A stretch of 64,000 bases of DNA from Acidovorax sp. GBBC 1281 (GTDB taxonomy: Bacteria > Pseudomonadota > Gammaproteobacteria > Burkholderiales > Burkholderiaceae_C): NCBI RefSeq assembly GCF_028473645.1, contig NZ_CP097269.1, positions 2,684,001-2,748,000 of the forward strand, in the 5' to 3' direction. Positions within the stretch are counted from its first letter, which is position 1. Each line of letters starts with the position of its first letter. The notes below the pieces were generated by a model that saw nothing but the letters and a program-made list of their open reading frames with translations, did not search any database and had not been told where the DNA came from. Shown here one piece after another: positions 1-64,000 of this stretch. A program made the translations under genes and the position numbers.

Positions 1-1033
1 GGTACTGCACCGGCTGGGGAATGTAGCGCTCCGCACCGGACTTGATCCAGACCACCGGTTCGTTGGCACTGTTGCGCACGATGGCCTGCGCAGGCAGGAC
101 AAAGCCCTTGACCTGCTCGGTCAGCGAGGCCACGACGGTGACGGGCTGTCCGACCGCCAGCGGCAAGGCTGTGCCCGATGGCTCCGAGACGGCCCTGAAA
201 GTCATCGGCAGGACCCCATCACGCAGGCTGCGCGCAGCGCCGATCAGCTGCAGCTTGACGCCAGACACCCCTTGCAAGTGGGCCTGGCCGGTGCGCGTGG
301 GCAAGCCCGGGTCGGCCGTGGTGGCCTCCACCAGCACGCGTGCCGGGTCAATCACCTCGAACAAGACTTCGCGGGCCTCGACCACCTGGCCTTTGGTCAC
401 ATCGGCCCTGGCAATCACGCCGGACACCGGAGCCAGCAAGGGCTCTCGGGCGGCCAGGCTCGCTCCAATGCTCTTCTCGCGCGCCGTGAGGCTCTGCAGC
501 TCGGCACGTGCGGCCTCGATCTCCTTGCGCGGCACCGTGCCTTCAAGGGACTGCAGCCGCTGCACCCGCTGTGCAGCCAGCTCCCGGCTACTGCGCAACT
601 CGGCCTGCTGGGCCTGCTGGTTGGCCAGGGCATAGGGCTCGGCGTGGTGGGCCACATAGGCCAGCACCTCGCCCTGCCGCACGGTCTGTCCGGCAACCGG
701 TAGTCCACGCGGTCCCGCTTCGATGCGTCCCCCATGGACCGCCTGGACACGACCGCTCGCATTGGGGTCCACGACCACCCGGCCTGGCAACTCGATGGTG
801 GCTGCGGCCTGGGTTTCCGGGCTCAGTTGCGTGCGGATGCCCAGGCGCCGCTGGGCGAGCATCGGAACGTTGACACTGCCGTCCGGCAAACGCATCAACC
901 CGGATGCACTGACCGCCGTGGGTGCGTCCAGGTGTTCACCATTGGGGCCATGAGCCCCCGGCGCCGCGCTGGCAGACGATGTAAACACCGCCGTGATGAG
1001 CGCGATGGCGGACAGGCCGAGGACGTAACGCAT
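1..1033 (-). CDS. RND efflux periplasmic adaptor subunit, CzcB/CusB type (3' end outside window)
   Basis: The minus-strand frame is open from an ATG at 1033 to the window edge, so the C-terminus is missing. After a signal peptide (ending near SASAAPG) comes the motif GAHGPNGEHLD, then a membrane-fusion-protein core: a biotinyl-lipoyl half (QAVHGGRIEAGPRGLPVAGQ), a helical hairpin rich in Gln, Leu and Arg, and a second lipoyl half followed by beta-barrel sequence (REPLLAPVSGVIARADVTKG). The visible end, GAERYIPQPVQ, is typical of heavy-metal RND adaptors. By family knowledge it bridges the inner-membrane RND pump and the outer-membrane factor. It starts 32 bp after the upstream gene, with AAAGG before the ATG, and belongs to the same operon. 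CzcB-like fits better than CusB because CzcC- and CzcI-like genes lie upstream; the metal cannot be read from the sequence. Confidence 0.88.
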   Translation of the reverse strand, partial: MRYVLGLSAIALITAVFTSSASAAPGAHGPNGEHLDAPTAVSASGLMRLPDGSVNVPMLAQRRLGIRTQLSPETQAAATIELPGRVVVDPNASGRVQAVHGGRIEAGPRGLPVAGQTVRQGEVLAYVAHHAEPYALANQQAQQAELRSSRELAAQRVQRLQSLEGTVPRKEIEAARAELQSLTAREKSIGASLAAREPLLAPVSGVIARADVTKGQVVEAREVLFEVIDPARVLVEATTADPGLPTRTGQAHLQGVSGVKLQLIGAARSLRDGVLPMTFRAVSEPSGTALPLAVGQPVTVVASLTEQVKGFVLPAQAIVRNSANEPVVWIKSGAERYIPQPVQY

Positions 1034-1065
1034 GCCAGTTGCCTTTGTTTGTGCAAGGGGATAGG

Positions 1066-1698
1066 TCACAGCGCGCCTCCCTGGGGCGAAGTCCCTGCAG
1101 CCTTGGGCTTGCGCCCGAAGAACCAACCGACAGCTGCCAGGACGGCCAACGCCAAAGCGAGCCAGACGGTGCGGGACGGCCCGTGGGCGTGGCCGTCATC
1201 GTGAGCATGGCCGTTGGCATCGGTCGCTGCGCCTGCCACGGTGAGCGTGCCATCCAGCAGGTCGGTGTCATTGCCTGCGAGAACGCTCACCACCATGGGG
1301 TGATCGCCGGGCGCGGCCAGCGCCTTGAGCATGTTGGCGTCGTCGATGGCGTAGTCCCCCATGTCCGCATGGAACTTGGCTGGCGCCTTGAGATTCCCGC
1401 TCTCCACTTCAACCGTGGCGTTGAGCACGGGTTCGTTGGTGGCAAAACGGTTGATCAGGATGGAAAGCTCTCCACCCTGCAGTCGGCCTACCAACTCGAA
1501 AGCCTCCGAGCGGGCCTCAAAACTGGGCACCGGGCCGCTGTTGGCTCCTGCTTGGGTGGCTGCATCCAGATGCTCGCCGTTGGGCCCGTGTGCCCCTGGT
1601 GAGGCGAAGGCAGTCGTGTTTGTCAGCACCAGCACGGCAAAGCCCGCACCCAGCAATGGGCTGCGGTAACGGGAGGGGAATAGATTCAAGGGGTTCAT
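1066..1698 (-). CDS. Membrane-anchored CzcB-N-domain-like protein with His-rich linker
   Basis: This 210-residue protein has an N-terminal signal or anchor (about residues 10-33), then GAHGPNGEHLD, the same motif as near the N-terminus of the adaptor encoded next. A beta-rich domain follows (about 60-165; FELVGRLQGGELSILINRFA, then DLLDGTLTV) that resembles the N-terminal extension of long CzcB adaptors. A histidine cluster (HAHDDGHAHG, about 170-180) precedes one transmembrane helix and a short basic tail. Its ATG overlaps the stop of the czcC-like gene (ATGA, 1695-1698), so translation is probably coupled. Inferred role: periplasmic metal capture or hand-over to the efflux complex. A stand-alone copy of this domain is unusual. 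Confidence 0.75.
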   Translation of the reverse strand: MNPLNLFPSRYRSPLLGAGFAVLVLTNTTAFASPGAHGPNGEHLDAATQAGANSGPVPSFEARSEAFELVGRLQGGELSILINRFATNEPVLNATVEVESGNLKAPAKFHADMGDYAIDDANMLKALAAPGDHPMVVSVLAGNDTDLLDGTLTVAGAATDANGHAHDDGHAHGPSRTVWLALALAVLAAVGWFFGRKPKAAGTSPQGGAL

Positions 1699-2990
1699 GG
1701 AAGGATTCCGAGAGATTGCTGGAGACGGGCACGGGCCAGGCCCAGTGCCGCTTGCTGGCGCGCGAAACTGGCCTCGGCCTGGGTAGCGGCTGCGAACGCG
1801 CGCAACAACTCCGGCAGCGGGGTTTCTCCAGCCTTGAAAGACCGGTCGATGAGGGCGGCACGCTCTCGCAGCAGTACCGAGCGCTGGCGATCAGCCTCCC
1901 ATTGCTGCTCGGCCGTGTGCACCGCAGCCTGTGCCATCGCGGCGTCAGCAGCCAGACGCTCATCGGTTCGCTGTTTCGTGGTCAGCGCTACGTCCAGCTC
2001 GCTCAGTGCAGCCGCCTGCAGCGGCTGGTTCCGACTCGCTGTGCCCAGAGGAATCCGCAAACCGACCCCGATGCTGTTTTGCGCCGACTCGCCCCGGCCG
2101 GGGGTTTCTTGCCGGATGCGCAGCAAAAGCTCAGGGGGATCGCGCCGTGTGGCGGTCACCACATCCAGTCGCTTGCGAGCACGTTCCACCGCCAGTGCCG
2201 CGACACGCGCGTCTGGGTGCGTTTCAACGGAAAACTCCCGAGAATCGGAGGAGCCTGCGGCGGCGTCTGGTGAGGCATTGGCCTGCGCAAGGTCAGGCAC
2301 CAGGGCCAAACCTGTCAGCGTCGTCCATTGCATCGCACTGGCGTTCAGGCGTTGGCGAGCTGTCAGCTGCGCGGACTGCGCAGCCAGTGCCTCTGACTGG
2401 GCTGCAAGCCCATCCGCATGGGCCAGATCTCCCGCTTTGACACGGCGGCGCACGTCCTCGGAGATATCCTGCAGAGATCGCACCTGGGCGTCCGCCAGGT
2501 CGGCCTCGGCCTTTTGGGCGGCAATGCCCCAGGCGGCTTCGCGTACCAGCCCGGCGAAATGCAAGCGCCCCGCTTGAACGGCAGCTTGGGACAGATCTAC
2601 GTCCGCATTGACAGCCGCGCCACGGGCAGTGCGCTGTCCAGGCAACCACAGTGGCCAAGCCAGGCCGACCTCGGCCTCCCGGCGTCCAGCCGACGTTTGC
2701 CAACGGTCATCTCGGTAGGACAACTCCAGTGCCGGGGGAGCCGCCCACGGGCTGGAAATAGCTAACCGCTCGGCAGCAGCCCTCTGTGTCTGGCCCTCGG
2801 CTTCTCTTGCCTGCGCGGCACGCTGCCATGCGGCCTCCACCGCTTGCGCCAGTGTGGGAGCCACTGGCGATGCAGTGGTTGAAAGCAATGGGGCGGTGTT
2901 GGACTGCGCAAAAGCAGCACCAACGAGGGCGCAACTCAGAGCGCAGCCTGCGGCGTAACGCACCGAAAGCCCGGAATGAACAAAAATCAC
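1695..2990 (-). CDS. czcC: TolC-family outer-membrane factor, CzcC-like
   Basis: A 431-residue outer-membrane efflux protein. A signal peptide (cleavage near GAAFAQS) is followed by two long Gln/Ala/Arg-rich coiled-coil repeats, as in TolC barrels. Recognisable CzcC-type stretches include PPALELSYRDDRWQTSAGRR, EVGLAWPLWLPGQR and GVGLRIPLG, and the end RARLQQSLG. By family knowledge it forms the exit duct for metal ions pumped by CzcA through the adaptor. The start is GTG at 2988-2990 with AGGA just upstream, and no in-frame ATG fits better. It is followed with a 4-bp overlap by the CzcB-N-domain-like gene. The 124-bp gap upstream contains a strong hairpin. Confidence 0.87.
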   Translation of the reverse strand: MIFVHSGLSVRYAAGCALSCALVGAAFAQSNTAPLLSTTASPVAPTLAQAVEAAWQRAAQAREAEGQTQRAAAERLAISSPWAAPPALELSYRDDRWQTSAGRREAEVGLAWPLWLPGQRTARGAAVNADVDLSQAAVQAGRLHFAGLVREAAWGIAAQKAEADLADAQVRSLQDISEDVRRRVKAGDLAHADGLAAQSEALAAQSAQLTARQRLNASAMQWTTLTGLALVPDLAQANASPDAAAGSSDSREFSVETHPDARVAALAVERARKRLDVVTATRRDPPELLLRIRQETPGRGESAQNSIGVGLRIPLGTASRNQPLQAAALSELDVALTTKQRTDERLAADAAMAQAAVHTAEQQWEADRQRSVLLRERAALIDRSFKAGETPLPELLRAFAAATQAEASFARQQAALGLARARLQQSLGILP

Positions 2991-3076
2991 GTGATTCCTG
3001 ACCGATCAAAGGCGGTACACCAGGATCGTTGACGCATAAGCGCCTGATCGACAAGGTCTACCGCACCGATGAACAA

Positions 3077-3101
3077 CCTCGCTTTCGTGTGGAAAGCGAG
3101 G
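3077..3101. promoter_or_regulatory. Hairpin between czcI-like and czcC-like genes
   Basis: A perfect 10-bp inverted repeat (CCTCGCTTTC / GAAAGCGAGG) encloses a 5-nt loop. It lies 13 bp past the czcI-like stop and 87 bp before the czcC-like start. No U-run follows on the minus strand, so it is more likely an mRNA processing or stabilising element, or a partial attenuator, than a full terminator. Confidence 0.55.
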
Positions 3102-3114
3102 CGCTATGGGTGGA

Positions 3115-3471
3115 TCAGGAAATCAGTCGGGGAGGTCGTCGCAAACCGTCCAGATAGGGGGACGGGGTGACGGATTCGGCGGAGACGGCCGGTGCGGGCG
3201 AGCCGTCGAGGGGAAGCGACAGCTGGGGGAAGTGAAAAAGTGCTGCGGTCCCTGGCCCTGCTTCTGCCAGCATGTGCTGAATCGACTCCTGGGAGTCGTC
3301 CTGGTGCATCACACCATCTTCGTCATGATGGTGCGCGGCACCTTCCAAATGCATCTCGGCGTGTGCCACCTGAAAACCTCCTTCATGGTCGAACGCGACC
3401 GTCTGGCGGGCCGTTGCGAAGGCCTGGCAGAAGAAGGAGAGCAGCAAAATGACTGCGAGCAGTCGGCGCAT
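3115..3471 (-). CDS. CzcI-like small exported histidine-rich protein
   Basis: A 118-residue protein with a clear signal peptide (MRRLLAVILLLSFFCQAFAT). The mature part has a metal-binding look: AHAEMHLEGAAHHHDEDG and MHQDDSQESIQHM. The C-terminus has PYLDGLRRPPRL, similar to the Pro/Arg tail of CzcI-type proteins. The frame runs upstream to 3600, but that extension is low-quality basic sequence, and the ATG at 3471 places the signal peptide at the N-terminus. Position first in a czc operon and length both fit CzcI, a proposed periplasmic modulator of cobalt-zinc-cadmium resistance. The Cys/His motif of classic CzcI is not obvious, so the family assignment is tentative. Confidence 0.68.
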   Translation of the reverse strand: MRRLLAVILLLSFFCQAFATARQTVAFDHEGGFQVAHAEMHLEGAAHHHDEDGVMHQDDSQESIQHMLAEAGPGTAALFHFPQLSLPLDGSPAPAVSAESVTPSPYLDGLRRPPRLIS

Positions 3472-3726
3472 TGAATGGTTAGCAGGCGATTGAGAACTGG
3501 TCGCAATGATAGCCGCAGACTGCGGTTCCCTTCCAGAAACCCACATCCGGTACTTGGTGTACCTAGACCGTACAGGCATGTGCCGAGGGCGCCGCTTCAC
3601 TAGTGCGGTAGCCCTCCATACAGGCGGCTCCAGCGGTCATCGCCAACACTGCGAACGCAATACGCCAGCGAGTTGGCGATTCGCCGCAAGAGCCAGGCAG
3701 CGCGTGAGCGCGGGCCCACTGCAGCG

Positions 3727-5052
3727 TCACGATGGAGTCCCCGGCGAGATATCGGACCTATCTTTCTGGGAAAGGCGTGTGGCCAAAATTTTGTCGATGG
3801 TCTTGCCATCCATGTCCACCACCTCCAGCTTCCAGCCTTCCCATTCCACACTGTTCGTCACCCCTGGCAAGGACCCAGTGAGCAGCATCACCATGCCGCT
3901 GAGCGTGTGGTAGCGGCCGCGCTCTTCTTCGGGCACCGTGTCCAGGTTCAGGCGGTCCTTCAGCTCTGGCACGGGGATATGGCCGTCCAGCAGCCAGCTG
4001 CCGTCCTCGCGCTGCAGCGCCCACGAGGTCTCGGGGTCGCGCGGCTGGAACTCGCCGGTAATGGCCTCGATGAGGTCCTGCAGCGTCACGATGCCCTGCA
4101 CCTCGCCGTACTCGTCGATCACAAACGCCATGTGCACGTCCGACAGGCGGAAGTTATCCAGCAGTTCCATGCCGGTGATGGTTTCAGGCACGTACAGGGC
4201 CGTCTGCAGCGGCTGGTCGGCCAATCCGCCGCGCGCCTTGTCGCGCAAGGTGCGGGACAGCCACTGGCGTGCGTTGATCACCCCCAGGATGTTGGCCATG
4301 CCGCCGCGCACGACCGGGAAGCGCGCGTGGTCGGATTCTTCGATGCGTCGGAGGTTGTCTTCAAACGGGGCATCGATGTCCAGACACACCACATCCCCGC
4401 GCGGCACCATCAGCGACCCGATCTGGCGGTCGTCCAGCCGGAACACGTTGCGCACCATGGTGTGCTCGTGCGACTCGATCACACCGGCCGTCGTGCCTTC
4501 CACGAGCATGGCGTGGATCTCTTCTTCGGTCACCGGGCTGCCGCTGGTTTCCTTCACGCCCAAGAGGCGCAGCAGCGTGCGCGTGGACGTGGACAGCAGC
4601 AGCACGAACGGCTTGGTCGCCAGCGCCAGGAAGTTGATGGGCCGCGCCACCAGGCGGGCAAAGGTCTCGGGGTACGACTGGCCGATGCGCTTGGGCACCA
4701 GTTCGCCCACCACGATCGAGAAGTACGTGATCAGTACCACCACCAAGCCGGTGGCGGCATAGTTGCCGTAGGGCTGGGGCATGCCCAGCGAGTAGAGCCA
4801 CGATGCCAGCGGCGCAGCCAGCGCGGCCTCGCCGACGATACCGTTGAGCACGCCGATGGACGTGATGCCGATCTGGATGGTGGAGAGAAAACGCGTGGGG
4901 TCTTCACCCAGCTTCACGGCAGCGGCAGCGCCGCTATCGCCCTCATCAATCAGCTTTTGCAACCGGACTTTGCGGGCCGTGACCAGAGCGATCTCTGACA
5001 TGGCAAACAATCCGTTCAGGAGGATCAAGGCGAAAAGTATGGCAATTTCCAT
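3727..5052 (-). CDS. CNNM/CorC (hemolysin C) family membrane protein with CBS pair
   Basis: A 441-residue protein. The DUF21/CNNM transmembrane domain (about residues 1-190: EIAILFALILLNGLFAMSEI, then GELVPKRIGQSYPE) is followed by two CBS domains (about 210-340: MVPRGDVVCLDI, ARFPVVRGG, FVIDEYGEVQGIVTLQDLIE). A C-terminal CorC_HlyC transporter-associated domain (about 355-430: GSWLLDGHIPVPELKDRL, then LEVVDMDGKTIDKI) completes it. The family is linked to magnesium/cobalt homeostasis at the inner membrane. The start is the ATG at 5052; the longer frame to 5208 adds non-family sequence. It is transcribed alone, and whether it works with the czc genes is unknown. Confidence 0.9.
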   Translation of the reverse strand: MEIAILFALILLNGLFAMSEIALVTARKVRLQKLIDEGDSGAAAAVKLGEDPTRFLSTIQIGITSIGVLNGIVGEAALAAPLASWLYSLGMPQPYGNYAATGLVVVLITYFSIVVGELVPKRIGQSYPETFARLVARPINFLALATKPFVLLLSTSTRTLLRLLGVKETSGSPVTEEEIHAMLVEGTTAGVIESHEHTMVRNVFRLDDRQIGSLMVPRGDVVCLDIDAPFEDNLRRIEESDHARFPVVRGGMANILGVINARQWLSRTLRDKARGGLADQPLQTALYVPETITGMELLDNFRLSDVHMAFVIDEYGEVQGIVTLQDLIEAITGEFQPRDPETSWALQREDGSWLLDGHIPVPELKDRLNLDTVPEEERGRYHTLSGMVMLLTGSLPGVTNSVEWEGWKLEVVDMDGKTIDKILATRLSQKDRSDISPGTPS

Positions 5053-5258
5053 GATGGAGTTCTTTGAGGTTAGGTACTGGCGCATCCACAGATGCATGCG
5101 TGAACAGCAATGCCTGTACCGAGGGAATTCAAACGGAAGTGGTGATTGATTCAGCGCGCAAGCATTCGCTGGGGCGACGCCCAGGTGGTTGCAGCTGACC
5201 AATGGCATAGGGGGCCGTGTGACATGTGGCCCCGCGCGTTACCTGCGCGCGCAGATGA

Positions 5259-5600
5259 TCAAGCGACGAGGCCTGACACCTTCGGCGGTTTGTGAGGGGG
5301 ATCCTTGATCGCGGATGGCGCTTTGTTTATGCGCAGTGGGACCGCGGCGACAGGATTGGCAGTGTACGAGGTGAGCGGAGCGCGCGGCTCCAACTGGTCT
5401 GGAAGTTCACCCTTGTCGTCCATCAAGGCGTGATCGTCCGCATCGGAGAATGCGACGGGGATCCCTGATCCAGCATTCAGACTGTGCTCAGTCGGCCCTT
5501 GGTCGTGAGAGAGCGTAAATGCCGGATTCAAACCGGCAGCAGAAAACCCCACGCACAGGAGAAAGTGGAAAATCAGAACCGCAATGAAGCGCCGTGGCAT
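5259..5600 (-). CDS. Small exported hypothetical protein
   Basis: A 113-residue protein not recognised as a named family. It has a convincing signal peptide (IAVLIFHFLLCVGFSAAG). The mature part contains His/Asp-rich sequence (SHDQ, DADDHALMDDKGE) and ends in a Pro/Lys-rich tail (KDPPHKPPKVSG). Size, export signal, acidic/His middle and Pro-rich tail recall the CzcI-like protein at 3115-3471, so it may be another small metal-resistance accessory protein. This is inference from composition and proximity. It has its own ATG at 5600 and lies just outside the island genes that follow. Confidence 0.55.
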   Translation of the reverse strand: MPRRFIAVLIFHFLLCVGFSAAGLNPAFTLSHDQGPTEHSLNAGSGIPVAFSDADDHALMDDKGELPDQLEPRAPLTSYTANPVAAVPLRINKAPSAIKDPPHKPPKVSGLVA

Positions 5601-5625
5601 CGTGGGTGAATTATAGGGACGGTGG

Positions 5626-6159
5626 CTACCCCAGATTCTTGCTCCATCTCCGAATGCGTGTTGTCAGGCGCTTGCACTCATCCTTCGTGAGTGGCATTGC
5701 ATCCACCAGATCCAAAGCCTGCTGAGTCTTGACATGACCATGCCTGAGCAACGCCTGGCAGAACATCTGATCCTTCTCGCGTGCGGCTGCCGCCTTGGAC
5801 AAGAACAGATCTACGACGTCCAAGCACCAACCAATACGGCTGTCGGTGTTTCCGTTCTGAATCTTCCACAGACGGGTCTGCCATCCCTCGGGCAAGACGG
5901 CTGTCTCCGGGCCTACTCCCTGTGCGTAGAAACCATGGACTCGGTGAAACTCTGAACCTTCTCCAATGTTCCCGTCGATCTTGTCGGCCAACTCAGGGGC
6001 ATTGCGCGGGTAAATGTCCGCTTCCGCCGACATTTTGAACTCAGGCTCTGGATACGGAATCTGGCCCAGGATTGACTGGCTTCCAACAATCACGAACTCG
6101 TATTCGTTGGTGATGGTGGCGCTGGCGCGGATGAGGTGCTCCAGTTCGTGGCGGTTCAA
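5626..6159 (-). CDS. Nucleotidyltransferase-fold protein (DUF6036-like), likely toxin of a TA pair
   Basis: A 177-residue protein. The N-terminus LEHLIRASATITNEYEFVIV leads into GSQSILGQ, the glycine-serine motif of minimal nucleotidyltransferases. MSAEADIYP (about residues 43-51) supplies acidic residues in the place of the D/E-x-D metal site. A helical C-terminal half follows. This matches DUF6036-type nucleotidyltransferases, relatives of AbiEii-like toxins. The start is TTG at 6159, whose last two bases lie in the TGA stop of the XRE gene (TTGA overlap); the family-like N-terminus begins exactly there, so coupled translation is likely. Proposed role: NMP-transferring toxin held in check by the XRE partner. 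The biochemical target is unknown. Confidence 0.72.
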   Translation of the reverse strand: MNRHELEHLIRASATITNEYEFVIVGSQSILGQIPYPEPEFKMSAEADIYPRNAPELADKIDGNIGEGSEFHRVHGFYAQGVGPETAVLPEGWQTRLWKIQNGNTDSRIGWCLDVVDLFLSKAAAAREKDQMFCQALLRHGHVKTQQALDLVDAMPLTKDECKRLTTRIRRWSKNLG

Positions 6160-6824
6160 CTTGGAGCCCCCTTGCCCAGCACGATTCCTTTCTTGAGTTT
6201 GGAGATTTCGGCAAGGATCCTCATACGCTCAGCGGTCGGCAGTACAGGCGTCAGAGGCGAAGCCTGACGTAGCTCTTGGGCATGCCGGGTCCTACCCAAA
6301 GCCTTGCTCCATTTGCCCTGTTCAAGAATGTCCTTCCATTCCAACCATAGGCCTGCAGAACGCTGATTGCCGGAGCCGAGCCACGTATCGAGGGTCTGTT
6401 TTGCCTCCCGCAGCAGCAACGGGTGCGAGCGCACGTACTTGACCGCCTCCTCGTGCAGCACCAAGCTCTGCAAATCCTGTGCGTTATGACGCGTGTTGTC
6501 CGTAGATACCGTCACCTGCACCTGAGGCGCGCTACGTAACGACCGTGCTGCCGCCGAGTCGGCCGGCGCCGGGTGGATCACATCACCTGCCAGCAGGGCC
6601 AAATCTGCGCCAATGCCCAACTCGGACATGACACGCAAGTACGTCCCGATGGAAGGAGCAGGATCACCCGCCTCGACGGCACTGAGCGTCGTGCGTGAAA
6701 TCCCCACACGCCTGGCCATTTCTACAGCGCTCAACTTGCGCGCCTTGCGCAGACGGCGCAGCCTGTCGCCTAACTGAAGTAGCAATTGGCGCTGGAGTAC
6801 GGAAGAGCTTTCCTGTGAATTCAT
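6156..6824 (-). CDS. XRE-family helix-turn-helix regulator, likely antitoxin
   Basis: A 222-residue protein. The N-terminal Cro/C1-type HTH (about residues 16-60: LGDRLRRLRKARKLSAVEMA, then GISRTTLSAVEAGDPAPSIG) is clear. A linker and a C-terminal helical part (about 110-222) follow without a named domain. It is the first gene of a two-gene unit with the nucleotidyltransferase, with which it overlaps. By analogy with XRE/nucleotidyltransferase modules it should bind its own promoter, and a perfect palindrome with TTTGTCCA/TGGACAAA arms lies 31-52 bp upstream. It sits next to the tnpS-like gene, where Tn3-family transposons often carry toxin-antitoxin pairs. Confidence 0.78.
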   Translation of the reverse strand: MNSQESSSVLQRQLLLQLGDRLRRLRKARKLSAVEMARRVGISRTTLSAVEAGDPAPSIGTYLRVMSELGIGADLALLAGDVIHPAPADSAAARSLRSAPQVQVTVSTDNTRHNAQDLQSLVLHEEAVKYVRSHPLLLREAKQTLDTWLGSGNQRSAGLWLEWKDILEQGKWSKALGRTRHAQELRQASPLTPVLPTAERMRILAEISKLKKGIVLGKGAPS

Positions 6825-6854
6825 ATGTTCACTGTTTTACTCAAAATTGAATAT

Positions 6855-6876
6855 TTTGTCCAATATTATGGACAAA
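6855..6876. promoter_or_regulatory. Palindromic operator upstream of the XRE gene
   Basis: Perfect 8-bp arms TTTGTCCA and TGGACAAA are separated by 6 bp (ATATTA). The site lies 31-52 bp before the XRE start, in an AT-rich stretch. On the minus strand TTGTCC or TTGGAC inside it could serve as a -35 box, so a bound dimer would block the promoter. Autorepression by the XRE protein is inferred from position. Confidence 0.65.
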
Positions 6877-6920
6877 TGCATGCTGGATGCGAGTCGGTCA
6901 TGTGAGAGGCAACGCAAGAC

Positions 6921-8129
6921 TCAAGGCGACGACCATCCCACCCTGTGTTCTCTGGAAGTGAGATCGTGGCGCGCATCATCTTCGGTGTGCACATAGATGC
7001 TGGTGGTGGCGATGTTTGCATGGCCAAGGTTGTCGCGCACAGCTTTCAGATCCATGTTGTCGCTCTGGTGGGTGCCGGCCGTATGGCGTATCCAGTGTGC
7101 GGAGGCCTGCTCTACATGGGCAGCTGCCGCCTCATGGTCGGGTCCGAGGGCCCGCAAGCGAGTTGCGGTATCTCGAAAGACGCTCTTGACAAGCTCATGC
7201 ACGGCACTGCGTCCCATAGGCTTGGCCCCACCAATAAGCGGCAAAAGCAGTGGAAGCGCGTCGCCTTCGCGCGGAAGCGAGGCCAAGTCGTTCGCCTTGC
7301 GGTATCGCATCAACTCTGATATCAGCTCATCAGTTGCTGGGATCACTCTGGCTTTTTCTCCCTTGCCTCGAATTTCGAGCCACCAGCGCTCACGTCCATC
7401 AGCGCCACGGCGCCAGTAAAAGTCGCCCATGGAGTTGTTGCAGACCTCAGAAATCCGCAGGCCCCCGATGTAGAGAAGCGTGAAGAGCCATCGGTATCGG
7501 GCCGCCTGGAGGGCAAGGCGAGGTGTGCCGGTTGACAGAGACTCAATCGTTGCGCGCACTTGCGCCCAGTGCTCATGAGGCAGGAACCTGCTGGTCTTGG
7601 TGGGTCGTACCACGGCCTTGCGGCGCCGCAAGGCAAGGGGATTACCCGCGAGATACCCGGCTTGAACCAGCCAATTGAAGAGACTATTGAGGATCGACAG
7701 TGCCTGGCGCTGGCTCTGCCGGTCCAACGGCTTGGCGAACGGACGCCAGTGGGGCGAAGACCTCGGTGCCTTCTGAGCGACCTGCATGACCCATAGACCA
7801 ACCGGTTGGGGATCTTCCAAAAAGGACTCGTAGGCCAGAAAGTCCTCATGGGTCAGATCGGACAGGGCCTTCCCGTGCTGATGCACACACCAAAGCAGCA
7901 GCCTTTCTGCCTCCTTGCGATAGCTGGCCAGAGTGGCGGGGGAATCTTTGTAGCGCGCCAGCCAAGCCAAAACCGCCGACCGATCGTCATTGGCCGCGAC
8001 CTGAGGCAGGCCCTGAGCCCGATTGCGTCCACGCTCTCCAGACAGATGAAGGGGGAGCACCAAGCCCTCCAAAGGCTCAAGATGCGAAAAAACTGGCGCT
8101 GCGACGATCAAACTGCTCATTGGCGGCAT
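6921..8129 (-). CDS. tnpS: Tyrosine site-specific recombinase, TnpS-like resolvase of a Tn4651-type transposon
   Basis: A 402-residue phage-integrase-family recombinase. An N-terminal SAM-like core-binding domain (about residues 50-165) precedes a catalytic domain with all expected residues: R225 (GGLRISEV), K257 (RGKGEKAR), H345 and R348 (AHWIRHTAGT), H370 (NLGHANI) and Y379 (TSIYVHTEDD). It is divergent from a KfrA/TnpT-like gene with an 81-bp AT-rich gap, which is the arrangement of the tnpS-tnpT cointegrate resolution system of Tn4651-type Tn3 transposons. By that comparison it would act at a site in the gap. Alternatives are an integrase of another integrative element. The start is the ATG at 8129; an internal Met at 8120 is also possible. 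No tnpA is present in the window. Confidence 0.85.
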   Translation of the reverse strand: MPPMSSLIVAAPVFSHLEPLEGLVLPLHLSGERGRNRAQGLPQVAANDDRSAVLAWLARYKDSPATLASYRKEAERLLLWCVHQHGKALSDLTHEDFLAYESFLEDPQPVGLWVMQVAQKAPRSSPHWRPFAKPLDRQSQRQALSILNSLFNWLVQAGYLAGNPLALRRRKAVVRPTKTSRFLPHEHWAQVRATIESLSTGTPRLALQAARYRWLFTLLYIGGLRISEVCNNSMGDFYWRRGADGRERWWLEIRGKGEKARVIPATDELISELMRYRKANDLASLPREGDALPLLLPLIGGAKPMGRSAVHELVKSVFRDTATRLRALGPDHEAAAAHVEQASAHWIRHTAGTHQSDNMDLKAVRDNLGHANIATTSIYVHTEDDARHDLTSREHRVGWSSP

Positions 8130-8210
8130 TCTATGGACATTAGATTAATTATGTCCAAAAATTAGAAATAAATTCAATGATTCATACGTTATACGTTGTA
8201 TTATTTTAAA
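8130..8210. other. Candidate resolution (res/rst) site and divergent promoters
   Basis: The 81-bp gap between tnpS-like and tnpT-like genes is strongly AT-rich. It contains a perfect 7-bp inverted repeat TGGACAT-N10-ATGTCCA (8134-8157) and, closer to tnpT, a TACGT direct repeat (in CATACGTTATACGTTG). In Tn4651-type elements the recombination core lies in this divergent gap. The assignment rests on position and the repeats; crossover bases cannot be named. Confidence 0.5.
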
Positions 8211-8945
8211 ATGAATAAGGAATCTAACATCCAAGCCGAAGTGGAGGCCCTGCGGGAGCGATTCAGCGATACCAAAGCGCTGTACCGTGAGGTTTGCGCT
8301 TTGCTGTTTTTCCGATACGGCATCACGCCCACCGCGAGCAAGCTGTATCAGCACGTGCGAAAAGGATCCATGAGCGCCCCGGCCGAAGCACTGGCCAAGT
8401 TCTGGGAAGAGCTGCGCGGCAAAGCGAGAGTGGAAATAGACCACCCGGACCTTCCCGATGCGCTGAAGCAGGCCGCTGGCCAGGCGGTCAGCGTGTTGTG
8501 GACGCAAGCGACCGAGTTGGCGCGCGAGGATCTGGCGGCACTGCGGGTTGAGGCCCGCACGGAAGCCCAGAGCGCACAGGCGCAGCTGCATGAAACTCAG
8601 CAACACAGCAGTTCCCTGGAGGAACAACTACAGACCGCGCAAAGCAAGTGTGCCGAGCTGGAAAGCAGGCTCCAGAACCTGGCTGCAGAATTGGAGCAAG
8701 AGCGGCGTGCGCACGCCGGCAGCGCGGCACGTGGCGAGACGCTATCCCGGCAGGTGGGTGAACTAAAGCTGGAACAATCCAAGAGCCGGCAGCATTTCAG
8801 CGCTGAGTTGGAAAAGGGACGTGCAGCCATTGATGAAGCAGCCCAACGTGCTACGGACGCGGAGCACCGGGCCCTTCGCGAGATTGACCGTGAGCGCACC
8901 GCTCGTGCGCTTGCTGACAAACAACTGGATCAATTGCGCGGCAAG

Positions 8946-10040
8946 CTAGTGTCCTGTCCCGTTAATTCGCCCGCATAGTCTGGCGAGTTTTTCGAGGATG
9001 GAGTCTGCTGTAGCTGTCCAAGTAAACGGCTGGCAGGACTGGTTGTAATTCGCGATGAATGTGTCGATCTTGTTGATCAGATCCTTCACGCTGGTGAACG
9101 AGCCACGGCGGATTGCCCGCGTGGTGATGATCGAGAAGAAGCGCTCGACCTGATTGAGCCAGCTTGAATAGGTCGGAACGAAGTGCATGTGCCAGCGAGG
9201 CCGCTCGGCCAACCAAGCGCGCACCTTTGGATGCTTGTGGCTGGCGTAGTTATCAGCTATGCAGTGCACATCCAGTTCGTCGGGCACTGCCTTGTCGATG
9301 GCGCGCAGGAAGGCAAGGAACTCTTGATGACGATGCCGGGGCCGGCACTGCGCGATCACTTGGCCATTCATCACGTTCAGGGCCGCGAACAAGGTGGTGG
9401 TGCCGTGGCGCACGTAGTCGTGCGTGACACCTTCGACATAGCCAAACCCCATTGGCAGCATCGGCTGCGTACGCTCCAAAGCTTGGCATTGGCTCTTCTC
9501 GTCCACGCACAGCACCAGCGCGTTGTCAGGTGGGTTCAGGTACAGCCCCACAACGTCGCGCAGCTTCTCGATGAACAGCGGATCGGTCGACAGCTTGAAG
9601 CTGTCGGCCCGGTGCGGCTTGAGGTTGAAGGTCTGCAGATAGCGCGCCACCGTGCTCTTGCTGATGCCCGTATCGGCGGCCAGCGTGCGGGTGCTCCAGT
9701 GGGTACCCCCATCAGCAGGCTTGGTGTGCAACGTCTTGGTAATCAACTCAGCAACACGCTCGTCATCTACCGTGCGGGGGCGACCCGGGCGCAACTCGTC
9801 GTAAAGCCCTGCAATGCGATGGCGCGCATAGCGCCCGCGCCACTTGGTGACAGTGCTACGACTGATCCCCAGAGCCTGCGCAACCGCGGTGCTGGCTTTA
9901 TCTGTGCCTTCGCAAGTCAGCACGATGCGCGCCCTGAGCGACAACGCCGCTGGCAGCGAACGTGATCGCGCCATGGACGTCAGTTCCGCGCGCTCCACTT
10001 CACTAAGCGCAATTTCTGTTCGGGTCGTTGCATTGGGCAT
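8946..10040 (-). CDS. IS630-family DDE transposase
   Basis: A 364-residue protein. N-terminal winged HTH domains (about residues 30-140: AQALGISRSTVTKWRGRYAR and GISKSTVARYLQTFNLKPHR) are followed by an RNase-H-like DDE domain with D180 (LCVDEKSQ), D263 (IADNYASHKHP) and E299 (WLNQVERFF). It catalyses excision and insertion of the IS. Start is the ATG at 10040. The reading frame runs to the very end of the inverted repeat (GRINGTGH), and its stop TAG is made from the TA target duplication plus one flanking base, so the C-terminus depends on the insertion site. Confidence 0.95.
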   Translation of the reverse strand: MPNATTRTEIALSEVERAELTSMARSRSLPAALSLRARIVLTCEGTDKASTAVAQALGISRSTVTKWRGRYARHRIAGLYDELRPGRPRTVDDERVAELITKTLHTKPADGGTHWSTRTLAADTGISKSTVARYLQTFNLKPHRADSFKLSTDPLFIEKLRDVVGLYLNPPDNALVLCVDEKSQCQALERTQPMLPMGFGYVEGVTHDYVRHGTTTLFAALNVMNGQVIAQCRPRHRHQEFLAFLRAIDKAVPDELDVHCIADNYASHKHPKVRAWLAERPRWHMHFVPTYSSWLNQVERFFSIITTRAIRRGSFTSVKDLINKIDTFIANYNQSCQPFTWTATADSILEKLARLCGRINGTGH

Positions 10041-10107
10041 GGCGGCACCTCAAGGATGGCCCGAAACCATGCAGCTATCGTGCCTGCGAATTAACGGGAC
10101 AGGACAC
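8949..10107. mobile_element. Complete IS630-family insertion sequence inside tnpT
   Basis: The element is 1,159 bp with 21-bp terminal inverted repeats that match perfectly (GTGTCCTGTCCCGTTAATTC, plus one more base). It is bounded by TA on both sides (8947-8948 and 10108-10109), the target duplication of IS630/Tc1-mariner elements. It carries one transposase gene on the minus strand. The uninterrupted target survives in the second tnpT fragment (TA at 10814-10815), which confirms both ends. Confidence 0.95.
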
Positions 10108-10491
10108 TAGCGGAAACCGAACGGGACTGTCACGCCAAACTACTTGAAGCCAATGCTGCACAGAGCAGGTTGGCGGCAGAGATAGACGGTGCTCGCGCCT
10201 CCTTGGCCGAAATCACCAGGGCGCACCAAGCGCAATCGGCCGAGCTACAGCAAGTTCTTCAGGCAGTTGCACAGCACAAGGCCGAAGCTGGCACCTTGCG
10301 TGAACTGGTGGAGCAGTTCAGACCGACGCAGAGATCTTCTCGTAAAAAGCGTGGTGGTGAAGCGCCAGAGGTCAAGTGAGCAGGCTTCTGGCGAGTCATG
10401 GTTGACGCGTCAATACAAGAGGGAATAAATGACGGTGCTTTAATAACCAAAAGGCTTATGAGTCAAAACTGGCCGTATCCTGGCTTGCCCT

Positions 10492-10981
10492 CAACTACAG
10501 ACCACGCAAAGCAAGTGTGCCGAGCTGGAAAGCAGGCTCCAGAACCTGGCTGCAGAATTGGAGCAAGAGCGGCGTGCGCACGCCGGCAGCGCGGCACGTG
10601 GCGAGACGCTATCCCGGCAGGTGGGTGAACTAAAGCTGGAACAATCCAAGAGCCGGCAGCATTTCAGCGCTGAGTTGGAAAAGGGACGTGCAGCCATTGA
10701 TGAAGCAGCCCAACGTGCTACGGACGCGGAGCACCGGGCCCTTCGCGAGATTGACCGTGAGCGCACCGCTCGTGCGCTTGCTGACAAACAACTGGATCAA
10801 TTGCGCGGCAAGCTAGCGGAAACCGAACGGGACTGTCACGCCAAACTACTCGAAGCCAATGCTTCAGGCAACTGCACAGCACAAGGCTGAAGCTGACACT
10901 TTGCGTGCACTGGTCGAACAGTTCAGGCCTGCGCAGAAGTCTCCCCGTAGAAAGCGTGGCGTGGAAGCGCCAGAAGGCTAG
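10492..10981 (+). pseudogene. Second, mosaic fragment of the tnpT-like gene
   Basis: From 10492 this copies the tnpT sequence starting at 8625 almost perfectly (single-base differences such as ACCACGC for ACCGCGC), but without the insertion sequence. At 10862 about 101 bp present in the first copy (10157-10257) are missing, which breaks the frame. The last 120 bp (to the TAG at 10979-10981) are clearly more diverged from the first copy, though still encoding a basic tail (KSPRRKRGVEAPEG). It has no N-terminal domain. The best reading is a recombinant remnant of two related tnpT genes. The 112 bp before it (10380-10491) show nothing recognisable. Confidence 0.85.
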
Positions 10982-11136
10982 TGAAAAGGGCAGCTGTTGA
11001 GCCAGCGAGAAGTGCCCTCAGGACAGCGGCGGTTTTGCGTGATGCCCAACGGTCCGCTAGGGACTAAACCACCTTCGATTCCTCCAGAACACAAGCATTG
11101 AGAAAAAGCTTCCCGAAGTCAGTGAGCTTGATGCAG

Positions 11137-12187
11137 GGCGCTGTTGCACAAATCGAATTGCAGACGGCATGACCCCAACCCCAGACGGACCTATGCCACA
11201 GCAGTCACCGACACGGTGTGAGGACGGCCGATCTGACTGAACCGATTGAGCAAGGCCACGCGGACATGCAGCTCCACAACCTGGCGGTCGAACGTGCGCG
11301 CGATCACCCGTTCGCCCAGTCGCTTGAAGCAGTGCATCTTCGTCTCCACAAGGCTGCGCCGGTGGTAGCCGCTCCACTTCTTCCAAATGCCGCGACCCAG
11401 GCGCTGGCACGCCCGAATGGCCTCATTACGATGCGCCGAGCCCGGACTCGACTTCTTCCAATGGCTGGCGTTCTTGCGGGGCGGGATCACCGCCATCGCG
11501 TGCCGCTCGGCAATGGCGTCCAGGCAGGCGCGCGTGTCGTAGGCGCCATCGGCACTGACGCTTTCGATGGATTCGTCAGTGGGAATCTGAGCCAGCAACC
11601 CGGGCAACATCGGCGCATCCCCAATGGCGTTGCTGGTCACCTCGATGGCGCGTATTTCCAGCGTCTGCGCGTCGATGCTCAGATGGACCTTGCGCCATTC
11701 GCGCCGGTATTCAGCACCATGCTTCTTGCGTTTCCACTCTCCTTCGCCCAGGAACTTGATGCCGGTGCTGTCCACCAGCAACTGCAGCGGCGAGTTGGTT
11801 CGCTGGTAGCTCAGTTCGACCTGCAAGGTCTTTTGGCGCCGGCAAACAGTGCTGAAGTCAGGTACCGGCCAGTCCAGCTTTGCCAGCCGCAGCAGGCTCT
11901 GCACCATGCCCAGCGCCTGTCGCAAGGGCTGGCCGAACAGGCACTTGATGCTCAGGCAGAACTGGATTGCTGCGTCCGAGAAGGTTCGGCTGCGTCCACG
12001 CCTGCCGGTCGGCGTGCCAAACCACTGCATGCCCTCATCTAGCCACATCGTCAACGAGCCTCGCGCTTTCAGCGCCGCGTTGTACGCCTTCCAGTTCGTC
12101 GTGCGGTACTTGCTCCGCTGCCTGTTCTTCGTCTCTGTCACGCAGTCAGTCTACGGGCATCAGCATCGCGATTTGTGCAACAAAGCC
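11137..12187. mobile_element. Complete IS5-family (IS903-like group) insertion sequence
   Basis: The element is 1,051 bp. The ends GGCGCTGTTGCACAAATCG and GGCTTTGTTGCACAAATCG (right end, complemented) match at 17 of 19 positions. It is flanked by a perfect 9-bp direct repeat TTGATGCAG (11128-11136 and 12188-12196), the duplication size of the IS903 group. It carries one transposase gene on the minus strand. Confidence 0.93.
11191..12141 (-). CDS. IS5-family DDE transposase
   Basis: A 316-residue transposase. An N-terminal IS5/IS903-type domain (about residues 14-105: LTMWLDEGMQWF, IQFCLSIKCLFGQPLRQALG) precedes the DDE core: D124 (LLVDSTGIK), D198 (SADGAYDTR) and E267 in the YHRRSLVETKM motif (Y-2-R-3-E-6-K type). 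Length and motifs are complete, so it is probably active. Start is the ATG at 12141, about 46 bp inside the right end of the element. Confidence 0.94.
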   Translation of the reverse strand: MTETKNRQRSKYRTTNWKAYNAALKARGSLTMWLDEGMQWFGTPTGRRGRSRTFSDAAIQFCLSIKCLFGQPLRQALGMVQSLLRLAKLDWPVPDFSTVCRRQKTLQVELSYQRTNSPLQLLVDSTGIKFLGEGEWKRKKHGAEYRREWRKVHLSIDAQTLEIRAIEVTSNAIGDAPMLPGLLAQIPTDESIESVSADGAYDTRACLDAIAERHAMAVIPPRKNASHWKKSSPGSAHRNEAIRACQRLGRGIWKKWSGYHRRSLVETKMHCFKRLGERVIARTFDRQVVELHVRVALLNRFSQIGRPHTVSVTAVA

Positions 12188-12927
12188 TTGATGCAGTGAT
12201 ACTCGAATCCCGGCCTCGCCACGTTGTCAAGCGCTTGCCTGGGAATGTTGGTGTACTCAGTCAATCCCAGGCTCTGCAAATGCTCAAAGAAAGTGAGGAA
12301 AAGCATTGGCTGGGCGAGTTCTTCAGGCCGTACCGCTGCCTGCCGCAGCCTTTCCACGTGTGAAATCCAAAACTCAGAACCGTCGAGCTTGGCGCATGCT
12401 TCGGAGAACAATAGGGCAGGCTCTCCGGGGCCAAGCCGAAAAAACACTCTGTACTCCTGTTCTTCAAGTTGGCGAAGAACGAGTAGTTCGTCGGGTGCTA
12501 GTTGACCAATGATGGACAGGAAAGCTGGATGTGCTTCGCCCACGCGCTCTTTGTCCATCGCGCGGGCCAGCAGGTTTATGTACAAATCTGCAATGGGGTT
12601 GATACCTTCGTCTTCATAGCGAAGGCGCTCACCCACTGGCAATGCAATGGACTCCCGGGGAGCCATGCGGCGCGCTGGGGGAACACGGTCCACGGCCTGT
12701 TGTAAACGTTGTGCCAGACGGTCTTGAAACATGGCGCCGTATTGCAGGGGGAAAAGTATCAGGTGCGCCACCTTTGCATCATTGGCTCCAATTTTTCCGA
12801 ACTCTCGCATCGCAGGTCCAACGGCGTCCGAATACACATCTTTGACCACTGAGGCCGCCACTTGTGCGGTTGTTTGTTCGGTAAGCATTGACAACATATC
12901 CCCGTTGGTAGACCGTTAGGCGGGAAG

Positions 12928-13749
12928 CTACAGGCGATAGGTCTGGATCAGTTCTTTCGCTTTGGCAAACGCGGCCTCGTATCGCTCGGTCGAGGTTCGC
13001 TGCAGATTGCTCACCGCACTCACATGCGCTTCGCGACTGAGTCGATATTCAGCCACTCCAAACCGACCCGCAATGTCATCAACATGAGCTTTGCCCCAGC
13101 AGTCTTCCCCTGTCCCATCCGGATGCAGAACCAAGCTGTGGAAAAATCCATCACTACCGAACCTCATGCCTTCAGAACCTGGTTTAAAGCGGACTGCTAG
13201 CAACGCTACCGCGTCCAACCCTGTTTGTTCACGCAGCGCTTCAGCGAAGGCAGCACATCGCCCAAAAGTGTAGTCAGCAGCATCAGCAGCTGGAATGTAG
13301 GGTGGCGTCCTCTTTGGAATTGAATTGAGGTAAGCAGTATTGGCCTCAATGGCTTTGGCCGCACTTTCAATTTTGGCTGAGTCTGGGCGGAAGCGCAGGG
13401 GTAGTGATTCCAACCTCGATTCAACGTAGTAGCGCGTTCTGACCCCACCAGGTCCATGGCGCACCGCCAACGGACGAATAGTTCGGGCATTGAAGTCATC
13501 CACGGACCTTAATCCTCGCACGTCAAAAACGCCGAATCCATTGTCAGCTACATAAACGCGTAGTGGCTTGCACCGCTCAAGAGAGATATTGTTGTCAGGG
13601 TCCAGCGATGGCACCCACCAGTCCACGTGCAGCAGCCAACCCGTCAGCCGTGCGAGGGCGACCGCAAAATTGACGCAATCTTCAGACTCCCATTCTTCGA
13701 CCAACTCTGGCGCAAAGGCGGTACGTTGCTTGAGCTTCGCTTGTCCCAT
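12928..13749 (-). CDS. Unrecognised 273-residue protein
   Basis: No family is recognised. The start is the ATG at 13749, preceded by a strong ribosome site (GAGGAGGG); the longer frame to 13833 would pass through that site. The N-terminus (MGQAKLKQRTAFAPELVEEW) and ARLTGWLLHVDWWVPS look like conserved soluble sequence. Later stretches such as YTFGRCAAFAEALREQTGL, MRFGSDGFFHSLVLHPDG and CWGKAHVDDIAGRFG contain Cys, His and Asp that could form a catalytic or zinc site, though this is speculative. No signal peptide or transmembrane segment is seen. It ends 30 bp before the DUF4393 gene on the same strand, so the two may be co-transcribed, and it is divergent from the 511-residue gene at 13946. 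Confidence 0.72.
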   Translation of the reverse strand: MGQAKLKQRTAFAPELVEEWESEDCVNFAVALARLTGWLLHVDWWVPSLDPDNNISLERCKPLRVYVADNGFGVFDVRGLRSVDDFNARTIRPLAVRHGPGGVRTRYYVESRLESLPLRFRPDSAKIESAAKAIEANTAYLNSIPKRTPPYIPAADAADYTFGRCAAFAEALREQTGLDAVALLAVRFKPGSEGMRFGSDGFFHSLVLHPDGTGEDCWGKAHVDDIAGRFGVAEYRLSREAHVSAVSNLQRTSTERYEAAFAKAKELIQTYRL

Positions 13750-13808
13750 TTTTCCCTCCTCAACTGGACACATGTCTTTTGTGCAAGCTGATTGTGCAGT
13801 AGAGTTAA

Positions 13809-13829
13809 GGCTGGTGACCGTCACCAGCC
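13809..13829. promoter_or_regulatory. Perfect 21-bp palindrome in a divergent promoter region
   Basis: Arms GGCTGGTGAC and GTCACCAGCC are fully complementary around a single central C. It lies 60 bp before the gene at 13749 (minus) and 117 bp before the gene at 13946 (plus). With a 1-bp centre it is a poor RNA hairpin but a good site for a symmetric DNA-binding dimer. The binding protein is unknown. Confidence 0.55.
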
Positions 13830-13945
13830 GCACGCGCTCAGTATGAGTACGACGAAGACGGAATTTCTGCAGACCTCACCCAATCCTTGTTTTTCCATGG
13901 GCGGCCCGCAATGCGTGTACCGGATACAGCGCCCAGGAGAAAACA

Positions 13946-15481
13946 ATGGACATTCAGCAGTTGAAGCTGCTGGCGGGGCGCGTGCGCGGCCTGCTGGAGC
14001 AATCGCAACATTCCGTCGGCCATAATCAATCGCTCGATTTGATCGCAGCGCTGCCAGGCCTACGCAATTGGCCCGAAGTGCAGGCATTCCCGGATCGTGT
14101 GGCGACATGCCAACTCGATGCAACTTCTTGCAGCCGGCTGGCATTTAGGCTGAAGAAAAAGTTTGCGCTAGACCTACCGCCGCAGTCGATTCTGGCGGCA
14201 TTGAGCCCTCCAGACCATACTAAGCCTTTGGATGCCCCGCAAATCTGGCCCACGGGACCAGCTCCGGGCGTCTACATAACGGACTCGCAAGAGGCCATCA
14301 ATGCGCTGCTCGAACGCTACGAAGACGCCACAGACGGTGCCTTGGTCTACGCGGAGCGTGCGGGCAACCAATGGGCCGGCAGCATTGATCTCGGTGAGGC
14401 TGGGCTGTGGTCTAACGGACTGCAGCGCGTCCCCAGTGGCACTCTGATCGTGGTGGGGCCGCTCGAACTGGATCAGCAATCGTGGAAGGAGAGTTCCAGC
14501 CATCTGGAAATGGCATGTTTGATCGCACAAGGGGCTGCGCACCGGGTGGCAGTTTTGGTCAAGACCCCAAGCCCAGAAGCGATGTTCGAAGATGTGCAGT
14601 TAATGGTGCGATCCGTCCAGTCCGAAGGGGACGACTGCCACGCTGCGTTGGTAGGATGGGTCGATTCAGATGGGGGTTTGCAACCACGCCAACCCTTTGC
14701 GACACCCCGACCAAGCTTGAGGCATGTACGCAGCATCGCAACTGCCAAAGCCTTCCCTAATCCAGTGAAAGCCGCGCTGCAAAAGGCGGTGAAGGGACAA
14801 AAAGCAGGCCTGCTGCTATTCGGTTCATCGCAAATCCACGCAAACTCTGCGATTGAACTCGTGGAAGCTTCCCTGGCGTTGACAGAACATGCTGGCCCCG
14901 CTGCGCGCATCATGGCCCGCCATCGATCGACACCTGCGAAGGACTGGCAGGTGCCGCCGTCAATCCAGCAGCTACCATTTCTGCCCTCCATCGAGAGTGC
15001 TTATGAGCAGGGATACCGGCGCGTGGTGTTTGAGCCCACCTATACACCTTCAGAATTGCTACTGGAGTACAGCAAGGAAGTCATGCTTATTTCTGGTACG
15101 TATGGAAGTGACGTCGACGACATATTCATGACCGTTTTTCGCTCCGGTCGCCTGCGTAGGGAAAGTGATCTATTGCCTGAAGTCATCGCCATTCTGGGTG
15201 CGAAAAATGTTCCTACTAAGCTCGGTACGGTAATGGTCAGCGATCTATACGTGCGGCCACGAAGCAACTTCGCCGTCCCCGAAGAAATTGAAGCTGCATT
15301 CCAGTTCCTGCGGGAGAACCGTGTGTTTCAGTGGGAAGAAGAAATGAAGCAGTTAATCGATTCCAATAGCGTAGATATTGACACTGTCAAGCAGGCGCTA
15401 TCGCGCAACCGGGCAGTCGTGGAATACCTGGCCACATTGAGTGGAGCGACACAGGCCAATGATAGGCTTGCCCGAGCTTGA
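13946..15481 (+). CDS. Unrecognised 511-residue mobile-element protein
   Basis: No named family is recognised for the whole protein. The N-terminus (about residues 1-50: KLLAGRVRGLLEQ, then HNQSLDLIAALPGLRNWPEV) resembles a short helical module seen at the start of several plasmid-borne proteins, in which His/Gln, LDLIA and RNW are kept. The middle and C-terminal parts alternate beta strands and helices (GTLIVVGPLEL, AHRVAVLVKTPSPEAMFEDV, GLLLFGSSQIHANSAIELVE) without a visible catalytic motif. The start ATG is preceded by AGGAG. It ends 18 bp before the stop of a convergent small gene. Its function may be tied to island maintenance, which is inference only. Confidence 0.72.
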   Translation: MDIQQLKLLAGRVRGLLEQSQHSVGHNQSLDLIAALPGLRNWPEVQAFPDRVATCQLDATSCSRLAFRLKKKFALDLPPQSILAALSPPDHTKPLDAPQIWPTGPAPGVYITDSQEAINALLERYEDATDGALVYAERAGNQWAGSIDLGEAGLWSNGLQRVPSGTLIVVGPLELDQQSWKESSSHLEMACLIAQGAAHRVAVLVKTPSPEAMFEDVQLMVRSVQSEGDDCHAALVGWVDSDGGLQPRQPFATPRPSLRHVRSIATAKAFPNPVKAALQKAVKGQKAGLLLFGSSQIHANSAIELVEASLALTEHAGPAARIMARHRSTPAKDWQVPPSIQQLPFLPSIESAYEQGYRRVVFEPTYTPSELLLEYSKEVMLISGTYGSDVDDIFMTVFRSGRLRRESDLLPEVIAILGAKNVPTKLGTVMVSDLYVRPRSNFAVPEEIEAAFQFLRENRVFQWEEEMKQLIDSNSVDIDTVKQALSRNRAVVEYLATLSGATQANDRLARA

Positions 15482-15499
15482 CGGTATTGCGTGGGCGGT

Positions 15500-15835
15500 T
15501 CAACTGTGGACAGTGCAGCGCCCACCTCTACCTTGCACCCACTCTGCAGGACTGTGCACCATCGAGAGGCCGGGAACTGTAGCTTTGCATTGTTTGCCTG
15601 ACTTCGTCAGGCCAGAGCAGACTACTCTGTAGCCCGAACGGTGCCAGCCCAAGTAATCTTCGCGACTGACACCGTAGTGCCTCGACAGATATCCAGCAGG
15701 GTCGGCCGAGTATCGGATGAGCTCAGCAGAAGTGAGATGAACCGTTGTTTGGCCCGAGGGGTTGTCATGGAACACGTAAAAGCCCACTTGCATCGCTGCA
15801 AGGTCATTTACTACCTCTTCTAGATGCTTGACCAT
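15500..15835 (-). CDS. Hypothetical protein with C-terminal zinc-finger-like motif
   Basis: A 111-residue protein. The N-terminal half (KHLEEVVNDLAAMQVGFYVF) is followed by SAELIRYSADPAGYLSRHYG and then VVCSGLTKSGKQCKATVPG. The last is a common Cys-x-n-Cys treble-clef-like pattern found in small phage and plasmid proteins; GRGGRCTVHS near the end supplies a further Cys and His. The start is placed at the ATG at 15835 because GGGAGG lies just upstream; a longer start at 15853 is possible. The role is unknown, possibly nucleic-acid binding. Confidence 0.6.
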   Translation of the reverse strand: MVKHLEEVVNDLAAMQVGFYVFHDNPSGQTTVHLTSAELIRYSADPAGYLSRHYGVSREDYLGWHRSGYRVVCSGLTKSGKQCKATVPGLSMVHSPAEWVQGRGGRCTVHS

Positions 15836-16037
15836 CTCCGCCTCCCTCGTCATGTGAACTCGCGAATAGTACCGCGCAGACCGCTTGTTACCAGCTGGTT
15901 GGGGACCAAGCTAGCGCTCCCATAGCGGGACATTCTTCATGAAAATTTCAGCAAAGCCATTTCTATTGGTCATTTAAGTAGCATGCATTGTCGCGCGCCT
16001 CGACAAGAAGGATGATTCGGGGCATCCAAGTACTCGG

Positions 16038-16394
16038 ATGGAGATTCCATTGCCAAAGACACTTGCGCAAGTGAAGAGGCGCCTCGAAGAGGCGATGAAT
16101 GAGGCCAGCGATGCAGAGGAACTTATTCCCCTCATGAAAAAGGCTATAGCCCAATTCGACTTGGAGCCTGGTGACCTTTTTGAGCAGCGCCCAGAAAGCT
16201 CAAGACTGGCAACGCCTAACATCTCCAAAGCGCGAGATGCAACAGCGCAAGCCAAGGCGGTTTATCAGGACGCTGATGGCAACACGTGGGCTGGGCGCGG
16301 ACGTCGCCCTACATGGCTGAACGAAGCGCTTGAGCGCGGAAAGACCTTGGAAGATTTCAAGCGCGCTGGGGCCCGTGCTCGTAAGGCTAAGTGA
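16038..16394 (+). CDS. H-NS family nucleoid-associated protein
   Basis: A 118-residue protein. A predicted N-terminal oligomerising helix region (about residues 8-50: LAQVKRRLEEAMNEASDAEE) is followed by a linker and the H-NS C-terminal DNA-binding domain (about 75-110: YQDADGNTWAGRGRRPTWLN, then GKTLEDF), with the AGRGRRP hook that inserts into the AT-rich minor groove. By family knowledge it silences AT-rich foreign DNA. Encoded at the right edge of the island, it may restrain the island genes or interfere with host H-NS proteins. The start ATG at 16038 has no strong ribosome site. Confidence 0.85.
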   Translation: MEIPLPKTLAQVKRRLEEAMNEASDAEELIPLMKKAIAQFDLEPGDLFEQRPESSRLATPNISKARDATAQAKAVYQDADGNTWAGRGRRPTWLNEALERGKTLEDFKRAGARARKAK

Positions 16395-16413
16395 TTGATA
16401 ACGAAGAACTTTT

Positions 16414-16812
16414 TTGTTCAAGTTTCCTGTTTTGCTCGAAAACCGAGACTACCCCCGCTGGGGCGACATGGGCCATGTGAACAACACCGTGTACTTCCGC
16501 TATCTGGAGACGGCCCGCATCGACTGGCTGGTCGCGGCGGGCTGCAACCCCGACCCGCAGGGCCAGGGGCCGGTGATCGTGAATGCTTTCTGCAATTTCT
16601 ACCAGCAGCTCGAATACCCGGCCGAGGTGCTGCTCAAGCTCTACGTGAGCGACCCGGGGCGCACCACGTTCGAGACCTGGGGCACCATGGAGCGCGCGGA
16701 CCAGCCCGGCGTGGTGTGCGCGGCCGGCGGTGCCACGACCATCTGGGTGGACTTTCCGCGCAAGAAAGCCGTGGACCTGCCGGCCTGGGTGCGCGCGCTG
16801 GTGGGCGGGTGA
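16414..16812 (+). CDS. Acyl-CoA thioesterase (4HBT/YbgC hot-dog family), possibly 5'-truncated
   Basis: A 132-residue hot-dog thioesterase: RWGDMGHVNNTVYFRYLETA, then FYQQLEYPAEVLLKLYV and ATTIWVDFPRKK. Such enzymes hydrolyse short acyl-CoA or phenylacyl-CoA. Two things are odd. The only possible start is TTG at 16414, since a stop lies 15 bp upstream and no ATG is available, right where AT-rich island sequence ends. Also, the catalytic loop is shorter than the usual D-x-D-x-x-GHVNN, as three residues appear to be missing, which moves the catalytic Asp relative to the His. Island insertion may have removed the native start and promoter. Activity is uncertain. Confidence 0.75.
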   Translation: MFKFPVLLENRDYPRWGDMGHVNNTVYFRYLETARIDWLVAAGCNPDPQGQGPVIVNAFCNFYQQLEYPAEVLLKLYVSDPGRTTFETWGTMERADQPGVVCAAGGATTIWVDFPRKKAVDLPAWVRALVGG

Positions 16813-16854
16813 CGCCGCCGTCGTCGCGTTCGGCGGCCGGTGCCGCCGGGCCGC

Positions 16855-18450
16855 TCAGGTCACGGGCGCGGGATTGAACAGCACGAGGGCGTTGTGCAGC
16901 TTCCACTGCTCGGCCCAGGTCTTCTTGCGCCCGCTGGCCACCTCCAGCATCAGGTGGAACATCTCCCAGCCCACGTCCGCGATGGTCGCCTGCCCGTCCG
17001 CGATGCGCCCGGCGTTGATGTCCATGAGGTCGTGCCAGCGCCGGGCCAGATCGCTGCGCGTGGCCACCTTGATCACCGGCACCTCGGCCAGCCCGTAGGG
17101 CGTGCCCCGCCCGGTGGTGAACACGTGCAGGTTCATGCCGGCCGCGAGCTGCAGCGTGCCGCAGATGAAGTCGCTGGCTGGCGTGGCGGCATACAGCAAC
17201 CCTTTCTGCGTGGCCTTGTCCCCGGGCGAGACCACGCCCGAGATCGGGGCGCTGCCCGATTTGACGATGGAGCCCATGGCCTTTTCCACGATGTTGGACA
17301 GGCCGCCTTTCTTGTTCCCCGGCGTGGTGTTGGCGCTGCGGTCCACCCGGCCCTTGTCCAGGTAGGCGTCGTACCAGGCCATCTCGCGGATCATGGCCTG
17401 GGCCACTTCCGGGGTGCTGGCGCGCGAGGTGAGTTGGTCGATGCCGTCGCGCACCTCGGTCACTTCCGAGAACATGACGGTGGCGCCCGCGCGCACGAGC
17501 AGGTCGGTGCAAAAGCCGACGGCCGGGTTGGCGGTGACGCCGCTGAAGGCGTCGCTGCCCCCGCACTGCACGCCGACCACCAGCTCGGCGGCGGGCACGG
17601 TCTCGCGGCGGCGGGCGTTCAGGCGCTCCAGGTGCTTTTCCGCCTGGCGCATGACGGAGTCGATCATGGACATGAAACCCACGTGGGCGTCGTCCTGCAG
17701 GCAGACCACGTCCAGCTTGGGTTCGGCGCTGGTGCCCACGTCGGCCACGCTGCGCTCGTCCACCAGCGGGATGCTGCCCGGGGGCAGCAGGCGCTCGGGC
17801 TGGAGCTTCTCGCAGCCCAGGCTGACCACCATCACCTCGCCGCCGAAGTTGGGGTTCAGGCTGATGTTGCGCAGGGTGCGGATGGGAATCACGGCGTCCG
17901 GCGCGTCGATGGCGACGCCGCAGCCGTAGGTGTGCTCCAGCGCCACCACGTCGTCCACATTGGGAAAGCGGGGAAGCAGTTCGGCCTTGATGCGCGCGAC
18001 GGCGAATTCGGTGACGCCGGCCACGCATTGCACGGTCTGGGTGATGGCCAGGATGTTGCGGGTGCCGACCGAGCCGTCGGCGTTGCGGTAGCCCTCGAAG
18101 GTGTAGCCGGTGAGCGGGGGCAGGGGCTCGGGGCGCACGGTGGCCAGGGGCAGGCCCTCCAGCGACAGGGCATCGGGCATGTGCAGCAGGCGCTCGTGCA
18201 CCCAACTGCCGGCGGGGATGGGCTGGATCGCGTAGCCGATGGGCACGTTGTAGCGGCGCACGGCGCCGCCCTGTGGGATGTCTTCCAGGGCGACCTTGTG
18301 GGCCTGGGGCACGCGGTCGACGAGCGTCAGGCCCGAGGCCAGCACCGTGCCTGCGGGCAGGCCCCCGTCGTTGGCGACGATGGCCACGTTGTCGGCCGCG
18401 TGCATCTGCACGGTCAGGGGCGGGCGGGCGGGTGAAGCGGAATCGGTCAT
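16855..18450 (-). CDS. garD: Galactarate/altronate dehydratase (UxaA/GarD family)
   Basis: A 531-residue protein. The N-terminal SAF domain (about residues 10-105: [20 protein letters not shown]) is followed by the large D-galactarate dehydratase/altronate hydrolase domain: [62 protein letters not shown] and [19 protein letters not shown]. Conserved cysteines are consistent with iron-dependent dehydration of galactarate to 5-dehydro-4-deoxyglucarate. The start is the ATG at 18450; upstream sequence in frame is not family-like. It is the last gene of a three-gene operon with a Bug receptor and an enolase-superfamily dehydratase, under a divergent LacI regulator. The substrate could be a related hexarate. 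Confidence 0.88.
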
Positions 18451-18528
18451 GGGGCGGTCGTCGTGGGTGGGGCGATGTTCTGGGGGCTTTGCATGCGGCA
18501 TGCCGCTCGATTGTCGATGGCGCCGGGC

Positions 18529-19683
18529 TCACGCGCGGGTGCCGAACTCCGCTGTTTCGCGCGTCCAGCCGCGGGCCTGCTCGCTCAGGCTCAGGCCGAG
18601 GCCCGGGCGCGTGGGCACCATCATGCGGCCGTCGCGGATTTCCAGGCGCTCGTTGAACAGCGGCTCGAGCCAGTCGAAGTGCTCGACCCAGGGCTCGGTG
18701 GCGTAGACCGCGCCCAGGTGCACGTGCAGTTCCATCGCGAAGTGCGGGCCCAGGCTCAAGCCCGCGTGCTCGGCCTGCGCGGCGATCTTGAGGAACGGGG
18801 TGATGCCCCCCACGCGGGGTGCATCGGGCATGAGGTAGTCGGCCGCGCGGTGGCGGATCAGCTCGCCGTGTTCGGCCGCGCTGGTGAGCATCTCGCCGGT
18901 GGCGATCGGCGTGTCGAACTGGGCGGCGAGCGCGGCGTGGCCTTCGAAGTCATAGGCGTCCAGCGGCTCTTCGATCCACACGAGGTTGAACGGCTCGAAG
19001 ACGCGGCACATGCGCTGCGCGGTGGGGCGGTCCCACTGCTGGTTGGCATCGACCATGATGGGCATGGCATCGCCCAGGTGCTTGCGGACCGCCTCCACGC
19101 GCTGGATGTCGAGCGCATGGTCGGGCTGTCCCACCTTCAGCTTGATGCCGCCGATGCCGCGCTCGCGCGAGGCGCTGGCGTTGCGCAGCAGCTGGTCCAG
19201 CGGGGTGTGCAGAAAGCCGCCCGAGGTGTTGTAGCAGCGCACCGAGTCGCGCTGCGAACCCAGCAGCTTGGACAGCGACAGGCCCGCGCGACGCGCCTTG
19301 AGGTCGTACAGCGCCACGTCGAAGGCGCCGAGGGCCTGCACCGCCATGCCGCTGCGCCCCACCGACGCGCCGGCCCAGCAGAGCTTGGTCCACAGCCGGG
19401 AAATGTCGCTCGGGTCTTCGCCCAGCAGCGCCGGCGCGACCTCCCGGGCGTGCGCGAACTGCCCCGGCCCGCCCGCCCGCTTGGAGTAGCTGAAGCCCAG
19501 GCCCCGGTGGCCGTCCTTGCTCTCGATCTCGGCGAACAGCATGGCGATCTCGGTCATGGGTTTTTGCCGGCCGGTCAGCACCTTGGCATCGCTGATGGGG
19601 TTGGCCAGGGGCAGGTAGCACGATGAGATGCGGACCCAGGCGATGCTGTCGCTGGAAGAGGAGGGAGACGAGGAAGCGGTCAT
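18529..19683 (-). CDS. L-talarate/galactarate dehydratase (enolase superfamily)
   Basis: A 384-residue mandelate racemase/muconate lactonising family enzyme. The N-terminal capping domain (about residues 15-140) precedes a TIM-like barrel with the catalytic Lys pair (GIKLKVG), metal ligands Asp (MVDANQQWD), Glu (VWIEEPLD) and Glu (ATGEMLTS), and a His in GPHFAMELHVHLG. The pattern resembles talarate/galactarate dehydratases. It would dehydrate a hexaric acid taken up through the operon's receptor. Start is the ATG at 19683, 58 bp after the receptor gene. Alternatives are glucarate-like or other acid-sugar dehydratases. Confidence 0.85.
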   Translation of the reverse strand: MTASSSPSSSSDSIAWVRISSCYLPLANPISDAKVLTGRQKPMTEIAMLFAEIESKDGHRGLGFSYSKRAGGPGQFAHAREVAPALLGEDPSDISRLWTKLCWAGASVGRSGMAVQALGAFDVALYDLKARRAGLSLSKLLGSQRDSVRCYNTSGGFLHTPLDQLLRNASASRERGIGGIKLKVGQPDHALDIQRVEAVRKHLGDAMPIMVDANQQWDRPTAQRMCRVFEPFNLVWIEEPLDAYDFEGHAALAAQFDTPIATGEMLTSAAEHGELIRHRAADYLMPDAPRVGGITPFLKIAAQAEHAGLSLGPHFAMELHVHLGAVYATEPWVEHFDWLEPLFNERLEIRDGRMMVPTRPGLGLSLSEQARGWTRETAEFGTRA

Positions 19684-19741
19684 GGTGCAGTGCAGGTCAT
19701 TCGGGCAAAACGGGGCGCAGGCCAGGCGGGGCGGATGGGGG

Positions 19742-20701
19742 TCAGTCGATCGAAATCTTTCCGGTCTCGATCACCTTCTTCCAGCGGGCGAATTCCTGCT
19801 GCTGGAAGGCGGCGAACTGCTCGGGCGTGTTGGTGACCATCTCGAAGCCGATCGACGTGAACTGCTCGCGCACCTTCGGATCCTTGAGCGCCTCGACGAA
19901 CGCCGCATGGGCCTTTTCGCGCACGGCGGGTGGCAGCCCCTTGGGTGCGACGATGGCCTGCCAGGAAGCGACCTCGACATTGGGCACGCCCGCTTCGGCC
20001 AGCGTGGGAACCTCGGGCAGCACCGGCGAGCGCTTGGCGCTGGTGATGGCCAGCGCGCGCATCTTGCCGGCCTTGATGTACTGCGACACGGCGTTGATGT
20101 TCTGGAACGAGGCATCCACCTGACCGCCGATCAGGTCGGTGTGGGCCGGCGCGCCGCCCTTGTAGGGAATGTGCACGCCCTTGGTGCCCGTCTGTTGCCA
20201 GAACAGCTCGGCGGTGAGGTGGTCGCTCGAGCCGTTGCCGGCCGAGGCGAAGCTCATCTTGCCGGGGTTGGCTTTCTCGTAGGCGATGACGTCGGCCACG
20301 GTCTTGTGCGGGGAGTTGGCCGGCACCACCAGCACGTTGGGCGACTGCACCGCCACGGTGATCAGGTCGAAGCCATGCAGCGCGTCGTACTGCAGGCCCT
20401 TGAGCAGGTGCGGCACGATGACCAGCGGGCCCAGGGAGGTCACGAGGAAGGTGTAGCCATCGGGGGCGGCCCGCTGCACGAACGTGGCACCGATCGTTCC
20501 GGTGGCGCCGGGCTTGTTGTCCACCAGGAAGGACTGCTTGAACTTCTCGGTCAACCGGGGCCCCACGGCGCGTGCAACCTGGTCGGTCGAGCCGCCGGGC
20601 GGGAAGGGCACGACCAGGGTCACGGGTTTTTCGGGCCAGGCCTGTGCCTGGGCGCCGAAAGCCAGAATGCCGAGGGAAATGGCTGCCAGGAATCGTTTCA
20701 T
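19742..20701 (-). CDS. Bug-family (TctC) solute receptor, acid-sugar operon
   Basis: A 319-residue periplasmic receptor. The signal peptide (KRFLAAISLGILAFGAQAQA) is followed by the Bug signature PEKPVTLVVPFPPGGSTD, then VDNKPGATGTIGA, PDGYTFLV and HIPYKGGAPAHTDLIGGQVD. The start is the ATG at 20701 with GGAGA upstream; an earlier in-frame Met adds sequence before the signal peptide. It is first in the operon and probably binds the hexarate or another carboxylate later dehydrated by the two downstream enzymes. No TctA/TctB membrane proteins are next to it. A LacI operator lies about 20-37 bp before the start. Confidence 0.9.
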   Translation of the reverse strand: MKRFLAAISLGILAFGAQAQAWPEKPVTLVVPFPPGGSTDQVARAVGPRLTEKFKQSFLVDNKPGATGTIGATFVQRAAPDGYTFLVTSLGPLVIVPHLLKGLQYDALHGFDLITVAVQSPNVLVVPANSPHKTVADVIAYEKANPGKMSFASAGNGSSDHLTAELFWQQTGTKGVHIPYKGGAPAHTDLIGGQVDASFQNINAVSQYIKAGKMRALAITSAKRSPVLPEVPTLAEAGVPNVEVASWQAIVAPKGLPPAVREKAHAAFVEALKDPKVREQFTSIGFEMVTNTPEQFAAFQQQEFARWKKVIETGKISID

Positions 20702-20720
20702 GATTTGTCTCCTTGGTGGA

Positions 20721-20738
20721 AATGCGAACGTTGTCATT
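20721..20738. promoter_or_regulatory. LacI-type operator O1
   Basis: The sequence AATGCGAACGTTGTCATT has partial two-fold symmetry around a central CG, as in LacI/GalR operators, and shares AATG....CGTTGTCATT with a second copy 107 bp away. It sits just upstream of the Bug receptor start (20701), so repressor bound here would block the catabolic operon. Confidence 0.7.
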
Positions 20739-20824
20739 TTTGGATGGAGGGAAAATCACCGCCAAAAACGTTACAGGATCGACATGTTTTTATGATTTTT
20801 TCAGTTGCGCTGTGTGCGCGCATT

Positions 20825-20848
20825 GGAAATGATATCGTTGTCATTTCC
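20825..20848. promoter_or_regulatory. LacI-type operator O2
   Basis: A near-perfect 24-bp palindrome with outer arms GGAAATGA/TCATTTCC and central CG. Its core (20828-20845) matches O1 at 14 of 18 positions. It lies in the 305-bp gap between the catabolic operon and the divergent LacI gene (start 21007). That gap shows no gene. Confidence 0.72.
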
Positions 20849-21006
20849 GGTCGGCAAGCTTTTCTGCTGGGGGTTTTCCCCTTGTCCGGGACTGCCGCTG
20901 GCGTCCCTAAGGGGTCCTGGAATGCCGCCATGCACCGGCGACGGGCGGTGGCGTGGAATGCGGTATGGTCTTCGTCTTTCGCCCGACCGGTGTGCTCCGA
21001 AACCCC

Positions 21007-22014
21007 ATGAACGCCCCTTCCAACTTCAAGGCGGCCACGCTTCACGACGTGGCCAAGGCCGCTGGCGTGTCGTTGATCACCGCCTCGCGTGCGCTGAGCA
21101 ATCCGGTGGTGGTGTCCGAGAAGACGAAGGCCCGGGTGCAGCAGGCCGTCGAGGCGACGGGCTACATCCCCAACCTGCTGGCGGGTGGGCTCAAGTCCCG
21201 CCGCAGCCTGATGGTGGCGGCCGTGGTCCCGGCGCTGTCGGTGTCGCAGTTCCTGCCCACCGTGCAGAGCCTGACGACCACGCTGGCTGCCGAGGGGTAC
21301 CAGCTCATCCTGGGCCAGACCGCCTACGACGCCGAGCGCGAAGAGGCCGTGCTGAACACCATGATCGGCCGCCAACCCGACGGGCTGGTGATGACCGGGC
21401 TGGTGCAATCGCAGCGCGCGCGCGACCGGCTGCGCCGATCCGGCATTCCCGTGGTGGAAACCTGGGACCTGAGCGACCGCCCCGTGGACATGGTGGTGGG
21501 CTTTTCGCATCTGAAAGTGGGCAGCGCGGTGGCGGGGTTCTTCCTGTCCCGGGGCTGGCAACGCGTGGGAATCGCCACGGGCGGCGACCACCGAGCCATG
21601 TTGCGCCGCGAGGGTTTTGTCGCCACCCTGGGGCGGGACGTGCCGACTGCCACGGTGCCCGCACCCAGCAGCCTGGCGCTGGGGCGAAGGGCCCTGGCGC
21701 AGCTGCTGGAGCAAGAGCCGCGGCTGCAGGCCGTGTCGTGCAGCTCGGACACGCTGGCGCACGGGGTGCTCGTCGAGGCCGCGGCCCGCGGCCTGCGGGT
21801 GCCGCAGGACCTCGCCATCTGCGGCTTCGGCAATGCCGATTTCAGCGAGCACATGCTGCCTTCGATCACCACCGTGCATGTCGATGGCCCGGAGATCGGC
21901 CGGCTGGCGGCGCAACTGGTCATCGACCGCTGCCGGGGCAACGCGGGCCCGCAAACCATCTTCGATCTGGGCTTTCGCCTGATCGAGCGGCAATCGACGG
22001 CACCCGCCGGCTGA
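21007..22014 (+). CDS. LacI-family transcriptional regulator of acid-sugar catabolism
   Basis: A 335-residue regulator. The N-terminal LacI HTH and hinge (about residues 9-60: ATLHDVAKAAGVSLITASRA, VQQAVEATGYIPNLLAGGLK) is followed by a periplasmic-binding-protein-like effector domain (about 65-330: LMVAAVVPALSVSQFLPTVQ, DGLVMTG, GWQRVGIATGGDHRAMLRRE, AICGFGNADFSEHMLPSITT). It is divergent from the Bug/dehydratase operon, with two matching operators between, so it probably represses that operon and itself until a hexarate or intermediate binds. The start ATG at 21007 puts the HTH at the N-terminus. Confidence 0.92.
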   Translation: MNAPSNFKAATLHDVAKAAGVSLITASRALSNPVVVSEKTKARVQQAVEATGYIPNLLAGGLKSRRSLMVAAVVPALSVSQFLPTVQSLTTTLAAEGYQLILGQTAYDAEREEAVLNTMIGRQPDGLVMTGLVQSQRARDRLRRSGIPVVETWDLSDRPVDMVVGFSHLKVGSAVAGFFLSRGWQRVGIATGGDHRAMLRREGFVATLGRDVPTATVPAPSSLALGRRALAQLLEQEPRLQAVSCSSDTLAHGVLVEAAARGLRVPQDLAICGFGNADFSEHMLPSITTVHVDGPEIGRLAAQLVIDRCRGNAGPQTIFDLGFRLIERQSTAPAG

Positions 22015-22170
22015 AGGGGCGGATGGTTGGGGCCAGGTGACGCTCGCACCCTTGCCGCCAACACCGTTTCTGAGCACCATTCAGTTTCCGGGGCGTGGCC
22101 CTGCCGTGCCGCGTCCACCGCTCGAAAGCCGCCCTTGAAGAAATCTCCAGCCCCCGACAGTTCCTCCGGC

Positions 22171-22797
22171 ATGCGCCGCCAGCCCACCCAGGCGCGGGCG
22201 CGCCAGACCATCGAGGCCATCTTCGGCGCCACCGCGCAGATCGTGGAAAAGGAAGGCGAGGAGGGCATCACCACCAACAAGGTCGCGCAGGTGGCGGGCT
22301 TTTCCATCGGCACGCTCTACCAGTATTTCCCCTCGAAGGAGGCCATCGTGCTGGCCATGGTGGAGCGCGAGCGCAACCGCGTGCAGCAGCAATTGCGCGA
22401 GCTGTTGGACGAGGCCGTGGCCCAGCGGCGTGAGGTGCGGGCCGTGCTGCGCGACGTGGTTCGGCTGTTGGTGGCGGCCTTCGGCACCGGCGGCCATTCG
22501 CGGGTTCGGCGCGGCATGGTGCGGCTGGGCTGGCGCATCGACCACCACGACCGCGTGACGGCCGCGCTGCGCGAAGGGGCGGAGCGCAATGCCCTGGCGC
22601 TGGCCCGCCTGATCGAGGTAGGCGATACCTCGGTGCGCGCTCCCACGCCGGCCATGATGTTCGTTGCCACGCGCGCCATCATGGGCGCCATCCGCAGCGC
22701 CGCGCTGGAGGACTCGCCCCTGCTGGGTCAGCCCGCGTTCGAGGACGAACTGGTGCGCATGCTGTGGGGCATGTTGCGCGCCGACGCGGGGGATTAG
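22171..22797 (+). CDS. TetR/AcrR-family transcriptional regulator
   Basis: A regulator of about 208 residues. The TetR HTH (about residues 5-55: ARQTIEAIFGATAQIVEKEG, GITTNKVAQVAGFSIGTLYQ, YFPSKEAIV) is complete. The C-terminal half (TetR_C-like) is helical and would bind an unknown ligand. The start is set at ATG 22171; a TTG at 22135 would add twelve residues and cannot be excluded. It lies 156 bp after the LacI gene on the same strand and converges on the DJ-1/PfpI gene. Its target is not evident. Confidence 0.85.
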   Translation: MRRQPTQARARQTIEAIFGATAQIVEKEGEEGITTNKVAQVAGFSIGTLYQYFPSKEAIVLAMVERERNRVQQQLRELLDEAVAQRREVRAVLRDVVRLLVAAFGTGGHSRVRRGMVRLGWRIDHHDRVTAALREGAERNALALARLIEVGDTSVRAPTPAMMFVATRAIMGAIRSAALEDSPLLGQPAFEDELVRMLWGMLRADAGD

Positions 22798-22830
22798 CGC
22801 CACCCCCTTTTGTTGCCGTCGGCAGAGGAC

Positions 22831-23595
22831 TCAGGAAGAAGGCACAGCAGCCTGCTGGGGGTAGAAGATGGGTTGCGCCGGATCGCGGTGCCAGTCGTAC
22901 TCGGCGGCGAGGGCGGCCGTTTCGGCTACGGCACGGCCAGCCAGGCGAGCGACCAGGTGCCATGCCATGTCGGTCCCTGCGGACACGCCCGCCGAGGTCA
23001 CGTACTTGCCCGCATCCACCCAGCGCGAAACGTTGTCCCACAGCACCGCGGGACCGAAGCCCGCCACCCAGCCGAAGGCCTGGTGGTTGGTGGCGGCTGG
23101 CCGCCCATCCAGCAGGCCGGATCGCGCCAGGATGGCCGCGCCGGTGCAGACCGAAGTGACCACGGCCACGTGCTGGTCCATGGCCTGCACCCATTGCAGC
23201 AAGGCCTGGACGGCTGCGGTGTCCGGGTCCATCAGCAAGGTGCCGACCCCTTGTCCGCCGGGGATCATGAGCAGGTCCAGCGGCTGCTCCAGCGCCTCGT
23301 CGCGGAAGAGATCCGGCGCCACGCGGGGGCCGTTGAAGCTGGCCACCGGCGCGGGAACCGGCGCAGGGCTGGCACCGTTCGCGGCGGGCCTGCACTCGTT
23401 GGAGATCAGCACGATCTGGAACGGCAGGGCCGGCGCGTCGGCATAGGAGGTGCCGATGAAGCGCGCGATGGAAAACGCCTCGATGAAGCCCCATACGTCG
23501 AGCGGCTCGAATTGGGGAAACACCAGGATCCCGACGCGTTGGGTGCGTGGAAAGGCCGTGGCAGGTGTGGAATGGGATGCTGCAGGCATGGTCAT
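22831..23595 (-). CDS. DJ-1/PfpI family protein
   Basis: A 254-residue DJ-1/PfpI-fold protein: VGILVFPQFEPLDVWGFIEA at the N-terminus, LDLLMIPGGQGVGTLL, and the nucleophile elbow VVTSVCTGAAILARSGLLDG with the conserved Cys, then TNHQAFGW. This arrangement is seen in isonitrile-hydratase-like and AraC-associated DJ-1 proteins; a hydrolase or chaperone role is possible. Its start overlaps the stop of the preceding gene by 4 bp (23592-23595), so it is the last gene of the multicopper oxidase/tyrosinase operon. How it contributes to that pathway is unknown. Confidence 0.88.
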   Translation of the reverse strand: MTMPAASHSTPATAFPRTQRVGILVFPQFEPLDVWGFIEAFSIARFIGTSYADAPALPFQIVLISNECRPAANGASPAPVPAPVASFNGPRVAPDLFRDEALEQPLDLLMIPGGQGVGTLLMDPDTAAVQALLQWVQAMDQHVAVVTSVCTGAAILARSGLLDGRPAATNHQAFGWVAGFGPAVLWDNVSRWVDAGKYVTSAGVSAGTDMAWHLVARLAGRAVAETAALAAEYDWHRDPAQPIFYPQQAAVPSS

Positions 23596-24080
23596 TTGGT
23601 GGGAAAGAGTTCAATGGCAAGGTCGGCTCGCCCCCCCTCGTGGGGGCTGCCGTCGATGGGAAAACCGATCAGCAGGCAGACCGGCTGCCCCGCCGGGGGC
23701 AGGGGGGCATCACCTGCAAGGGAGACGAGAAACCGCTGGCTGCGCTGTGGCTGCGCCGCGGTGAAGGCGCGCAGTGGGTGCACCGCGAAGCGGGTGATCT
23801 CCCGCGGGGTGGGTGGGGCGCCCACCAGCAGGGAGGCGACCAGCCGCCCGGTGGCCGGCCGTGGCGGCTCGAAGGCCCGCAGCACGATCACCACGCGTTG
23901 GCGGTCTTCCTGCAGGGCCAGCCGGTCCGCTGGCGTGGGTGTCAGGCAAACCTTCGCAGGCGCCGTGCTGGTGGTAACGGAATGGGGTGCAGGGGTTGGC
24001 TCCATGGCGTGCGCAGCCACCGCGGGCAACCCGGCCAGGGTGAAGGCCAGCAAGGCGCAGGCTGAAGCAAGCGGTGCCAT
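23592..24080 (-). CDS. Exported protein of the tyrosinase operon
   Basis: A 162-residue protein, not assigned to a family. The signal peptide (LASACALLAFTLAGLPAVAA) is followed by a compact, probably beta-rich domain: DRQRVVIVLRAFEPPRPATG, RLVASLLVG, REITRFAVHPLRAFTAAQPQ and LIGFPIDG, with two cysteines (KVCLTPTP and PVCLLIG). It starts 25 bp after the tyrosinase stop and overlaps the DJ-1 gene, so it is surely co-transcribed. A role as copper-loading or accessory protein (caddie-like) is possible but rests only on context. Confidence 0.65.
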   Translation of the reverse strand: MAPLASACALLAFTLAGLPAVAAHAMEPTPAPHSVTTSTAPAKVCLTPTPADRLALQEDRQRVVIVLRAFEPPRPATGRLVASLLVGAPPTPREITRFAVHPLRAFTAAQPQRSQRFLVSLAGDAPLPPAGQPVCLLIGFPIDGSPHEGGRADLAIELFPTK

Positions 24081-24105
24081 CGCTGCGGTGCCGGGTTGCT
24101 GCGCG

Positions 24106-25626
24106 TCAGATCAGTGCGATCTCGATCGAGCCGGGCACCACGGTGCCCACCTCCGAGGGCGGGGTGCCGGCCACCGGCAAGGCCACCAGTTGCACCGTGA
24201 CCGTGTTGCCCTGCAGTCCCTGGGTCTGCGACAGCCGCCGCAGCGTGTCCGTGAGGTTGACCAGGGTCGAAGGCAGGCTGCCGGTGTGCGCTCCCTCGCC
24301 GTGGCCATGGCCGTGCCGGAGGAAGCTCAGCGTCGTCACGAAATGCGGGTCGGTGACGGGCACCTGCGGACCGACGGTATCGCGATTGACGAACACACGG
24401 ATCGCACGCACGTTGTCCGCGATGCGGATGTCGGAGATCAGCGCCACCACTTCTCGCGGCGCACCCGCACCGGGCGCGGAAGGCGGGGACTGCAATGGCG
24501 CGAGCGCCCCGGCGCCCAGCTGGAACGGCACGCCCAGCGAAGTGGCCGCCGTGGCCGCGGCCATGTCGCTTTTCTTCAGGCGCAGAAGATTGTCGCCGGC
24601 CGCGGGATTGAACAGGGCCGACAGGTTGGCCCGGCGCTGCGGATCGACGGGCTGGTTGTCGGGCGAGGGCAGGGTGTCGTAGGTGTAGCCAAGCGCGGCA
24701 GTGCTCAGCAGGTCGCTCACCTTCTTGGTGTAGAGCCTGCCGTCGGGTGCGATGTAGTTGTCGCGGAACGGCATGTTGAGCCACAGCGGATCGGTCGAAT
24801 TCTGGCGGCCGAGCGCGTTTCAGGATACCCAGATGCGGTCGATGTTGCCGTGGTGCATCATGAAGATCGGGTCTCTCGGCGAGTTGGACTCCGGCATGAA
24901 TCCGCCGATGTTGTTGTGCACGTTGTTGTGCGGCGTGCGCTCCAGAATGCCCTGGTTGCCGCCTCCCATCGGAACCCACTTGGCGTCGAGGTTGTTCTGC
25001 ACCACCGGCTTTTTCGGATCGCTGCGATCCACCGAGCGGCTGGTGCCGAAGGCTTCGTAGTTGGTTTCCTGGTAGATCTTGCGGATCACCTCGGGGCCCA
25101 CGAGTTCGTCGGTCAGCGCGTTCTCGCCCGTGAGCTGGTTGCGCAGCATGGTGGGGTCGTCGCCTTTGCCCGGCACATACAGGGGGTTGGGCTGGCCCCT
25201 GTAGGTTTTGTCTGTGAACGCCGCGGGCAGTTCGCGCAGCGCGGTCCAGTCCCAGTAGGGCATGGCGAAGTCGGGGTGGCGGGTCATGGCTGCGGCCGCC
25301 TTCTCGTACATCTCGACGAAACCGCGGTGCCATGGCAGGAAGTACCAGTCTCCGTGCGGGCAGTATTTGAAATTGTGGGCATCCCCATGCTGGTTGGCAA
25401 AGCCCAGCCAGCTGACCCGGCTGCTTTGGGGCCGGGACCGCATGATGCCGACGAAGTCCCGGTAGGCGGACAGGTCCGGATCGTCCAGCGCCATGGTGTT
25501 GACGCAGCGGCGTGTGCGAAGCTTGGGTGCGGCCACGGCCTGCAGCAGGCCGGGCACCAGGCCCGAGAACGTGGTGATGGCGCCGGCGGCGACCACGGTT
25601 TTCAGTGCGTTTCTCTTGCTGATCAT
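24106..25626 (-). pseudogene. Tyrosinase-family copper protein with an in-frame premature TGA
   Basis: The frame encodes a 506-codon protein broken once by TGA at 24820-24822 (codon 269). Before it lie an N-terminal export signal (ALKTVVAAGAITTFSGLVPG), the CuA site (GDAHNFKYCPHGDWYFLPWH, with His at about 84, 91 and 100) and the CuB site (TPHNNVHNNIGG, DPIFMMHHGNIDRIW). Directly after it the same frame continues with NALGRQNSTDPLWLNM and a C-terminal domain with a His cluster (RHGHGHGEG). The family expects Trp at this point (DRxWxxW), so TGG has become TGA. All six copper ligands are upstream of the stop. The gene sits between a multicopper oxidase and an exported protein. It could be a true null allele, a sequencing error or a read-through case. 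Confidence 0.85.
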
Positions 25627-25666
25627 GTGGGGGTTCTCCCGCGTTGGCCGGCGTTGGGCCGTGAGT

Positions 25667-27685
25667 TCAGTGGTGGCCCTTGCTGGCCCCGCCAGCGCCG
25701 TCCGGCAGGGCCACCCGCACGATCTGCATCATTCCCTGGTCTTCGTGGTCCAGGATGTGGCAGTGCAGCACGTAGTCCCCGATGTAGCGCTGGTAGCGCG
25801 TTCGCACGATCAGCGTGTACTTGCCGTTGGGCTGTTCCTTGGTCGCGATGTTCTTGACCCAGAGCGTGTCTTTCCACACGCCCTTGAGCGCGCGGTATTG
25901 CGGGTCGACGGTGCCGTCCGCCTTGTCGTCGCCGTCCGGTCCGGACACGTCCTTGCCGTCCGGGTCGAGGATCTTGACGATCTGGAACGGGTTCACATGG
26001 ATGTGGAACGGATGGCTCACGAAGTCCGATTGCAGCGTCCATTCATCCACCCCGCCCAAGGTCAGCACGCGGTCGATGCGGTTCGGATCGAAGGGCTTGC
26101 CGTTCACCTGGAACTGGATCGGCTGGGCGTTCAGGTCGATGTTGAATGCGAGGGTCTGCGTGCCCGTGACTTCGCTGTCCTGCACGGTGGGGTGGGGCAC
26201 GAAGCTGGTGAGCTTCAGTCCATCCTTCAATTCAGCGCTGACCTGGGCCCGCACGTCCAAGGGCAGGTTGACGGCGGCAGCGGCGGCCAGTTCCGCTGCA
26301 AGGTACGCCGAAATGTTCTGCGGAACGGGATTGCCGGGGGCGACCTTGCTCACGGTGCCGAGCAACTGGCGCGACGGGGGCGCCTGGTTCACGCTGGCCG
26401 AAGCGGGTGAGGCGGCGTCGATCACGCAGTAGTCGCCCGCCTCGGGAAACACCATCAGGGTGTCCCAGCGGTAGGCCGGCTGATACACCGTCTGCGTGCT
26501 GGGGATCGCCGCAGCGGTGGTCAGCCCGTCGGCTGCGATCAGGTGCTGGGGCAGCGGGGCGCCCGTGCAATTTTGTTCGATGTAGGCATCGTGCTCGCTG
26601 GCGCGCAGCGCCTGTGCGCTGCGTGCGCCCGGCCGCAGCTTGCGGAACTCCAGGTTGATGGTGTCGCGCACGCCGCCATGGATGATGCGCCAGCGCTCGA
26701 TCTGGCCGGCCTTCGCGCCCTCGAAGGTGGGCAGCACCTCGCCGTTGATGCTGGTGTAGCGCCCGGAGGCCGGCCAGGACCCGGGGCCGAACTGGTCCTT
26801 GTCCTCCTTGTCCACGGCCTTGTAGTGCTCGATGCCACCGACGTCGCCTTCGTTGCAGCGGTAGGTTCCGTCCGGGTTGAACTGGATGCGGTTGTTCTTG
26901 TCGCGGCAGGCGTACTGGATCTGCTGCAGCACCAGCACCCGTTCCTTGAACGATTGGCGGGCGGTGGGCCGCAGCAGGGTGTCCACATCGCCCGTCTGCG
27001 TTGGGGTGGGCGGCCGGTCGCCGCGGATGACGAGGGCACCCGCCATGCCGCTGGCCACCTGCAGCGCGGTGGATCCATGGCGGTGCGTGTGGTACCAGAA
27101 CGTGCCGGCGGGATGGTCCGAGGGAATGTTGTACTCGTACTCGAAGCTCACCGTCGGATTGATGGAGATCAGCACGTTGTCGCCATTGCCTGCCGGGTTT
27201 ACCCATAGGCCGTGGGTGTGCAGGTTGGTCCCGTTGAAGCAGTGCGGCGTATTGACCCCGTCGGTGAACGTGATGCAGCTCGGGTCGGGCGGCAACTGGT
27301 TGTTCAGGCGGATGCGGATGGTGTCGCCGGGGCGGATCTCCAGCATGGGCGAGACGAAAGGCGCCTTGGGATCGACGCGGGTGCCCTGGTAGCTGCGCAG
27401 GCGCACCTTGTCGAAGCGCTGCTCGGCCGGGTTCCAGAGCTTGCCGTCGGTGTAGACGACGTTCAGGTCCAGCGAGGCTTCGTGGGACACCGCGCGTGTG
27501 GCCGGGCCCGCTGCCAGCTGGAGCCTGCGAGGCGCCTTGCGCTGCAGTTCCAGCAGGGGTGGGTTGGACACCCGCCGCGGGGTGTCTGACTGGGCCTGTG
27601 CGGGCAGTGCGACGGTGCACGCCAACGCCGTGGCAAAGGCGGCTGGAGACGCAGACGCGCACGCATTCCGAAACGCGAGTTCCAT
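25667..27685 (-). CDS. Multicopper oxidase
   Basis: A 672-residue exported oxidase. The signal peptide (ending LPAQAQS) is followed by cupredoxin domains carrying all four copper-binding motifs: NLHTHGLWV, TFWYHTHRHGST, FVSHPFHIHVNPFQI and VLHCHILDHEDQGMMQIV. The last holds the HCH..H cluster and a methionine axial ligand for the type 1 copper. The enzyme should couple substrate oxidation to four-electron oxygen reduction, acting on phenols or metal ions. The start is the ATG at 27685; sequence further upstream is not signal-like. It is the first gene of an operon with tyrosinase, an exported protein and a DJ-1 protein, so phenol oxidation or pigment formation is a reasonable guess. Confidence 0.9.
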   Translation of the reverse strand: MELAFRNACASASPAAFATALACTVALPAQAQSDTPRRVSNPPLLELQRKAPRRLQLAAGPATRAVSHEASLDLNVVYTDGKLWNPAEQRFDKVRLRSYQGTRVDPKAPFVSPMLEIRPGDTIRIRLNNQLPPDPSCITFTDGVNTPHCFNGTNLHTHGLWVNPAGNGDNVLISINPTVSFEYEYNIPSDHPAGTFWYHTHRHGSTALQVASGMAGALVIRGDRPPTPTQTGDVDTLLRPTARQSFKERVLVLQQIQYACRDKNNRIQFNPDGTYRCNEGDVGGIEHYKAVDKEDKDQFGPGSWPASGRYTSINGEVLPTFEGAKAGQIERWRIIHGGVRDTINLEFRKLRPGARSAQALRASEHDAYIEQNCTGAPLPQHLIAADGLTTAAAIPSTQTVYQPAYRWDTLMVFPEAGDYCVIDAASPASASVNQAPPSRQLLGTVSKVAPGNPVPQNISAYLAAELAAAAAVNLPLDVRAQVSAELKDGLKLTSFVPHPTVQDSEVTGTQTLAFNIDLNAQPIQFQVNGKPFDPNRIDRVLTLGGVDEWTLQSDFVSHPFHIHVNPFQIVKILDPDGKDVSGPDGDDKADGTVDPQYRALKGVWKDTLWVKNIATKEQPNGKYTLIVRTRYQRYIGDYVLHCHILDHEDQGMMQIVRVALPDGAGGASKGHH

Positions 27686-27811
27686 GGTTTCCCCCCCCCT
27701 CTTACGGGTATTGCAAAGCCGAGGCGGCTGCTGGCTGCAGCTCTTGCCGTGTGATTGCTTTGTCCCAGTATGGCGGAGGCGCCTGGGGCGGGTCAACGCA
27801 TTTCGACAGTG

Positions 27812-28384
27812 CTATTTTTGGCGCGGCACGCGGCCCATCAGGTAGAACTCGGGATTGGGCTGCATGCCCGCGAAGCTGGCCATGCGGTTCGACAGACCGA
27901 AGAACGCGGTGATGGCCGCGATGTCCCAGATGTCCTCGTCGTCGAAGCCGTGGGCGTGCAGGGCGGGAAAATCCGTTTCCTCGATGGCATGCGATTGGTT
28001 GCACACCTTCATCGCGAAGTCGAGCATGGCCCGCTGGCGCGGGCTGATGTCGGCCTTGCGGTAATTGACCGCCACCTGATCGGCCACCAGCGGCTTCTTT
28101 TCTTAGATGCGCAGAAGGGCACCGTGCGCGACCACGCAGTAGAGACACTGGTTGGCGGCGCTGGTCGTGGTGACGATCATCTCGCGTTCGCCCTTGGTCA
28201 GGCTGCCTTCCTCCTTGAGCATCAAGGCGTCGTGGTAGGCGAAAAACGCACGCCATTCGGCGGGTCGCCGCGCAAATGCCAGGAACACGTTCGGCACGAA
28301 GCCGGCCTTTTCCTGCACTTCGAGAATGCGGGTGCGGATGTCGTCGGGCAGGGCGGCGAGGTCGGGGAAGGGGTAGCGGCTCAA
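27812..28384 (-). pseudogene. AhpD-like (carboxymuconolactone decarboxylase family) peroxidase-related gene with in-frame TAA
   Basis: The frame runs from a TTG start at 28384 (GGAG seven bases upstream) through ILEVQEKAGFVPNVFLAFAR and the AhpD redox motif NQCLYCVVAHGA (Cys-x-x-Cys-x-x-x-His), then hits TAA at 28103-28105 (codon 94). The same frame continues with EKKPLVADQVAVNYRKADIS and DIWDIAAITAFFGLSNRMAS to 27812. Family members have LRIY at the break, so a Tyr codon became TAA. The intact product would be 190 residues, the normal length for peroxidase-related proteins. The truncated form keeps the CxxC motif but loses half the fold. It lies between the IclR gene and the multicopper oxidase. 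Confidence 0.83.
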
Positions 28385-28434
28385 GGGTTGTCTCCGTTGT
28401 GTTGTGGCTGGCGCGAGTAGCCGCCTGCAACTTA

Positions 28435-29271
28435 TCACGGATGCCACTGGGTCGCGCGCATCCCTGTGGAGGAGGGTGGCGCTGAACTGCCCGCCAGCGC
28501 ATAGGACAGCCGTGTGGCCGCTGCAGTGACCGTCTTGGCCAGCGTCTGCAGACGGGCTTCGGGCAGGCGTGATTCCGGCCCCGATATGCACACCGAGCCC
28601 ATCAGCCGCCAATGCATGCCGAACACGGGCGCAGAGACGGTGGCCACACCGTGCTCCCGCTCGCCGATGGACCAGTGGTAGCCACGCTGGCGGATGTCTT
28701 CGTAGTCCGCGCCGGGCTCGCCCGAGAACGCCAGGATCACGCGGCCCGGCGAGCCCTTGTCGAGCGGCAGGCCTTCACCCATGCGGGCATGGTGGCGCAG
28801 CGCCTGCGGACCCTCCACCCGCACGAGGCAGGTGCGCACATTGCCTTCACGTACATAGAACGCCGCGCTTTCGCCCGTGGCCTGGGTGAGTTCGCGCAAG
28901 GCTGGCTCCAGCACGTTCTGCACGTCGAACCCCGCCTGGTAGCGCGCCCCCAGCCAGCCCGCCGCCGGCCCGAGGCGCCAGTCGCCGTCCTCGCGCTGCA
29001 CCATGAAGCCGGACTGCGCCAGCGTGCGCGCCAGGCGCAGCACGGTGGTCTTGTGCAACCCGCAGCGGCGGCTCAGCTCTGCGAGCGGCAGATGCGATTC
29101 GCCCAGGGAGAACGCCTCCAGCAACTGGAGGGCGCGCGTTACGGCGATGACCCCGCCGGTTTCTTTCGCGGTGGCCGAAGAGGAGGACGTCGGGGCGGCG
29201 GATGCGGCCTCGCCAGGCCCCTGCGGCGCTGCGGAGGAGGCCTTTGGCCTGCCGCTTGTTGCGTTGCTCAT
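28435..29271 (-). CDS. IclR-family regulator of the divergent polycarboxylate operon
   Basis: A 278-residue regulator. A low-complexity Ala/Ser N-terminus (about residues 1-40) precedes the IclR winged HTH (about 42-105: VIAVTRALQLLEAFSLGESH, RRCGLHKTTVLRLARTL) and the effector domain (about 120-265: FYVREGNVRTCLVRVEGPQA, LPLDKGSPGRVILAF, SVCISGPESRLPEARL). It is divergent from the nine-gene catabolic operon beginning at 29386, with 114 bp between. GTTTC-N7-GAAAC (29282-29298) lies just before its own start and is a plausible binding site. The start ATG at 29271 was chosen over upstream codons because the IclR domain is already preceded by a linker. Confidence 0.9.
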   Translation of the reverse strand: MSNATSGRPKASSAAPQGPGEAASAAPTSSSSATAKETGGVIAVTRALQLLEAFSLGESHLPLAELSRRCGLHKTTVLRLARTLAQSGFMVQREDGDWRLGPAAGWLGARYQAGFDVQNVLEPALRELTQATGESAAFYVREGNVRTCLVRVEGPQALRHHARMGEGLPLDKGSPGRVILAFSGEPGADYEDIRQRGYHWSIGEREHGVATVSAPVFGMHWRLMGSVCISGPESRLPEARLQTLAKTVTAAATRLSYALAGSSAPPSSTGMRATQWHP

Positions 29272-29281
29272 GGTGCAATAT

Positions 29282-29298
29282 GTTTCGCTGTATGAAAC
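29282..29298. promoter_or_regulatory. Candidate IclR operator
   Basis: The inverted repeat GTTTC-N7-GAAAC lies in the 114-bp divergent gap between the IclR gene and the catabolic operon; a further GAAACG follows at 29314. Arm length and spacing are compatible with IclR-family sites, but this is inference from position. Confidence 0.4.
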
Positions 29299-29385
29299 TG
29301 TATTGTATGCGTTGAAACGTTTTCGTAAAGTCTTGGCAACGCCTGAGAACAAGGCGCGACAGGTCCATCACAACGGAGACAAACC

Positions 29386-30390
29386 ATGCCAACTTTCTCG
29401 CTGACCCGGCGCGCCCTGGGCGCACCTTTGTCCATCGCCCTGCTGGGCATCACGGCAGTGGCCTTTTCCGCCGGCACTGCGCAAGCGCAATCCGGCTACC
29501 CGAACAAGCCGATCCGCCTGATCGTGCAGTTCCCGCCCGGCGGCACCGACATGATCGCGCGCACCGTGGCGCAGAAGCTGACCGAGCAGCACAAGTGGAA
29601 CGTGGTGGTGGACAACCGCCCTGGGGCAGGCGGCAACCTGGGTGTGGATGCCGTGGCCAAGTCGGCGCCCGATGGCTACACGCTGGTGATGGGCCAGACC
29701 AGCAACCTGGCCATCAACCCCTCGCTGTATGCCAAGCTGCCCTACGACCCCTTTAAGGATCTGGTCCCGGTGGCGCTGGTGTCGTCGGCCCCCATCGTGA
29801 TGGCCGCGCCCGCCAACTCGCCTTACAAGACGTTCGCCGATGTGGTCGCCGCCGCCAAGGCCAAGCCGGACGGCATCACGCTGGGTTACTCCGGCAACGG
29901 CACTGTCGCCCATCTGGCCGGTGAACTGGCAGAGAACGCCGCCGGCATCAAGTTGCGCCACGTACCTTACAAGGGCGCGGCCCAGGCCATGACCGACCTG
30001 GTGGGCGGGCAGATCGACTTGTACATGTCGGCCGTGCCCACGCTGCTGGGGCAGGTGCGCAATGCCAAGCTGCGTGCGGTGGTGATCACGTCGCTCAAGC
30101 GATCCGACCAGTTGCCGCAGACGCCCACGCTGGCCGAGTCGGGCTACAAGGATTTCGAGGCCGCTTCCTGGTATGGCGTGCTGGCCCCGGCCGGCACGCC
30201 CGCCCCCATCGTGCAGCAGTTGAACAAGGCCATCAATCAGGCGCTGGCGCAGCCCGACGTGGCGGAAAAGCTCCGCTCCGAAGGCGGTGACGTGCTGGGC
30301 GGCACCCCCGAAAAGTTCGGCGCGCTGCTGAAGTCCGAAGTGCCCCGCTGGGCAAAGATCGTCAAGGATTCGGGCGCCAGCCTGGATTGA
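29386..30390 (+). CDS. Bug-family (TctC) solute receptor 1 of the catabolic operon
   Basis: A 334-residue receptor. The signal peptide (ending GTAQAQS) is followed by NKPIRLIVQFPPGGTDMIAR, VVDNRPGAGGNLGVDAVAKS, PDGYTLVMGQ and HVPYKGAAQAMTDLVGGQID, the Bug fold landmarks. It is the first gene after the IclR-controlled promoter, with GGAGA before the ATG. Bug proteins bind di- or tricarboxylates and related small acids in the periplasm, usually for a TctAB membrane pair, which is not encoded nearby. It is followed by a LigI-like lactonase gene. Confidence 0.92.
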   Translation: MPTFSLTRRALGAPLSIALLGITAVAFSAGTAQAQSGYPNKPIRLIVQFPPGGTDMIARTVAQKLTEQHKWNVVVDNRPGAGGNLGVDAVAKSAPDGYTLVMGQTSNLAINPSLYAKLPYDPFKDLVPVALVSSAPIVMAAPANSPYKTFADVVAAAKAKPDGITLGYSGNGTVAHLAGELAENAAGIKLRHVPYKGAAQAMTDLVGGQIDLYMSAVPTLLGQVRNAKLRAVVITSLKRSDQLPQTPTLAESGYKDFEAASWYGVLAPAGTPAPIVQQLNKAINQALAQPDVAEKLRSEGGDVLGGTPEKFGALLKSEVPRWAKIVKDSGASLD

Positions 30391-30438
30391 CGCGGCGCCC
30401 TGCAAAGCCCCGTTTCCCACGCCCATTGAGCCCTCGCC

Positions 30439-31347
30439 ATGCACCGCGAAAGCTTTGCCACGCCTGTGCGTTTCTCGGCCGGTAGCACCGCGCCGCGCAC
30501 GGTGCTGCCGAAAGACGCCTGCGACTGCCACGTGCATGTCTATGACGGCCGCTTTCCCGCGGCACCGGGCGCCAGGCTGCTGCCGCCGGACGCCTCGGCA
30601 CAAGACTACCGTGCGCTCCAGCATCGCATCGGCACCGCGCGCACCGTGCTGGTCACGCCCTCGACGTATGGCACCGACAACCGCTGCATGCTCGAAGGCC
30701 TGGCGGCGCTGGGCCCGCAGGCGCGCGGCGTGGCCGTGATCGACGGCCACGAGAGCGACGCCCAACTGCAGCGCCTGCATGACGCCGGCGTGCGCGGCGC
30801 ACGCCTGAACCTGTCGCTCGGTGTGTCTGGCACCGTGCAATCGCTGACGCCGCTGGCCTGCCGCATCGCGCCGCTGGGCTGGCACCTGCAATTGCTGATG
30901 GAGCCGGATCTGCTGGCGGCGCAGGGCGAGGTGTTGCGCCGGCTGCCCGTTCCATTGGTTTTCGACCACTTCGGCCGCATTTCGCCGACGCAGGCCGGGC
31001 AACACCCCGCACACGCGCTGCTGCAGGACCTGCTGCAGTGCGGACAGGCGTGGATCAAGCTGTCCGGCGGCTACATCGTGAGCGAACGCCACTCGACCGA
31101 AGACCCCGCCCTCGATGCGCTGGCCGCGAGTTACCTGCGCTGCGCGCCCGAGCGCGTGGTCTGGGGCAGCGATTGGCCCCACGCCACCGCATCGTCCGGT
31201 GCGCACCCCATGCCGGACGACGCGCGACAGGTGGATCGGCTCGTGGACTGGGCCGGCCAGAGCGGCGATGCGGCCACCCTGCATCGCGTGCTGGTGGACA
31301 ACCCCGCCGCGCTGTACGGCTTCACGCAGCCTTCCTCCTTTGCCTGA
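30439..31347 (+). CDS. Amidohydrolase 2 family lactonase (LigI/PDC hydrolase-like)
   Basis: A 302-residue metal-dependent hydrolase of the amidohydrolase superfamily. The HxH motif is in CDCHVHVYD (about residues 29-36), later landmarks are LVFDHFGRI and VVWGSDWPHA, and the end is VLVDNPAALYGF. The pattern matches 2-pyrone-4,6-dicarboxylate lactonase-like proteins. With the RraA-type aldolase downstream it suggests a route from a pyrone or related lactone acid through 4-carboxy-4-hydroxy-2-oxoadipate-like intermediates to pyruvate and oxaloacetate. A paralogue lies at 36269-37171 in the same operon. Confidence 0.85.
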   Translation: MHRESFATPVRFSAGSTAPRTVLPKDACDCHVHVYDGRFPAAPGARLLPPDASAQDYRALQHRIGTARTVLVTPSTYGTDNRCMLEGLAALGPQARGVAVIDGHESDAQLQRLHDAGVRGARLNLSLGVSGTVQSLTPLACRIAPLGWHLQLLMEPDLLAAQGEVLRRLPVPLVFDHFGRISPTQAGQHPAHALLQDLLQCGQAWIKLSGGYIVSERHSTEDPALDALAASYLRCAPERVVWGSDWPHATASSGAHPMPDDARQVDRLVDWAGQSGDAATLHRVLVDNPAALYGFTQPSSFA

Positions 31348-31366
31348 CCAAACAAGAGACAAGCAC

Positions 31367-32386
31367 ATGACCACGTCGATCCCTTCCTCTCCGAAGACCC
31401 GGCTCGCACGCCGCAGCCTGCTGGCCGCCGCAGGCGCCGCGTTGCTCGGCCCGTTGCTCACCCGCACCGCGCTGGCCCAGGGCGACTGGCCCGCCGGCAA
31501 GATCATCACCTGGGTGGTTCCGTACCCGCCGGGCGGCAGCACCGATGTGCTCGGCCGCAACGTGGCGCAGCGCGTCGGCGCGGCACTGGGCACGAATGTG
31601 ATCGTGGACAACAAGGCCGGTGCCACGGGCACCATCGGCGCGGCGTTCGTCGCCAAGGCGCCGCCGGATGGCTACACCCTGCTGGGCACTTCCATCGGTC
31701 CCCAGGCCATTGCGCCGCACCTCATGGGGAGACTGCCCTATGACCCGATTGCCGGTTTCGAACCCGTGATCACCATCGGCACCATTCCGCACATCCTCGT
31801 GGTCGGCGCCAACCAGCCGTTCAAGGCCGTGGCCGATCTCGTGGCTGCGGCCAAGGCGCAGCCGGGCAAGCTCGCCTTCGCCTCCGGCGGCAACGGCACC
31901 ATCCTGCAGATGCAGGGGGAGTTGCTGCAGCAGCAGACGGGCGCGCGCTTCATCCACGTGCCGTACAAGGGCGACACCCCGGCGCTGCAGGACACGCTGG
32001 CCGAACAGGTGCAATTCATGTTCGCGCCTGCCGCCGCTGCATTGCCGCACGTGCAGGCGGGCAAGCTGCGTGCGCTGGCCGTCACGTCGGCGCAGCGCCT
32101 GAAGTCCCTGCCGACCGTGCCCACCATGGGCGAGGTCGGCATGAAGGACTTCGTCGTGGAGCAGTGGCAGGCCGTCTTCGCACCGGCCAGGACGCCTTCC
32201 GCCATCGTGCAGCGCCTGAACCAGGAGATCGGCAAGGCGCTGAAGGACCCGGGCGTGGCCGCGCTGGCCGACAAGCTGGGCGTGACGTTGGTCGGCGGCA
32301 CGCCCCAGCAGCTGGGCGACCTGCAGAAGGCCGACTCCGCCAAGTGGGCCAAGGTCATCCAGGACGGAAACATCAAGGCCGAGTGA
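31367..32386 (+). CDS. Bug-family (TctC) solute receptor 2 of the catabolic operon
   Basis: A 339-residue receptor with a twin-arginine-like signal (LARRSLLAAAGAALLGPLL), then GKIITWVVPYPPGGSTDVLG, VDNKAGATGTIGAAF, PDGYTLLGTS and HVPYKGDTPALQDTLAEQVQ. The ATG at 31367 is 20 bp after the lactonase stop; the frame is open further upstream only through antisense-like sequence. Sequence divergence from the other receptors in the operon suggests a different ligand. Confidence 0.92.
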   Translation: MTTSIPSSPKTRLARRSLLAAAGAALLGPLLTRTALAQGDWPAGKIITWVVPYPPGGSTDVLGRNVAQRVGAALGTNVIVDNKAGATGTIGAAFVAKAPPDGYTLLGTSIGPQAIAPHLMGRLPYDPIAGFEPVITIGTIPHILVVGANQPFKAVADLVAAAKAQPGKLAFASGGNGTILQMQGELLQQQTGARFIHVPYKGDTPALQDTLAEQVQFMFAPAAAALPHVQAGKLRALAVTSAQRLKSLPTVPTMGEVGMKDFVVEQWQAVFAPARTPSAIVQRLNQEIGKALKDPGVAALADKLGVTLVGGTPQQLGDLQKADSAKWAKVIQDGNIKAE

Positions 32387-32447
32387 GCTCGCTGCAGGCC
32401 AACGTTTCTTCCGTTTTTCTTTTTCCTCCCAACTCACTGGAACCGCC

Positions 32448-33134
32448 ATGAGCCAACTCCCAGAAGTCATCCGTGACATCGAGCGCGTCAGCGCCGAGGT
32501 CGTCGCCAAGGCCGCGACCTTCCAGGCCGCCATCCTGGCCGATGTGGCCGGACGCCGCGGCACCCTGCATGCCCGCGTGGCGCCCGTCCACCAGGACATG
32601 AAGGTGGCCGGCCCGGCCTTCACGGTCGAAGTGCGCCCGGGCGACAACCTCATGATCCACGCGGCCATCGCGCTGGCGAAGCCGGGCGACGTACTGGTCA
32701 TCGACGGCAAAGGCGACCAGACCGCCGCGCTCATGGGCACGCTGATGCTCAGCGCCTGCAAGAAGATCGGCCTGGCCGGCGTGATCGTGGACGGTGCGAT
32801 CCGCGACAAGCTGGAACTGCTGGAACTCGGTTTCCCGGTGTTCAGCGCCGGCTTCAATCCGGCTGGACCCACCAAGTGTGTGCCGGGCCGCATCAACCAT
32901 CCCATCTCGGCCGGCGGCGCAGTGGTGAACCCGGGCGACCTGGTGGTGGGCGATGCCGACGGCGTGGTGGTCATCGAGCGTGCCAAGGCGCCCGCCATGA
33001 TGGCGCTGGCCGACAAGAAGGTGGCCGATGAGGCCGCGCGCATCGAGGCGATCGCCCGTGGCGATACGGCCTCCAAATGGCTGCCCGCCGCGCTGCGCGC
33101 CGCCGGCGTGCTGAAGGAAGGGGAATCGATGTGA
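32448..33134 (+). CDS. RraA-like 4-carboxy-4-hydroxy-2-oxoadipate aldolase/oxaloacetate decarboxylase
   Basis: A 228-residue RraA-fold enzyme: GPAFTVEVRPGDNLMIHAAI, GDVLVIDGKGDQTAALMGTL, and GLAGVIVDGAIRD, where the Arg-Asp pair is used in CHA aldolases, then PISAGGAVVNPGDLVVGDAD. The family cleaves 4-carboxy-4-hydroxy-2-oxoadipate or HMG to pyruvate plus an oxoacid with a divalent metal, the last step of protocatechuate 4,5-cleavage and gallate pathways. The stop overlaps the GTG start of the dehydrogenase (33131-33134), indicating coupled translation. Confidence 0.85.
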   Translation: MSQLPEVIRDIERVSAEVVAKAATFQAAILADVAGRRGTLHARVAPVHQDMKVAGPAFTVEVRPGDNLMIHAAIALAKPGDVLVIDGKGDQTAALMGTLMLSACKKIGLAGVIVDGAIRDKLELLELGFPVFSAGFNPAGPTKCVPGRINHPISAGGAVVNPGDLVVGDADGVVVIERAKAPAMMALADKKVADEAARIEAIARGDTASKWLPAALRAAGVLKEGESM

Positions 33135-34069
33135 GCGCCATCCTCGTGACCGGCGCCGACCTGGCGCAGCAGGCACTCGATCTGCTTCAGGATTTCGAGA
33201 TCGTCTATGCCGGCAAGACACCCACCGAAGACGACCTGGTGGCGCTGTGTCGGCAGCATGACCCGGTGGCCATCATCGTGCGCTACGGCAAGGTGGGCGC
33301 CGCCGTGATGGATGCGGCGCCATCGCTCAAGGTGATCTCCAAGCACGGCAGCGGCACCGACACCATCGACAAGGTGGCCGCCAAGGCCCGTGGCGTAGAG
33401 GTCGTGGCCGCTGCGGGTGCCAACGCCGCGGCGGTGGCCGAGCAGGCGCTGGCCCTGTTGCTGGCCTGTGCCAAGTCGGTGGTGCAACTCGATGCCCGCA
33501 TGCACGCCGGCCACTGGGACAAGGCCACGCACAAGAGCCTGGAGCTGGGTGGGCGCACGGTGGGCCTCGTGGGCCTGGGCGCCATTGGTCTGCGCTTCGC
33601 CAGGATGGCCGATGCGCTGGGGATGCGCGTGATCGGGTTCGATCCCTTCGCCAAGGACCTGCCGGCCTGTGTGCAGAGCGTGGACCTGGAGACGATCTGG
33701 CGCGAGTCCGACGCGATTTCACTGCACTGCCCGCTGACCGACGAGAACCGGGGCATGCTGAATGCGGCCACGCTGGCACAGTGCAAGCGCGGCGTGATCG
33801 TGGTGAACACCGCGCGCGGCGGACTCATCGATGAAGCCGCCCTGCTGGCTGCCGTGCGATCGGGCCAAGTGATGGCAGCGGGCCTGGACAGCTTCTCCGT
33901 GGAGCCGATGGCGGCCAACCATCCGTTCCAGGGCGAGCCACGCTTCATCCTGAGCCCGCACATCGGCGGCGTGACGGGCGATGCCTACGTGAACATGGGC
34001 GTGGGGGCTGCCAAGAACCTGCTGGAGGTGTTGGCCCGCGCCCCGGCTGCCGTTGCTGCAGCCTCGTAA
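33131..34069 (+). CDS. D-isomer-specific 2-hydroxyacid dehydrogenase
   Basis: A 312-residue NAD(P)-dependent dehydrogenase. The substrate lobe (SKHGSGTDTIDKVA) and Rossmann motif VGLVGLGAIGLRFARM are present, as are the catalytic Arg in NTARGGLID and the His in SPHIGGVTGDAYVNMG. The start is GTG at 33131 in a GTGA overlap with the aldolase gene; there is no ATG that preserves the N-terminal lobe. It probably interconverts a 2-oxo and 2-hydroxy acid produced in the pathway; the actual substrate cannot be read. Confidence 0.88.
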   Translation: MSAILVTGADLAQQALDLLQDFEIVYAGKTPTEDDLVALCRQHDPVAIIVRYGKVGAAVMDAAPSLKVISKHGSGTDTIDKVAAKARGVEVVAAAGANAAAVAEQALALLLACAKSVVQLDARMHAGHWDKATHKSLELGGRTVGLVGLGAIGLRFARMADALGMRVIGFDPFAKDLPACVQSVDLETIWRESDAISLHCPLTDENRGMLNAATLAQCKRGVIVVNTARGGLIDEAALLAAVRSGQVMAAGLDSFSVEPMAANHPFQGEPRFILSPHIGGVTGDAYVNMGVGAAKNLLEVLARAPAAVAAAS

Positions 34070-34189
34070 CCAAGACCCAAGACCGGGCACGCCAGCGTTG
34101 CGTGTCCGCTTTTCCCCGACCGGTGTGGGATGCCGGTTGCGCCAGAACAAGAAGCCGCCGCCAGTGCGGCCCCTGACAGGAGACATTCA

Positions 34190-35191
34190 ATGAGCAAGAG
34201 TTTCGAAACCAGAAGGCTGGCAGCACCGGTGCGCAAGGCGCTGGCGGTTGCGCTGTGCATGGTGTCCGCCACCTGTTTCGCGCAGGCCGGTGGCTATCCT
34301 TCCAAGCCCGTGAAGCTGGTGGTGGGATTTGCGGCAGGCGGCCCCACCGACGTGGTGGCCAGGGCGTTTGCTGACCATGCCAGCCGCGCGCTGGGCCAGC
34401 CATTCATCATCGACAACAAGCCGGGCGCCAACACCATCCTGGCTGCACAGGCGGTGGCCAGCGCGCCGGCCGATGGCTACACGCTGCTGTTCGGTGCGAC
34501 CAACCACACGATGATTCCCGGGCTGTACAGCAACCGGGTGAAGTTCGATGCGGTGCGCTCCTTCCGTCCGCTGTGCACGGTGGCGACCAGCCCGACGGTG
34601 CTGGTGGTCGGGCCGGGCCTGCCGATGAAGTCGTTGGCCGATTACATGGCCAAGGCCCGCAAGGAGCCCGGGCGCATCACTGCCGGAACGGCTGGCATCG
34701 GCAGCTCGGGTCACTTCGCGACCGAGATGTTCGCCCGCGCCAACGGCCTGCAGCTCAACCATGTGCCTTACAAAGGCGCCGCACCGGTGGTCACGGACCT
34801 GATGGGCGGCCAGCTCGACAGCTCTTTCGCTACGCTGGGCTCGGTCCTGCCGCAGATCCGCAGCGGCAAGCTGACGGCGCTGGCGGTAGCGTCGCCACAG
34901 CGTTCCGGTCTGCTGCCCGACATCGCCACCTTCGCGGAATCGGGGGGCGGCAACTACTCGGCCGACGCGTGGTACGGCGTGCTGGCGCCCGCCGGCATTC
35001 CCGAGCCGGTCGCGCAGGCGCTGGAACGCGTGGCCGCCGACTTCGCCAAGAGCGAGGCCGCTGCCGAAAAACTGCGTGGCCTGGGATTGGACGCCGAGTC
35101 CACCTGTGGCGCTGCCTTCGTGGCGCGGGTCGGGCGTGAAGTGGCCACCTATGCGCAGATTGCCCTCGACCTGAATCTCAAGGCCGACTGA
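34190..35191 (+). CDS. Bug-family (TctC) solute receptor 3 of the catabolic operon
   Basis: A 333-residue receptor. The signal peptide (KALAVALCMVSATCFAQAGG) is followed by SKPVKLVVGFAAGGPTDVVA, IIDNKPGANTILAAQAVA, ADGYTLLFGA and HVPYKGAAPVVTDLMGGQLD. The ATG at 34190 has AGGAGA nine bases upstream. It follows the dehydrogenase gene after 120 bp without a gene. The GAAGGP variant of the usual PPGG loop marks it as a separate branch among the operon's receptors. Confidence 0.92.
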   Translation: MSKSFETRRLAAPVRKALAVALCMVSATCFAQAGGYPSKPVKLVVGFAAGGPTDVVARAFADHASRALGQPFIIDNKPGANTILAAQAVASAPADGYTLLFGATNHTMIPGLYSNRVKFDAVRSFRPLCTVATSPTVLVVGPGLPMKSLADYMAKARKEPGRITAGTAGIGSSGHFATEMFARANGLQLNHVPYKGAAPVVTDLMGGQLDSSFATLGSVLPQIRSGKLTALAVASPQRSGLLPDIATFAESGGGNYSADAWYGVLAPAGIPEPVAQALERVAADFAKSEAAAEKLRGLGLDAESTCGAAFVARVGREVATYAQIALDLNLKAD

Positions 35192-35300
35192 CCACCGGCG
35201 TGCCTTCCAACGCAACTGTCCTGGGCCCGGGCCGCGTGGCTCGCGGCGGGTTGCGGTTTCTTTTTTCTCTGTCGCTTTGCCATTCGAACCAGGAGACCTC

Positions 35301-36260
35301 ATGCGTGCTTTTTTCATCTCCCCCCTGATCGCCGCCTGCGCCCTTGCCGCCACCGTGGCACAGGCCGCTTTCCCGGACCGCCCGATCACGATCGTCGTGC
35401 CCTACGCCCCGGGTGGTGCTGCCGATGCCGTGGCCCGTGTGCTGGCCACGCGCATGGGCGCCCGGTTGGGTGCCAGCGTGATCGTGGACAACAAGGCCGG
35501 CGCCAGCGGCACGATCGGCGCGAGCTATGTGGCCAAGGCCACTGCCGACGGCTACACCATGCTGTACGACGCCACGCCGTATTCCATCAATCCGCACCTG
35601 TTTCCCAAGATGCCTTATGCCAGCACGGCGTTGCAGCCGCTGTCCCTGGTGCTGCTGGCTCCGAACGCGCTGATCCTGAAGGCCGACTCGCCCTTCAAAA
35701 ACGTGAACGACCTGATCGCCAAGGCGAAAGCCGAGCCTGGCAAGCTGAACTTCGCGTCGGGCGGCAGCGGCACCGTGCAACGGCTGGCGGCGGAGCTGTT
35801 CCGCCAGAAGCTGCAACTGGACATGGTGCATGTGCCCTACAAGAGTGGTGGCCCCGCCATCGCCGATGTGATGGGCGGGCAGGTGGACTTCATGTTCGGC
35901 ACCATCGCGGCCTCGTACCCGCTGGTGTCGGGCGGCAAACTGCGTGCACTGGCGGTATCGGCCCCCGAGCGGTCCAAGCGCCTGCCCGATGTGCCCACGG
36001 TGGCCGAGACCGTCATTCCCGGCTATGAGGCCTATGAATGGAACGGCGTGTTCCTGCCCGCGGGCACACCCGAGCCGGTGGCCGCCAAGCTGCAGCAGGC
36101 ACTGGTCGAGGTGCTGAAGGAAGACGAGGTGAAGCAGCGCCTCGCGGACCTGGGCGCCCAGGCGATCGGTTCCACGCCCACGGAGTTCGTCACCTTCCTC
36201 AAGAAGGAAGACGCCAAGTGGGGCGAGGTGGTGCGCAAGGGCGACATCAAACTGGACTGA
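35301..36260 (+). CDS. Bug-family (TctC) solute receptor 4 of the catabolic operon
   Basis: A 319-residue receptor. The signal peptide (RAFFISPLIAACALAATVAQ) is followed by DRPITIVVPYAPGGAADAVA, VIVDNKAGASGTIGASYVAK, ADGYTMLYDA and HVPYKSGGPAIADVMGGQVD. The ATG at 35301 has AGGAGA upstream. The stop is 8 bp before the next lactonase gene. As with its siblings, the transporter membrane subunits are missing from the window. Confidence 0.92.
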   Translation: MRAFFISPLIAACALAATVAQAAFPDRPITIVVPYAPGGAADAVARVLATRMGARLGASVIVDNKAGASGTIGASYVAKATADGYTMLYDATPYSINPHLFPKMPYASTALQPLSLVLLAPNALILKADSPFKNVNDLIAKAKAEPGKLNFASGGSGTVQRLAAELFRQKLQLDMVHVPYKSGGPAIADVMGGQVDFMFGTIAASYPLVSGGKLRALAVSAPERSKRLPDVPTVAETVIPGYEAYEWNGVFLPAGTPEPVAAKLQQALVEVLKEDEVKQRLADLGAQAIGSTPTEFVTFLKKEDAKWGEVVRKGDIKLD

Positions 36261-36268
36261 CGGGCACC

Positions 36269-37171
36269 ATGCGCCTGCCTGCGATTCCTGCACCGGTGCC
36301 GCATTCCGTGGGGGTGAGCCGCCCGTCGCGCTTGCTGCCCGCGATGGCATGCGACAGCCACATGCACATTTTCGATCCGCGCTTTGCACCGTCGGTGCAC
36401 TGGAAGCGCTTGCCGCCCGATGCGCCGGTGGCCGCCTACCGGCGGCTGCAGCAGCGCCTGGGCACGGCGCGTTCGGTGGTGGTGACGCCTTCCACCTATG
36501 GCACGGACAACGCCTGTACGCTGGATGCCCTGGAGCAGCTCGGCGACACCGCGCGGGGCGTGGCGGTGGTGGGCGCAGGCGTGAGCAATGCCGAACTGGG
36601 ACACCTGGCCGCGCGCCGCGTGTGCGGCCTGCGGGTGAACTTCGTATCGCCGCAGTCCTGGGGTGCGACCACGCCCGAAATGCTCACCACGCTGGCAAGC
36701 CGGGTCGCGCGCCATCCGCACTGTGGTGGCTGGCACATCCAGGTCTTCGCGGATGCGGAGCAGATCGTCGCGCTGCGGCCGGTGCTGCAGACGTTGCCCG
36801 TGCCGTTGGTGATCGACCATCTGGGCCGCATCGACCCGGCCGAAGGCCCGTCCGCCCAGGCCTACGGCGTGCTGCGCCAGCTGCTCGACGGGGGCAACAC
36901 CTGGGTCAAGCTTTCCGGTGCCTACATGCGTTCCACGGCGCGAGGCCCGACCTATGCCGACACGCTGCCTCTGGGCCGCGCGCTGGTGCAGGCCGCGCCC
37001 GAGCGGCTGGTGTGGGGCAGCGACTGGCCCCACACCACCGAGCCGCCCGGCACGGTGAACGATGCCGATCTGGTGGATCTGCTGCAAGCCTGGACAGGGT
37101 CCCATCCCGTGGCAATGGACCGCATCCTGGTGGACAACCCTGCGCAGCTGTACGGGTTCGAAGCCGTCTGA
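36269..37171 (+). CDS. Second amidohydrolase 2 family lactonase (LigI-like)
   Basis: A 300-residue paralogue of the lactonase at 30439-31347. The HxH motif is CDSHMHIFD (about residues 29-36), followed by TPSTYGTDNACTLDALEQLG, PLVIDHLGRIDP and RLVWGSDWPHTTEPPGTVND. Both proteins share the TPSTYGTDN stretch, yet overall they are diverged, so they probably hydrolyse different lactones rather than being a recent duplication. The start is the ATG at 36269, 8 bp after the receptor stop. Confidence 0.85.
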   Translation: MRLPAIPAPVPHSVGVSRPSRLLPAMACDSHMHIFDPRFAPSVHWKRLPPDAPVAAYRRLQQRLGTARSVVVTPSTYGTDNACTLDALEQLGDTARGVAVVGAGVSNAELGHLAARRVCGLRVNFVSPQSWGATTPEMLTTLASRVARHPHCGGWHIQVFADAEQIVALRPVLQTLPVPLVIDHLGRIDPAEGPSAQAYGVLRQLLDGGNTWVKLSGAYMRSTARGPTYADTLPLGRALVQAAPERLVWGSDWPHTTEPPGTVNDADLVDLLQAWTGSHPVAMDRILVDNPAQLYGFEAV

Positions 37172-37244
37172 AAATCGCATTCCGTTTCCCGCCCTGGCCC
37201 AGCATTTCGCCGGGACGGGTCCTTCTTTAAAGAAAGCCGATCCC

Positions 37245-38174
37245 ATGTTCTTGCTACAGGCCCCACAGGTCCGTGAACTGGAGCCGTTCACCTCGTTGCC
37301 CGATGCGTTCCGGCGCCCGGCGCGCGGCGCATGGGCCGATGCCAACCGCGGCGGCACCATCACCGATTCATTCCTCGAAGGCCCGGTGTTCGATACCGCC
37401 GGCCACCTGTACGTGACCGACATTCCATGGGGGCGCATCTTCCGCATCGACCCGCAGGGCGGTTGGAGCCTTGTCGCGGAGTACGACGGCGAGCCCAATG
37501 GCATGAAGTTCCTGGACGCCGGCACGTTGCTCATCACCGATTACAAGAACGGTCTGGTGCGACTGGATGTGGCGAGCGGCACCGTCACGCCTTACCTGGA
37601 GCGCCGCAACAGCGAGCGCTTCAAGGGCGTGAACGATCTGGTGTTCGATGCCGAAGGCAACCTCTACTTCACCGACCAAGGCCAGAGTGGCCTGCACGAC
37701 CCGTCGGGCCGCCTGTACCGCCTGCGTCCGAACGGCCAGCTCGATCTGCTGCTGAACAACGTACCCAGTCCCAACGGCGTGGCGTTGTCGCCGGATGGCC
37801 GTGTGCTGTACCTGGCCGTGACACGTGGCAATTGCGTCTGGCGCGTCCCGCTGTTGCCCGACGGGAGCGTGGCCAAGGTGAGCCAGTTCTTCACCTCCTA
37901 TGGGCCGAGCGGCCCGGACGGACTGGCGGTGGATGCGCAAGGCCGTTTGCTGGTGGCCAATCCCGGCCTTGGCTGGGTCTGGGTGCTCAACGGCCGGGCC
38001 GAGCCGGTGCAGGTGCTGCGCGGTGTGGCGGGAAGCTCCACCACCAACATGGCGTTCGGCGGAGCCGACCTGGCCAAGCTCTATGTGACCGACTCCACCC
38101 ACGGGCGCATCCTGTGTACCAGCATGGACGCACCGGGGCTGCCACTGCACGCCGGCGCAGCGCTCGGCGGCTGA
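37245..38174 (+). CDS. SMP-30/gluconolactonase-like beta-propeller lactonase
   Basis: A 309-residue SMP-30/LRE-like beta propeller: FLEGPVFDTAGHLYVTDIPW with the metal-binding Glu, GEPNGMKFLDAG, GVNDLVFDAEGNLYFTDQGQ, PSPNGVALSPDGRVLYLAV and GPDGLAVDAQGRLLVANPGL. The Asn and Asp residues of the SMP-30 calcium site are present. It hydrolyses sugar- or acid-derived lactones and closes the operon. The start is the ATG at 37245. The 202 bp that follow, up to katG, contain no gene; no terminator with a U-run was recognised there. Confidence 0.87.
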   Translation: MFLLQAPQVRELEPFTSLPDAFRRPARGAWADANRGGTITDSFLEGPVFDTAGHLYVTDIPWGRIFRIDPQGGWSLVAEYDGEPNGMKFLDAGTLLITDYKNGLVRLDVASGTVTPYLERRNSERFKGVNDLVFDAEGNLYFTDQGQSGLHDPSGRLYRLRPNGQLDLLLNNVPSPNGVALSPDGRVLYLAVTRGNCVWRVPLLPDGSVAKVSQFFTSYGPSGPDGLAVDAQGRLLVANPGLGWVWVLNGRAEPVQVLRGVAGSSTTNMAFGGADLAKLYVTDSTHGRILCTSMDAPGLPLHAGAALGG

Positions 38175-38340
38175 TCTGCCAGAGCCAGGAGGCGGGGCAG
38201 GGCGTGGAGTGGAGTGGAAAACCATGCGCCGCCCGCTTGCCGCGCGCTCTTTGATGAGGGTTCGGTCATGGCTGATCATTTCGAAAAACTATTCCAGGCA
38301 TGTGATTAATTGCCTTTTCCGGCGGGAGCCTTTTCTCTAG

Positions 38341-40632
<2,292 letters not shown>

Positions 40633-40674
40633 CCTGCCGCGTCGGCTCTGCTGAGCCGGCGCGCTTTCTTCGGG

Positions 40675-40707
40675 AAAAGCCCGCGGCTTCGACGCCGTGG
40701 GCTTTTT
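40675..40707 (+). terminator. Rho-independent terminator after katG
   Basis: A 12-bp stem (AAAGCCCGCGGC with GCCGTGGGCTTT, one G-T pair) and 6-nt loop, followed by a T-run ending at 40707; 43 bp after the katG stop. Confidence 0.85.
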
Positions 40708-40797
40708 GCATCCGCGTGCGGCAAAGGAGCCCTTTTGGGCGCGGGGAAGGCCCGCGCGCCCTAAACTTGCTGCATCGCACAAAAAGCGGGAGATGGA

Positions 40798-42078
40798 ATG
40801 CATTTCGACATCGTGATCGTTGGCGGCGGCGCGGGCGGCCTGGAATTGGCGGCACGCCTCGGGCGGGGCCTGGGGCCCCGGGTAGGGCGGGAGAAGGTGC
40901 TGCTGGTGGACCGCAGCCCATTCCATATCTGGAAGCCCACGCTGCACGAGGTGGCCGCCGGCACGCTCGATGCCCACCAGGAAGGGCTCTCCTACACCGT
41001 GCTGGCCCGGCGCAACCATTTCAGCTTTGCCATGGGCGAGATGGCGGCCCTCGACACCGAGCGCAAAGGCATCACCTTGTCCGAGATTCGCGATGCGCAG
41101 GGTGAAGCCGTGGTGCCCCGGCGCACCGTGAGCTACACGCGCCTGGTGCTGGCGATCGGCAGCGGCTCCAATGCCTTCGGCACGCCCGGCGTGGAGCACG
41201 CATACCTGCTGGAGAACGTGCGCGATGCGCAGCGTTTCCATGCCGACTGGCTGGCCGCGTGCGCCCGCGCCTCGTTCTCCGAGAGCCGTGCGCTGGGCGT
41301 GGCCATCGTGGGCGGTGGGGCGACCGGGGTCGAGTTGTCGGCCGAACTGCTGGAGGCCCATGCCGAACTGCAGGAAAGCATGGGCGACGGCCAGCGCTTT
41401 CGGCTCGACATCACCTTGGTGGAAGGCGGCCCGCGCATCCTGGGCGGCTTGCCCGAAAAGATATCGGCCCAGGCCCGGCTGGCGCTGGAGCGCAAGCAGG
41501 TCAACGTGCGCACCGGCACGCGTGTGACCGAGGTGCGCCGTGGCGCGCTGGTCACCTCCGAAGGCAGCATTCCCGCCGAAATGATCGTCTGGGCCGCGGG
41601 TATCAAGGCCGCCGATGCCAACGCCCGCATGGGGTTGGCCGTGAACGGCCTGAACCAGTTCGTGGTGGACGACCGTCTGCGCACCTCGGTGCCCGGCGTC
41701 TATGCCTTCGGCGACTGCGCCGCCTGCCCGTGGGAGGGTGGCAAGACCGTGCCTGCGCGGGCCCAGGCCGCGCACCAGCAAGCCGACTACCTGGCCAAGG
41801 TGCTGGGCGCGATGCTGCGCGAGCGCGAGGTGACCGAGGCGTTCGTGTACCGCGACTTCGGCTCGCTGGTGTCGCTGGGCGATAACAAGGGCGTGGGCAA
41901 CCTCATGGGCGGCCTGATGGGACGCAACTTCTTCGTGGAAGGCCTCATCGCGAAGTGGATGTACATCTCCTTGCACTTGAACCACCACCGGGCCATCCTG
42001 GGCCTGGGCAAGACGGCCGTGCTCGCCCTGGCGCGGCTGCTGCAGCAGCGCGTGTCCGGACGGCTGAAACTCCACTGA
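40798..42078 (+). CDS. ndh: Type II NADH dehydrogenase (NDH-2), FAD-dependent
   Basis: A 426-residue flavoprotein with two dinucleotide-binding folds: FDIVIVGGGAGGLELAARLG at the N-terminus for FAD, and ALGVAIVGGGATGVELSAEL in the middle for NADH. Near the C-terminus VYAFGDCAACPWEGGKTVPA binds FAD, and KWMYISLHLNHHRAILGLGK belongs to the membrane-associating region. It should oxidise NADH and reduce quinone without proton pumping. It stands alone between the katG terminator and the convergent lipoprotein gene. Confidence 0.88.
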   Translation: MHFDIVIVGGGAGGLELAARLGRGLGPRVGREKVLLVDRSPFHIWKPTLHEVAAGTLDAHQEGLSYTVLARRNHFSFAMGEMAALDTERKGITLSEIRDAQGEAVVPRRTVSYTRLVLAIGSGSNAFGTPGVEHAYLLENVRDAQRFHADWLAACARASFSESRALGVAIVGGGATGVELSAELLEAHAELQESMGDGQRFRLDITLVEGGPRILGGLPEKISAQARLALERKQVNVRTGTRVTEVRRGALVTSEGSIPAEMIVWAAGIKAADANARMGLAVNGLNQFVVDDRLRTSVPGVYAFGDCAACPWEGGKTVPARAQAAHQQADYLAKVLGAMLREREVTEAFVYRDFGSLVSLGDNKGVGNLMGGLMGRNFFVEGLIAKWMYISLHLNHHRAILGLGKTAVLALARLLQQRVSGRLKLH

Positions 42079-42109
42079 GCGCGTGGGTTCAGCCGGGCGG
42101 GGCAGGCAT

Positions 42110-42126
42110 GCCGGTTCCGAACCGGC
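42110..42126. terminator. Hairpin between convergent ndh and lipoprotein genes
   Basis: A perfect 7-bp stem (GCCGGTT/AACCGGC) with a 3-nt loop lies in the 83-bp convergent gap. It has no U-run, so termination is only possible, not shown. Confidence 0.35.
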
Positions 42127-42160
42127 CGCCCGCCACCGTCCTGCGGCCCGCCTGCGCGCC

Positions 42161-43045
42161 TTACTTGGGGGTATAGGTGATCTTCGTCACCTCGTAAGTC
42201 GAGGGCCTGCCGTTGGAGCTGGACGTGGCGATCTTGATCGTCCGGCCCTGGTAAGGGCCTTCTGCGACCACCCAGGTCTGGAAGTTGGCCACGGCGCGCC
42301 CGGTCGGCCCCACCGTGACGAAGTCGTTGTTGAATTTGCAGACGTTGAAGGTGCCCATGGCGGTCTGCAGCGACTCTCTGCCCACGTACGTGAACTGGTC
42401 CTCCACGGTTTCCGAATAGGAACTGGGCGCCGAGCCCGCCTTGGGCACGATCGTGAACTGGTTCTTGTGGTCCCGCTGAACGGTCTGGCCGGGCTGCATG
42501 TCCAAGGGCGTGGACACGGGTGGATCGTAGACCTGCGTCAGCACCTGGGTGGACGTGTCGGAGACGACGCCGTACGCCAGTTCGCTGCTGGCCGTGCGGT
42601 CGCGGAACAGCCGGTTGTTGCCCAGGGAGCCGGTGGACTGCGGCGTGAACATGACCGGTTTCGCGCCCGCGAAATTTTGCCGTCCCCCCGTCGTCGTGGT
42701 GCTGGTGGTGGTGAGGTCGGGTTGCCCGTCCATCTTCGTGAGGCCCTCTTCGACGAGCACGGTTCCCTCGTTGAAGTCCGCCGCGTTGTAGCAGGCGGCG
42801 GAGCTGCTGCCCGAAGGTGCGGGGGCGGGAGTGGGGGCCGGTGCTGGAGCGGGTGATGGTGCCGGCGATGGCGATGGGGCGGGTGCCGGCGTGGGCGCCG
42901 GCGCTGGGGTACCGCCGGGCGGGGTGGTCACGTCGCCTCCGCCTCCGCCGCCGCCACACGCGGTCAGGGAGGCTGCGGTCAATGTCAATGCGGCGAGGGC
43001 GGCAAAAGCGGCTACCGCGCGGAGCGAATGGGAACTGGTAGGCAT
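42161..43045 (-). CDS. Proline-rich lipoprotein of unknown function
   Basis: A 294-residue lipoprotein. The signal peptide ends in a lipobox (SLTACGG), followed by a run of glycines and a Pro/Ala/Thr/Ser repeat linker (PAPAPTPAPAPSPSP-like, about residues 42-80) that probably spans periplasmic space. The C-terminal domain (about 85-294: NEGTVLVEEGLTKMDGQPDL, FNVCKFNNDFVTVG, TYEVTKITYTPK) is beta-rich and not recognised. The start is the ATG at 43045. The linker composition and lipid anchor are typical of Comamonadaceae surface or envelope proteins. Confidence 0.75.
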   Translation of the reverse strand: MPTSSHSLRAVAAFAALAALTLTAASLTACGGGGGGGDVTTPPGGTPAPAPTPAPAPSPSPAPSPAPAPAPTPAPAPSGSSSAACYNAADFNEGTVLVEEGLTKMDGQPDLTTTSTTTTGGRQNFAGAKPVMFTPQSTGSLGNNRLFRDRTASSELAYGVVSDTSTQVLTQVYDPPVSTPLDMQPGQTVQRDHKNQFTIVPKAGSAPSSYSETVEDQFTYVGRESLQTAMGTFNVCKFNNDFVTVGPTGRAVANFQTWVVAEGPYQGRTIKIATSSSNGRPSTYEVTKITYTPK

Positions 43046-43211
43046 GGTCTTGGAATGGGTCGCCCTCTGCGGCGCCGCGCACCATGCGCCACACCGCCGA
43101 CGGGCAGGTTGGGATGAGCAGACGGTATCCGCCACCCCTTTGCCGCGGTACCCCACCCAGGGAGCGCAGATGAAAGCAAGTGTTAGTAGGGGTATCCCTG
43201 ACTGCCGGCCG

Positions 43212-43757
43212 TCATCCTGCCATCAGCTTCTGCACCAGGTCAGCCGCTGTGGAGGCTGCGTATTTGCGCATGAGGCGCGCGCGGTAGATCTCCACCGTGC
43301 GGTGGCTGATGTCGAGCGCGCGGCCGATCTCCTTGGAGGTCAGGCCGTCCAGCAGCCGCGCCGCCACCTCGCGCTCGCGGCCGGTCAGTTCGGCCTTGAC
43401 GGACCGCTGCGAGCTGAGGTCTTCGAAACTCCAGATGCCTGATTCATGAGGAGCCTCGCGATTGAGCGCCCGGCCCGAGACATGGCACCAGAACACCTCG
43501 CCGCTGGCCCGCTTCATGATGCGGTTGTCGGCATAGTGGCCCCGCGCATTCAGGATGGGCTCCATGTGCTTGCCCAGGCGTTCGTATTCGTCCGCGCTGG
43601 GATAGAGAATCCGGAAGGACTGGCCGATCAGCACCTCGCGCGAGGCGCCGAACATCTCGCACACTTGGCGATTGCAATCGACCATGGTGCGGTTGCGCGA
43701 AATGACCAGACCCACTGGGGCCATTTCGAAAGCGAGGCGGTAATCGGCGACATCCAT
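43212..43757 (-). CDS. PAS-LuxR transcriptional regulator of the CoA-transferase genes
   Basis: A 181-residue regulator. The PAS domain (about residues 5-110: YRLAFEMAPVGLVISRNRTM, CEMFGASREVLIGQSFRIL) is followed by a LuxR/FixJ HTH (about 120-175: LTGREREVAARLLDGLTSKE, IGRALDISHRTVEIYRARLM). There is no receiver domain, so it is likely ligand- or redox-sensing rather than phosphorylated. It is divergent from the CoA-transferase genes, with a strong palindrome (43775-43796) 18 bp upstream of its own start. It probably activates those genes in response to a small metabolite. Confidence 0.9.
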   Translation of the reverse strand: MDVADYRLAFEMAPVGLVISRNRTMVDCNRQVCEMFGASREVLIGQSFRILYPSADEYERLGKHMEPILNARGHYADNRIMKRASGEVFWCHVSGRALNREAPHESGIWSFEDLSSQRSVKAELTGREREVAARLLDGLTSKEIGRALDISHRTVEIYRARLMRKYAASTAADLVQKLMAG

Positions 43758-43774
43758 GGAAGTATTTAGGGAGA

Positions 43775-43796
43775 ACTACGTAGCGGGGTACGTAGT
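43775..43796. promoter_or_regulatory. Palindrome for the PAS-LuxR regulator
   Basis: Arms ACTACGTA and TACGTAGT are perfect inverted repeats with a 6-bp spacer (GCGGGG); a further CGTAG half-site follows at 43799. It fills the 78-bp gap between the regulator and the CoA-transferase subunit A gene. Confidence 0.65.
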
Positions 43797-43835
43797 ATCG
43801 TAGCGGCCATCCAACCTGATGTTGAGGAGTCTCCA

Positions 43836-44648
43836 ATGAACAAGCTTTTTCCCACCGCGGCCGAGGCGCTCAAGGGCGTCGTGGCCGGCGGCCAGATGCT
43901 GGCCGTCGGCGGCTTCGGGCTCTGCGGCATACCCGAGGCGCTGATCGACGCCCTGCGCGACAGCGGCGTCAAGGACCTCACCGTCATCTCCAACAACGCC
44001 GGCGTGGACGGCTTCGGCCTCGGCAAGCTGCTGGAGACGCGCCAGATCAAGAAGATGATCTCTTCCTATGTGGGCGAGAACAAGGAGTTCGAGCGCCAAT
44101 ACCTCGCCGGCGAGCTGGAACTGGAATTCACGCCGCAGGGCACGCTGGCCGAGAAGCTGCGGGCAGGAGGCGCCGGCATTCCGGCCTTCTTCACCAAGAC
44201 CGGCGTCGGCACCATGGTGGCCGAAGGCAAGGAATTGCGCGAATTCGACGGCGAAACCTATGTGATGGAGCGCTCGCTGGTGCCCGATGTGTCGCTCGTC
44301 AAGGCCTGGCGCGCCGACAAGTCCGGCAACCTGCAGTTCCGCCTGACCGCGCGCAACTTCAACCCCGCGGCCGCCACGGCCGGCAAGGTCTGCATCGTCG
44401 AAGTGGAGGAGGTCGTGGAGACGGGCGACATCGCGCCGGACGATGTGCACCTGCCCGGCATCTACGTGCACCGCATCGTGCACAACCCCAACCCCGAAAA
44501 GCGCATCGAAAAGCGCACAGTGACCGCCGCGCCCGTCGATGTGGCCGCTGCCAAGGTCGAGGCCCAGGCCGTGATCGCGCAGGCTGCTGCCACCAGCGAA
44601 GCCGTGCCTACGGTGACGGTGCCCGTCAACAAGAAAGAAGGAGCCTGA
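43836..44648 (+). CDS. scoA: 3-oxoacid CoA-transferase subunit A
   Basis: A 270-residue alpha subunit of a family I CoA-transferase: [60 protein letters not shown] and [20 protein letters not shown]. It moves CoA from succinyl-CoA to a 3-oxoacid, feeding ketone-body or beta-ketoadipate breakdown. The C-terminus carries an extra Ala/Val-rich tail of about 35 residues beyond the usual end. The ATG has GAGGAG upstream. It is followed 1 bp later by subunit B. Acetoacetate, rather than oxoadipate, specificity is a guess. Confidence 0.92.
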
Positions 44649-44649
44649 G

Positions 44650-45291
44650 ATGCCCTGGACCCAAGACCAGATGGCCGCGCGCGCGGCACAAGAACTCGAA
44701 GACGGCTTCTATGTGAACCTGGGGATCGGCATCCCCACGCTGGTGGCCAATTTCACGGGCGACAAGGAAGTGTGGCTTCAGTCCGAGAACGGCATGCTGG
44801 GCATCGGCCCGTTCCCCACCGAAGACGCTGTGGACGCCGACCTCATCAATGCCGGCAAGCAGACCGTCACCACCATCAAGGGCTCTTCCATCTTCGGCAG
44901 CGACCAGTCGTTCGCCATGATCCGGGGCGGCAAGATCAACCTGTCGATCCTCGGCGCCATGCAGGTGAGCGAGAAGGGCGATCTGGCCAACTGGATGATC
45001 CCCGGCAAGATGGTCAAGGGCATGGGGGGGGCGATGGACCTGGTGGCCGGCGTCAAGCGCGTCATCGTGCTCATGGAGCATGTGGCGCGCAAGAAGGACG
45101 GCACCGAAGACCTCAAGATCCTGCCCCAGTGCACGCTGCCCCTCACCGGCGTGGGCGTGGTGGATCGCATCATCACCGACCTGGCCGTGATGGACGTCAC
45201 GCCGAAGGGGCTGCAGGTGGTCGAACTCGCGCCGGGCGTGACTTTCGAAGCGCTGCAGGCCAAGACGGGTGTCACGTTGCTGTCGGCCTGA
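44650..45291 (+). CDS. scoB: 3-oxoacid CoA-transferase subunit B
   Basis: A 213-residue beta subunit: [15 protein letters not shown], the catalytic glutamate in [33 protein letters not shown] and [20 protein letters not shown]. The Glu in SENG forms the CoA thioester. It is co-transcribed with subunit A and has a complete length for the family. The 258 bp downstream, before cheW, contain no gene. Confidence 0.93.
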
Positions 45292-45549
45292 GGCCGTCCT
45301 GTCGGCACGCCGGACAGGGCCGGCAGCCGGCCTGGTTCTTGAAGGCACCCCGGGCTTCCCGCCGGCCCGCCGCCAGCGCTGCCCAAGCCCGAGGGCAGGC
45401 CGTTGCTAGCACAGCAATGGCCTTCTTTGAATAGGTGAAATCGGCTAAATGTCAGCACAAGTAACGGCGTGGCTGATATGCTGGCCCATTGCCGCGCGCG
45501 CCAGACGGTCGTCTGCGCGTGCTGAACCTTGATCTGTGAAGGACCTGCC

Positions 45550-46059
45550 ATGCTGTCGACCCCCGCTTCCGCCTCTCCCCGCCATGCCACGGGTGCCGCC
45601 GCCAACGCAGCGGAGTACCTCACCTTCCGTCTGGGGCAGGAGGAATACGGCATCGACATCCTGCGTGTGCAGGAAATCCGCTCGTACGAGCAACCCACCC
45701 GCATGGCCCACGCGCCGGACTTCATCAAGGGCGTGATCGATCTGCGCGGCGTGATCGTCCCCATCGTCGATCTGCGGCTGAAGCTGCGTTGCGCGCAGGC
45801 CGAGTACACCGATTTCACCGTCGTCATCATCCTCAACGTGGGCGGCACGGTGATGGGCGCCGTCGTGGATGCGGTGGCCGACGTGGTTCCCCTGCAGGCC
45901 GAGGCCATCCGGCCCGCGCCGCAGTTCCAGGGCGAGGTGGATTCGGCCTTCGTGACCGGCATTGCCAGCGTCGGCGAGCGCATGCTCATCATGATGGACA
46001 TCGAATCCCTGCTCAGCAGCGCCGAGATGGGGCTGGTGCGCTCGGCTGCCGTGGCGTAG
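45550..46059 (+). CDS. cheW: CheW-like chemotaxis coupling protein
   Basis: A 169-residue CheW-domain protein: YLTFRLGQEEYGIDILRVQE, FIKGVIDLRGVIVPIVDLRL, VVIILNVGGTVMGAVVDAVA and FVTGIASVGERMLIMMDIES. It links chemoreceptors to the CheA kinase. No other chemotaxis gene lies within the window, so it is a stand-alone copy, either accessory to a distant cluster or a scaffold for one receptor type. The start is the ATG at 45550, with AAGGA upstream; an earlier in-frame Met adds a non-conserved leader. Confidence 0.9.
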   Translation: MLSTPASASPRHATGAAANAAEYLTFRLGQEEYGIDILRVQEIRSYEQPTRMAHAPDFIKGVIDLRGVIVPIVDLRLKLRCAQAEYTDFTVVIILNVGGTVMGAVVDAVADVVPLQAEAIRPAPQFQGEVDSAFVTGIASVGERMLIMMDIESLLSSAEMGLVRSAAVA

Positions 46060-46083
46060 CCCGCTGCCAAGGTCAGCAGCGTT

Positions 46084-46130
46084 TGCTATATTTTTTGTAG
46101 CGATATGCCCTAGTGGATATTGCGCTGGAG
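46084..46130 (+). repeat. Interspersed short repeat, copy 1
   Basis: This intergenic copy between cheW and the DUF482 gene reads GCTATATTTTTTGTAGCGATA..., ending GCGCTGGAGG. It matches the layout of the copies at 46546, 55478 and 57318: TGATAGC-like start, central GC-rich stretch, GCGCTGG or CTAG.GC end. Such elements are frequent in Acidovorax-like genomes. Confidence 0.5.
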
Positions 46131-46221
46131 GGGCTTTTGGCTCCTGATCCCGGCGGGCTGTGCCGCCGCCACGGGCTCAGTTCTGGCCGGGGCGGGCGCC
46201 TGCGCTTTCATGCGCTTTGGG

Positions 46222-47529
46222 TCACCGGCCCGTCTTGAACGGGTTGCGCGACTGCAGTTCCTCCAGATACTGCGCCACGCCTTCCCCCTCGCGCTCCAGA
46301 AACCGGTCCACCGCCTCGGCAAAAGCGGGATGGGCGAGCCAGTGGGCGCTCGTGGCCTGCACCGGCAGCAGGGCCCGTGCCATCTTGTGCTCGCCCTGGG
46401 CGCCGCCCTCGAAGCGCTGCACGCCATGCGCGATGCACCATTGCAGCGGCTGGTAGTAGCAGGCCTCGAAATGCAGGCAGTCCACCCGCTCCAGCGCTCC
46501 CCAGTAGCGGCCGAACGCCACCAGTTCCGGGTCTTTTGTGCCTTGTGCCCTAGTATCGCTTGCCCCAACTGCTATCAAACTACTAGCAATGGGGTGGCCG
46601 TCGCGTTCGGCGATGAACAGCACCCAGGCCTCGGGCATGTCGGCGGCCATGCGGGCGAAGAATTCGCGCGTGAGGTAGGGCGGGTTGCCGTGCTCCAGGT
46701 AGGTGCGCTCGTAGCAGCGGTAGAAGAAATCCCAGTCGTCTGTCGTGATGTCGGTGCCCCGCATCCAGCGGAACGCCACGCCCGCGTCGGCTACCCGGCG
46801 CCGCTCCTGCCGGATCTTCTTGCGTTTGTCCTGCGACAGGCTGGCCAGGAAATGGTCGAAGGATTCGAACGGCCGTTCGCCGGCAGGCGAGGGCGCTTCG
46901 CCGCTCGCGTCGGCCATCGGCCCGGGCCCCTCGCTCCCGGACGGGGGCGCCGCGTTCGTCCAATGGAATTGCACCGTGTGCCGCAGCATCAGCCCCGCCG
47001 CCTGCGCGGCCTCGACGTCCTGCGGCGCGGTGAACAGCAGGTGCAGCGACGACAGGCCCGCCTCGTCGCACCACTGCACCAGCGCCCGCACCAGCGCATG
47101 CCGCGCCGCCGCGTCCACGGCCAGCAGCCGCGCGCCGGGCACGGGGGTGAAGGGCACGGCCACGACGGCCTTGGGGTAGTAGTCCATGCCGTGGCGCGCA
47201 TAGGCGCCCGCCCAGCCCTGGTCGAACACGTATTCGCCGTAGGAGTGCGGCTTGGCATACACCGCGCACGCGCCCTGCAGCACCTCCTCCCGCCAGAGCG
47301 TGCAGAACACGGGCGTCCAGCCGGTTTCCGGTACGGCGCTGCCGCTGCTGTGCAGCGCCGCAAGGTAGGCGTGGCGCATGAAGGGAGTGGCGTGGGGCTG
47401 GGCGGCCAGGAGCGCATCCCAGGCATCGGCGTCCACGTCGTCGGGAGACGGATGCAGGCGCAGGACGTAGGCGGTATCGGCGGGTTGGGACAAGGCGGCG
47501 TGCGGTCGTTGGAAGGTGGCCGCCATCAT
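46222..47529 (-). CDS. FemAB/GNAT-like N-acyltransferase (DUF482)
   Basis: A protein of about 435 residues. It has the DUF482 (FemAB-like) pattern: ATPFMRHAYLAALHSSGSAV, WTPVFCTLWREEVLQGACAV, KPHSYGEYVFDQGWAGAYAR, KIRQERRRVADAGVAFRWMR, YGALERVDCLHFEACYYQPL-like sequence (here WGALERVDCLHFEACYYQ) and HKMARALLPVQATSAHWL. The family is predicted to transfer acyl or aminoacyl groups, perhaps to cell-wall or lipid precursors. The start is uncertain: Met at 47529 is used, and 47577 is also open. An interspersed repeat at 46546-46588 adds a loop (about SSLIAVGASDTRAQGTKDPE) to the acyltransferase core without breaking the frame. Confidence 0.8.
   Translation of the reverse strand: MMAATFQRPHAALSQPADTAYVLRLHPSPDDVDADAWDALLAAQPHATPFMRHAYLAALHSSGSAVPETGWTPVFCTLWREEVLQGACAVYAKPHSYGEYVFDQGWAGAYARHGMDYYPKAVVAVPFTPVPGARLLAVDAAARHALVRALVQWCDEAGLSSLHLLFTAPQDVEAAQAAGLMLRHTVQFHWTNAAPPSGSEGPGPMADASGEAPSPAGERPFESFDHFLASLSQDKRKKIRQERRRVADAGVAFRWMRGTDITTDDWDFFYRCYERTYLEHGNPPYLTREFFARMAADMPEAWVLFIAERDGHPIASSLIAVGASDTRAQGTKDPELVAFGRYWGALERVDCLHFEACYYQPLQWCIAHGVQRFEGGAQGEHKMARALLPVQATSAHWLAHPAFAEAVDRFLEREGEGVAQYLEELQSRNPFKTGR
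46546..46588 (-). repeat. Interspersed short repeat, copy 2, inside the DUF482 gene
   Basis: On the minus strand it reads TGCTAGTAGTTTGATAGCAG..., ending GCGATACTAGGGCA, the same layout as the intergenic copies. It lies wholly within coding sequence and is translated as about 15 residues between SSLIAV and VAFGRYWG. Confidence 0.5.
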
Positions 47530-47776
47530 GGCCCAAACCGGGCTGCGCCGCCGCGGGGCGGGTATGGCCATCCACACCGGCCCGGGTGCCTAAAAAGAGG
47601 GCACGGAGACATTCCTTCAGCCCTGATAAGGACTTAGGCTCGCCTTACAGGGCAAGCCACGACTTATCCACAGAGTTTTCCAGTGCCCGCGGGGATAACG
47701 CAGGGCCTTGTGGCACGAGGTGCTGCCGTGCGTGACACGGGTGACATAATCGTCCGAGTCCTTTTTCCATCCCCGT

Positions 47777-49830
<2,054 letters not shown>

Positions 49831-49900
49831 TGGTCGATGCCGCGCCTGGGTGGCAGCGCGGTCGTTGCCGGTAGGCCCGGCGAGATTCACCCCCGGCGCA

Positions 49901-50497
49901 TCAGATCACCGTCCGCAGTGGAACCGGCTGCGCGGCCTGCGTGCCGGCGGCCTCGACCAAGGACTGCAGGAGGCTTTCGCGGTCGGAGGAGGCCGTCATT
50001 AGCCCCATCTGCCAGTCGCTCATGAGCCCGCTGGCCACGCTGGTCTGCAGAAACGCCATCAGACCGTCGTAGTAGCCATCCACATTCAGCAGGCCGATGG
50101 GCTTGTCGTGGTAGCCGAGCTGGCGCCACGTCCACACCTCGAACAACTCTTCGAACGTTCCGATGCCGCCTGGAAGGGCCAAGAACGCGTTGCAGCGCTC
50201 GGCCATCATGGCCTTGCGCTCGTGCATCGTCTCGACGATGTGCAGTTCATCGCAATCCCGGTTGGCCAGTTCCTTGTCCACGAGCGCCCGGGGAATCACG
50301 CCCAGCACGCGACCACCCGCGCGCCGTGTGGCCTCGGCCACCGTACCCATCAGGCCGCTGCGACCGCCGCCGTAGACCAGTTGGCCGCCATGGCGGCCGA
50401 TCCATTCGCCGACGGCGATGGCCGATTCGGTGAACAACGGGTTCTCGCCCGGGCGCGAACCCAGATAGACGCACAGGGAAAAAGATGGCTCAGCCAT
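49901..50497 (-). CDS. LOG-family (TIGR00730) nucleotide 5'-monophosphate phosphoribohydrolase
   Basis: A 198-residue Rossmann-fold protein with LCVYLGSRPGENPLF, GGQLVYGGGRSGLMGTVAEA, MHERKAMMAERCNAFLALPG and the PGGIGTFEELFEVWT motif. LOG proteins release ribose 5-phosphate from (cytokinin) nucleotides; many bacterial members are cytokinin-activating or general nucleotide hydrolases. The start is the ATG at 50497, overlapping the dgkA stop by 8 bp, so it ends the sigma factor operon. Confidence 0.9.
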   Translation of the reverse strand: MAEPSFSLCVYLGSRPGENPLFTESAIAVGEWIGRHGGQLVYGGGRSGLMGTVAEATRRAGGRVLGVIPRALVDKELANRDCDELHIVETMHERKAMMAERCNAFLALPGGIGTFEELFEVWTWRQLGYHDKPIGLLNVDGYYDGLMAFLQTSVASGLMSDWQMGLMTASSDRESLLQSLVEAAGTQAAQPVPLRTVI

Positions 50498-50885
50498 GGA
50501 AAAACCTCTGAAACAGGGCTGCAGCCCAGACGCCTGAGCACAGCAACACACTCAACAAGACGGCAGCGCTGCCCATGTCCTTGGCGCGCTTGGACAAATC
50601 GTGCAGCTCGGGACCGATGCGATCGATGGCGGATTCGATGCCGGAGTTGAGCAGTTCGGTGATCAGCACCAGAACCACCGTGCCGGCGAGCGCTGCGACC
50701 TCCAACCAGCCACGGCCCAGCCAGAATGCTGCGGGCAGCAGCACGAAGGCCATGCATGCCTCCAGCCGAAAAGCCTTCTCGCCCCAGCCGGACTGAAGGC
50801 CCTGCAGCGAATACTTTCCGGCATGCCACAGGCGGTGCAGGCCGGTGCGGGCTTTGTGGGGGTGGGGTGTGAAGGGGGCAGACAT
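50490..50885 (-). CDS. dgkA: Diacylglycerol kinase
   Basis: A 131-residue membrane enzyme with three predicted transmembrane helices and the DgkA signature GLQSGWGEKAFRLEACMAF and ELLNSGIESAIDRIGPELHD. It phosphorylates diacylglycerol released during periplasmic glucan and lipid turnover. The start is the ATG at 50885; in-frame sequence further upstream overlaps the RDD gene and is not DgkA-like. It lies 62 bp after the RDD stop. Confidence 0.93.
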   Translation of the reverse strand: MSAPFTPHPHKARTGLHRLWHAGKYSLQGLQSGWGEKAFRLEACMAFVLLPAAFWLGRGWLEVAALAGTVVLVLITELLNSGIESAIDRIGPELHDLSKRAKDMGSAAVLLSVLLCSGVWAAALFQRFFHG

Positions 50886-50947
50886 AGGCCAGGCATTTTC
50901 GCCGGCCTGTGTGGCAGTTATCGCATCCGGCGAAAGAAGTTGTCGGC

Positions 50948-51493
50948 TTACTTTTTGGCGTGTTCGAAATGCACGAGCCGCGTGCCGGCCCAGATGTCGT
51001 GCCAGAACTGCCGCTCCGGCTGAAAGCGGCTCAACAACGCCCAGACCGCCACCCATCCCAGCAGAATCACCGCCGACTCGCCACCGGACAGCTGGAATGG
51101 CGCCATGGCCGCCAGCGGCGGCAAAAACCACAGCCAGCTCAGCGCGTAACGCGCGAGGGCCCGGGTCTGCGTGATGGGCCGTCCCAGCCGGTCCACCACC
51201 CGGATGTGCCAGGTCTTCATGGCCAGCGTCTGTCCTCTGGCCCAGAACCAAACGAAATAGATGCCGAAGACAACGAAAAGAAATCCCTGGAGCGCATGGC
51301 GGTTGTCCAGCGCATTGCGTGTCTGGCTGAGCGTGCCGAAAAGATAGCCGGCAATGAACACCACCCCGAACATCAGCATGCCCTCGTAGAGCCAGCAAGC
51401 CATGCGACGGCGCAGCGAAGGGGTCGTGCCGTTCATCGCGGCGCTGGAAACGTCATGGCTGGCCATGGTGCTCTGAGACGGAGAAGCAGACAT
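50948..51493 (-). CDS. RDD-family membrane protein
   Basis: A 181-residue inner-membrane protein. RRRMACWLYEGMLMFGVVFI and GIYFVWFWARGQTLAMKTWH are the RDD landmarks, with KTWHIRVVDRLGRPIT after helix 2 and a final pair of helices. The function of RDD proteins is mostly unknown, with some acting as Na+/H+ or osmoprotectant transporters. It begins 7 bp after the DUF3106 stop, so translation is probably coupled. Confidence 0.9.
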   Translation of the reverse strand: MSASPSQSTMASHDVSSAAMNGTTPSLRRRMACWLYEGMLMFGVVFIAGYLFGTLSQTRNALDNRHALQGFLFVVFGIYFVWFWARGQTLAMKTWHIRVVDRLGRPITQTRALARYALSWLWFLPPLAAMAPFQLSGGESAVILLGWVAVWALLSRFQPERQFWHDIWAGTRLVHFEHAKK

Positions 51494-51500
51494 GGCGGTA

Positions 51501-52355
51501 TCACTGAGGCGGGTGAAGCGGGGTGTTGTCCTGGGGCGGGGTGGCAGGGGGGGCTGCCTCGGCGGCCACCGGCTCTGCGCCGCTCAGCGGCGCCAGGGGC
51601 GACGGAACAGCGATCGGCACCGAAACTGGGGCCGTTTCCACTGGGGGCGCCACACTGGCTGCGGGGACGGACACCGGCAATGCCTGGGTCGGATGGAACT
51701 CTCTCACCGGTGGAATCTTGGGGGGATTGGGCCGGTTCGCATTCGCCACCGCGGCGGCAGGAACGCGGGCCAGCTTGCGAGGGGCCACGGGCCGGATCGC
51801 CGTGGCCGCGCCGGTGGGCCGAGGGGCCGCACGGGCCGCCAGTTGCTTTTTTTCCTCGGTAGGAAGGGCTTGGTACGCCTCCCACTGGGCCCACTTGTCA
51901 TCCACGGCCAGTTTCTTGGTGGCAGCGTAGTTCAACCGGGCCTGACTGCGCTGCTGAAGGCTGAGGTTGGCCCAGTCGGTCATGCGCCCCAGCATCTTTT
52001 CGCGCTCTTGCGGCGACAAGGTGGGAAAGCTCGCCGACAGCGTGATCCAGCGTCGTTTTTGCGCTTCGCTGAGCAGGTTCCAGCGGGAAGCGAGGGGGGC
52101 GAGCGCTTCCTTTTGCGCGGCCGTCAACGATTGCCATGCAGGCCCCGAGCCCGCGCTGTCAGGGTCCTGAACCCGAAGCTCCGGCCCGCGGGCTGTGTGT
52201 TTGCTGGCCAGCGCCTCGGCCGGCATGGGCGCCACCGGTGCCATCCCCACCTGTGTCCAGGCTTGCCAGCCGCCCGCGACGAGCGCGCCCAGCAAGACAA
52301 AAGCCAGCACGGCGGCTGGCATCAGGCGGGGGGCATCCAAAGGGCTGGTGGGCAT
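51501..52355 (-). CDS. DUF3106 protein with N-terminal membrane anchor
   Basis: A 284-residue protein. One transmembrane helix (about residues 13-30: AAVLAFVLLGALVAGGW) is followed by the DUF3106 region (about 65-145: WQSLTAAQKEALAPLASRWN, RRWITLSASFPTLSPQEREK, RMTDWANLSLQQRSQARLNY). The C-terminal half is Pro/Ala-rich low-complexity sequence. The protein is thus predicted to lie mostly in the periplasm. The Start ATG at 52355 is 16 bp after the DUF3619 stop. The trio sigma factor/DUF3619/DUF3106 is a recurrent betaproteobacterial unit, and this protein may be part of the sigma factor's envelope-sensing circuit. Confidence 0.85.
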   Translation of the reverse strand: MPTSPLDAPRLMPAAVLAFVLLGALVAGGWQAWTQVGMAPVAPMPAEALASKHTARGPELRVQDPDSAGSGPAWQSLTAAQKEALAPLASRWNLLSEAQKRRWITLSASFPTLSPQEREKMLGRMTDWANLSLQQRSQARLNYAATKKLAVDDKWAQWEAYQALPTEEKKQLAARAAPRPTGAATAIRPVAPRKLARVPAAAVANANRPNPPKIPPVREFHPTQALPVSVPAASVAPPVETAPVSVPIAVPSPLAPLSGAEPVAAEAAPPATPPQDNTPLHPPQ

Positions 52356-52371
52356 GCAATCTGCAATAAGG

Positions 52372-52818
52372 TCAGTGGGTTGGGTTGGCGGACGTCTTGA
52401 GGAATTGAAGGAATCCCGGATCGGCATAAGCGGATGGCGGAAGATCGTCCGTGAGCAAGGCGGCGTCCACCTCTGCCACTTCGTTCACCCCTTTTTCATC
52501 CTGCGAGACATTGATGACGACCAGCCCGACGAGCAAAGCGGTGATCGGAACGGCCGACACCAGTGCGCGCCACCAGCTGCCGCCCTCGCCACCCCAGCCC
52601 AGCACCGCGCTGTTACCGGACGCCAACACGGCGGGAGCCGTCTGTCGCACCGGAGCCACCACCTTGCGTTTCGCCAGGGCCTGCACCCGTGCAGCACGTA
52701 GCCGTTCAGAAATATCGTAGGGAAGCTCGGCCGTGCCATCGGAGAGACGCGCCGTCACGCGGCGTGCAAAACGCTCTGCGGCAATCTCCGCAGGATGGGG
52801 TGAGGACTGGTAATTCAT
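52372..52818 (-). CDS. DUF3619 membrane protein, possible anti-sigma factor
   Basis: A 148-residue protein. A cytoplasmic N-terminal part (about residues 1-83: AERFARRVTARLSDGTAELP, ISERLRAARVQALAKRK) precedes one transmembrane helix (ALVSAVPITALLVGLVVINV) and a short periplasmic tail. This topology, together with a 4-bp overlap with the sigma factor gene (52815-52818), is what one expects of an anti-sigma factor. The family has no proven function, so that role is inference. Confidence 0.85.
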   Translation of the reverse strand: MNYQSSPHPAEIAAERFARRVTARLSDGTAELPYDISERLRAARVQALAKRKVVAPVRQTAPAVLASGNSAVLGWGGEGGSWWRALVSAVPITALLVGLVVINVSQDEKGVNEVAEVDAALLTDDLPPSAYADPGFLQFLKTSANPTH

Positions 52819-53429
52819 AGTTCGATTCCTTTCGCCTTCAGTGCTTTGCTGAGGGTCTGGACGGCACGAAAACAGTGCGTTTTGACGCTGCCCTCCGAAC
52901 AGCCCATAGCAGCCGCCGTTTCTGCAACGTCCATCTCTTCCCAGTAACGCATCAAAAACGCCTCCCGTTGACGGGCCGGCAACTCTTGAATTTCCGCTTC
53001 GATGTCATGAAAAACCTGGGCACGCCTGACCAGATCTTCCGCGCTTTGGGCTGTCTCGCCTCCTTCGGGACCCGAATAGGCTTCCAACAGATCGAAATCT
53101 GCACCGTCTTCTCCCGGGCCTTCGAAGTCGCTCATGCTGGAAAACAACGCATTGCGTGTCTTCTGGCGCCGAAACCAGTCCAGCGTGCAGTTGGACAGAA
53201 TGCGCTGAAAGAGCATGGGCAACTCGGCCACCGGCTTGTCACCATAGTGCTCGGCCAGTTTGAGCATGCTGTCCTGAACGATGTCCAGTGCCGACTCCTC
53301 ATTGCGTACGTGATAGAGCGAGCGCTTGTAGGCCCGCTTTTCTACGCTTTTGAGGAAGTTGGAGAGTTCTTGTTCGGTAGCCAAGACAAAGGTGCCCGCT
53401 GATCGGGGCTTGGGGTTCGTTGGCGACAA
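52815..53429 (-). CDS. ECF-type RNA polymerase sigma factor
   Basis: A 204-residue sigma-70 family factor. Region 2 (about residues 20-95: KSVEKRAYKRSLYHVRNEES, ALDIVQDSMLKLAEHYGDKP, ILSNCTLDWFRRQKTRNALF) is followed by an acidic linker and region 4 (about 140-195: IQELPARQREAFLMRYWEEM, VAETAAAMGCSEGSVKTHCF). It heads a run of six same-strand genes (DUF3619, DUF3106, RDD, dgkA, LOG) and is divergent from ilvI. The likely stimulus is envelope-related given the partners, which is inference. Confidence 0.92.
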   Translation of the reverse strand: MSPTNPKPRSAGTFVLATEQELSNFLKSVEKRAYKRSLYHVRNEESALDIVQDSMLKLAEHYGDKPVAELPMLFQRILSNCTLDWFRRQKTRNALFSSMSDFEGPGEDGADFDLLEAYSGPEGGETAQSAEDLVRRAQVFHDIEAEIQELPARQREAFLMRYWEEMDVAETAAAMGCSEGSVKTHCFRAVQTLSKALKAKGIEL

Positions 53430-53669
53430 AGGCCAGCGCGTGGATTGCCTAGTTTATCGCATCGACTTCAAGTCTTTTGGGCCTGCCGTGCCCAGAATCC
53501 ATGTTGCAGTGCCATAATCCGGCCTGCAATTCAAAAGGCAAACGGGTTTCGGTCCGGCGCAGCAATCATCTCGCCCATGTCCGAAGCCTCAAGTTCCAAG
53601 TCGGCTCCACAAGAGTCCGCACGAGGGGCACCCAAGGTTTTTCGTTAGAGAAATTCGCAAAGGTTGATC

Positions 53670-55457
53670 ATGGAAATCTCCAAGGCCGAAATCACTTCGG
53701 CGGCCGCTGCCACGCAGGGCGCTTCGCATTCCCCTTCCCAGGACCTCATGGGGTCCGAAATCCTCATCAAGTCTTTGCAGGCCGAAGGCGTGCAATTCAT
53801 CTGGGGCTATCCGGGCGGCGCGGTTCTCTACATCTACGACGCGCTCTACAAGCAAGAGACCATTCAGCACGTGCTCGTGCGCCACGAGCAGGCCGCAGTG
53901 CATGCTGCCGACGGCTACGCCCGTGCCACTGGTGAAGTGGGGGTCGCCCTCGTCACCTCCGGCCCCGGATTGACCAATGCAGTGACCGGAATCGCCACTG
54001 CCTACATGGATTCCATTCCCATGGTCATCATCTCCGGACAGGTGCCTACGGCCGCGATCGGGCTGGACGCCTTCCAGGAGTGCGATACCGTGGGCATCAC
54101 GCGCCCCATTGTGAAGCACAATTTCCTCGTCAAGGATGCCCGCGATCTGGCCATGACGATGAAAAAGGCCTTCCACATCGCCCGCACCGGCCGGCCTGGT
54201 CCGGTGGTGGTCGATATCCCAAAAGACGTCTCCTTCAAGAAGGTGGCCTACAACGGGTATCCGCAGAGCGTCGAAATGCGCTCCTACAACCCTGTTCGCA
54301 AAGGCCATGGCGGCCAGATCCGCAAGGCGCTGCAGTTGCTGCTGACCGCCAAGCGGCCATACATCTATACGGGTGGTGGCGTTTTGCTGGGCAATGCCAC
54401 GCAAGAGTTGCGCACGCTGGTGGACATGCTGGGTTATCCGGTGACCAATACCCTGATGGGATTGGGCGCCTACCCGGCGAGCGATCGCAAGTTCCTCGGC
54501 ATGCTGGGCATGCATGGCACGATCGAAGCCAACAACGCCATGCAGAACTGCGACGTGCTGCTGGCAGTTGGCGCACGGTTCGATGACCGCGTCATCGGCA
54601 ACGTGAAGCACTTCGCGCAGAACGACCGCAAGATCATCCATATCGACATCGATCCGTCGAGCATCTCCAAGCGCGTCAAGGTCGATATTCCCATCGTTGG
54701 CGACGTCAAGGATGTGCTGACGGAGCTGATCACCATGGTCAGCGAATCGAGCACGCGGGCCGATGCCGGTGCCTTGGCTGCCTGGTGGGACACGATCGAA
54801 GGCTGGCGCAAGCGTGAATGCCTCAAATACGATCGCAGCAACAACGATGTGATCAAGCCGCAATACGTGGTCGAAACCCTTTGGAACATGACCAAGGACG
54901 CCAACACCTATGTGACCTCCGACGTGGGGCAGCATCAGATGTGGGCGGCTCAGTACTATCGATTCGATGAGCCGCGCCGCTGGATCAACTCCGGGGGGCT
55001 TGGCACGATGGGCGTGGGTATTCCTTACGCCATGGGCATCAAGCTGGCCAAACCGGACGCCGAAGTTTTCTGCATCACGGGCGAAGGCTCGGTGCAGATG
55101 AACATTCAGGAGTTGTCCACCTGCCTGCAATACAACACGCCCATCAAGATCTGCGCGTTGAACAACCGTTACCTGGGCATGGTGCGGCAATGGCAGGAAA
55201 TCGAATATTCCGGCCGGTACAGCCACAGCTACATGGATGCGTTGCCCAACTTCGTGAAGCTGGCAGAGGCCTATGGCCACGTGGGTCTGTTGATCGAACG
55301 GCCGCAAGACGTGGAGCCCGCGTTGCGTGAGGCACGCAGGCTCAAGGAGCGCACGGTTTTCATGGACTTCCGCACTGATCCGACGGAGAACGTTTTCCCA
55401 ATGGTTCAGTCCGGCAAAGGCATTACCGAAATGCTTTTGGGATCGGAAGATCTTTAA
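53670..55457 (+). CDS. ilvI: Acetolactate synthase large (catalytic) subunit
   Basis: A 595-residue thiamine-diphosphate enzyme: FIWGYPGGAVLYIYDALYKQ, VRHEQAAVHAADGYARATGE with the activating Glu, RTGRPGPVVVDIPKDV, ARFDDRVIGNVKHFA in the FAD-binding domain, and ITGEGSVQMNIQELSTCLQY for TPP/Mg binding. It condenses two pyruvates, or pyruvate with 2-oxobutyrate, in branched-chain amino-acid synthesis. The ATG at 53670 has AAAGG upstream. It is followed by ilvH and ilvC. A 23-codon reading frame (53577-53648) precedes it but is not rich in Ile, Leu or Val. Confidence 0.96.
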   Translation: MEISKAEITSAAAATQGASHSPSQDLMGSEILIKSLQAEGVQFIWGYPGGAVLYIYDALYKQETIQHVLVRHEQAAVHAADGYARATGEVGVALVTSGPGLTNAVTGIATAYMDSIPMVIISGQVPTAAIGLDAFQECDTVGITRPIVKHNFLVKDARDLAMTMKKAFHIARTGRPGPVVVDIPKDVSFKKVAYNGYPQSVEMRSYNPVRKGHGGQIRKALQLLLTAKRPYIYTGGGVLLGNATQELRTLVDMLGYPVTNTLMGLGAYPASDRKFLGMLGMHGTIEANNAMQNCDVLLAVGARFDDRVIGNVKHFAQNDRKIIHIDIDPSSISKRVKVDIPIVGDVKDVLTELITMVSESSTRADAGALAAWWDTIEGWRKRECLKYDRSNNDVIKPQYVVETLWNMTKDANTYVTSDVGQHQMWAAQYYRFDEPRRWINSGGLGTMGVGIPYAMGIKLAKPDAEVFCITGEGSVQMNIQELSTCLQYNTPIKICALNNRYLGMVRQWQEIEYSGRYSHSYMDALPNFVKLAEAYGHVGLLIERPQDVEPALREARRLKERTVFMDFRTDPTENVFPMVQSGKGITEMLLGSEDL

Positions 55458-55477
55458 ATCCAATCGCTTGCCAGCGC

Positions 55478-55515
55478 TTTGCCATAAAGCGTTTCCAGCT
55501 ATTCTTTGAATAGCA
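55478..55515 (-). repeat. Interspersed short repeat, copy 3
   Basis: Between ilvI and ilvH. On the minus strand it reads GAATAGCTGGAAACGCTTTA..., ending AAGCGCTGGCAAGCG, the layout of the other copies. It fills most of the 142-bp gap and may form a hairpin in the ilvIH mRNA. Confidence 0.45.
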
Positions 55516-55599
55516 ATTTCTCCAACGACGAATCTATTGCCTGCCGAACCTGGCGCTTACCGGCGCCAGGGGAGGGCAGCGAAAAGAGGAATCCGTACC

Positions 55600-56091
55600 A
55601 TGAAGCACATCATTGCCGTCCTGCTGGAAAACGAACCCGGCGCGCTGTCCCGCGTCGTCGGCCTGTTTTCCGCACGGGGCTACAACATCGAATCGCTGAC
55701 CGTGGCTCCCACGGAGGACGCGTCGCTTTCGCGCATGACGATCCAGACCACGGGGTCCGATGACGTGATCGAGCAAATCACCAAGCATCTGAATCGCCTC
55801 ATCGAAGTCGTGAAGGTGGTCGACCTGACCGAGGGCGCCTACACCGAGCGGGAGCTCATGATGGTGAAGGTGCGTGCCGTCGGCAAGGAGCGCGAAGAGA
55901 TGAAACGCATGGCGGACATCTTCCGCGGCCGAATCATCGACGTCACCGAGAAGAGCTACACCGTCGAACTGACGGGAGACCAGTCCAAGAACGATGCGTT
56001 TTTGCAAGCCATCGACCGCACCGCCATCCTGGAAACCGTGCGAACCGGCGCCAGCGGCATTGGCCGCGGTGAACGCATTCTGCGTGTCTGA
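55600..56091 (+). CDS. ilvH: Acetolactate synthase small (regulatory) subunit
   Basis: A 163-residue regulatory subunit with an N-terminal ACT domain (HIIAVLLENEPGALSRVVGL, RGYNIESLTVAPTEDASLSR) and the C-terminal ALS small-subunit domain (RELMMVKVRAVGKEREEMKR, ELTGDQSKNDAFLQAIDR). It raises activity and confers valine feedback inhibition. The ATG at 55600 was preferred over an upstream Met because the ACT domain begins there directly. Confidence 0.96.
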   Translation: MKHIIAVLLENEPGALSRVVGLFSARGYNIESLTVAPTEDASLSRMTIQTTGSDDVIEQITKHLNRLIEVVKVVDLTEGAYTERELMMVKVRAVGKEREEMKRMADIFRGRIIDVTEKSYTVELTGDQSKNDAFLQAIDRTAILETVRTGASGIGRGERILRV

Positions 56092-57171
<1,080 letters not shown>

Positions 57172-57220
57172 TCGCCGCCGCGTGCCTGCGGTCTCGGCCG
57201 TGGGCACCAAAATTGCAGAG

Positions 57221-57243
57221 AGGCCACTTCGGTGGCCTTTTTC
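57221..57243 (+). terminator. Rho-independent terminator after ilvC
   Basis: A 7-bp GC-rich stem (AGGCCAC/GTGGCCT) with a TTCG tetraloop followed by a T-run; 50 bp after the ilvC stop. Confidence 0.88.
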
Positions 57244-57317
57244 TTTGGCTTCTCGTGGTGCGTGCAGGCACTACACTCCGCTGTCCGCCGATCGCAGGGA
57301 TCCGGCAGAGGTACTCT

Positions 57318-57362
57318 AATTTTGATAGCTGTTTGCGCTGAAGGCGCGGGCGCTGGAGGTTC
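57318..57362 (+). repeat. Interspersed short repeat, copy 4, next to pssA
   Basis: It reads TTTTGATAGCTGTTTGCGCT..., ending GGGCGCTGGAGGTTC, the most canonical copy in the window. Its terminal GGAGG lies about 9 bp before the pssA ATG and serves as the ribosome-binding site. Confidence 0.55.
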
Positions 57363-57367
57363 ATTTG

Positions 57368-58201
57368 ATGCACGAGGGCAATGATTTCGCCAATGACACG
57401 CCCCTGGTGGTGCGCAAGCGGCGAAAAGGCATCTACATACTGCCCAATCTGTTCACGTTGGCGGCGCTTTTCGGGGGGTTCTATGCCATCGTGATGGCCA
57501 TGAATGGCCGCTTCGACCTTGCGGCCGTCGGTGTGTTCTGCGCCATGGTGCTCGACAGCCTGGACGGGCGCGTGGCCCGGATGACCAATACGCAGAGTGC
57601 CTTTGGCGAGCAGATGGACTCGCTCTCCGACATGGTGTCTTTCGGAGCCGCGCCAGCGCTCATTGCCTATGAGTGGGCGCTGAAGGGGCTGGGACGCTGG
57701 GGATGGATCGCCGCTTTCGTCTATTGCGCCTGTGCGGCCCTGCGATTGGCCCGTTTCAATGTGAATACCGGTGTGGTGGACAAGCGGTACTTTCAAGGCT
57801 TGCCATCGCCCGCCGCCGCCGCATTGGTGGCCGGCTTCATCTGGTTGTTGACGGAACTGGGTGTGCGCCGCGGCGAAACGGGCTGGATGAGCTGGTCGCA
57901 GGTGACGTGGACCATGTTCGGCTTCACGCTGTATGCGGGCCTCACGATGGTGACCAATGTTCCGTTCTACAGCTTCAAAGATATCCAGATGAAAAAAAGC
58001 GTGCCGTTCGCCGTGATCGTTTTGATCGCGCTGGGCATCGCCATCATCAACATCCACCCACCCACCGTGCTGTTCAGCGTGTTCGTGCTGTATGGCCTGA
58101 GCGGATACTTCGTCTATGCGTGGCGCAAGGCGAAAGGGCAGCACAGCAGCGTGATCAGCATGTCCACCGATGAGCCGGACGAACGGGGCCTGCACAAGTG
58201 A
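57368..58201 (+). CDS. pssA: CDP-diacylglycerol-serine O-phosphatidyltransferase
   Basis: A 277-residue integral membrane enzyme with the CDP-alcohol phosphotransferase signature (DSLDGRVARMTNTQSAFG, then EQMDSLSD; D-x2-DG-x2-AR-x8-G-x3-D-x3-D complete) and about seven further hydrophobic segments, such as LPNLFTLAALFGGFYAIVMA and VIVLIALGIAIINI. It makes phosphatidylserine, the precursor of phosphatidylethanolamine. The start ATG at 57368 uses the GGAGG of the repeat upstream; a TTG three bases earlier is a poorer choice. The position between ilvC and leuA is typical for the group. Confidence 0.93.
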   Translation: MHEGNDFANDTPLVVRKRRKGIYILPNLFTLAALFGGFYAIVMAMNGRFDLAAVGVFCAMVLDSLDGRVARMTNTQSAFGEQMDSLSDMVSFGAAPALIAYEWALKGLGRWGWIAAFVYCACAALRLARFNVNTGVVDKRYFQGLPSPAAAALVAGFIWLLTELGVRRGETGWMSWSQVTWTMFGFTLYAGLTMVTNVPFYSFKDIQMKKSVPFAVIVLIALGIAIINIHPPTVLFSVFVLYGLSGYFVYAWRKAKGQHSSVISMSTDEPDERGLHK

Positions 58202-58241
58202 CTGCGCCGCTGCGTGAGGCTGGTGTGCTACATTGCGCCGC

Positions 58242-58298
58242 ATGAAAACGTTGGCACTGCCGCTGCTATCGCTATTCGCTTTCGGGCGGAGACGGTAG
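58242..58298 (+). CDS. Candidate leucine-rich leader peptide of leuA
   Basis: An 18-codon frame, MKTLALPLLSLFAFGRRR, has five Leu codons within its first eleven positions (TTG, CTG, CTG, CTA, CTA). It ends 20 bp before a strong terminator hairpin, which itself ends 56 bp before the leuA ATG. Placement and composition fit attenuation by leucine starvation. The ribosome site is weak, and its hydrophobic start also resembles a signal peptide, so this is tentative. Confidence 0.45.
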   Translation: MKTLALPLLSLFAFGRRR

Positions 58299-58318
58299 CG
58301 CACAGGCGCTCTTCTTGC

Positions 58319-58353
58319 AAAAAGGCCCGTATGCATCCGCAGCGGGCCTTTTT
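58319..58353 (+). terminator. Terminator or attenuator hairpin before leuA
   Basis: An 11-bp stem (AAAAAGGCCCG/CGGGCCTTTTT) with a 13-nt loop ends in a T-run, 56 bp upstream of the leuA ATG. It either ends pssA transcripts or is the attenuator of leuA; a CGGGC in the leader frame could pair with GCCCG of its 5' arm as an antiterminator. Confidence 0.8.
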
Positions 58354-58409
58354 GCTTGGCGTGCCAGAATTTCAACGTTGCGGACCCCCACCATCTCTGG
58401 AGAAACACA

Positions 58410-59948
58410 ATGGCAGACAAGCTGATCATTTTCGACACCACGTTGCGCGATGGCGAACAGTCGCCCGGTGCATCCATGACCAAGGACGAGAAGCTGCGCA
58501 TTGCGCGCCAACTGGAGCGTCTCAAGGTCGATGTGATCGAAGCGGGGTTTGCTGCCAGCTCCAACGGGGATTTCGAGGCGGTGCAGTCCATCGCACAAGC
58601 CATCAAGGACTCGACCATTTGCTCCCTGTCCCGAGCGAACGATCGCGATATTTCGCGCGCGGCGGAAGCGCTGAAGGGGGCCAACAGCGCGCGCATCCAC
58701 ACGTTCATTGCGACGAGCCCGCTGCACATGGAAAAGAAGCTGCGCATGACGCCTGAGCAGGTGCTGGAGCAGGCCAAACAGTCGGTCCGATTCGCCCGCA
58801 ACCTGATCGGCGACATCGAGTTCAGCCCGGAAGACGGCTACCGCAGCGAGATGGATTTCCTGTGCCGCGTACTGGAAGCCGTGATTGCAGAAGGAGCTAC
58901 CACGATCAACGTGCCCGATACCGTCGGCTATGCGGTTCCCGAGCTGTATGGCAACTTCATCAAAACCCTGCGGGAGCGGATTCCCAACAGCGACAAGGCC
59001 ATCTGGTCGGTGCATTGCCACAACGATCTGGGCATGGCGGTGGCCAACTCTCTGGCTGGCGTGAGGATCGGTGGTGCCCGCCAGGTCGAGTGCACGATCA
59101 ACGGGCTGGGCGAGCGGGCAGGCAACTGTTCGCTGGAAGAGATCGTGATGGCCGTCAAGACGCGCAAGGACTACTTTGGACTGGAGCTGGGCATCGAGGC
59201 CCAGCACATCGTGGCGGCCAGCCGCATGGTCAGCCAGACGACGGGGTTCGTCGTGCAGCCCAACAAGGCCGTGGTGGGTGCCAACGCTTTCGCGCATGCC
59301 AGCGGCATCCACCAGGACGGCGTGCTGAAGGCCCGCGACACCTACGAGATCATGCGCGCCGAGGATGTGGGCTGGTCTGCCAACAAGATCGTGCTGGGCA
59401 AGCTGAGCGGCCGCAATGCCTTCAAGCAGCGTTTGCTTGAATTGGGCGTGCAGCTTGACAGCGAAACGGATGTCAACAGCGCCTTCGCCAAGTTCAAGGA
59501 ACTGGCAGACCGCAAAAGCGAGATCTTCGACGAAGACATTCTGGCGCTGGTCAGCGGTGAAAGTGCTGCCAACGAGCAGGAGCAATACGGCTTCGTGTCC
59601 TTGTCACAGCACAGCGAAACCGGCGAGCGCCCGCAGGCCACCATCGTCTTCACGATGAGCGGCAAGGAGGTGCGGGGCCAATCGGACGGCAATGGGCCTG
59701 TGGATGCTTCACTCAAGGCCATCGAGTCGCATGTCAAGAGCGGGGCCGAAATGGTGCTCTATTCGGTCAATGCCATCAGCGGTTCGACGGAGAGCCAGGG
59801 GGAAGTGACGGTGCGGCTGCAGAACAGCGGCAGGGTGGTGAACGGGGTGGGCGCAGACCCCGACATCGTGGTCGCGTCAGCCAAAGCCTACATCAGTGCG
59901 TTGAACAAATTACAAAGTAAAGCCGATCGAGTCGCCGCACAAGGCTGA
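58410..59948 (+). CDS. leuA: 2-isopropylmalate synthase
   Basis: A 512-residue enzyme. The TIM-barrel catalytic domain has [20 protein letters not shown], the metal-binding [20 protein letters not shown] and [20 protein letters not shown], and [22 protein letters not shown]-terminal LeuA regulatory domain (about residues 395-505: [36 protein letters not shown]) binds leucine for feedback inhibition. It catalyses the first step of leucine synthesis. The ATG at 58410 has TGGAGA upstream. A terminator follows the stop. Confidence 0.96.
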
Positions 59949-59980
59949 CCATCGAATTTATAATTCATTCACTTTATTGA

Positions 59981-60017
59981 AAGGTCGCGCAAGGTATTGA
60001 TCTTGCGCGACTTTTTT
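59981..60017 (+). terminator. Rho-independent terminator after leuA
   Basis: A 10-bp stem (GTCGCGCAAG/CTTGCGCGAC) with an 8-nt loop followed by six T residues; 35 bp after the leuA stop. Confidence 0.9.
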
Positions 60018-60063
60018 CGATTCTGTACACTGACAAACACTATTTACCGCTTGGAGCATTCTG

Positions 60064-61161
60064 ATGCACGTACGCCCTCGCGCTTCTTCTCGTTTTTTTC
60101 GCACCGTCGCATTCCTTGCGATGAGCATTGCGCTCACGGCCACCTCGGTGCACGCGGCAGAGCGAAAGAAGGTGCAGGTCAAGAAGCAGGCTGCATCCTC
60201 GACGGCCAAACAGCGTCCTGTGGCACGCTCTGCCACGGTGGTTTCTCGCAAAGCCGTGACCCGTGTCAAGGCCACCACCCGCGCATCCGCGCGCAGCGTG
60301 AAGGCTGCCACGCGCATGGTGGCTGTCCCTGAAAAGCTGTCCTTTGGGCAAGTTGCAGGCCTGCATTCCCTCACCGACCCCCTGGATTTGAAGTCCAGCG
60401 TGGCCTTGGTCATCGACCAGGAGACCAACGAAGTCCTGCTGAGCAAGAACGACCATGCCGTTTTGCCGATTGCATCGCTGACCAAATTGATGACCGGGCT
60501 GCTCGTATCGCAGGCCCACTTGCCGATGGATGAGCCCATCACCATCACGCAAGACGATGTGGATACCGAGAAGTTCAGCAGTTCCCGTTTGGCCGTAGGC
60601 ACGACCCTCACGCGGGGCGAGATGATGCATCTGGCCCTCATGTCCAGCGAAAACCGGGCGGCCCATGCCCTCGGCCGCACCTTCCCCGGCGGGCTGGAGG
60701 CTTTCGTTGCGCAGATGAACGCGAAGGCGAAGTTACTGGGCATGACGGATACCCGTTATGTGGAGCCCACGGGCCTGTCCAGCCACAACCAGTCCAGTGC
60801 CCGCGATCTGGCCACCTTGGTGAACATTGCCCATGGCGATCCCATGCTGCGCGAACTCACCACGTCTCCCAGCTATGAAGTGGCCGTGGGGCGCCGCACG
60901 CTGCAGTACAACAACACCAATCGACTCGTGAAAAGCCCGGCTTGGGACATCGGCCTGCAGAAGACGGGCTACATCTCCGAAGCAGGCCGTTGCCTGGTGA
61001 TGCAGGCCCAGATATCGGGCCGCAAGCTGATCATGGTTTTCCTGGACTCGGCAGGCAAGTTCAGCCGCCTGGGCGATGCCGAGCGCGTGCGCAACTGGGT
61101 GGAAAAACTGCCTTCCATCGGCGGTGCGCCCACTCTGCACGCCATCGGCACAAAGCCTTGA
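60064..61161 (+). CDS. pbpG: D-alanyl-D-alanine endopeptidase (penicillin-binding protein 7 family)
   Basis: A 365-residue exported protein. After the signal peptide (FLAMSIALTATSVHAAE) comes a long basic Lys/Arg/Ala/Thr-rich linker (about residues 33-85), then a serine peptidase S11 domain with the active-site SLTK (in LPIASLTKLMTGLLV), SEN (LMSSENRAAHAL) and KTG (GLQKTGYISEAG). It cleaves peptidoglycan cross-bridges in the periplasm. The basic linker, absent in E. coli PBP7, may hold it to the wall or to nucleic acid. A bidirectional terminator follows. Confidence 0.92.
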   Translation: MHVRPRASSRFFRTVAFLAMSIALTATSVHAAERKKVQVKKQAASSTAKQRPVARSATVVSRKAVTRVKATTRASARSVKAATRMVAVPEKLSFGQVAGLHSLTDPLDLKSSVALVIDQETNEVLLSKNDHAVLPIASLTKLMTGLLVSQAHLPMDEPITITQDDVDTEKFSSSRLAVGTTLTRGEMMHLALMSSENRAAHALGRTFPGGLEAFVAQMNAKAKLLGMTDTRYVEPTGLSSHNQSSARDLATLVNIAHGDPMLRELTTSPSYEVAVGRRTLQYNNTNRLVKSPAWDIGLQKTGYISEAGRCLVMQAQISGRKLIMVFLDSAGKFSRLGDAERVRNWVEKLPSIGGAPTLHAIGTKP

Positions 61162-61240
61162 CGCTGCTGGCCCCGCCTGTTTTGAATGGCAAGGCTTGAG
61201 ATCAGGAGAGGCGAAAGACCAAGGCGATCCGACCCCTTTG

Positions 61241-61273
61241 AAAAACGCGCATTGCTTGCAATGCGCATTTTTT
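61241..61273. terminator. Bidirectional terminator between pbpG and the IclR gene
   Basis: An 8-bp stem (GCGCATTG/CAATGCGC) with a CTTG loop is flanked by an A-run on the left and a T-run on the right, so it can act on both converging transcripts. Confidence 0.85.
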
Positions 61274-61284
61274 CTTCGGGCTCG

Positions 61285-62088
61285 CTAGGGTGCAGCTGAT
61301 TTGTCGCGCCGGTTGGTGGAATAGCCCAAGGCCTGGGAAATTTCGCTGGCAGTCGCCTGGAGCTTGGGCAGCCAGTTCTCATCCAGTCGATCCGCGGGCG
61401 CGGAGATCGAAAGGCCTGCGACCAGATGGGCCTGGTCGTCATACACGCCCGCTGCCATGCAGCGCACGCCGAGTTCGAGTTCCTCGTTGTCTCGCGCGAT
61501 GCCGTATTGGCGTGCTTTGCCCAGTTCGCGCTCCAAGACTGGAAGCTGCGTGATGCTGTTGCGGGTGTGCCCCGACAGACCGGTGCGCATCGCATAGGCC
61601 CTCACCCGTTGTGGATCGTCTGCGGCCAGAAATAGTTTCCCCGTCGACGTCAGGTGCAGCGGCGCTCGACCACCGATGGCCCGGACCACCTGCATGCCGG
61701 AGCGTTCACTGTAGGCACGCTCGACATACACGATCTCATCGCCCTGGCGCATGCTCAGATTGACGGGCTGCTGAATCAGCTTGTGCAGGTTGCGCATCGG
61801 GGTCAACGCCGCATCGCGCACGCTCAGGCGCGCTTTCACCAAGTTGCCCAATTCCAGCAAACGCATGCCGAGGCGGTAGCTGCCAGATTCCGGGCGGTCC
61901 ACAAAACGGCCAATGGTCAGGTCGTTTAGGATGCGGTGGGCCGTGGAAGGATGCAGTCCGGTCTTCTCGCTGATTTCCTTGAGGGAAATCGCTTCCTCGC
62001 GCGAGGTGAGCACGTCGATGAGTGCAAACATGCGCTCCAGCACCTGGACGCTGGGTTTGGCAGGCGCGCCGGCATCGTCTTTTTTCAT
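61285..62088 (-). CDS. IclR-family transcriptional regulator
   Basis: A 267-residue regulator. The N-terminal winged HTH (about residues 13-72: VQVLERMFALIDVLTSREEA, SEKTGLHPSTAHRILNDL) is followed by the IclR effector domain (about 85-250: PVNLSMRQGDEIVYVERAYS, PLHLTSTGKLFLAADDP, GVRCMAAGVYDDQAHLVAGL). The Cys in GVRCMAAGV is at the usual position. It is not close to an obvious catabolic target; upstream lie bpt and aat on the same strand, so its regulon is unknown. Confidence 0.9.
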   Translation of the reverse strand: MKKDDAGAPAKPSVQVLERMFALIDVLTSREEAISLKEISEKTGLHPSTAHRILNDLTIGRFVDRPESGSYRLGMRLLELGNLVKARLSVRDAALTPMRNLHKLIQQPVNLSMRQGDEIVYVERAYSERSGMQVVRAIGGRAPLHLTSTGKLFLAADDPQRVRAYAMRTGLSGHTRNSITQLPVLERELGKARQYGIARDNEELELGVRCMAAGVYDDQAHLVAGLSISAPADRLDENWLPKLQATASEISQALGYSTNRRDKSAAP

Positions 62089-62155
62089 GGTGATGTGTGT
62101 TGACGAGAAGCGCGCATTTTATCTTGTGAAATGCAGAGCGACCGTCTTCACCACC

Positions 62156-62893
62156 TCAGGGCGCTAGTCTCCATTCGCCATCAATCCGCAACTCGTGGGG
62201 CAGGAAGCGCGCCTTGTAGTTCATCTTCGGGCTTTCTTCGATCCAGTAGCCCAGGTAGACATAGGGCAGATCCAGGGTGCGCGCCTGCTCGATCTGCCAA
62301 AGCACGTTGTAGGTGCCGTAGCTGCAGCCGGGGTCGGGTTCGTAGAACGTGTACACGGCCGACAACCCGTCGTCCAGCACGTCCAGGATCGATACCATCC
62401 GCAATGCACCGGGCGTACCGTCCACGTCGGGTTCGCGGAACTCCACGAGCCGGGAGTTGACCCGGCTCTGCAGCAGGAACTGGGTGTACTGGTCGATGCT
62501 GTCTTGGTCCATGCCGCCACCGCAGTGGCGCAGGTTCTGGTAGCGCAGATAAAGCTGATAGTGCTCGGGCACGTAGCCCAGACGCAGAACACGTGCCTGC
62601 AGAGTGCCGTGCTTCGCCCACGCGCGGCGCTGGCTCCGATCGGGCTTGAAGGACTTGGTCAGCACGCGCAACGGCGTGCATGCCTGGCAGCCATCGCAGT
62701 AGGGGCGGTAGGTGAACATGCCGCTGCGGCGAAACCCCCGCGCCACCAAGTCCGAATACACGTCGTTCTGGATCAGGTGGCTGGGCGTGGCAACCTGCGA
62801 GCGCGCCTGCCGTGCAGGCAGGTAGCTGCATGGATAAGGCGCCGTGGCGTAGAACTGCAAGGTGTGCAGTGGCAAATCGTTGAGTTGCGTCAT
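62156..62893 (-). CDS. bpt: Aspartate/glutamate leucyltransferase
   Basis: A 245-residue Bpt/ATE1-like protein: [20 protein letters not shown] with the N-terminal Cys, [40 protein letters not shown] with the Cys pair, and [20 protein letters not shown] and [20 protein letters not shown]. It adds Leu to N-terminal Asp or Glu, marking proteins for ClpAP through the N-degron pathway. It overlaps the aat gene by 4 bp (62890-62893), giving a paired N-degron operon. Confidence 0.94.
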
Positions 62894-63648
62894 CCCGGGT
62901 TCCCGGTAGGGTGCATCAGCGCAGTCCAGTATACGGGCTCGAATTTCCAGGAAACCGGTGCTTCCAGGGAGGCCTGTGCAACGTGGTCGAGGAACCGGGC
63001 GCGGTCTATTTCATGGGCACCGAAGGATGCCAGATGGGCCGTGTTCTGCTGGCAGTCGATGAGCGCCACGCCGTGGTGCCGGCACAAGCAGACGAAAGCT
63101 GCGAGCGCGACCTTGGATGCATCGGTCGCGTGGGCGAACATCGATTCGCCAAAAACGGCCTTGCCCAGCGCGATGAAGTACAGCCCGCCGACGAGCCGGC
63201 CGTCGACCCACGTCTCCACACTGTGCGCAAAACCGGCGGCGTGGAATGCACGATAGGCGTCCACCATCTGCGGCACGATCCAGGTGCCGTTCTGGCCCGA
63301 CCTTGGCGTGCCGGCACAGGCCTTGATGACCGCGCCGAAGTCATGGTCCACGCGGATTTCGCACTGGGGCGAGAGACGGAATTTCTGCAAGGTGCGGCGC
63401 AGTGACCGGTGCAGCCGAAATTCCGCCATGGGCAGCACCATGCGGGGATCGGGGCTCCACCAGAGCACGGGTTGCCCAGGGCTGAACCACGGAAAAATGC
63501 CTCGCTGGTAGGCACTTTTCAACTGGGCGACGCTGAGATTTCCACCAGCGGCCAGCAGTCCCGGGGCCGCAGATTCGCTGCCCCAGCTGAGCGCCACGCT
63601 GGGAAATTTGTCGCCGGGTTGCAGCCAAGGCAAATGATCGTCAGCCAT
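62890..63648 (-). CDS. aat: Leucyl/phenylalanyl-tRNA--protein transferase
   Basis: A 252-residue Aat protein: [80 protein letters not shown] and [20 protein letters not shown]. It transfers Leu or Phe from tRNA to N-terminal Lys or Arg of substrates. It is the first gene of the aat-bpt pair; both enzymes funnel substrates to the same ClpS/ClpAP route. Confidence 0.95.
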
Positions 63649-63778
63649 GCACAGGGAAGAATGGAAGAAGCAACGGATTGTCGCCGAGTGCGCAGGGCTG
63701 CGGGGCGGCCTTCGGATCGGTTGGGTGGTGACTGCTTGGGTGGAGTCGATCCGAGCCTGCCTTCAGCAGGCGATGGCA

Positions 63779-63806
63779 AAAAGGCCATCCCCGCGGATGG
63801 CCTTTC
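63779..63806 (-). terminator. Rho-independent terminator after the OB-fold gene
   Basis: An 11-bp stem (AAAGGCCATCC/GGATGGCCTTT) with a short loop; on the minus strand it follows the gene ending at 63848 and is trailed by a T-run. Confidence 0.75.
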
Positions 63807-63847
63807 ACTGGGGCGAGTGGCGGCGCTCGGGCCCCAGCCTCATCCCA

Positions 63848-64000
63848 TCAGGGAATCAGGCGAACCTGCTCCACCTCGAACTCCATTTTGCGAATGCCCT
63901 TGTCGACCTCTCCCACCAGTTCCACCCGCTGCTGGGCACTGATGGGTTGGCCTGCCGGAAAGCGTTTGTCGGAAATCTCGACGGGCATGCGGCCGCTGTC
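63848..64000 (-). CDS. C-terminal part of a YgiW/YdeI-like OB-fold stress protein (5' end outside window)
   Basis: The minus-strand frame is open from the window edge to a TGA at 63848-63850. The visible 50 residues include MPVEISDKRFPAGQPISAQQ, RVELVGEVDKG and FEVEQVRLIP, the end of a bacterial OB-fold (BOF, YgiW/YdeI/NirD) protein. Such proteins are small periplasmic stress-tolerance factors. The N-terminus and signal peptide are not in the window. Confidence 0.6.
   Translation of the reverse strand, partial: DSGRMPVEISDKRFPAGQPISAQQRVELVGEVDKGIRKMEFEVEQVRLIP

Follow-up and report, generated by a model that had tools for sequence, protein, structure and literature searches.

A DUF6036 nucleotidyltransferase and a partner with a conserved C-terminal core: a probable toxin-antitoxin module in a Tn3-family transposon of Acidovorax

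Two small overlapping genes beside a tyrosine recombinase of Acidovorax sp. GBBC 1281 raise the question of whether a helix-turn-helix protein and a nucleotidyltransferase form a functional unit, and of what kind. They lie in a stretch of 64,000 nucleotides, referred to here as the window, and the preliminary description took them for a module resembling toxin-antitoxin systems. We read the pair as a type II-like toxin-antitoxin module with autorepression, in which a MenT-like enzyme would be the toxin, and we give this reading a probability of roughly 0.6. The pair is made up as follows.

5626..6159, minus strand: DUF6036 nucleotidyltransferase, proposed toxin, 177 aa, TTG start
6156..6159, minus strand: TTGA overlap of the enzyme TTG start and the XRE-gene TGA stop, 4 nt
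6156..6824, minus strand: XRE-headed partner, proposed antitoxin and autorepressor, 222 aa, ATG start, HTH_31/HTH_3, HipB-like head
6576..6791, minus strand: XRE/HipB-like helix-turn-helix head, residues ~12-83, recognition helix RTTLS
6177..6491, minus strand: conserved partner core, residues ~112-216, almost all-helical, no Pfam model

The overlap of a TTG start with a TGA stop was as first described, with four nucleotides (TTGA) shared by ORFs 5626-6159 and 6156-6824. The pairing of a helix-turn-helix protein with a nucleotidyltransferase was likewise confirmed by Pfam, which matched HTH_31/HTH_3 in the one and DUF6036 in the other. The enzyme scored 33.6 bits against PF19502 (DUF6036), above the curated cut-off of 23.6, and is a member of that family; PF19502 was matched by 57/57 aligned enzymes. 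The pair is small and overlapping, has the partner upstream and co-occurs in other genomes, which is the layout of a type II toxin-antitoxin operon.

The enzyme residues S44-x-E46-x-D48, K122, R127, K129 and D130 were kept in 67-70 of 70 aligned sequences, position 44 being S or T in all 70. The invariance of GS26-27 is partly by construction, since these residues lie within the pattern used to find enzyme relatives. The AlphaFold model of the enzyme had a pLDDT of 96.9. MenT1 was its best fold match, yet near the level that the tool rates as common, and Foldseek with this model returned no E-value of 0.001 or better. Sequence searches of the PDB gave 0 and 1 matches, the single one at chance level (E 1.7). 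None of the 57 enzymes matched the AbiEii/DUF1814 or MenT families in Pfam at E 0.1. PADLOC found no match for the window enzyme and, among the 57 enzymes, just single-member matches (E 0.014-0.067). The order of S44, E46, K122 and D130 parallels that of T39, D41, K137 and D152 in MenT1, as given in the available part of PMC10435456, the residues being paired by sequence order only.

Relatives of the enzyme were collected by a profile scan of genome contigs with a 12-enzyme alignment, from which the best 80 of 292 relatives were kept. Together with 11 plasmid loci these made 91 loci, some of them near copies and many from close kin (Burkholderiales). An upstream ORF counted as a partner if it stopped no more than 56 nt inside the enzyme gene and no more than 12 nt short of its start, and if it carried the motif R[QNESR]x[STNPA]P[LMFY] at its C-terminus; the search looked upstream only. 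The partner was present at 91/91 loci collected by enzyme, with the motif in an open frame at 89, and at the remaining two it was recognisable and frameshifted. One of the 89 (L031) had a frameshift ahead of the motif. The overlap at the 89 loci was 4 nt in 49, 14 nt in 14 and 20 nt in 10. Both genes were intact at 84 of the 91 loci. The enzyme was broken beside an intact partner at three, the partner was frameshifted beside an intact enzyme at two, both were broken at one, and one lay at a contig end. The asymmetry of decay was discarded as evidence of toxicity, three against two being uninformative.

Because the 91 loci had been chosen by closeness to the query, the pairing was retested on sampled genomes of the phylum and of the family. 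In the phylum sample the enzyme subfamily occurred in 10/398 genomes, the window's genome included, and the core adjoined the enzyme in all 10. Among 200 genomes of the window's family the enzyme occurred in 33, and a same-strand core lay no more than 150 nt away at 30/30 loci examined (one per genome). Co-occurrence, which the preliminary description had proposed to survey, was thus conserved both at the 91 loci and at the 30 same-family loci. Since 13 of the 19 PF19502 loci of the phylum sample had no partner core, the pairing belongs to this enzyme subfamily. Searches for carriage of the pair by phages gave no matches in phages and none that were confirmed in viral contigs.

When the upstream proteins were aligned, their N-terminal parts varied and they shared a C-terminal core of ~100 residues, with the layout H..DxxSLxxH ... 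W ... W ... LRQxSP ... R. When the window protein was aligned with 60 of 89 other partners, W163, R186 and P190 were present in 61/61 and R200 in 60/61. S120 was present in 58, H124 in 57 and Q187 in 55 of the 61, and position 189 was S or T in 58. Pfam recognised an HTH_31/HTH_3 head in 37/61 partners, DUF6088 in one (L009 by eye) and HTH_38 in one (L012 by eye). By eye, the head was a basic RGRPRK...AERMRAYRKRKR-like stretch in L076, L083, L086 and L090 and a cysteine-rich, zinc-ribbon-like stretch in L085, and some partners consisted of the core without any head. Thirty cores searched alone gave only scattered Pfam matches (E above 0.01, 1-3 members each) and no PADLOC matches. For the window XRE protein PADLOC returned generic HTH matches alone, and its NCBIfam matches all fell in the head and linker (residues 7-119). 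Fold searches of the PDB with the whole partner were taken up by HTH matches in the head, and hence were uninformative on the core, which may therefore have an AbiEi, HEPN or MenA fold. From these alignments, what is conserved is the enzyme together with the LRQxSP core; the XRE head appears dispensable, the core standing alone or behind other heads. The preliminary description paired the enzyme with the XRE protein as a whole; the conserved partner is its C-terminal core, which needs no XRE head. The module reading itself kept its conserved overlapping pair and its autoregulatory-looking operator.

An almost all-helical core next to a small nucleotidyltransferase recalls the HEPN-MNT (HepT-MntA) systems, which likewise couple a helical protein to a small nucleotidyltransferase in a two-gene module, and which are described as widespread small nucleotidyltransferase pairs in the available parts of PMC3710099 and PMC2701414. 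By analogy with these type VII systems the core would be the toxin and the nucleotidyltransferase an antitoxin modifying it. Position 119, which precedes the mostly conserved H124 by five residues (RX4H), was R in 21/61 cores, and an RX4-6H string occurred somewhere in the C-terminal part of 39/61. However, position 119 was Q in 37/61 cores, the window's included, so that no single arginine-histidine pair is conserved, and a HEPN toxin in the partner was set aside on this motif. No HEPN or HepT family match was found among the 61 partners in Pfam at E 0.01. The gene order is also reversed: the MNT gene almost always comes first in HEPN-MNT pairs (PMC3710099, available part), whereas the partner was upstream of the nucleotidyltransferase in 89/89 open-motif loci, as found by the upstream-only search. 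The core was moreover found without the enzyme in 11 of the 21 genomes with a core match, and we regard a toxic core as highly improbable.

Two of these 11 matches were weak (E 6e-5 and 2e-4). A single other family within the same class accounted for eight of the 11 genomes, with core genes of 105-141 aa, and core-only genes of this length without a matching nucleotidyltransferase were listed at L126, L127, L129, L131, L132 and L134-L136. The gene after the core-only gene of L131 is, from its sequence, presumably a lexA-like gene. In L125, from the same genus as the window, the partner core also occurred without the enzyme.

Cores without enzyme, one of them adjoining the lexA-like gene, could also be expected of a nucleotide-modification switch, in which the enzyme would modify itself or the XRE protein and thereby control the operon or a regulon, with no toxin involved. 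The one-to-one pairing would fit such a switch, as would the conserved polar residues of the core (S120 in 58/61, H124 in 57/61, R186 in 61/61, S/T189 in 58/61) and the S or T at enzyme position 44 in 70/70. The short head-less partners have no obvious thing to regulate, however, and the module is patchy (10/398 and 33/200 genomes), as addiction modules are; we consider this explanation very unlikely. It is also unlikely that the LRQxSP core is an undescribed nucleotidyltransferase-controlling domain placed on any available DNA-binding head, which besides blocking the enzyme would induce it to modify its own conserved Ser44 or a conserved Ser/His of the core. Self-modification of Ser44 induced by the core would resemble the induction of MenT1 auto-phosphorylation by MenA1. 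If so, the enzyme-less cores would have been domesticated to regulate other nucleotidyltransferases or stress responses.

The toxin-antitoxin reading rests on an anatomy in which the partner comes first, the genes overlap, the enzyme was not seen without the partner and the core can stand alone, all of which are type II-like. Exchangeable heads, with an operator that follows the head, are likewise the anatomy of type II-like autorepression. The upstream region contains two candidate sites.

6855..6876, no strand assigned: putative operator-like site O1, TTTGTCCATAATATTGGACAAA, 30 bp upstream of the start codon
6825..6846, minus strand: putative operator-like site O2, degenerate, TTTTGAGTAAAACAGTGAACAT, directly before the ATG, over the -10 position

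The 8+6+8 palindrome already noticed from the window was exact, TTTGTCCA-N6-TGGACAAA at 6855-6876. Its 18-nt core occurred once in the window, even allowing 3 mismatches. For this gene alone, dinucleotide shuffles of its 150-bp upstream region gave an arm this long in ~1/60 cases, a modest p of ~0.02. Strong evidence came from homologous loci, which were scored against TTTGTCCAN6TGGACAAA (16 scored positions, expectation from dinucleotide shuffles). At least 12 positions matched in 23/55 XRE-type loci vs 0.3 expected, 19 of the 23 sites lying 28-32 nt before the start codon, and at least 11 matched in 35/55 vs 2.8 expected. Among the 34 other loci none had at least 12 matches (0.2 expected) and two had at least 11 (1.2 expected); this class holds at least four XRE proteins missed by the start pattern (L014, L027, L031, L049), and L014 and L027 were its sole rows with 11 matches. 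The choice of start codon was doubtful in some rows (e.g. L016, L033, L055; best site 5 nt before start), and the half-site classes and the operator pattern were selected after viewing the sequences. By this comparison the operator-like sites go with the XRE head and not with the enzyme.

The best match lay exactly 30 nt before the start in 33/56 XRE loci (window included), with the consensus t.TGTtCA..Aaa.T.G.CAAatt......tTTTG.cTA.AAT.cTG.ACAa|ATG. Similar half-sites in this consensus extend over TA.AAT up to the start codon, which argues for a second site, O2. The single palindromic operator of the preliminary description is therefore conserved in homologues, but as one of a pair of sites tied to the XRE head rather than to the enzyme. 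The right arm of O1, TGGACA, could by eye serve as a -35 element. A TANNNT hexamer ending 7-14 nt before the start was present in 48/56 XRE loci, the window not among them, and in 8/34 others; a Shine-Dalgarno-like sequence before the start was present in 0/56 XRE loci and 3/34 others. Taken together, the hexamer near the start and the absence of a Shine-Dalgarno sequence suggest a leaderless or nearly leaderless transcript that would be repressed from both promoter boxes. In the window both the -10 candidate, by eye TAAAAC, and O2 are degenerate. That the palindrome covers the probable promoter was supported by comparison with homologues, but a sigma-70 scan of 5560-7000 found no consensus promoter there. 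No Rfam RNA reached the gathering score in 5200-8400.

The recognition helix RNTLR was accompanied by the half-site TGACC in 12/12 informative rows, and helices other than RNTLR by TGGAC/TGAAC in 39/39. The table had 59 rows, of which 8 ties were dropped; three more rows (enzyme frames <150 residues) were dropped from the tree. On the enzyme tree the helix and half-site traits each changed three times, once on well-supported branches. With only 1-3 changes the agreement has no independent statistical weight, and covariation as statistical proof (Fisher 6e-12, which ignores kinship) was set aside; that helix and half-site change together is suggestive only. L071 and L074, in a supported clade apart from the window's, carried TGTCCATAATATTGGACA, as the window does, and their site lay 28 nt ahead of the start codon. 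RMTL, a third class of helix, was seen in L044, L045, L047, L049, L051 and L077. Some of these loci (L045, L051 by eye) had TGTAAA/TTTACAA-like sites, and the class may perhaps represent a third operator specificity.

The likeliest course of events under the toxin-antitoxin reading would be the following. The XRE head of the two-part upstream protein would dimerise on O1 (at the -35) and on O2 (from the -10 to the start codon) and repress the operon, and the conserved C-terminal core would keep the nucleotidyltransferase inactive. Enzyme and partner would be made together, since their genes overlap. On loss or diversion of the partner, the free enzyme would add a nucleotide to an essential target and growth would stop. 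As to that target, the analogy with MenT toxins points tentatively to the tRNA 3′ end, with less certainty than attaches to the module itself.

This kind of system has precedents. In the available part of PMC8406773, the MNT of the Streptococcus suis Xre-MNT pair (Xress-MNTss) is toxic in E. coli, and the Xre antitoxin binds the promoter and represses its own operon. An XRE antitoxin with a minimal nucleotidyltransferase is also the composition of the window pair, the likeness being one of description. Thus, the idea of an XRE antitoxin acting on a nucleotidyltransferase toxin is not new. MNTss was modelled like a kanamycin nucleotidyltransferase and called periplasmic, and the plasmid list has pelB secretion constructs (PMC8406773, same part). 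In another S. suis strain the tabulated Xre-MNT pair is 14 bp apart and not overlapping (PMC6266264, available part). Within the searched literature the term “Xre-MNT” was used solely in Streptococcus suis work (PMC8406773, PMC6266264), and the available portion of the predicted systems in PMC2701414 has no Xre-MNT pair. By fold the nearest precedent is MenAT1 / MenAT3 of Mycobacterium tuberculosis, with no sequence-family match (PMC10435456 and PMC11375011, available parts). In the same parts MenA1 (68 aa) apparently has no DNA-binding domain and MenA3/A4 are assigned to COG5340; the partner core is set apart from MenA by these descriptions, not by direct sequence comparison. The nearest precedents are therefore Xre-MNT of S. 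suis in architecture and MenAT in fold. No mention of DUF6036 or PF19502 was found in the open-licence literature searched. The pair had been called poorly characterised, which holds for the family within that literature but not for the kind, given Xre-MNT (PMC8406773) and the well-studied MenT toxins. The DUF6036 subfamily, the LRQxSP core, the exchange of heads and the paired operator appear to be new within the same literature.

The module is carried within a complete Tn3-family transposon of 29.9 kb with both ends present, spanning window positions 1-16455 and G000:C1:2670550-2684000.

G000:C1:2670550, outside the window: left transposon end, start of the 70-bp inverted repeat pair
6921..8129, minus strand: TnpS-like tyrosine recombinase, Phage_integrase 63 bits, 96 nt upstream of the module and on the same strand
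8196..8978, plus strand: TnpT-like KfrA_N protein, 5′ part, KfrA_N 63.9 bits, divergent from TnpS
16387..16455, no strand assigned: right inverted repeat; 70-bp repeat pair, 68.6% identity, 29/38 terminal bases alike
16456..16460, no strand assigned: target-site duplication CGCTG, 5 bp, same at the left end

A Tn3-family transposase (PF01526, E 1.2e-92, 991-aa ORF) lies ~10.5 kb left of the window, and with this TnpA, the terminal inverted repeats and the 5-bp target duplication the element belongs to the Tn3 family. Judging from the ORF lists, its cargo presumably includes chromate-type and Czc-type genes. In this metal-resistance transposon the module would favour retention of the element. 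The TnpS-like recombinase reported beside the pair was found again, as the Phage_integrase match at 6921-8129, 96 nt away. The name “TnpS-like” is fair, since this gene matches Phage_integrase, is divergent from KfrA_N and lies inside Tn3-family inverted repeats. The tnpT-like gene is interrupted by an IS with a 364-aa transposase ORF at 8946-10040 (IS630-like by eye), and a similar stretch reopens at 10558-10890. Another IS-like transposase ORF was seen at 11191-12141.

The family sample held 16 TnpS loci, of which one, the window's own, had the module within ~1.5 kb of TnpS, and in the fetched flanks of the 91 pair loci only L044 had a TnpS-similar recombinase (28.6% identity). Association with TnpS as a conserved trait was rejected on these two counts. 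The claim that the pair is Tn3 cargo beside TnpS thus stands for the module downstream of tnpS in a Tn3-family element, but the proximity, seen in this genome alone, is incidental. Since one of 16 TnpS loci has the module, the site beside tnpS looks like a cargo slot with the module as one content. The layout resembles that of TnHdN1.1 (Tn3 family), in which a PIN_3/RHH_6 pair lies directly downstream of tnpS in the same orientation, although the toxin and antitoxin families differ. In the available part of PMC7157771 this is the sole tnpS+tnpT example with a toxin-antitoxin pair, and the seven pair types given there include no XRE-nucleotidyltransferase pair.

Stretches related to this tnpS-tnpT region were found on two plasmids (83% and 81% identity, ~1.3-1.4 kb), with either an SMR efflux gene or the IteAS and Shedu defence genes coming after the recombinase gene. 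On the Acidovorax sp. T1 plasmid (L118) the genes near the related tnpS, at 234-6146, are annotated as IteA, IteS and a Shedu nuclease, which suggests that such elements may hold a defence cargo slot there. These neighbours favour an AbiE-like anti-phage (abortive infection) module that would travel on the transposon, as do annotated AbiEii-type genes within ~6 kb at 4/10 annotated plasmid loci (L005, L007, L008, L010; one of the 11 plasmid loci had no annotation), an uncontrolled count. AbiEi/AbiEii also combines a nucleotidyltransferase with an upstream DNA-binding partner, and the distant partner of L009 matches DUF6088. However, the window head is XRE/HipB-like, and the enzyme is DUF6036 and not AbiEii. 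For the AbiEi-type winged helix, the above-cut-off Pfam matches of the window partner were to XRE-type HTH, and DUF6088 was found in 1/10 partners. PADLOC gave only generic HTH and weak single-member matches. A defence role is compatible with the toxin-antitoxin reading, but as an explanation in its place we consider it unlikely.

If the toxin-antitoxin reading is right, the module would be a common unnamed type, present in 33/200 sampled genomes of the window's bacterial family. Its antitoxin would consist of a fixed toxin-binding core and swappable DNA-binding heads, the XRE heads having their own operator code. Part of DUF6036 would gain a function, MenT and AbiEii would be joined by a system of similar kind, and the loci would provide naturally matched recognition helices and operators with which to study the rewiring of autoregulation.

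Elsewhere in the window, three features were noticed from the ORF list. ORFs 24820-25626 and 24106-24774, on the same strand, are presumably one tyrosinase-like protein split in two. The ORF at 25667-27796 we take to be multicopper-oxidase-like. Five ORFs within ~17 kb (19742-36260) are presumably tripartite tricarboxylate (Bug-type) binding-protein-like.
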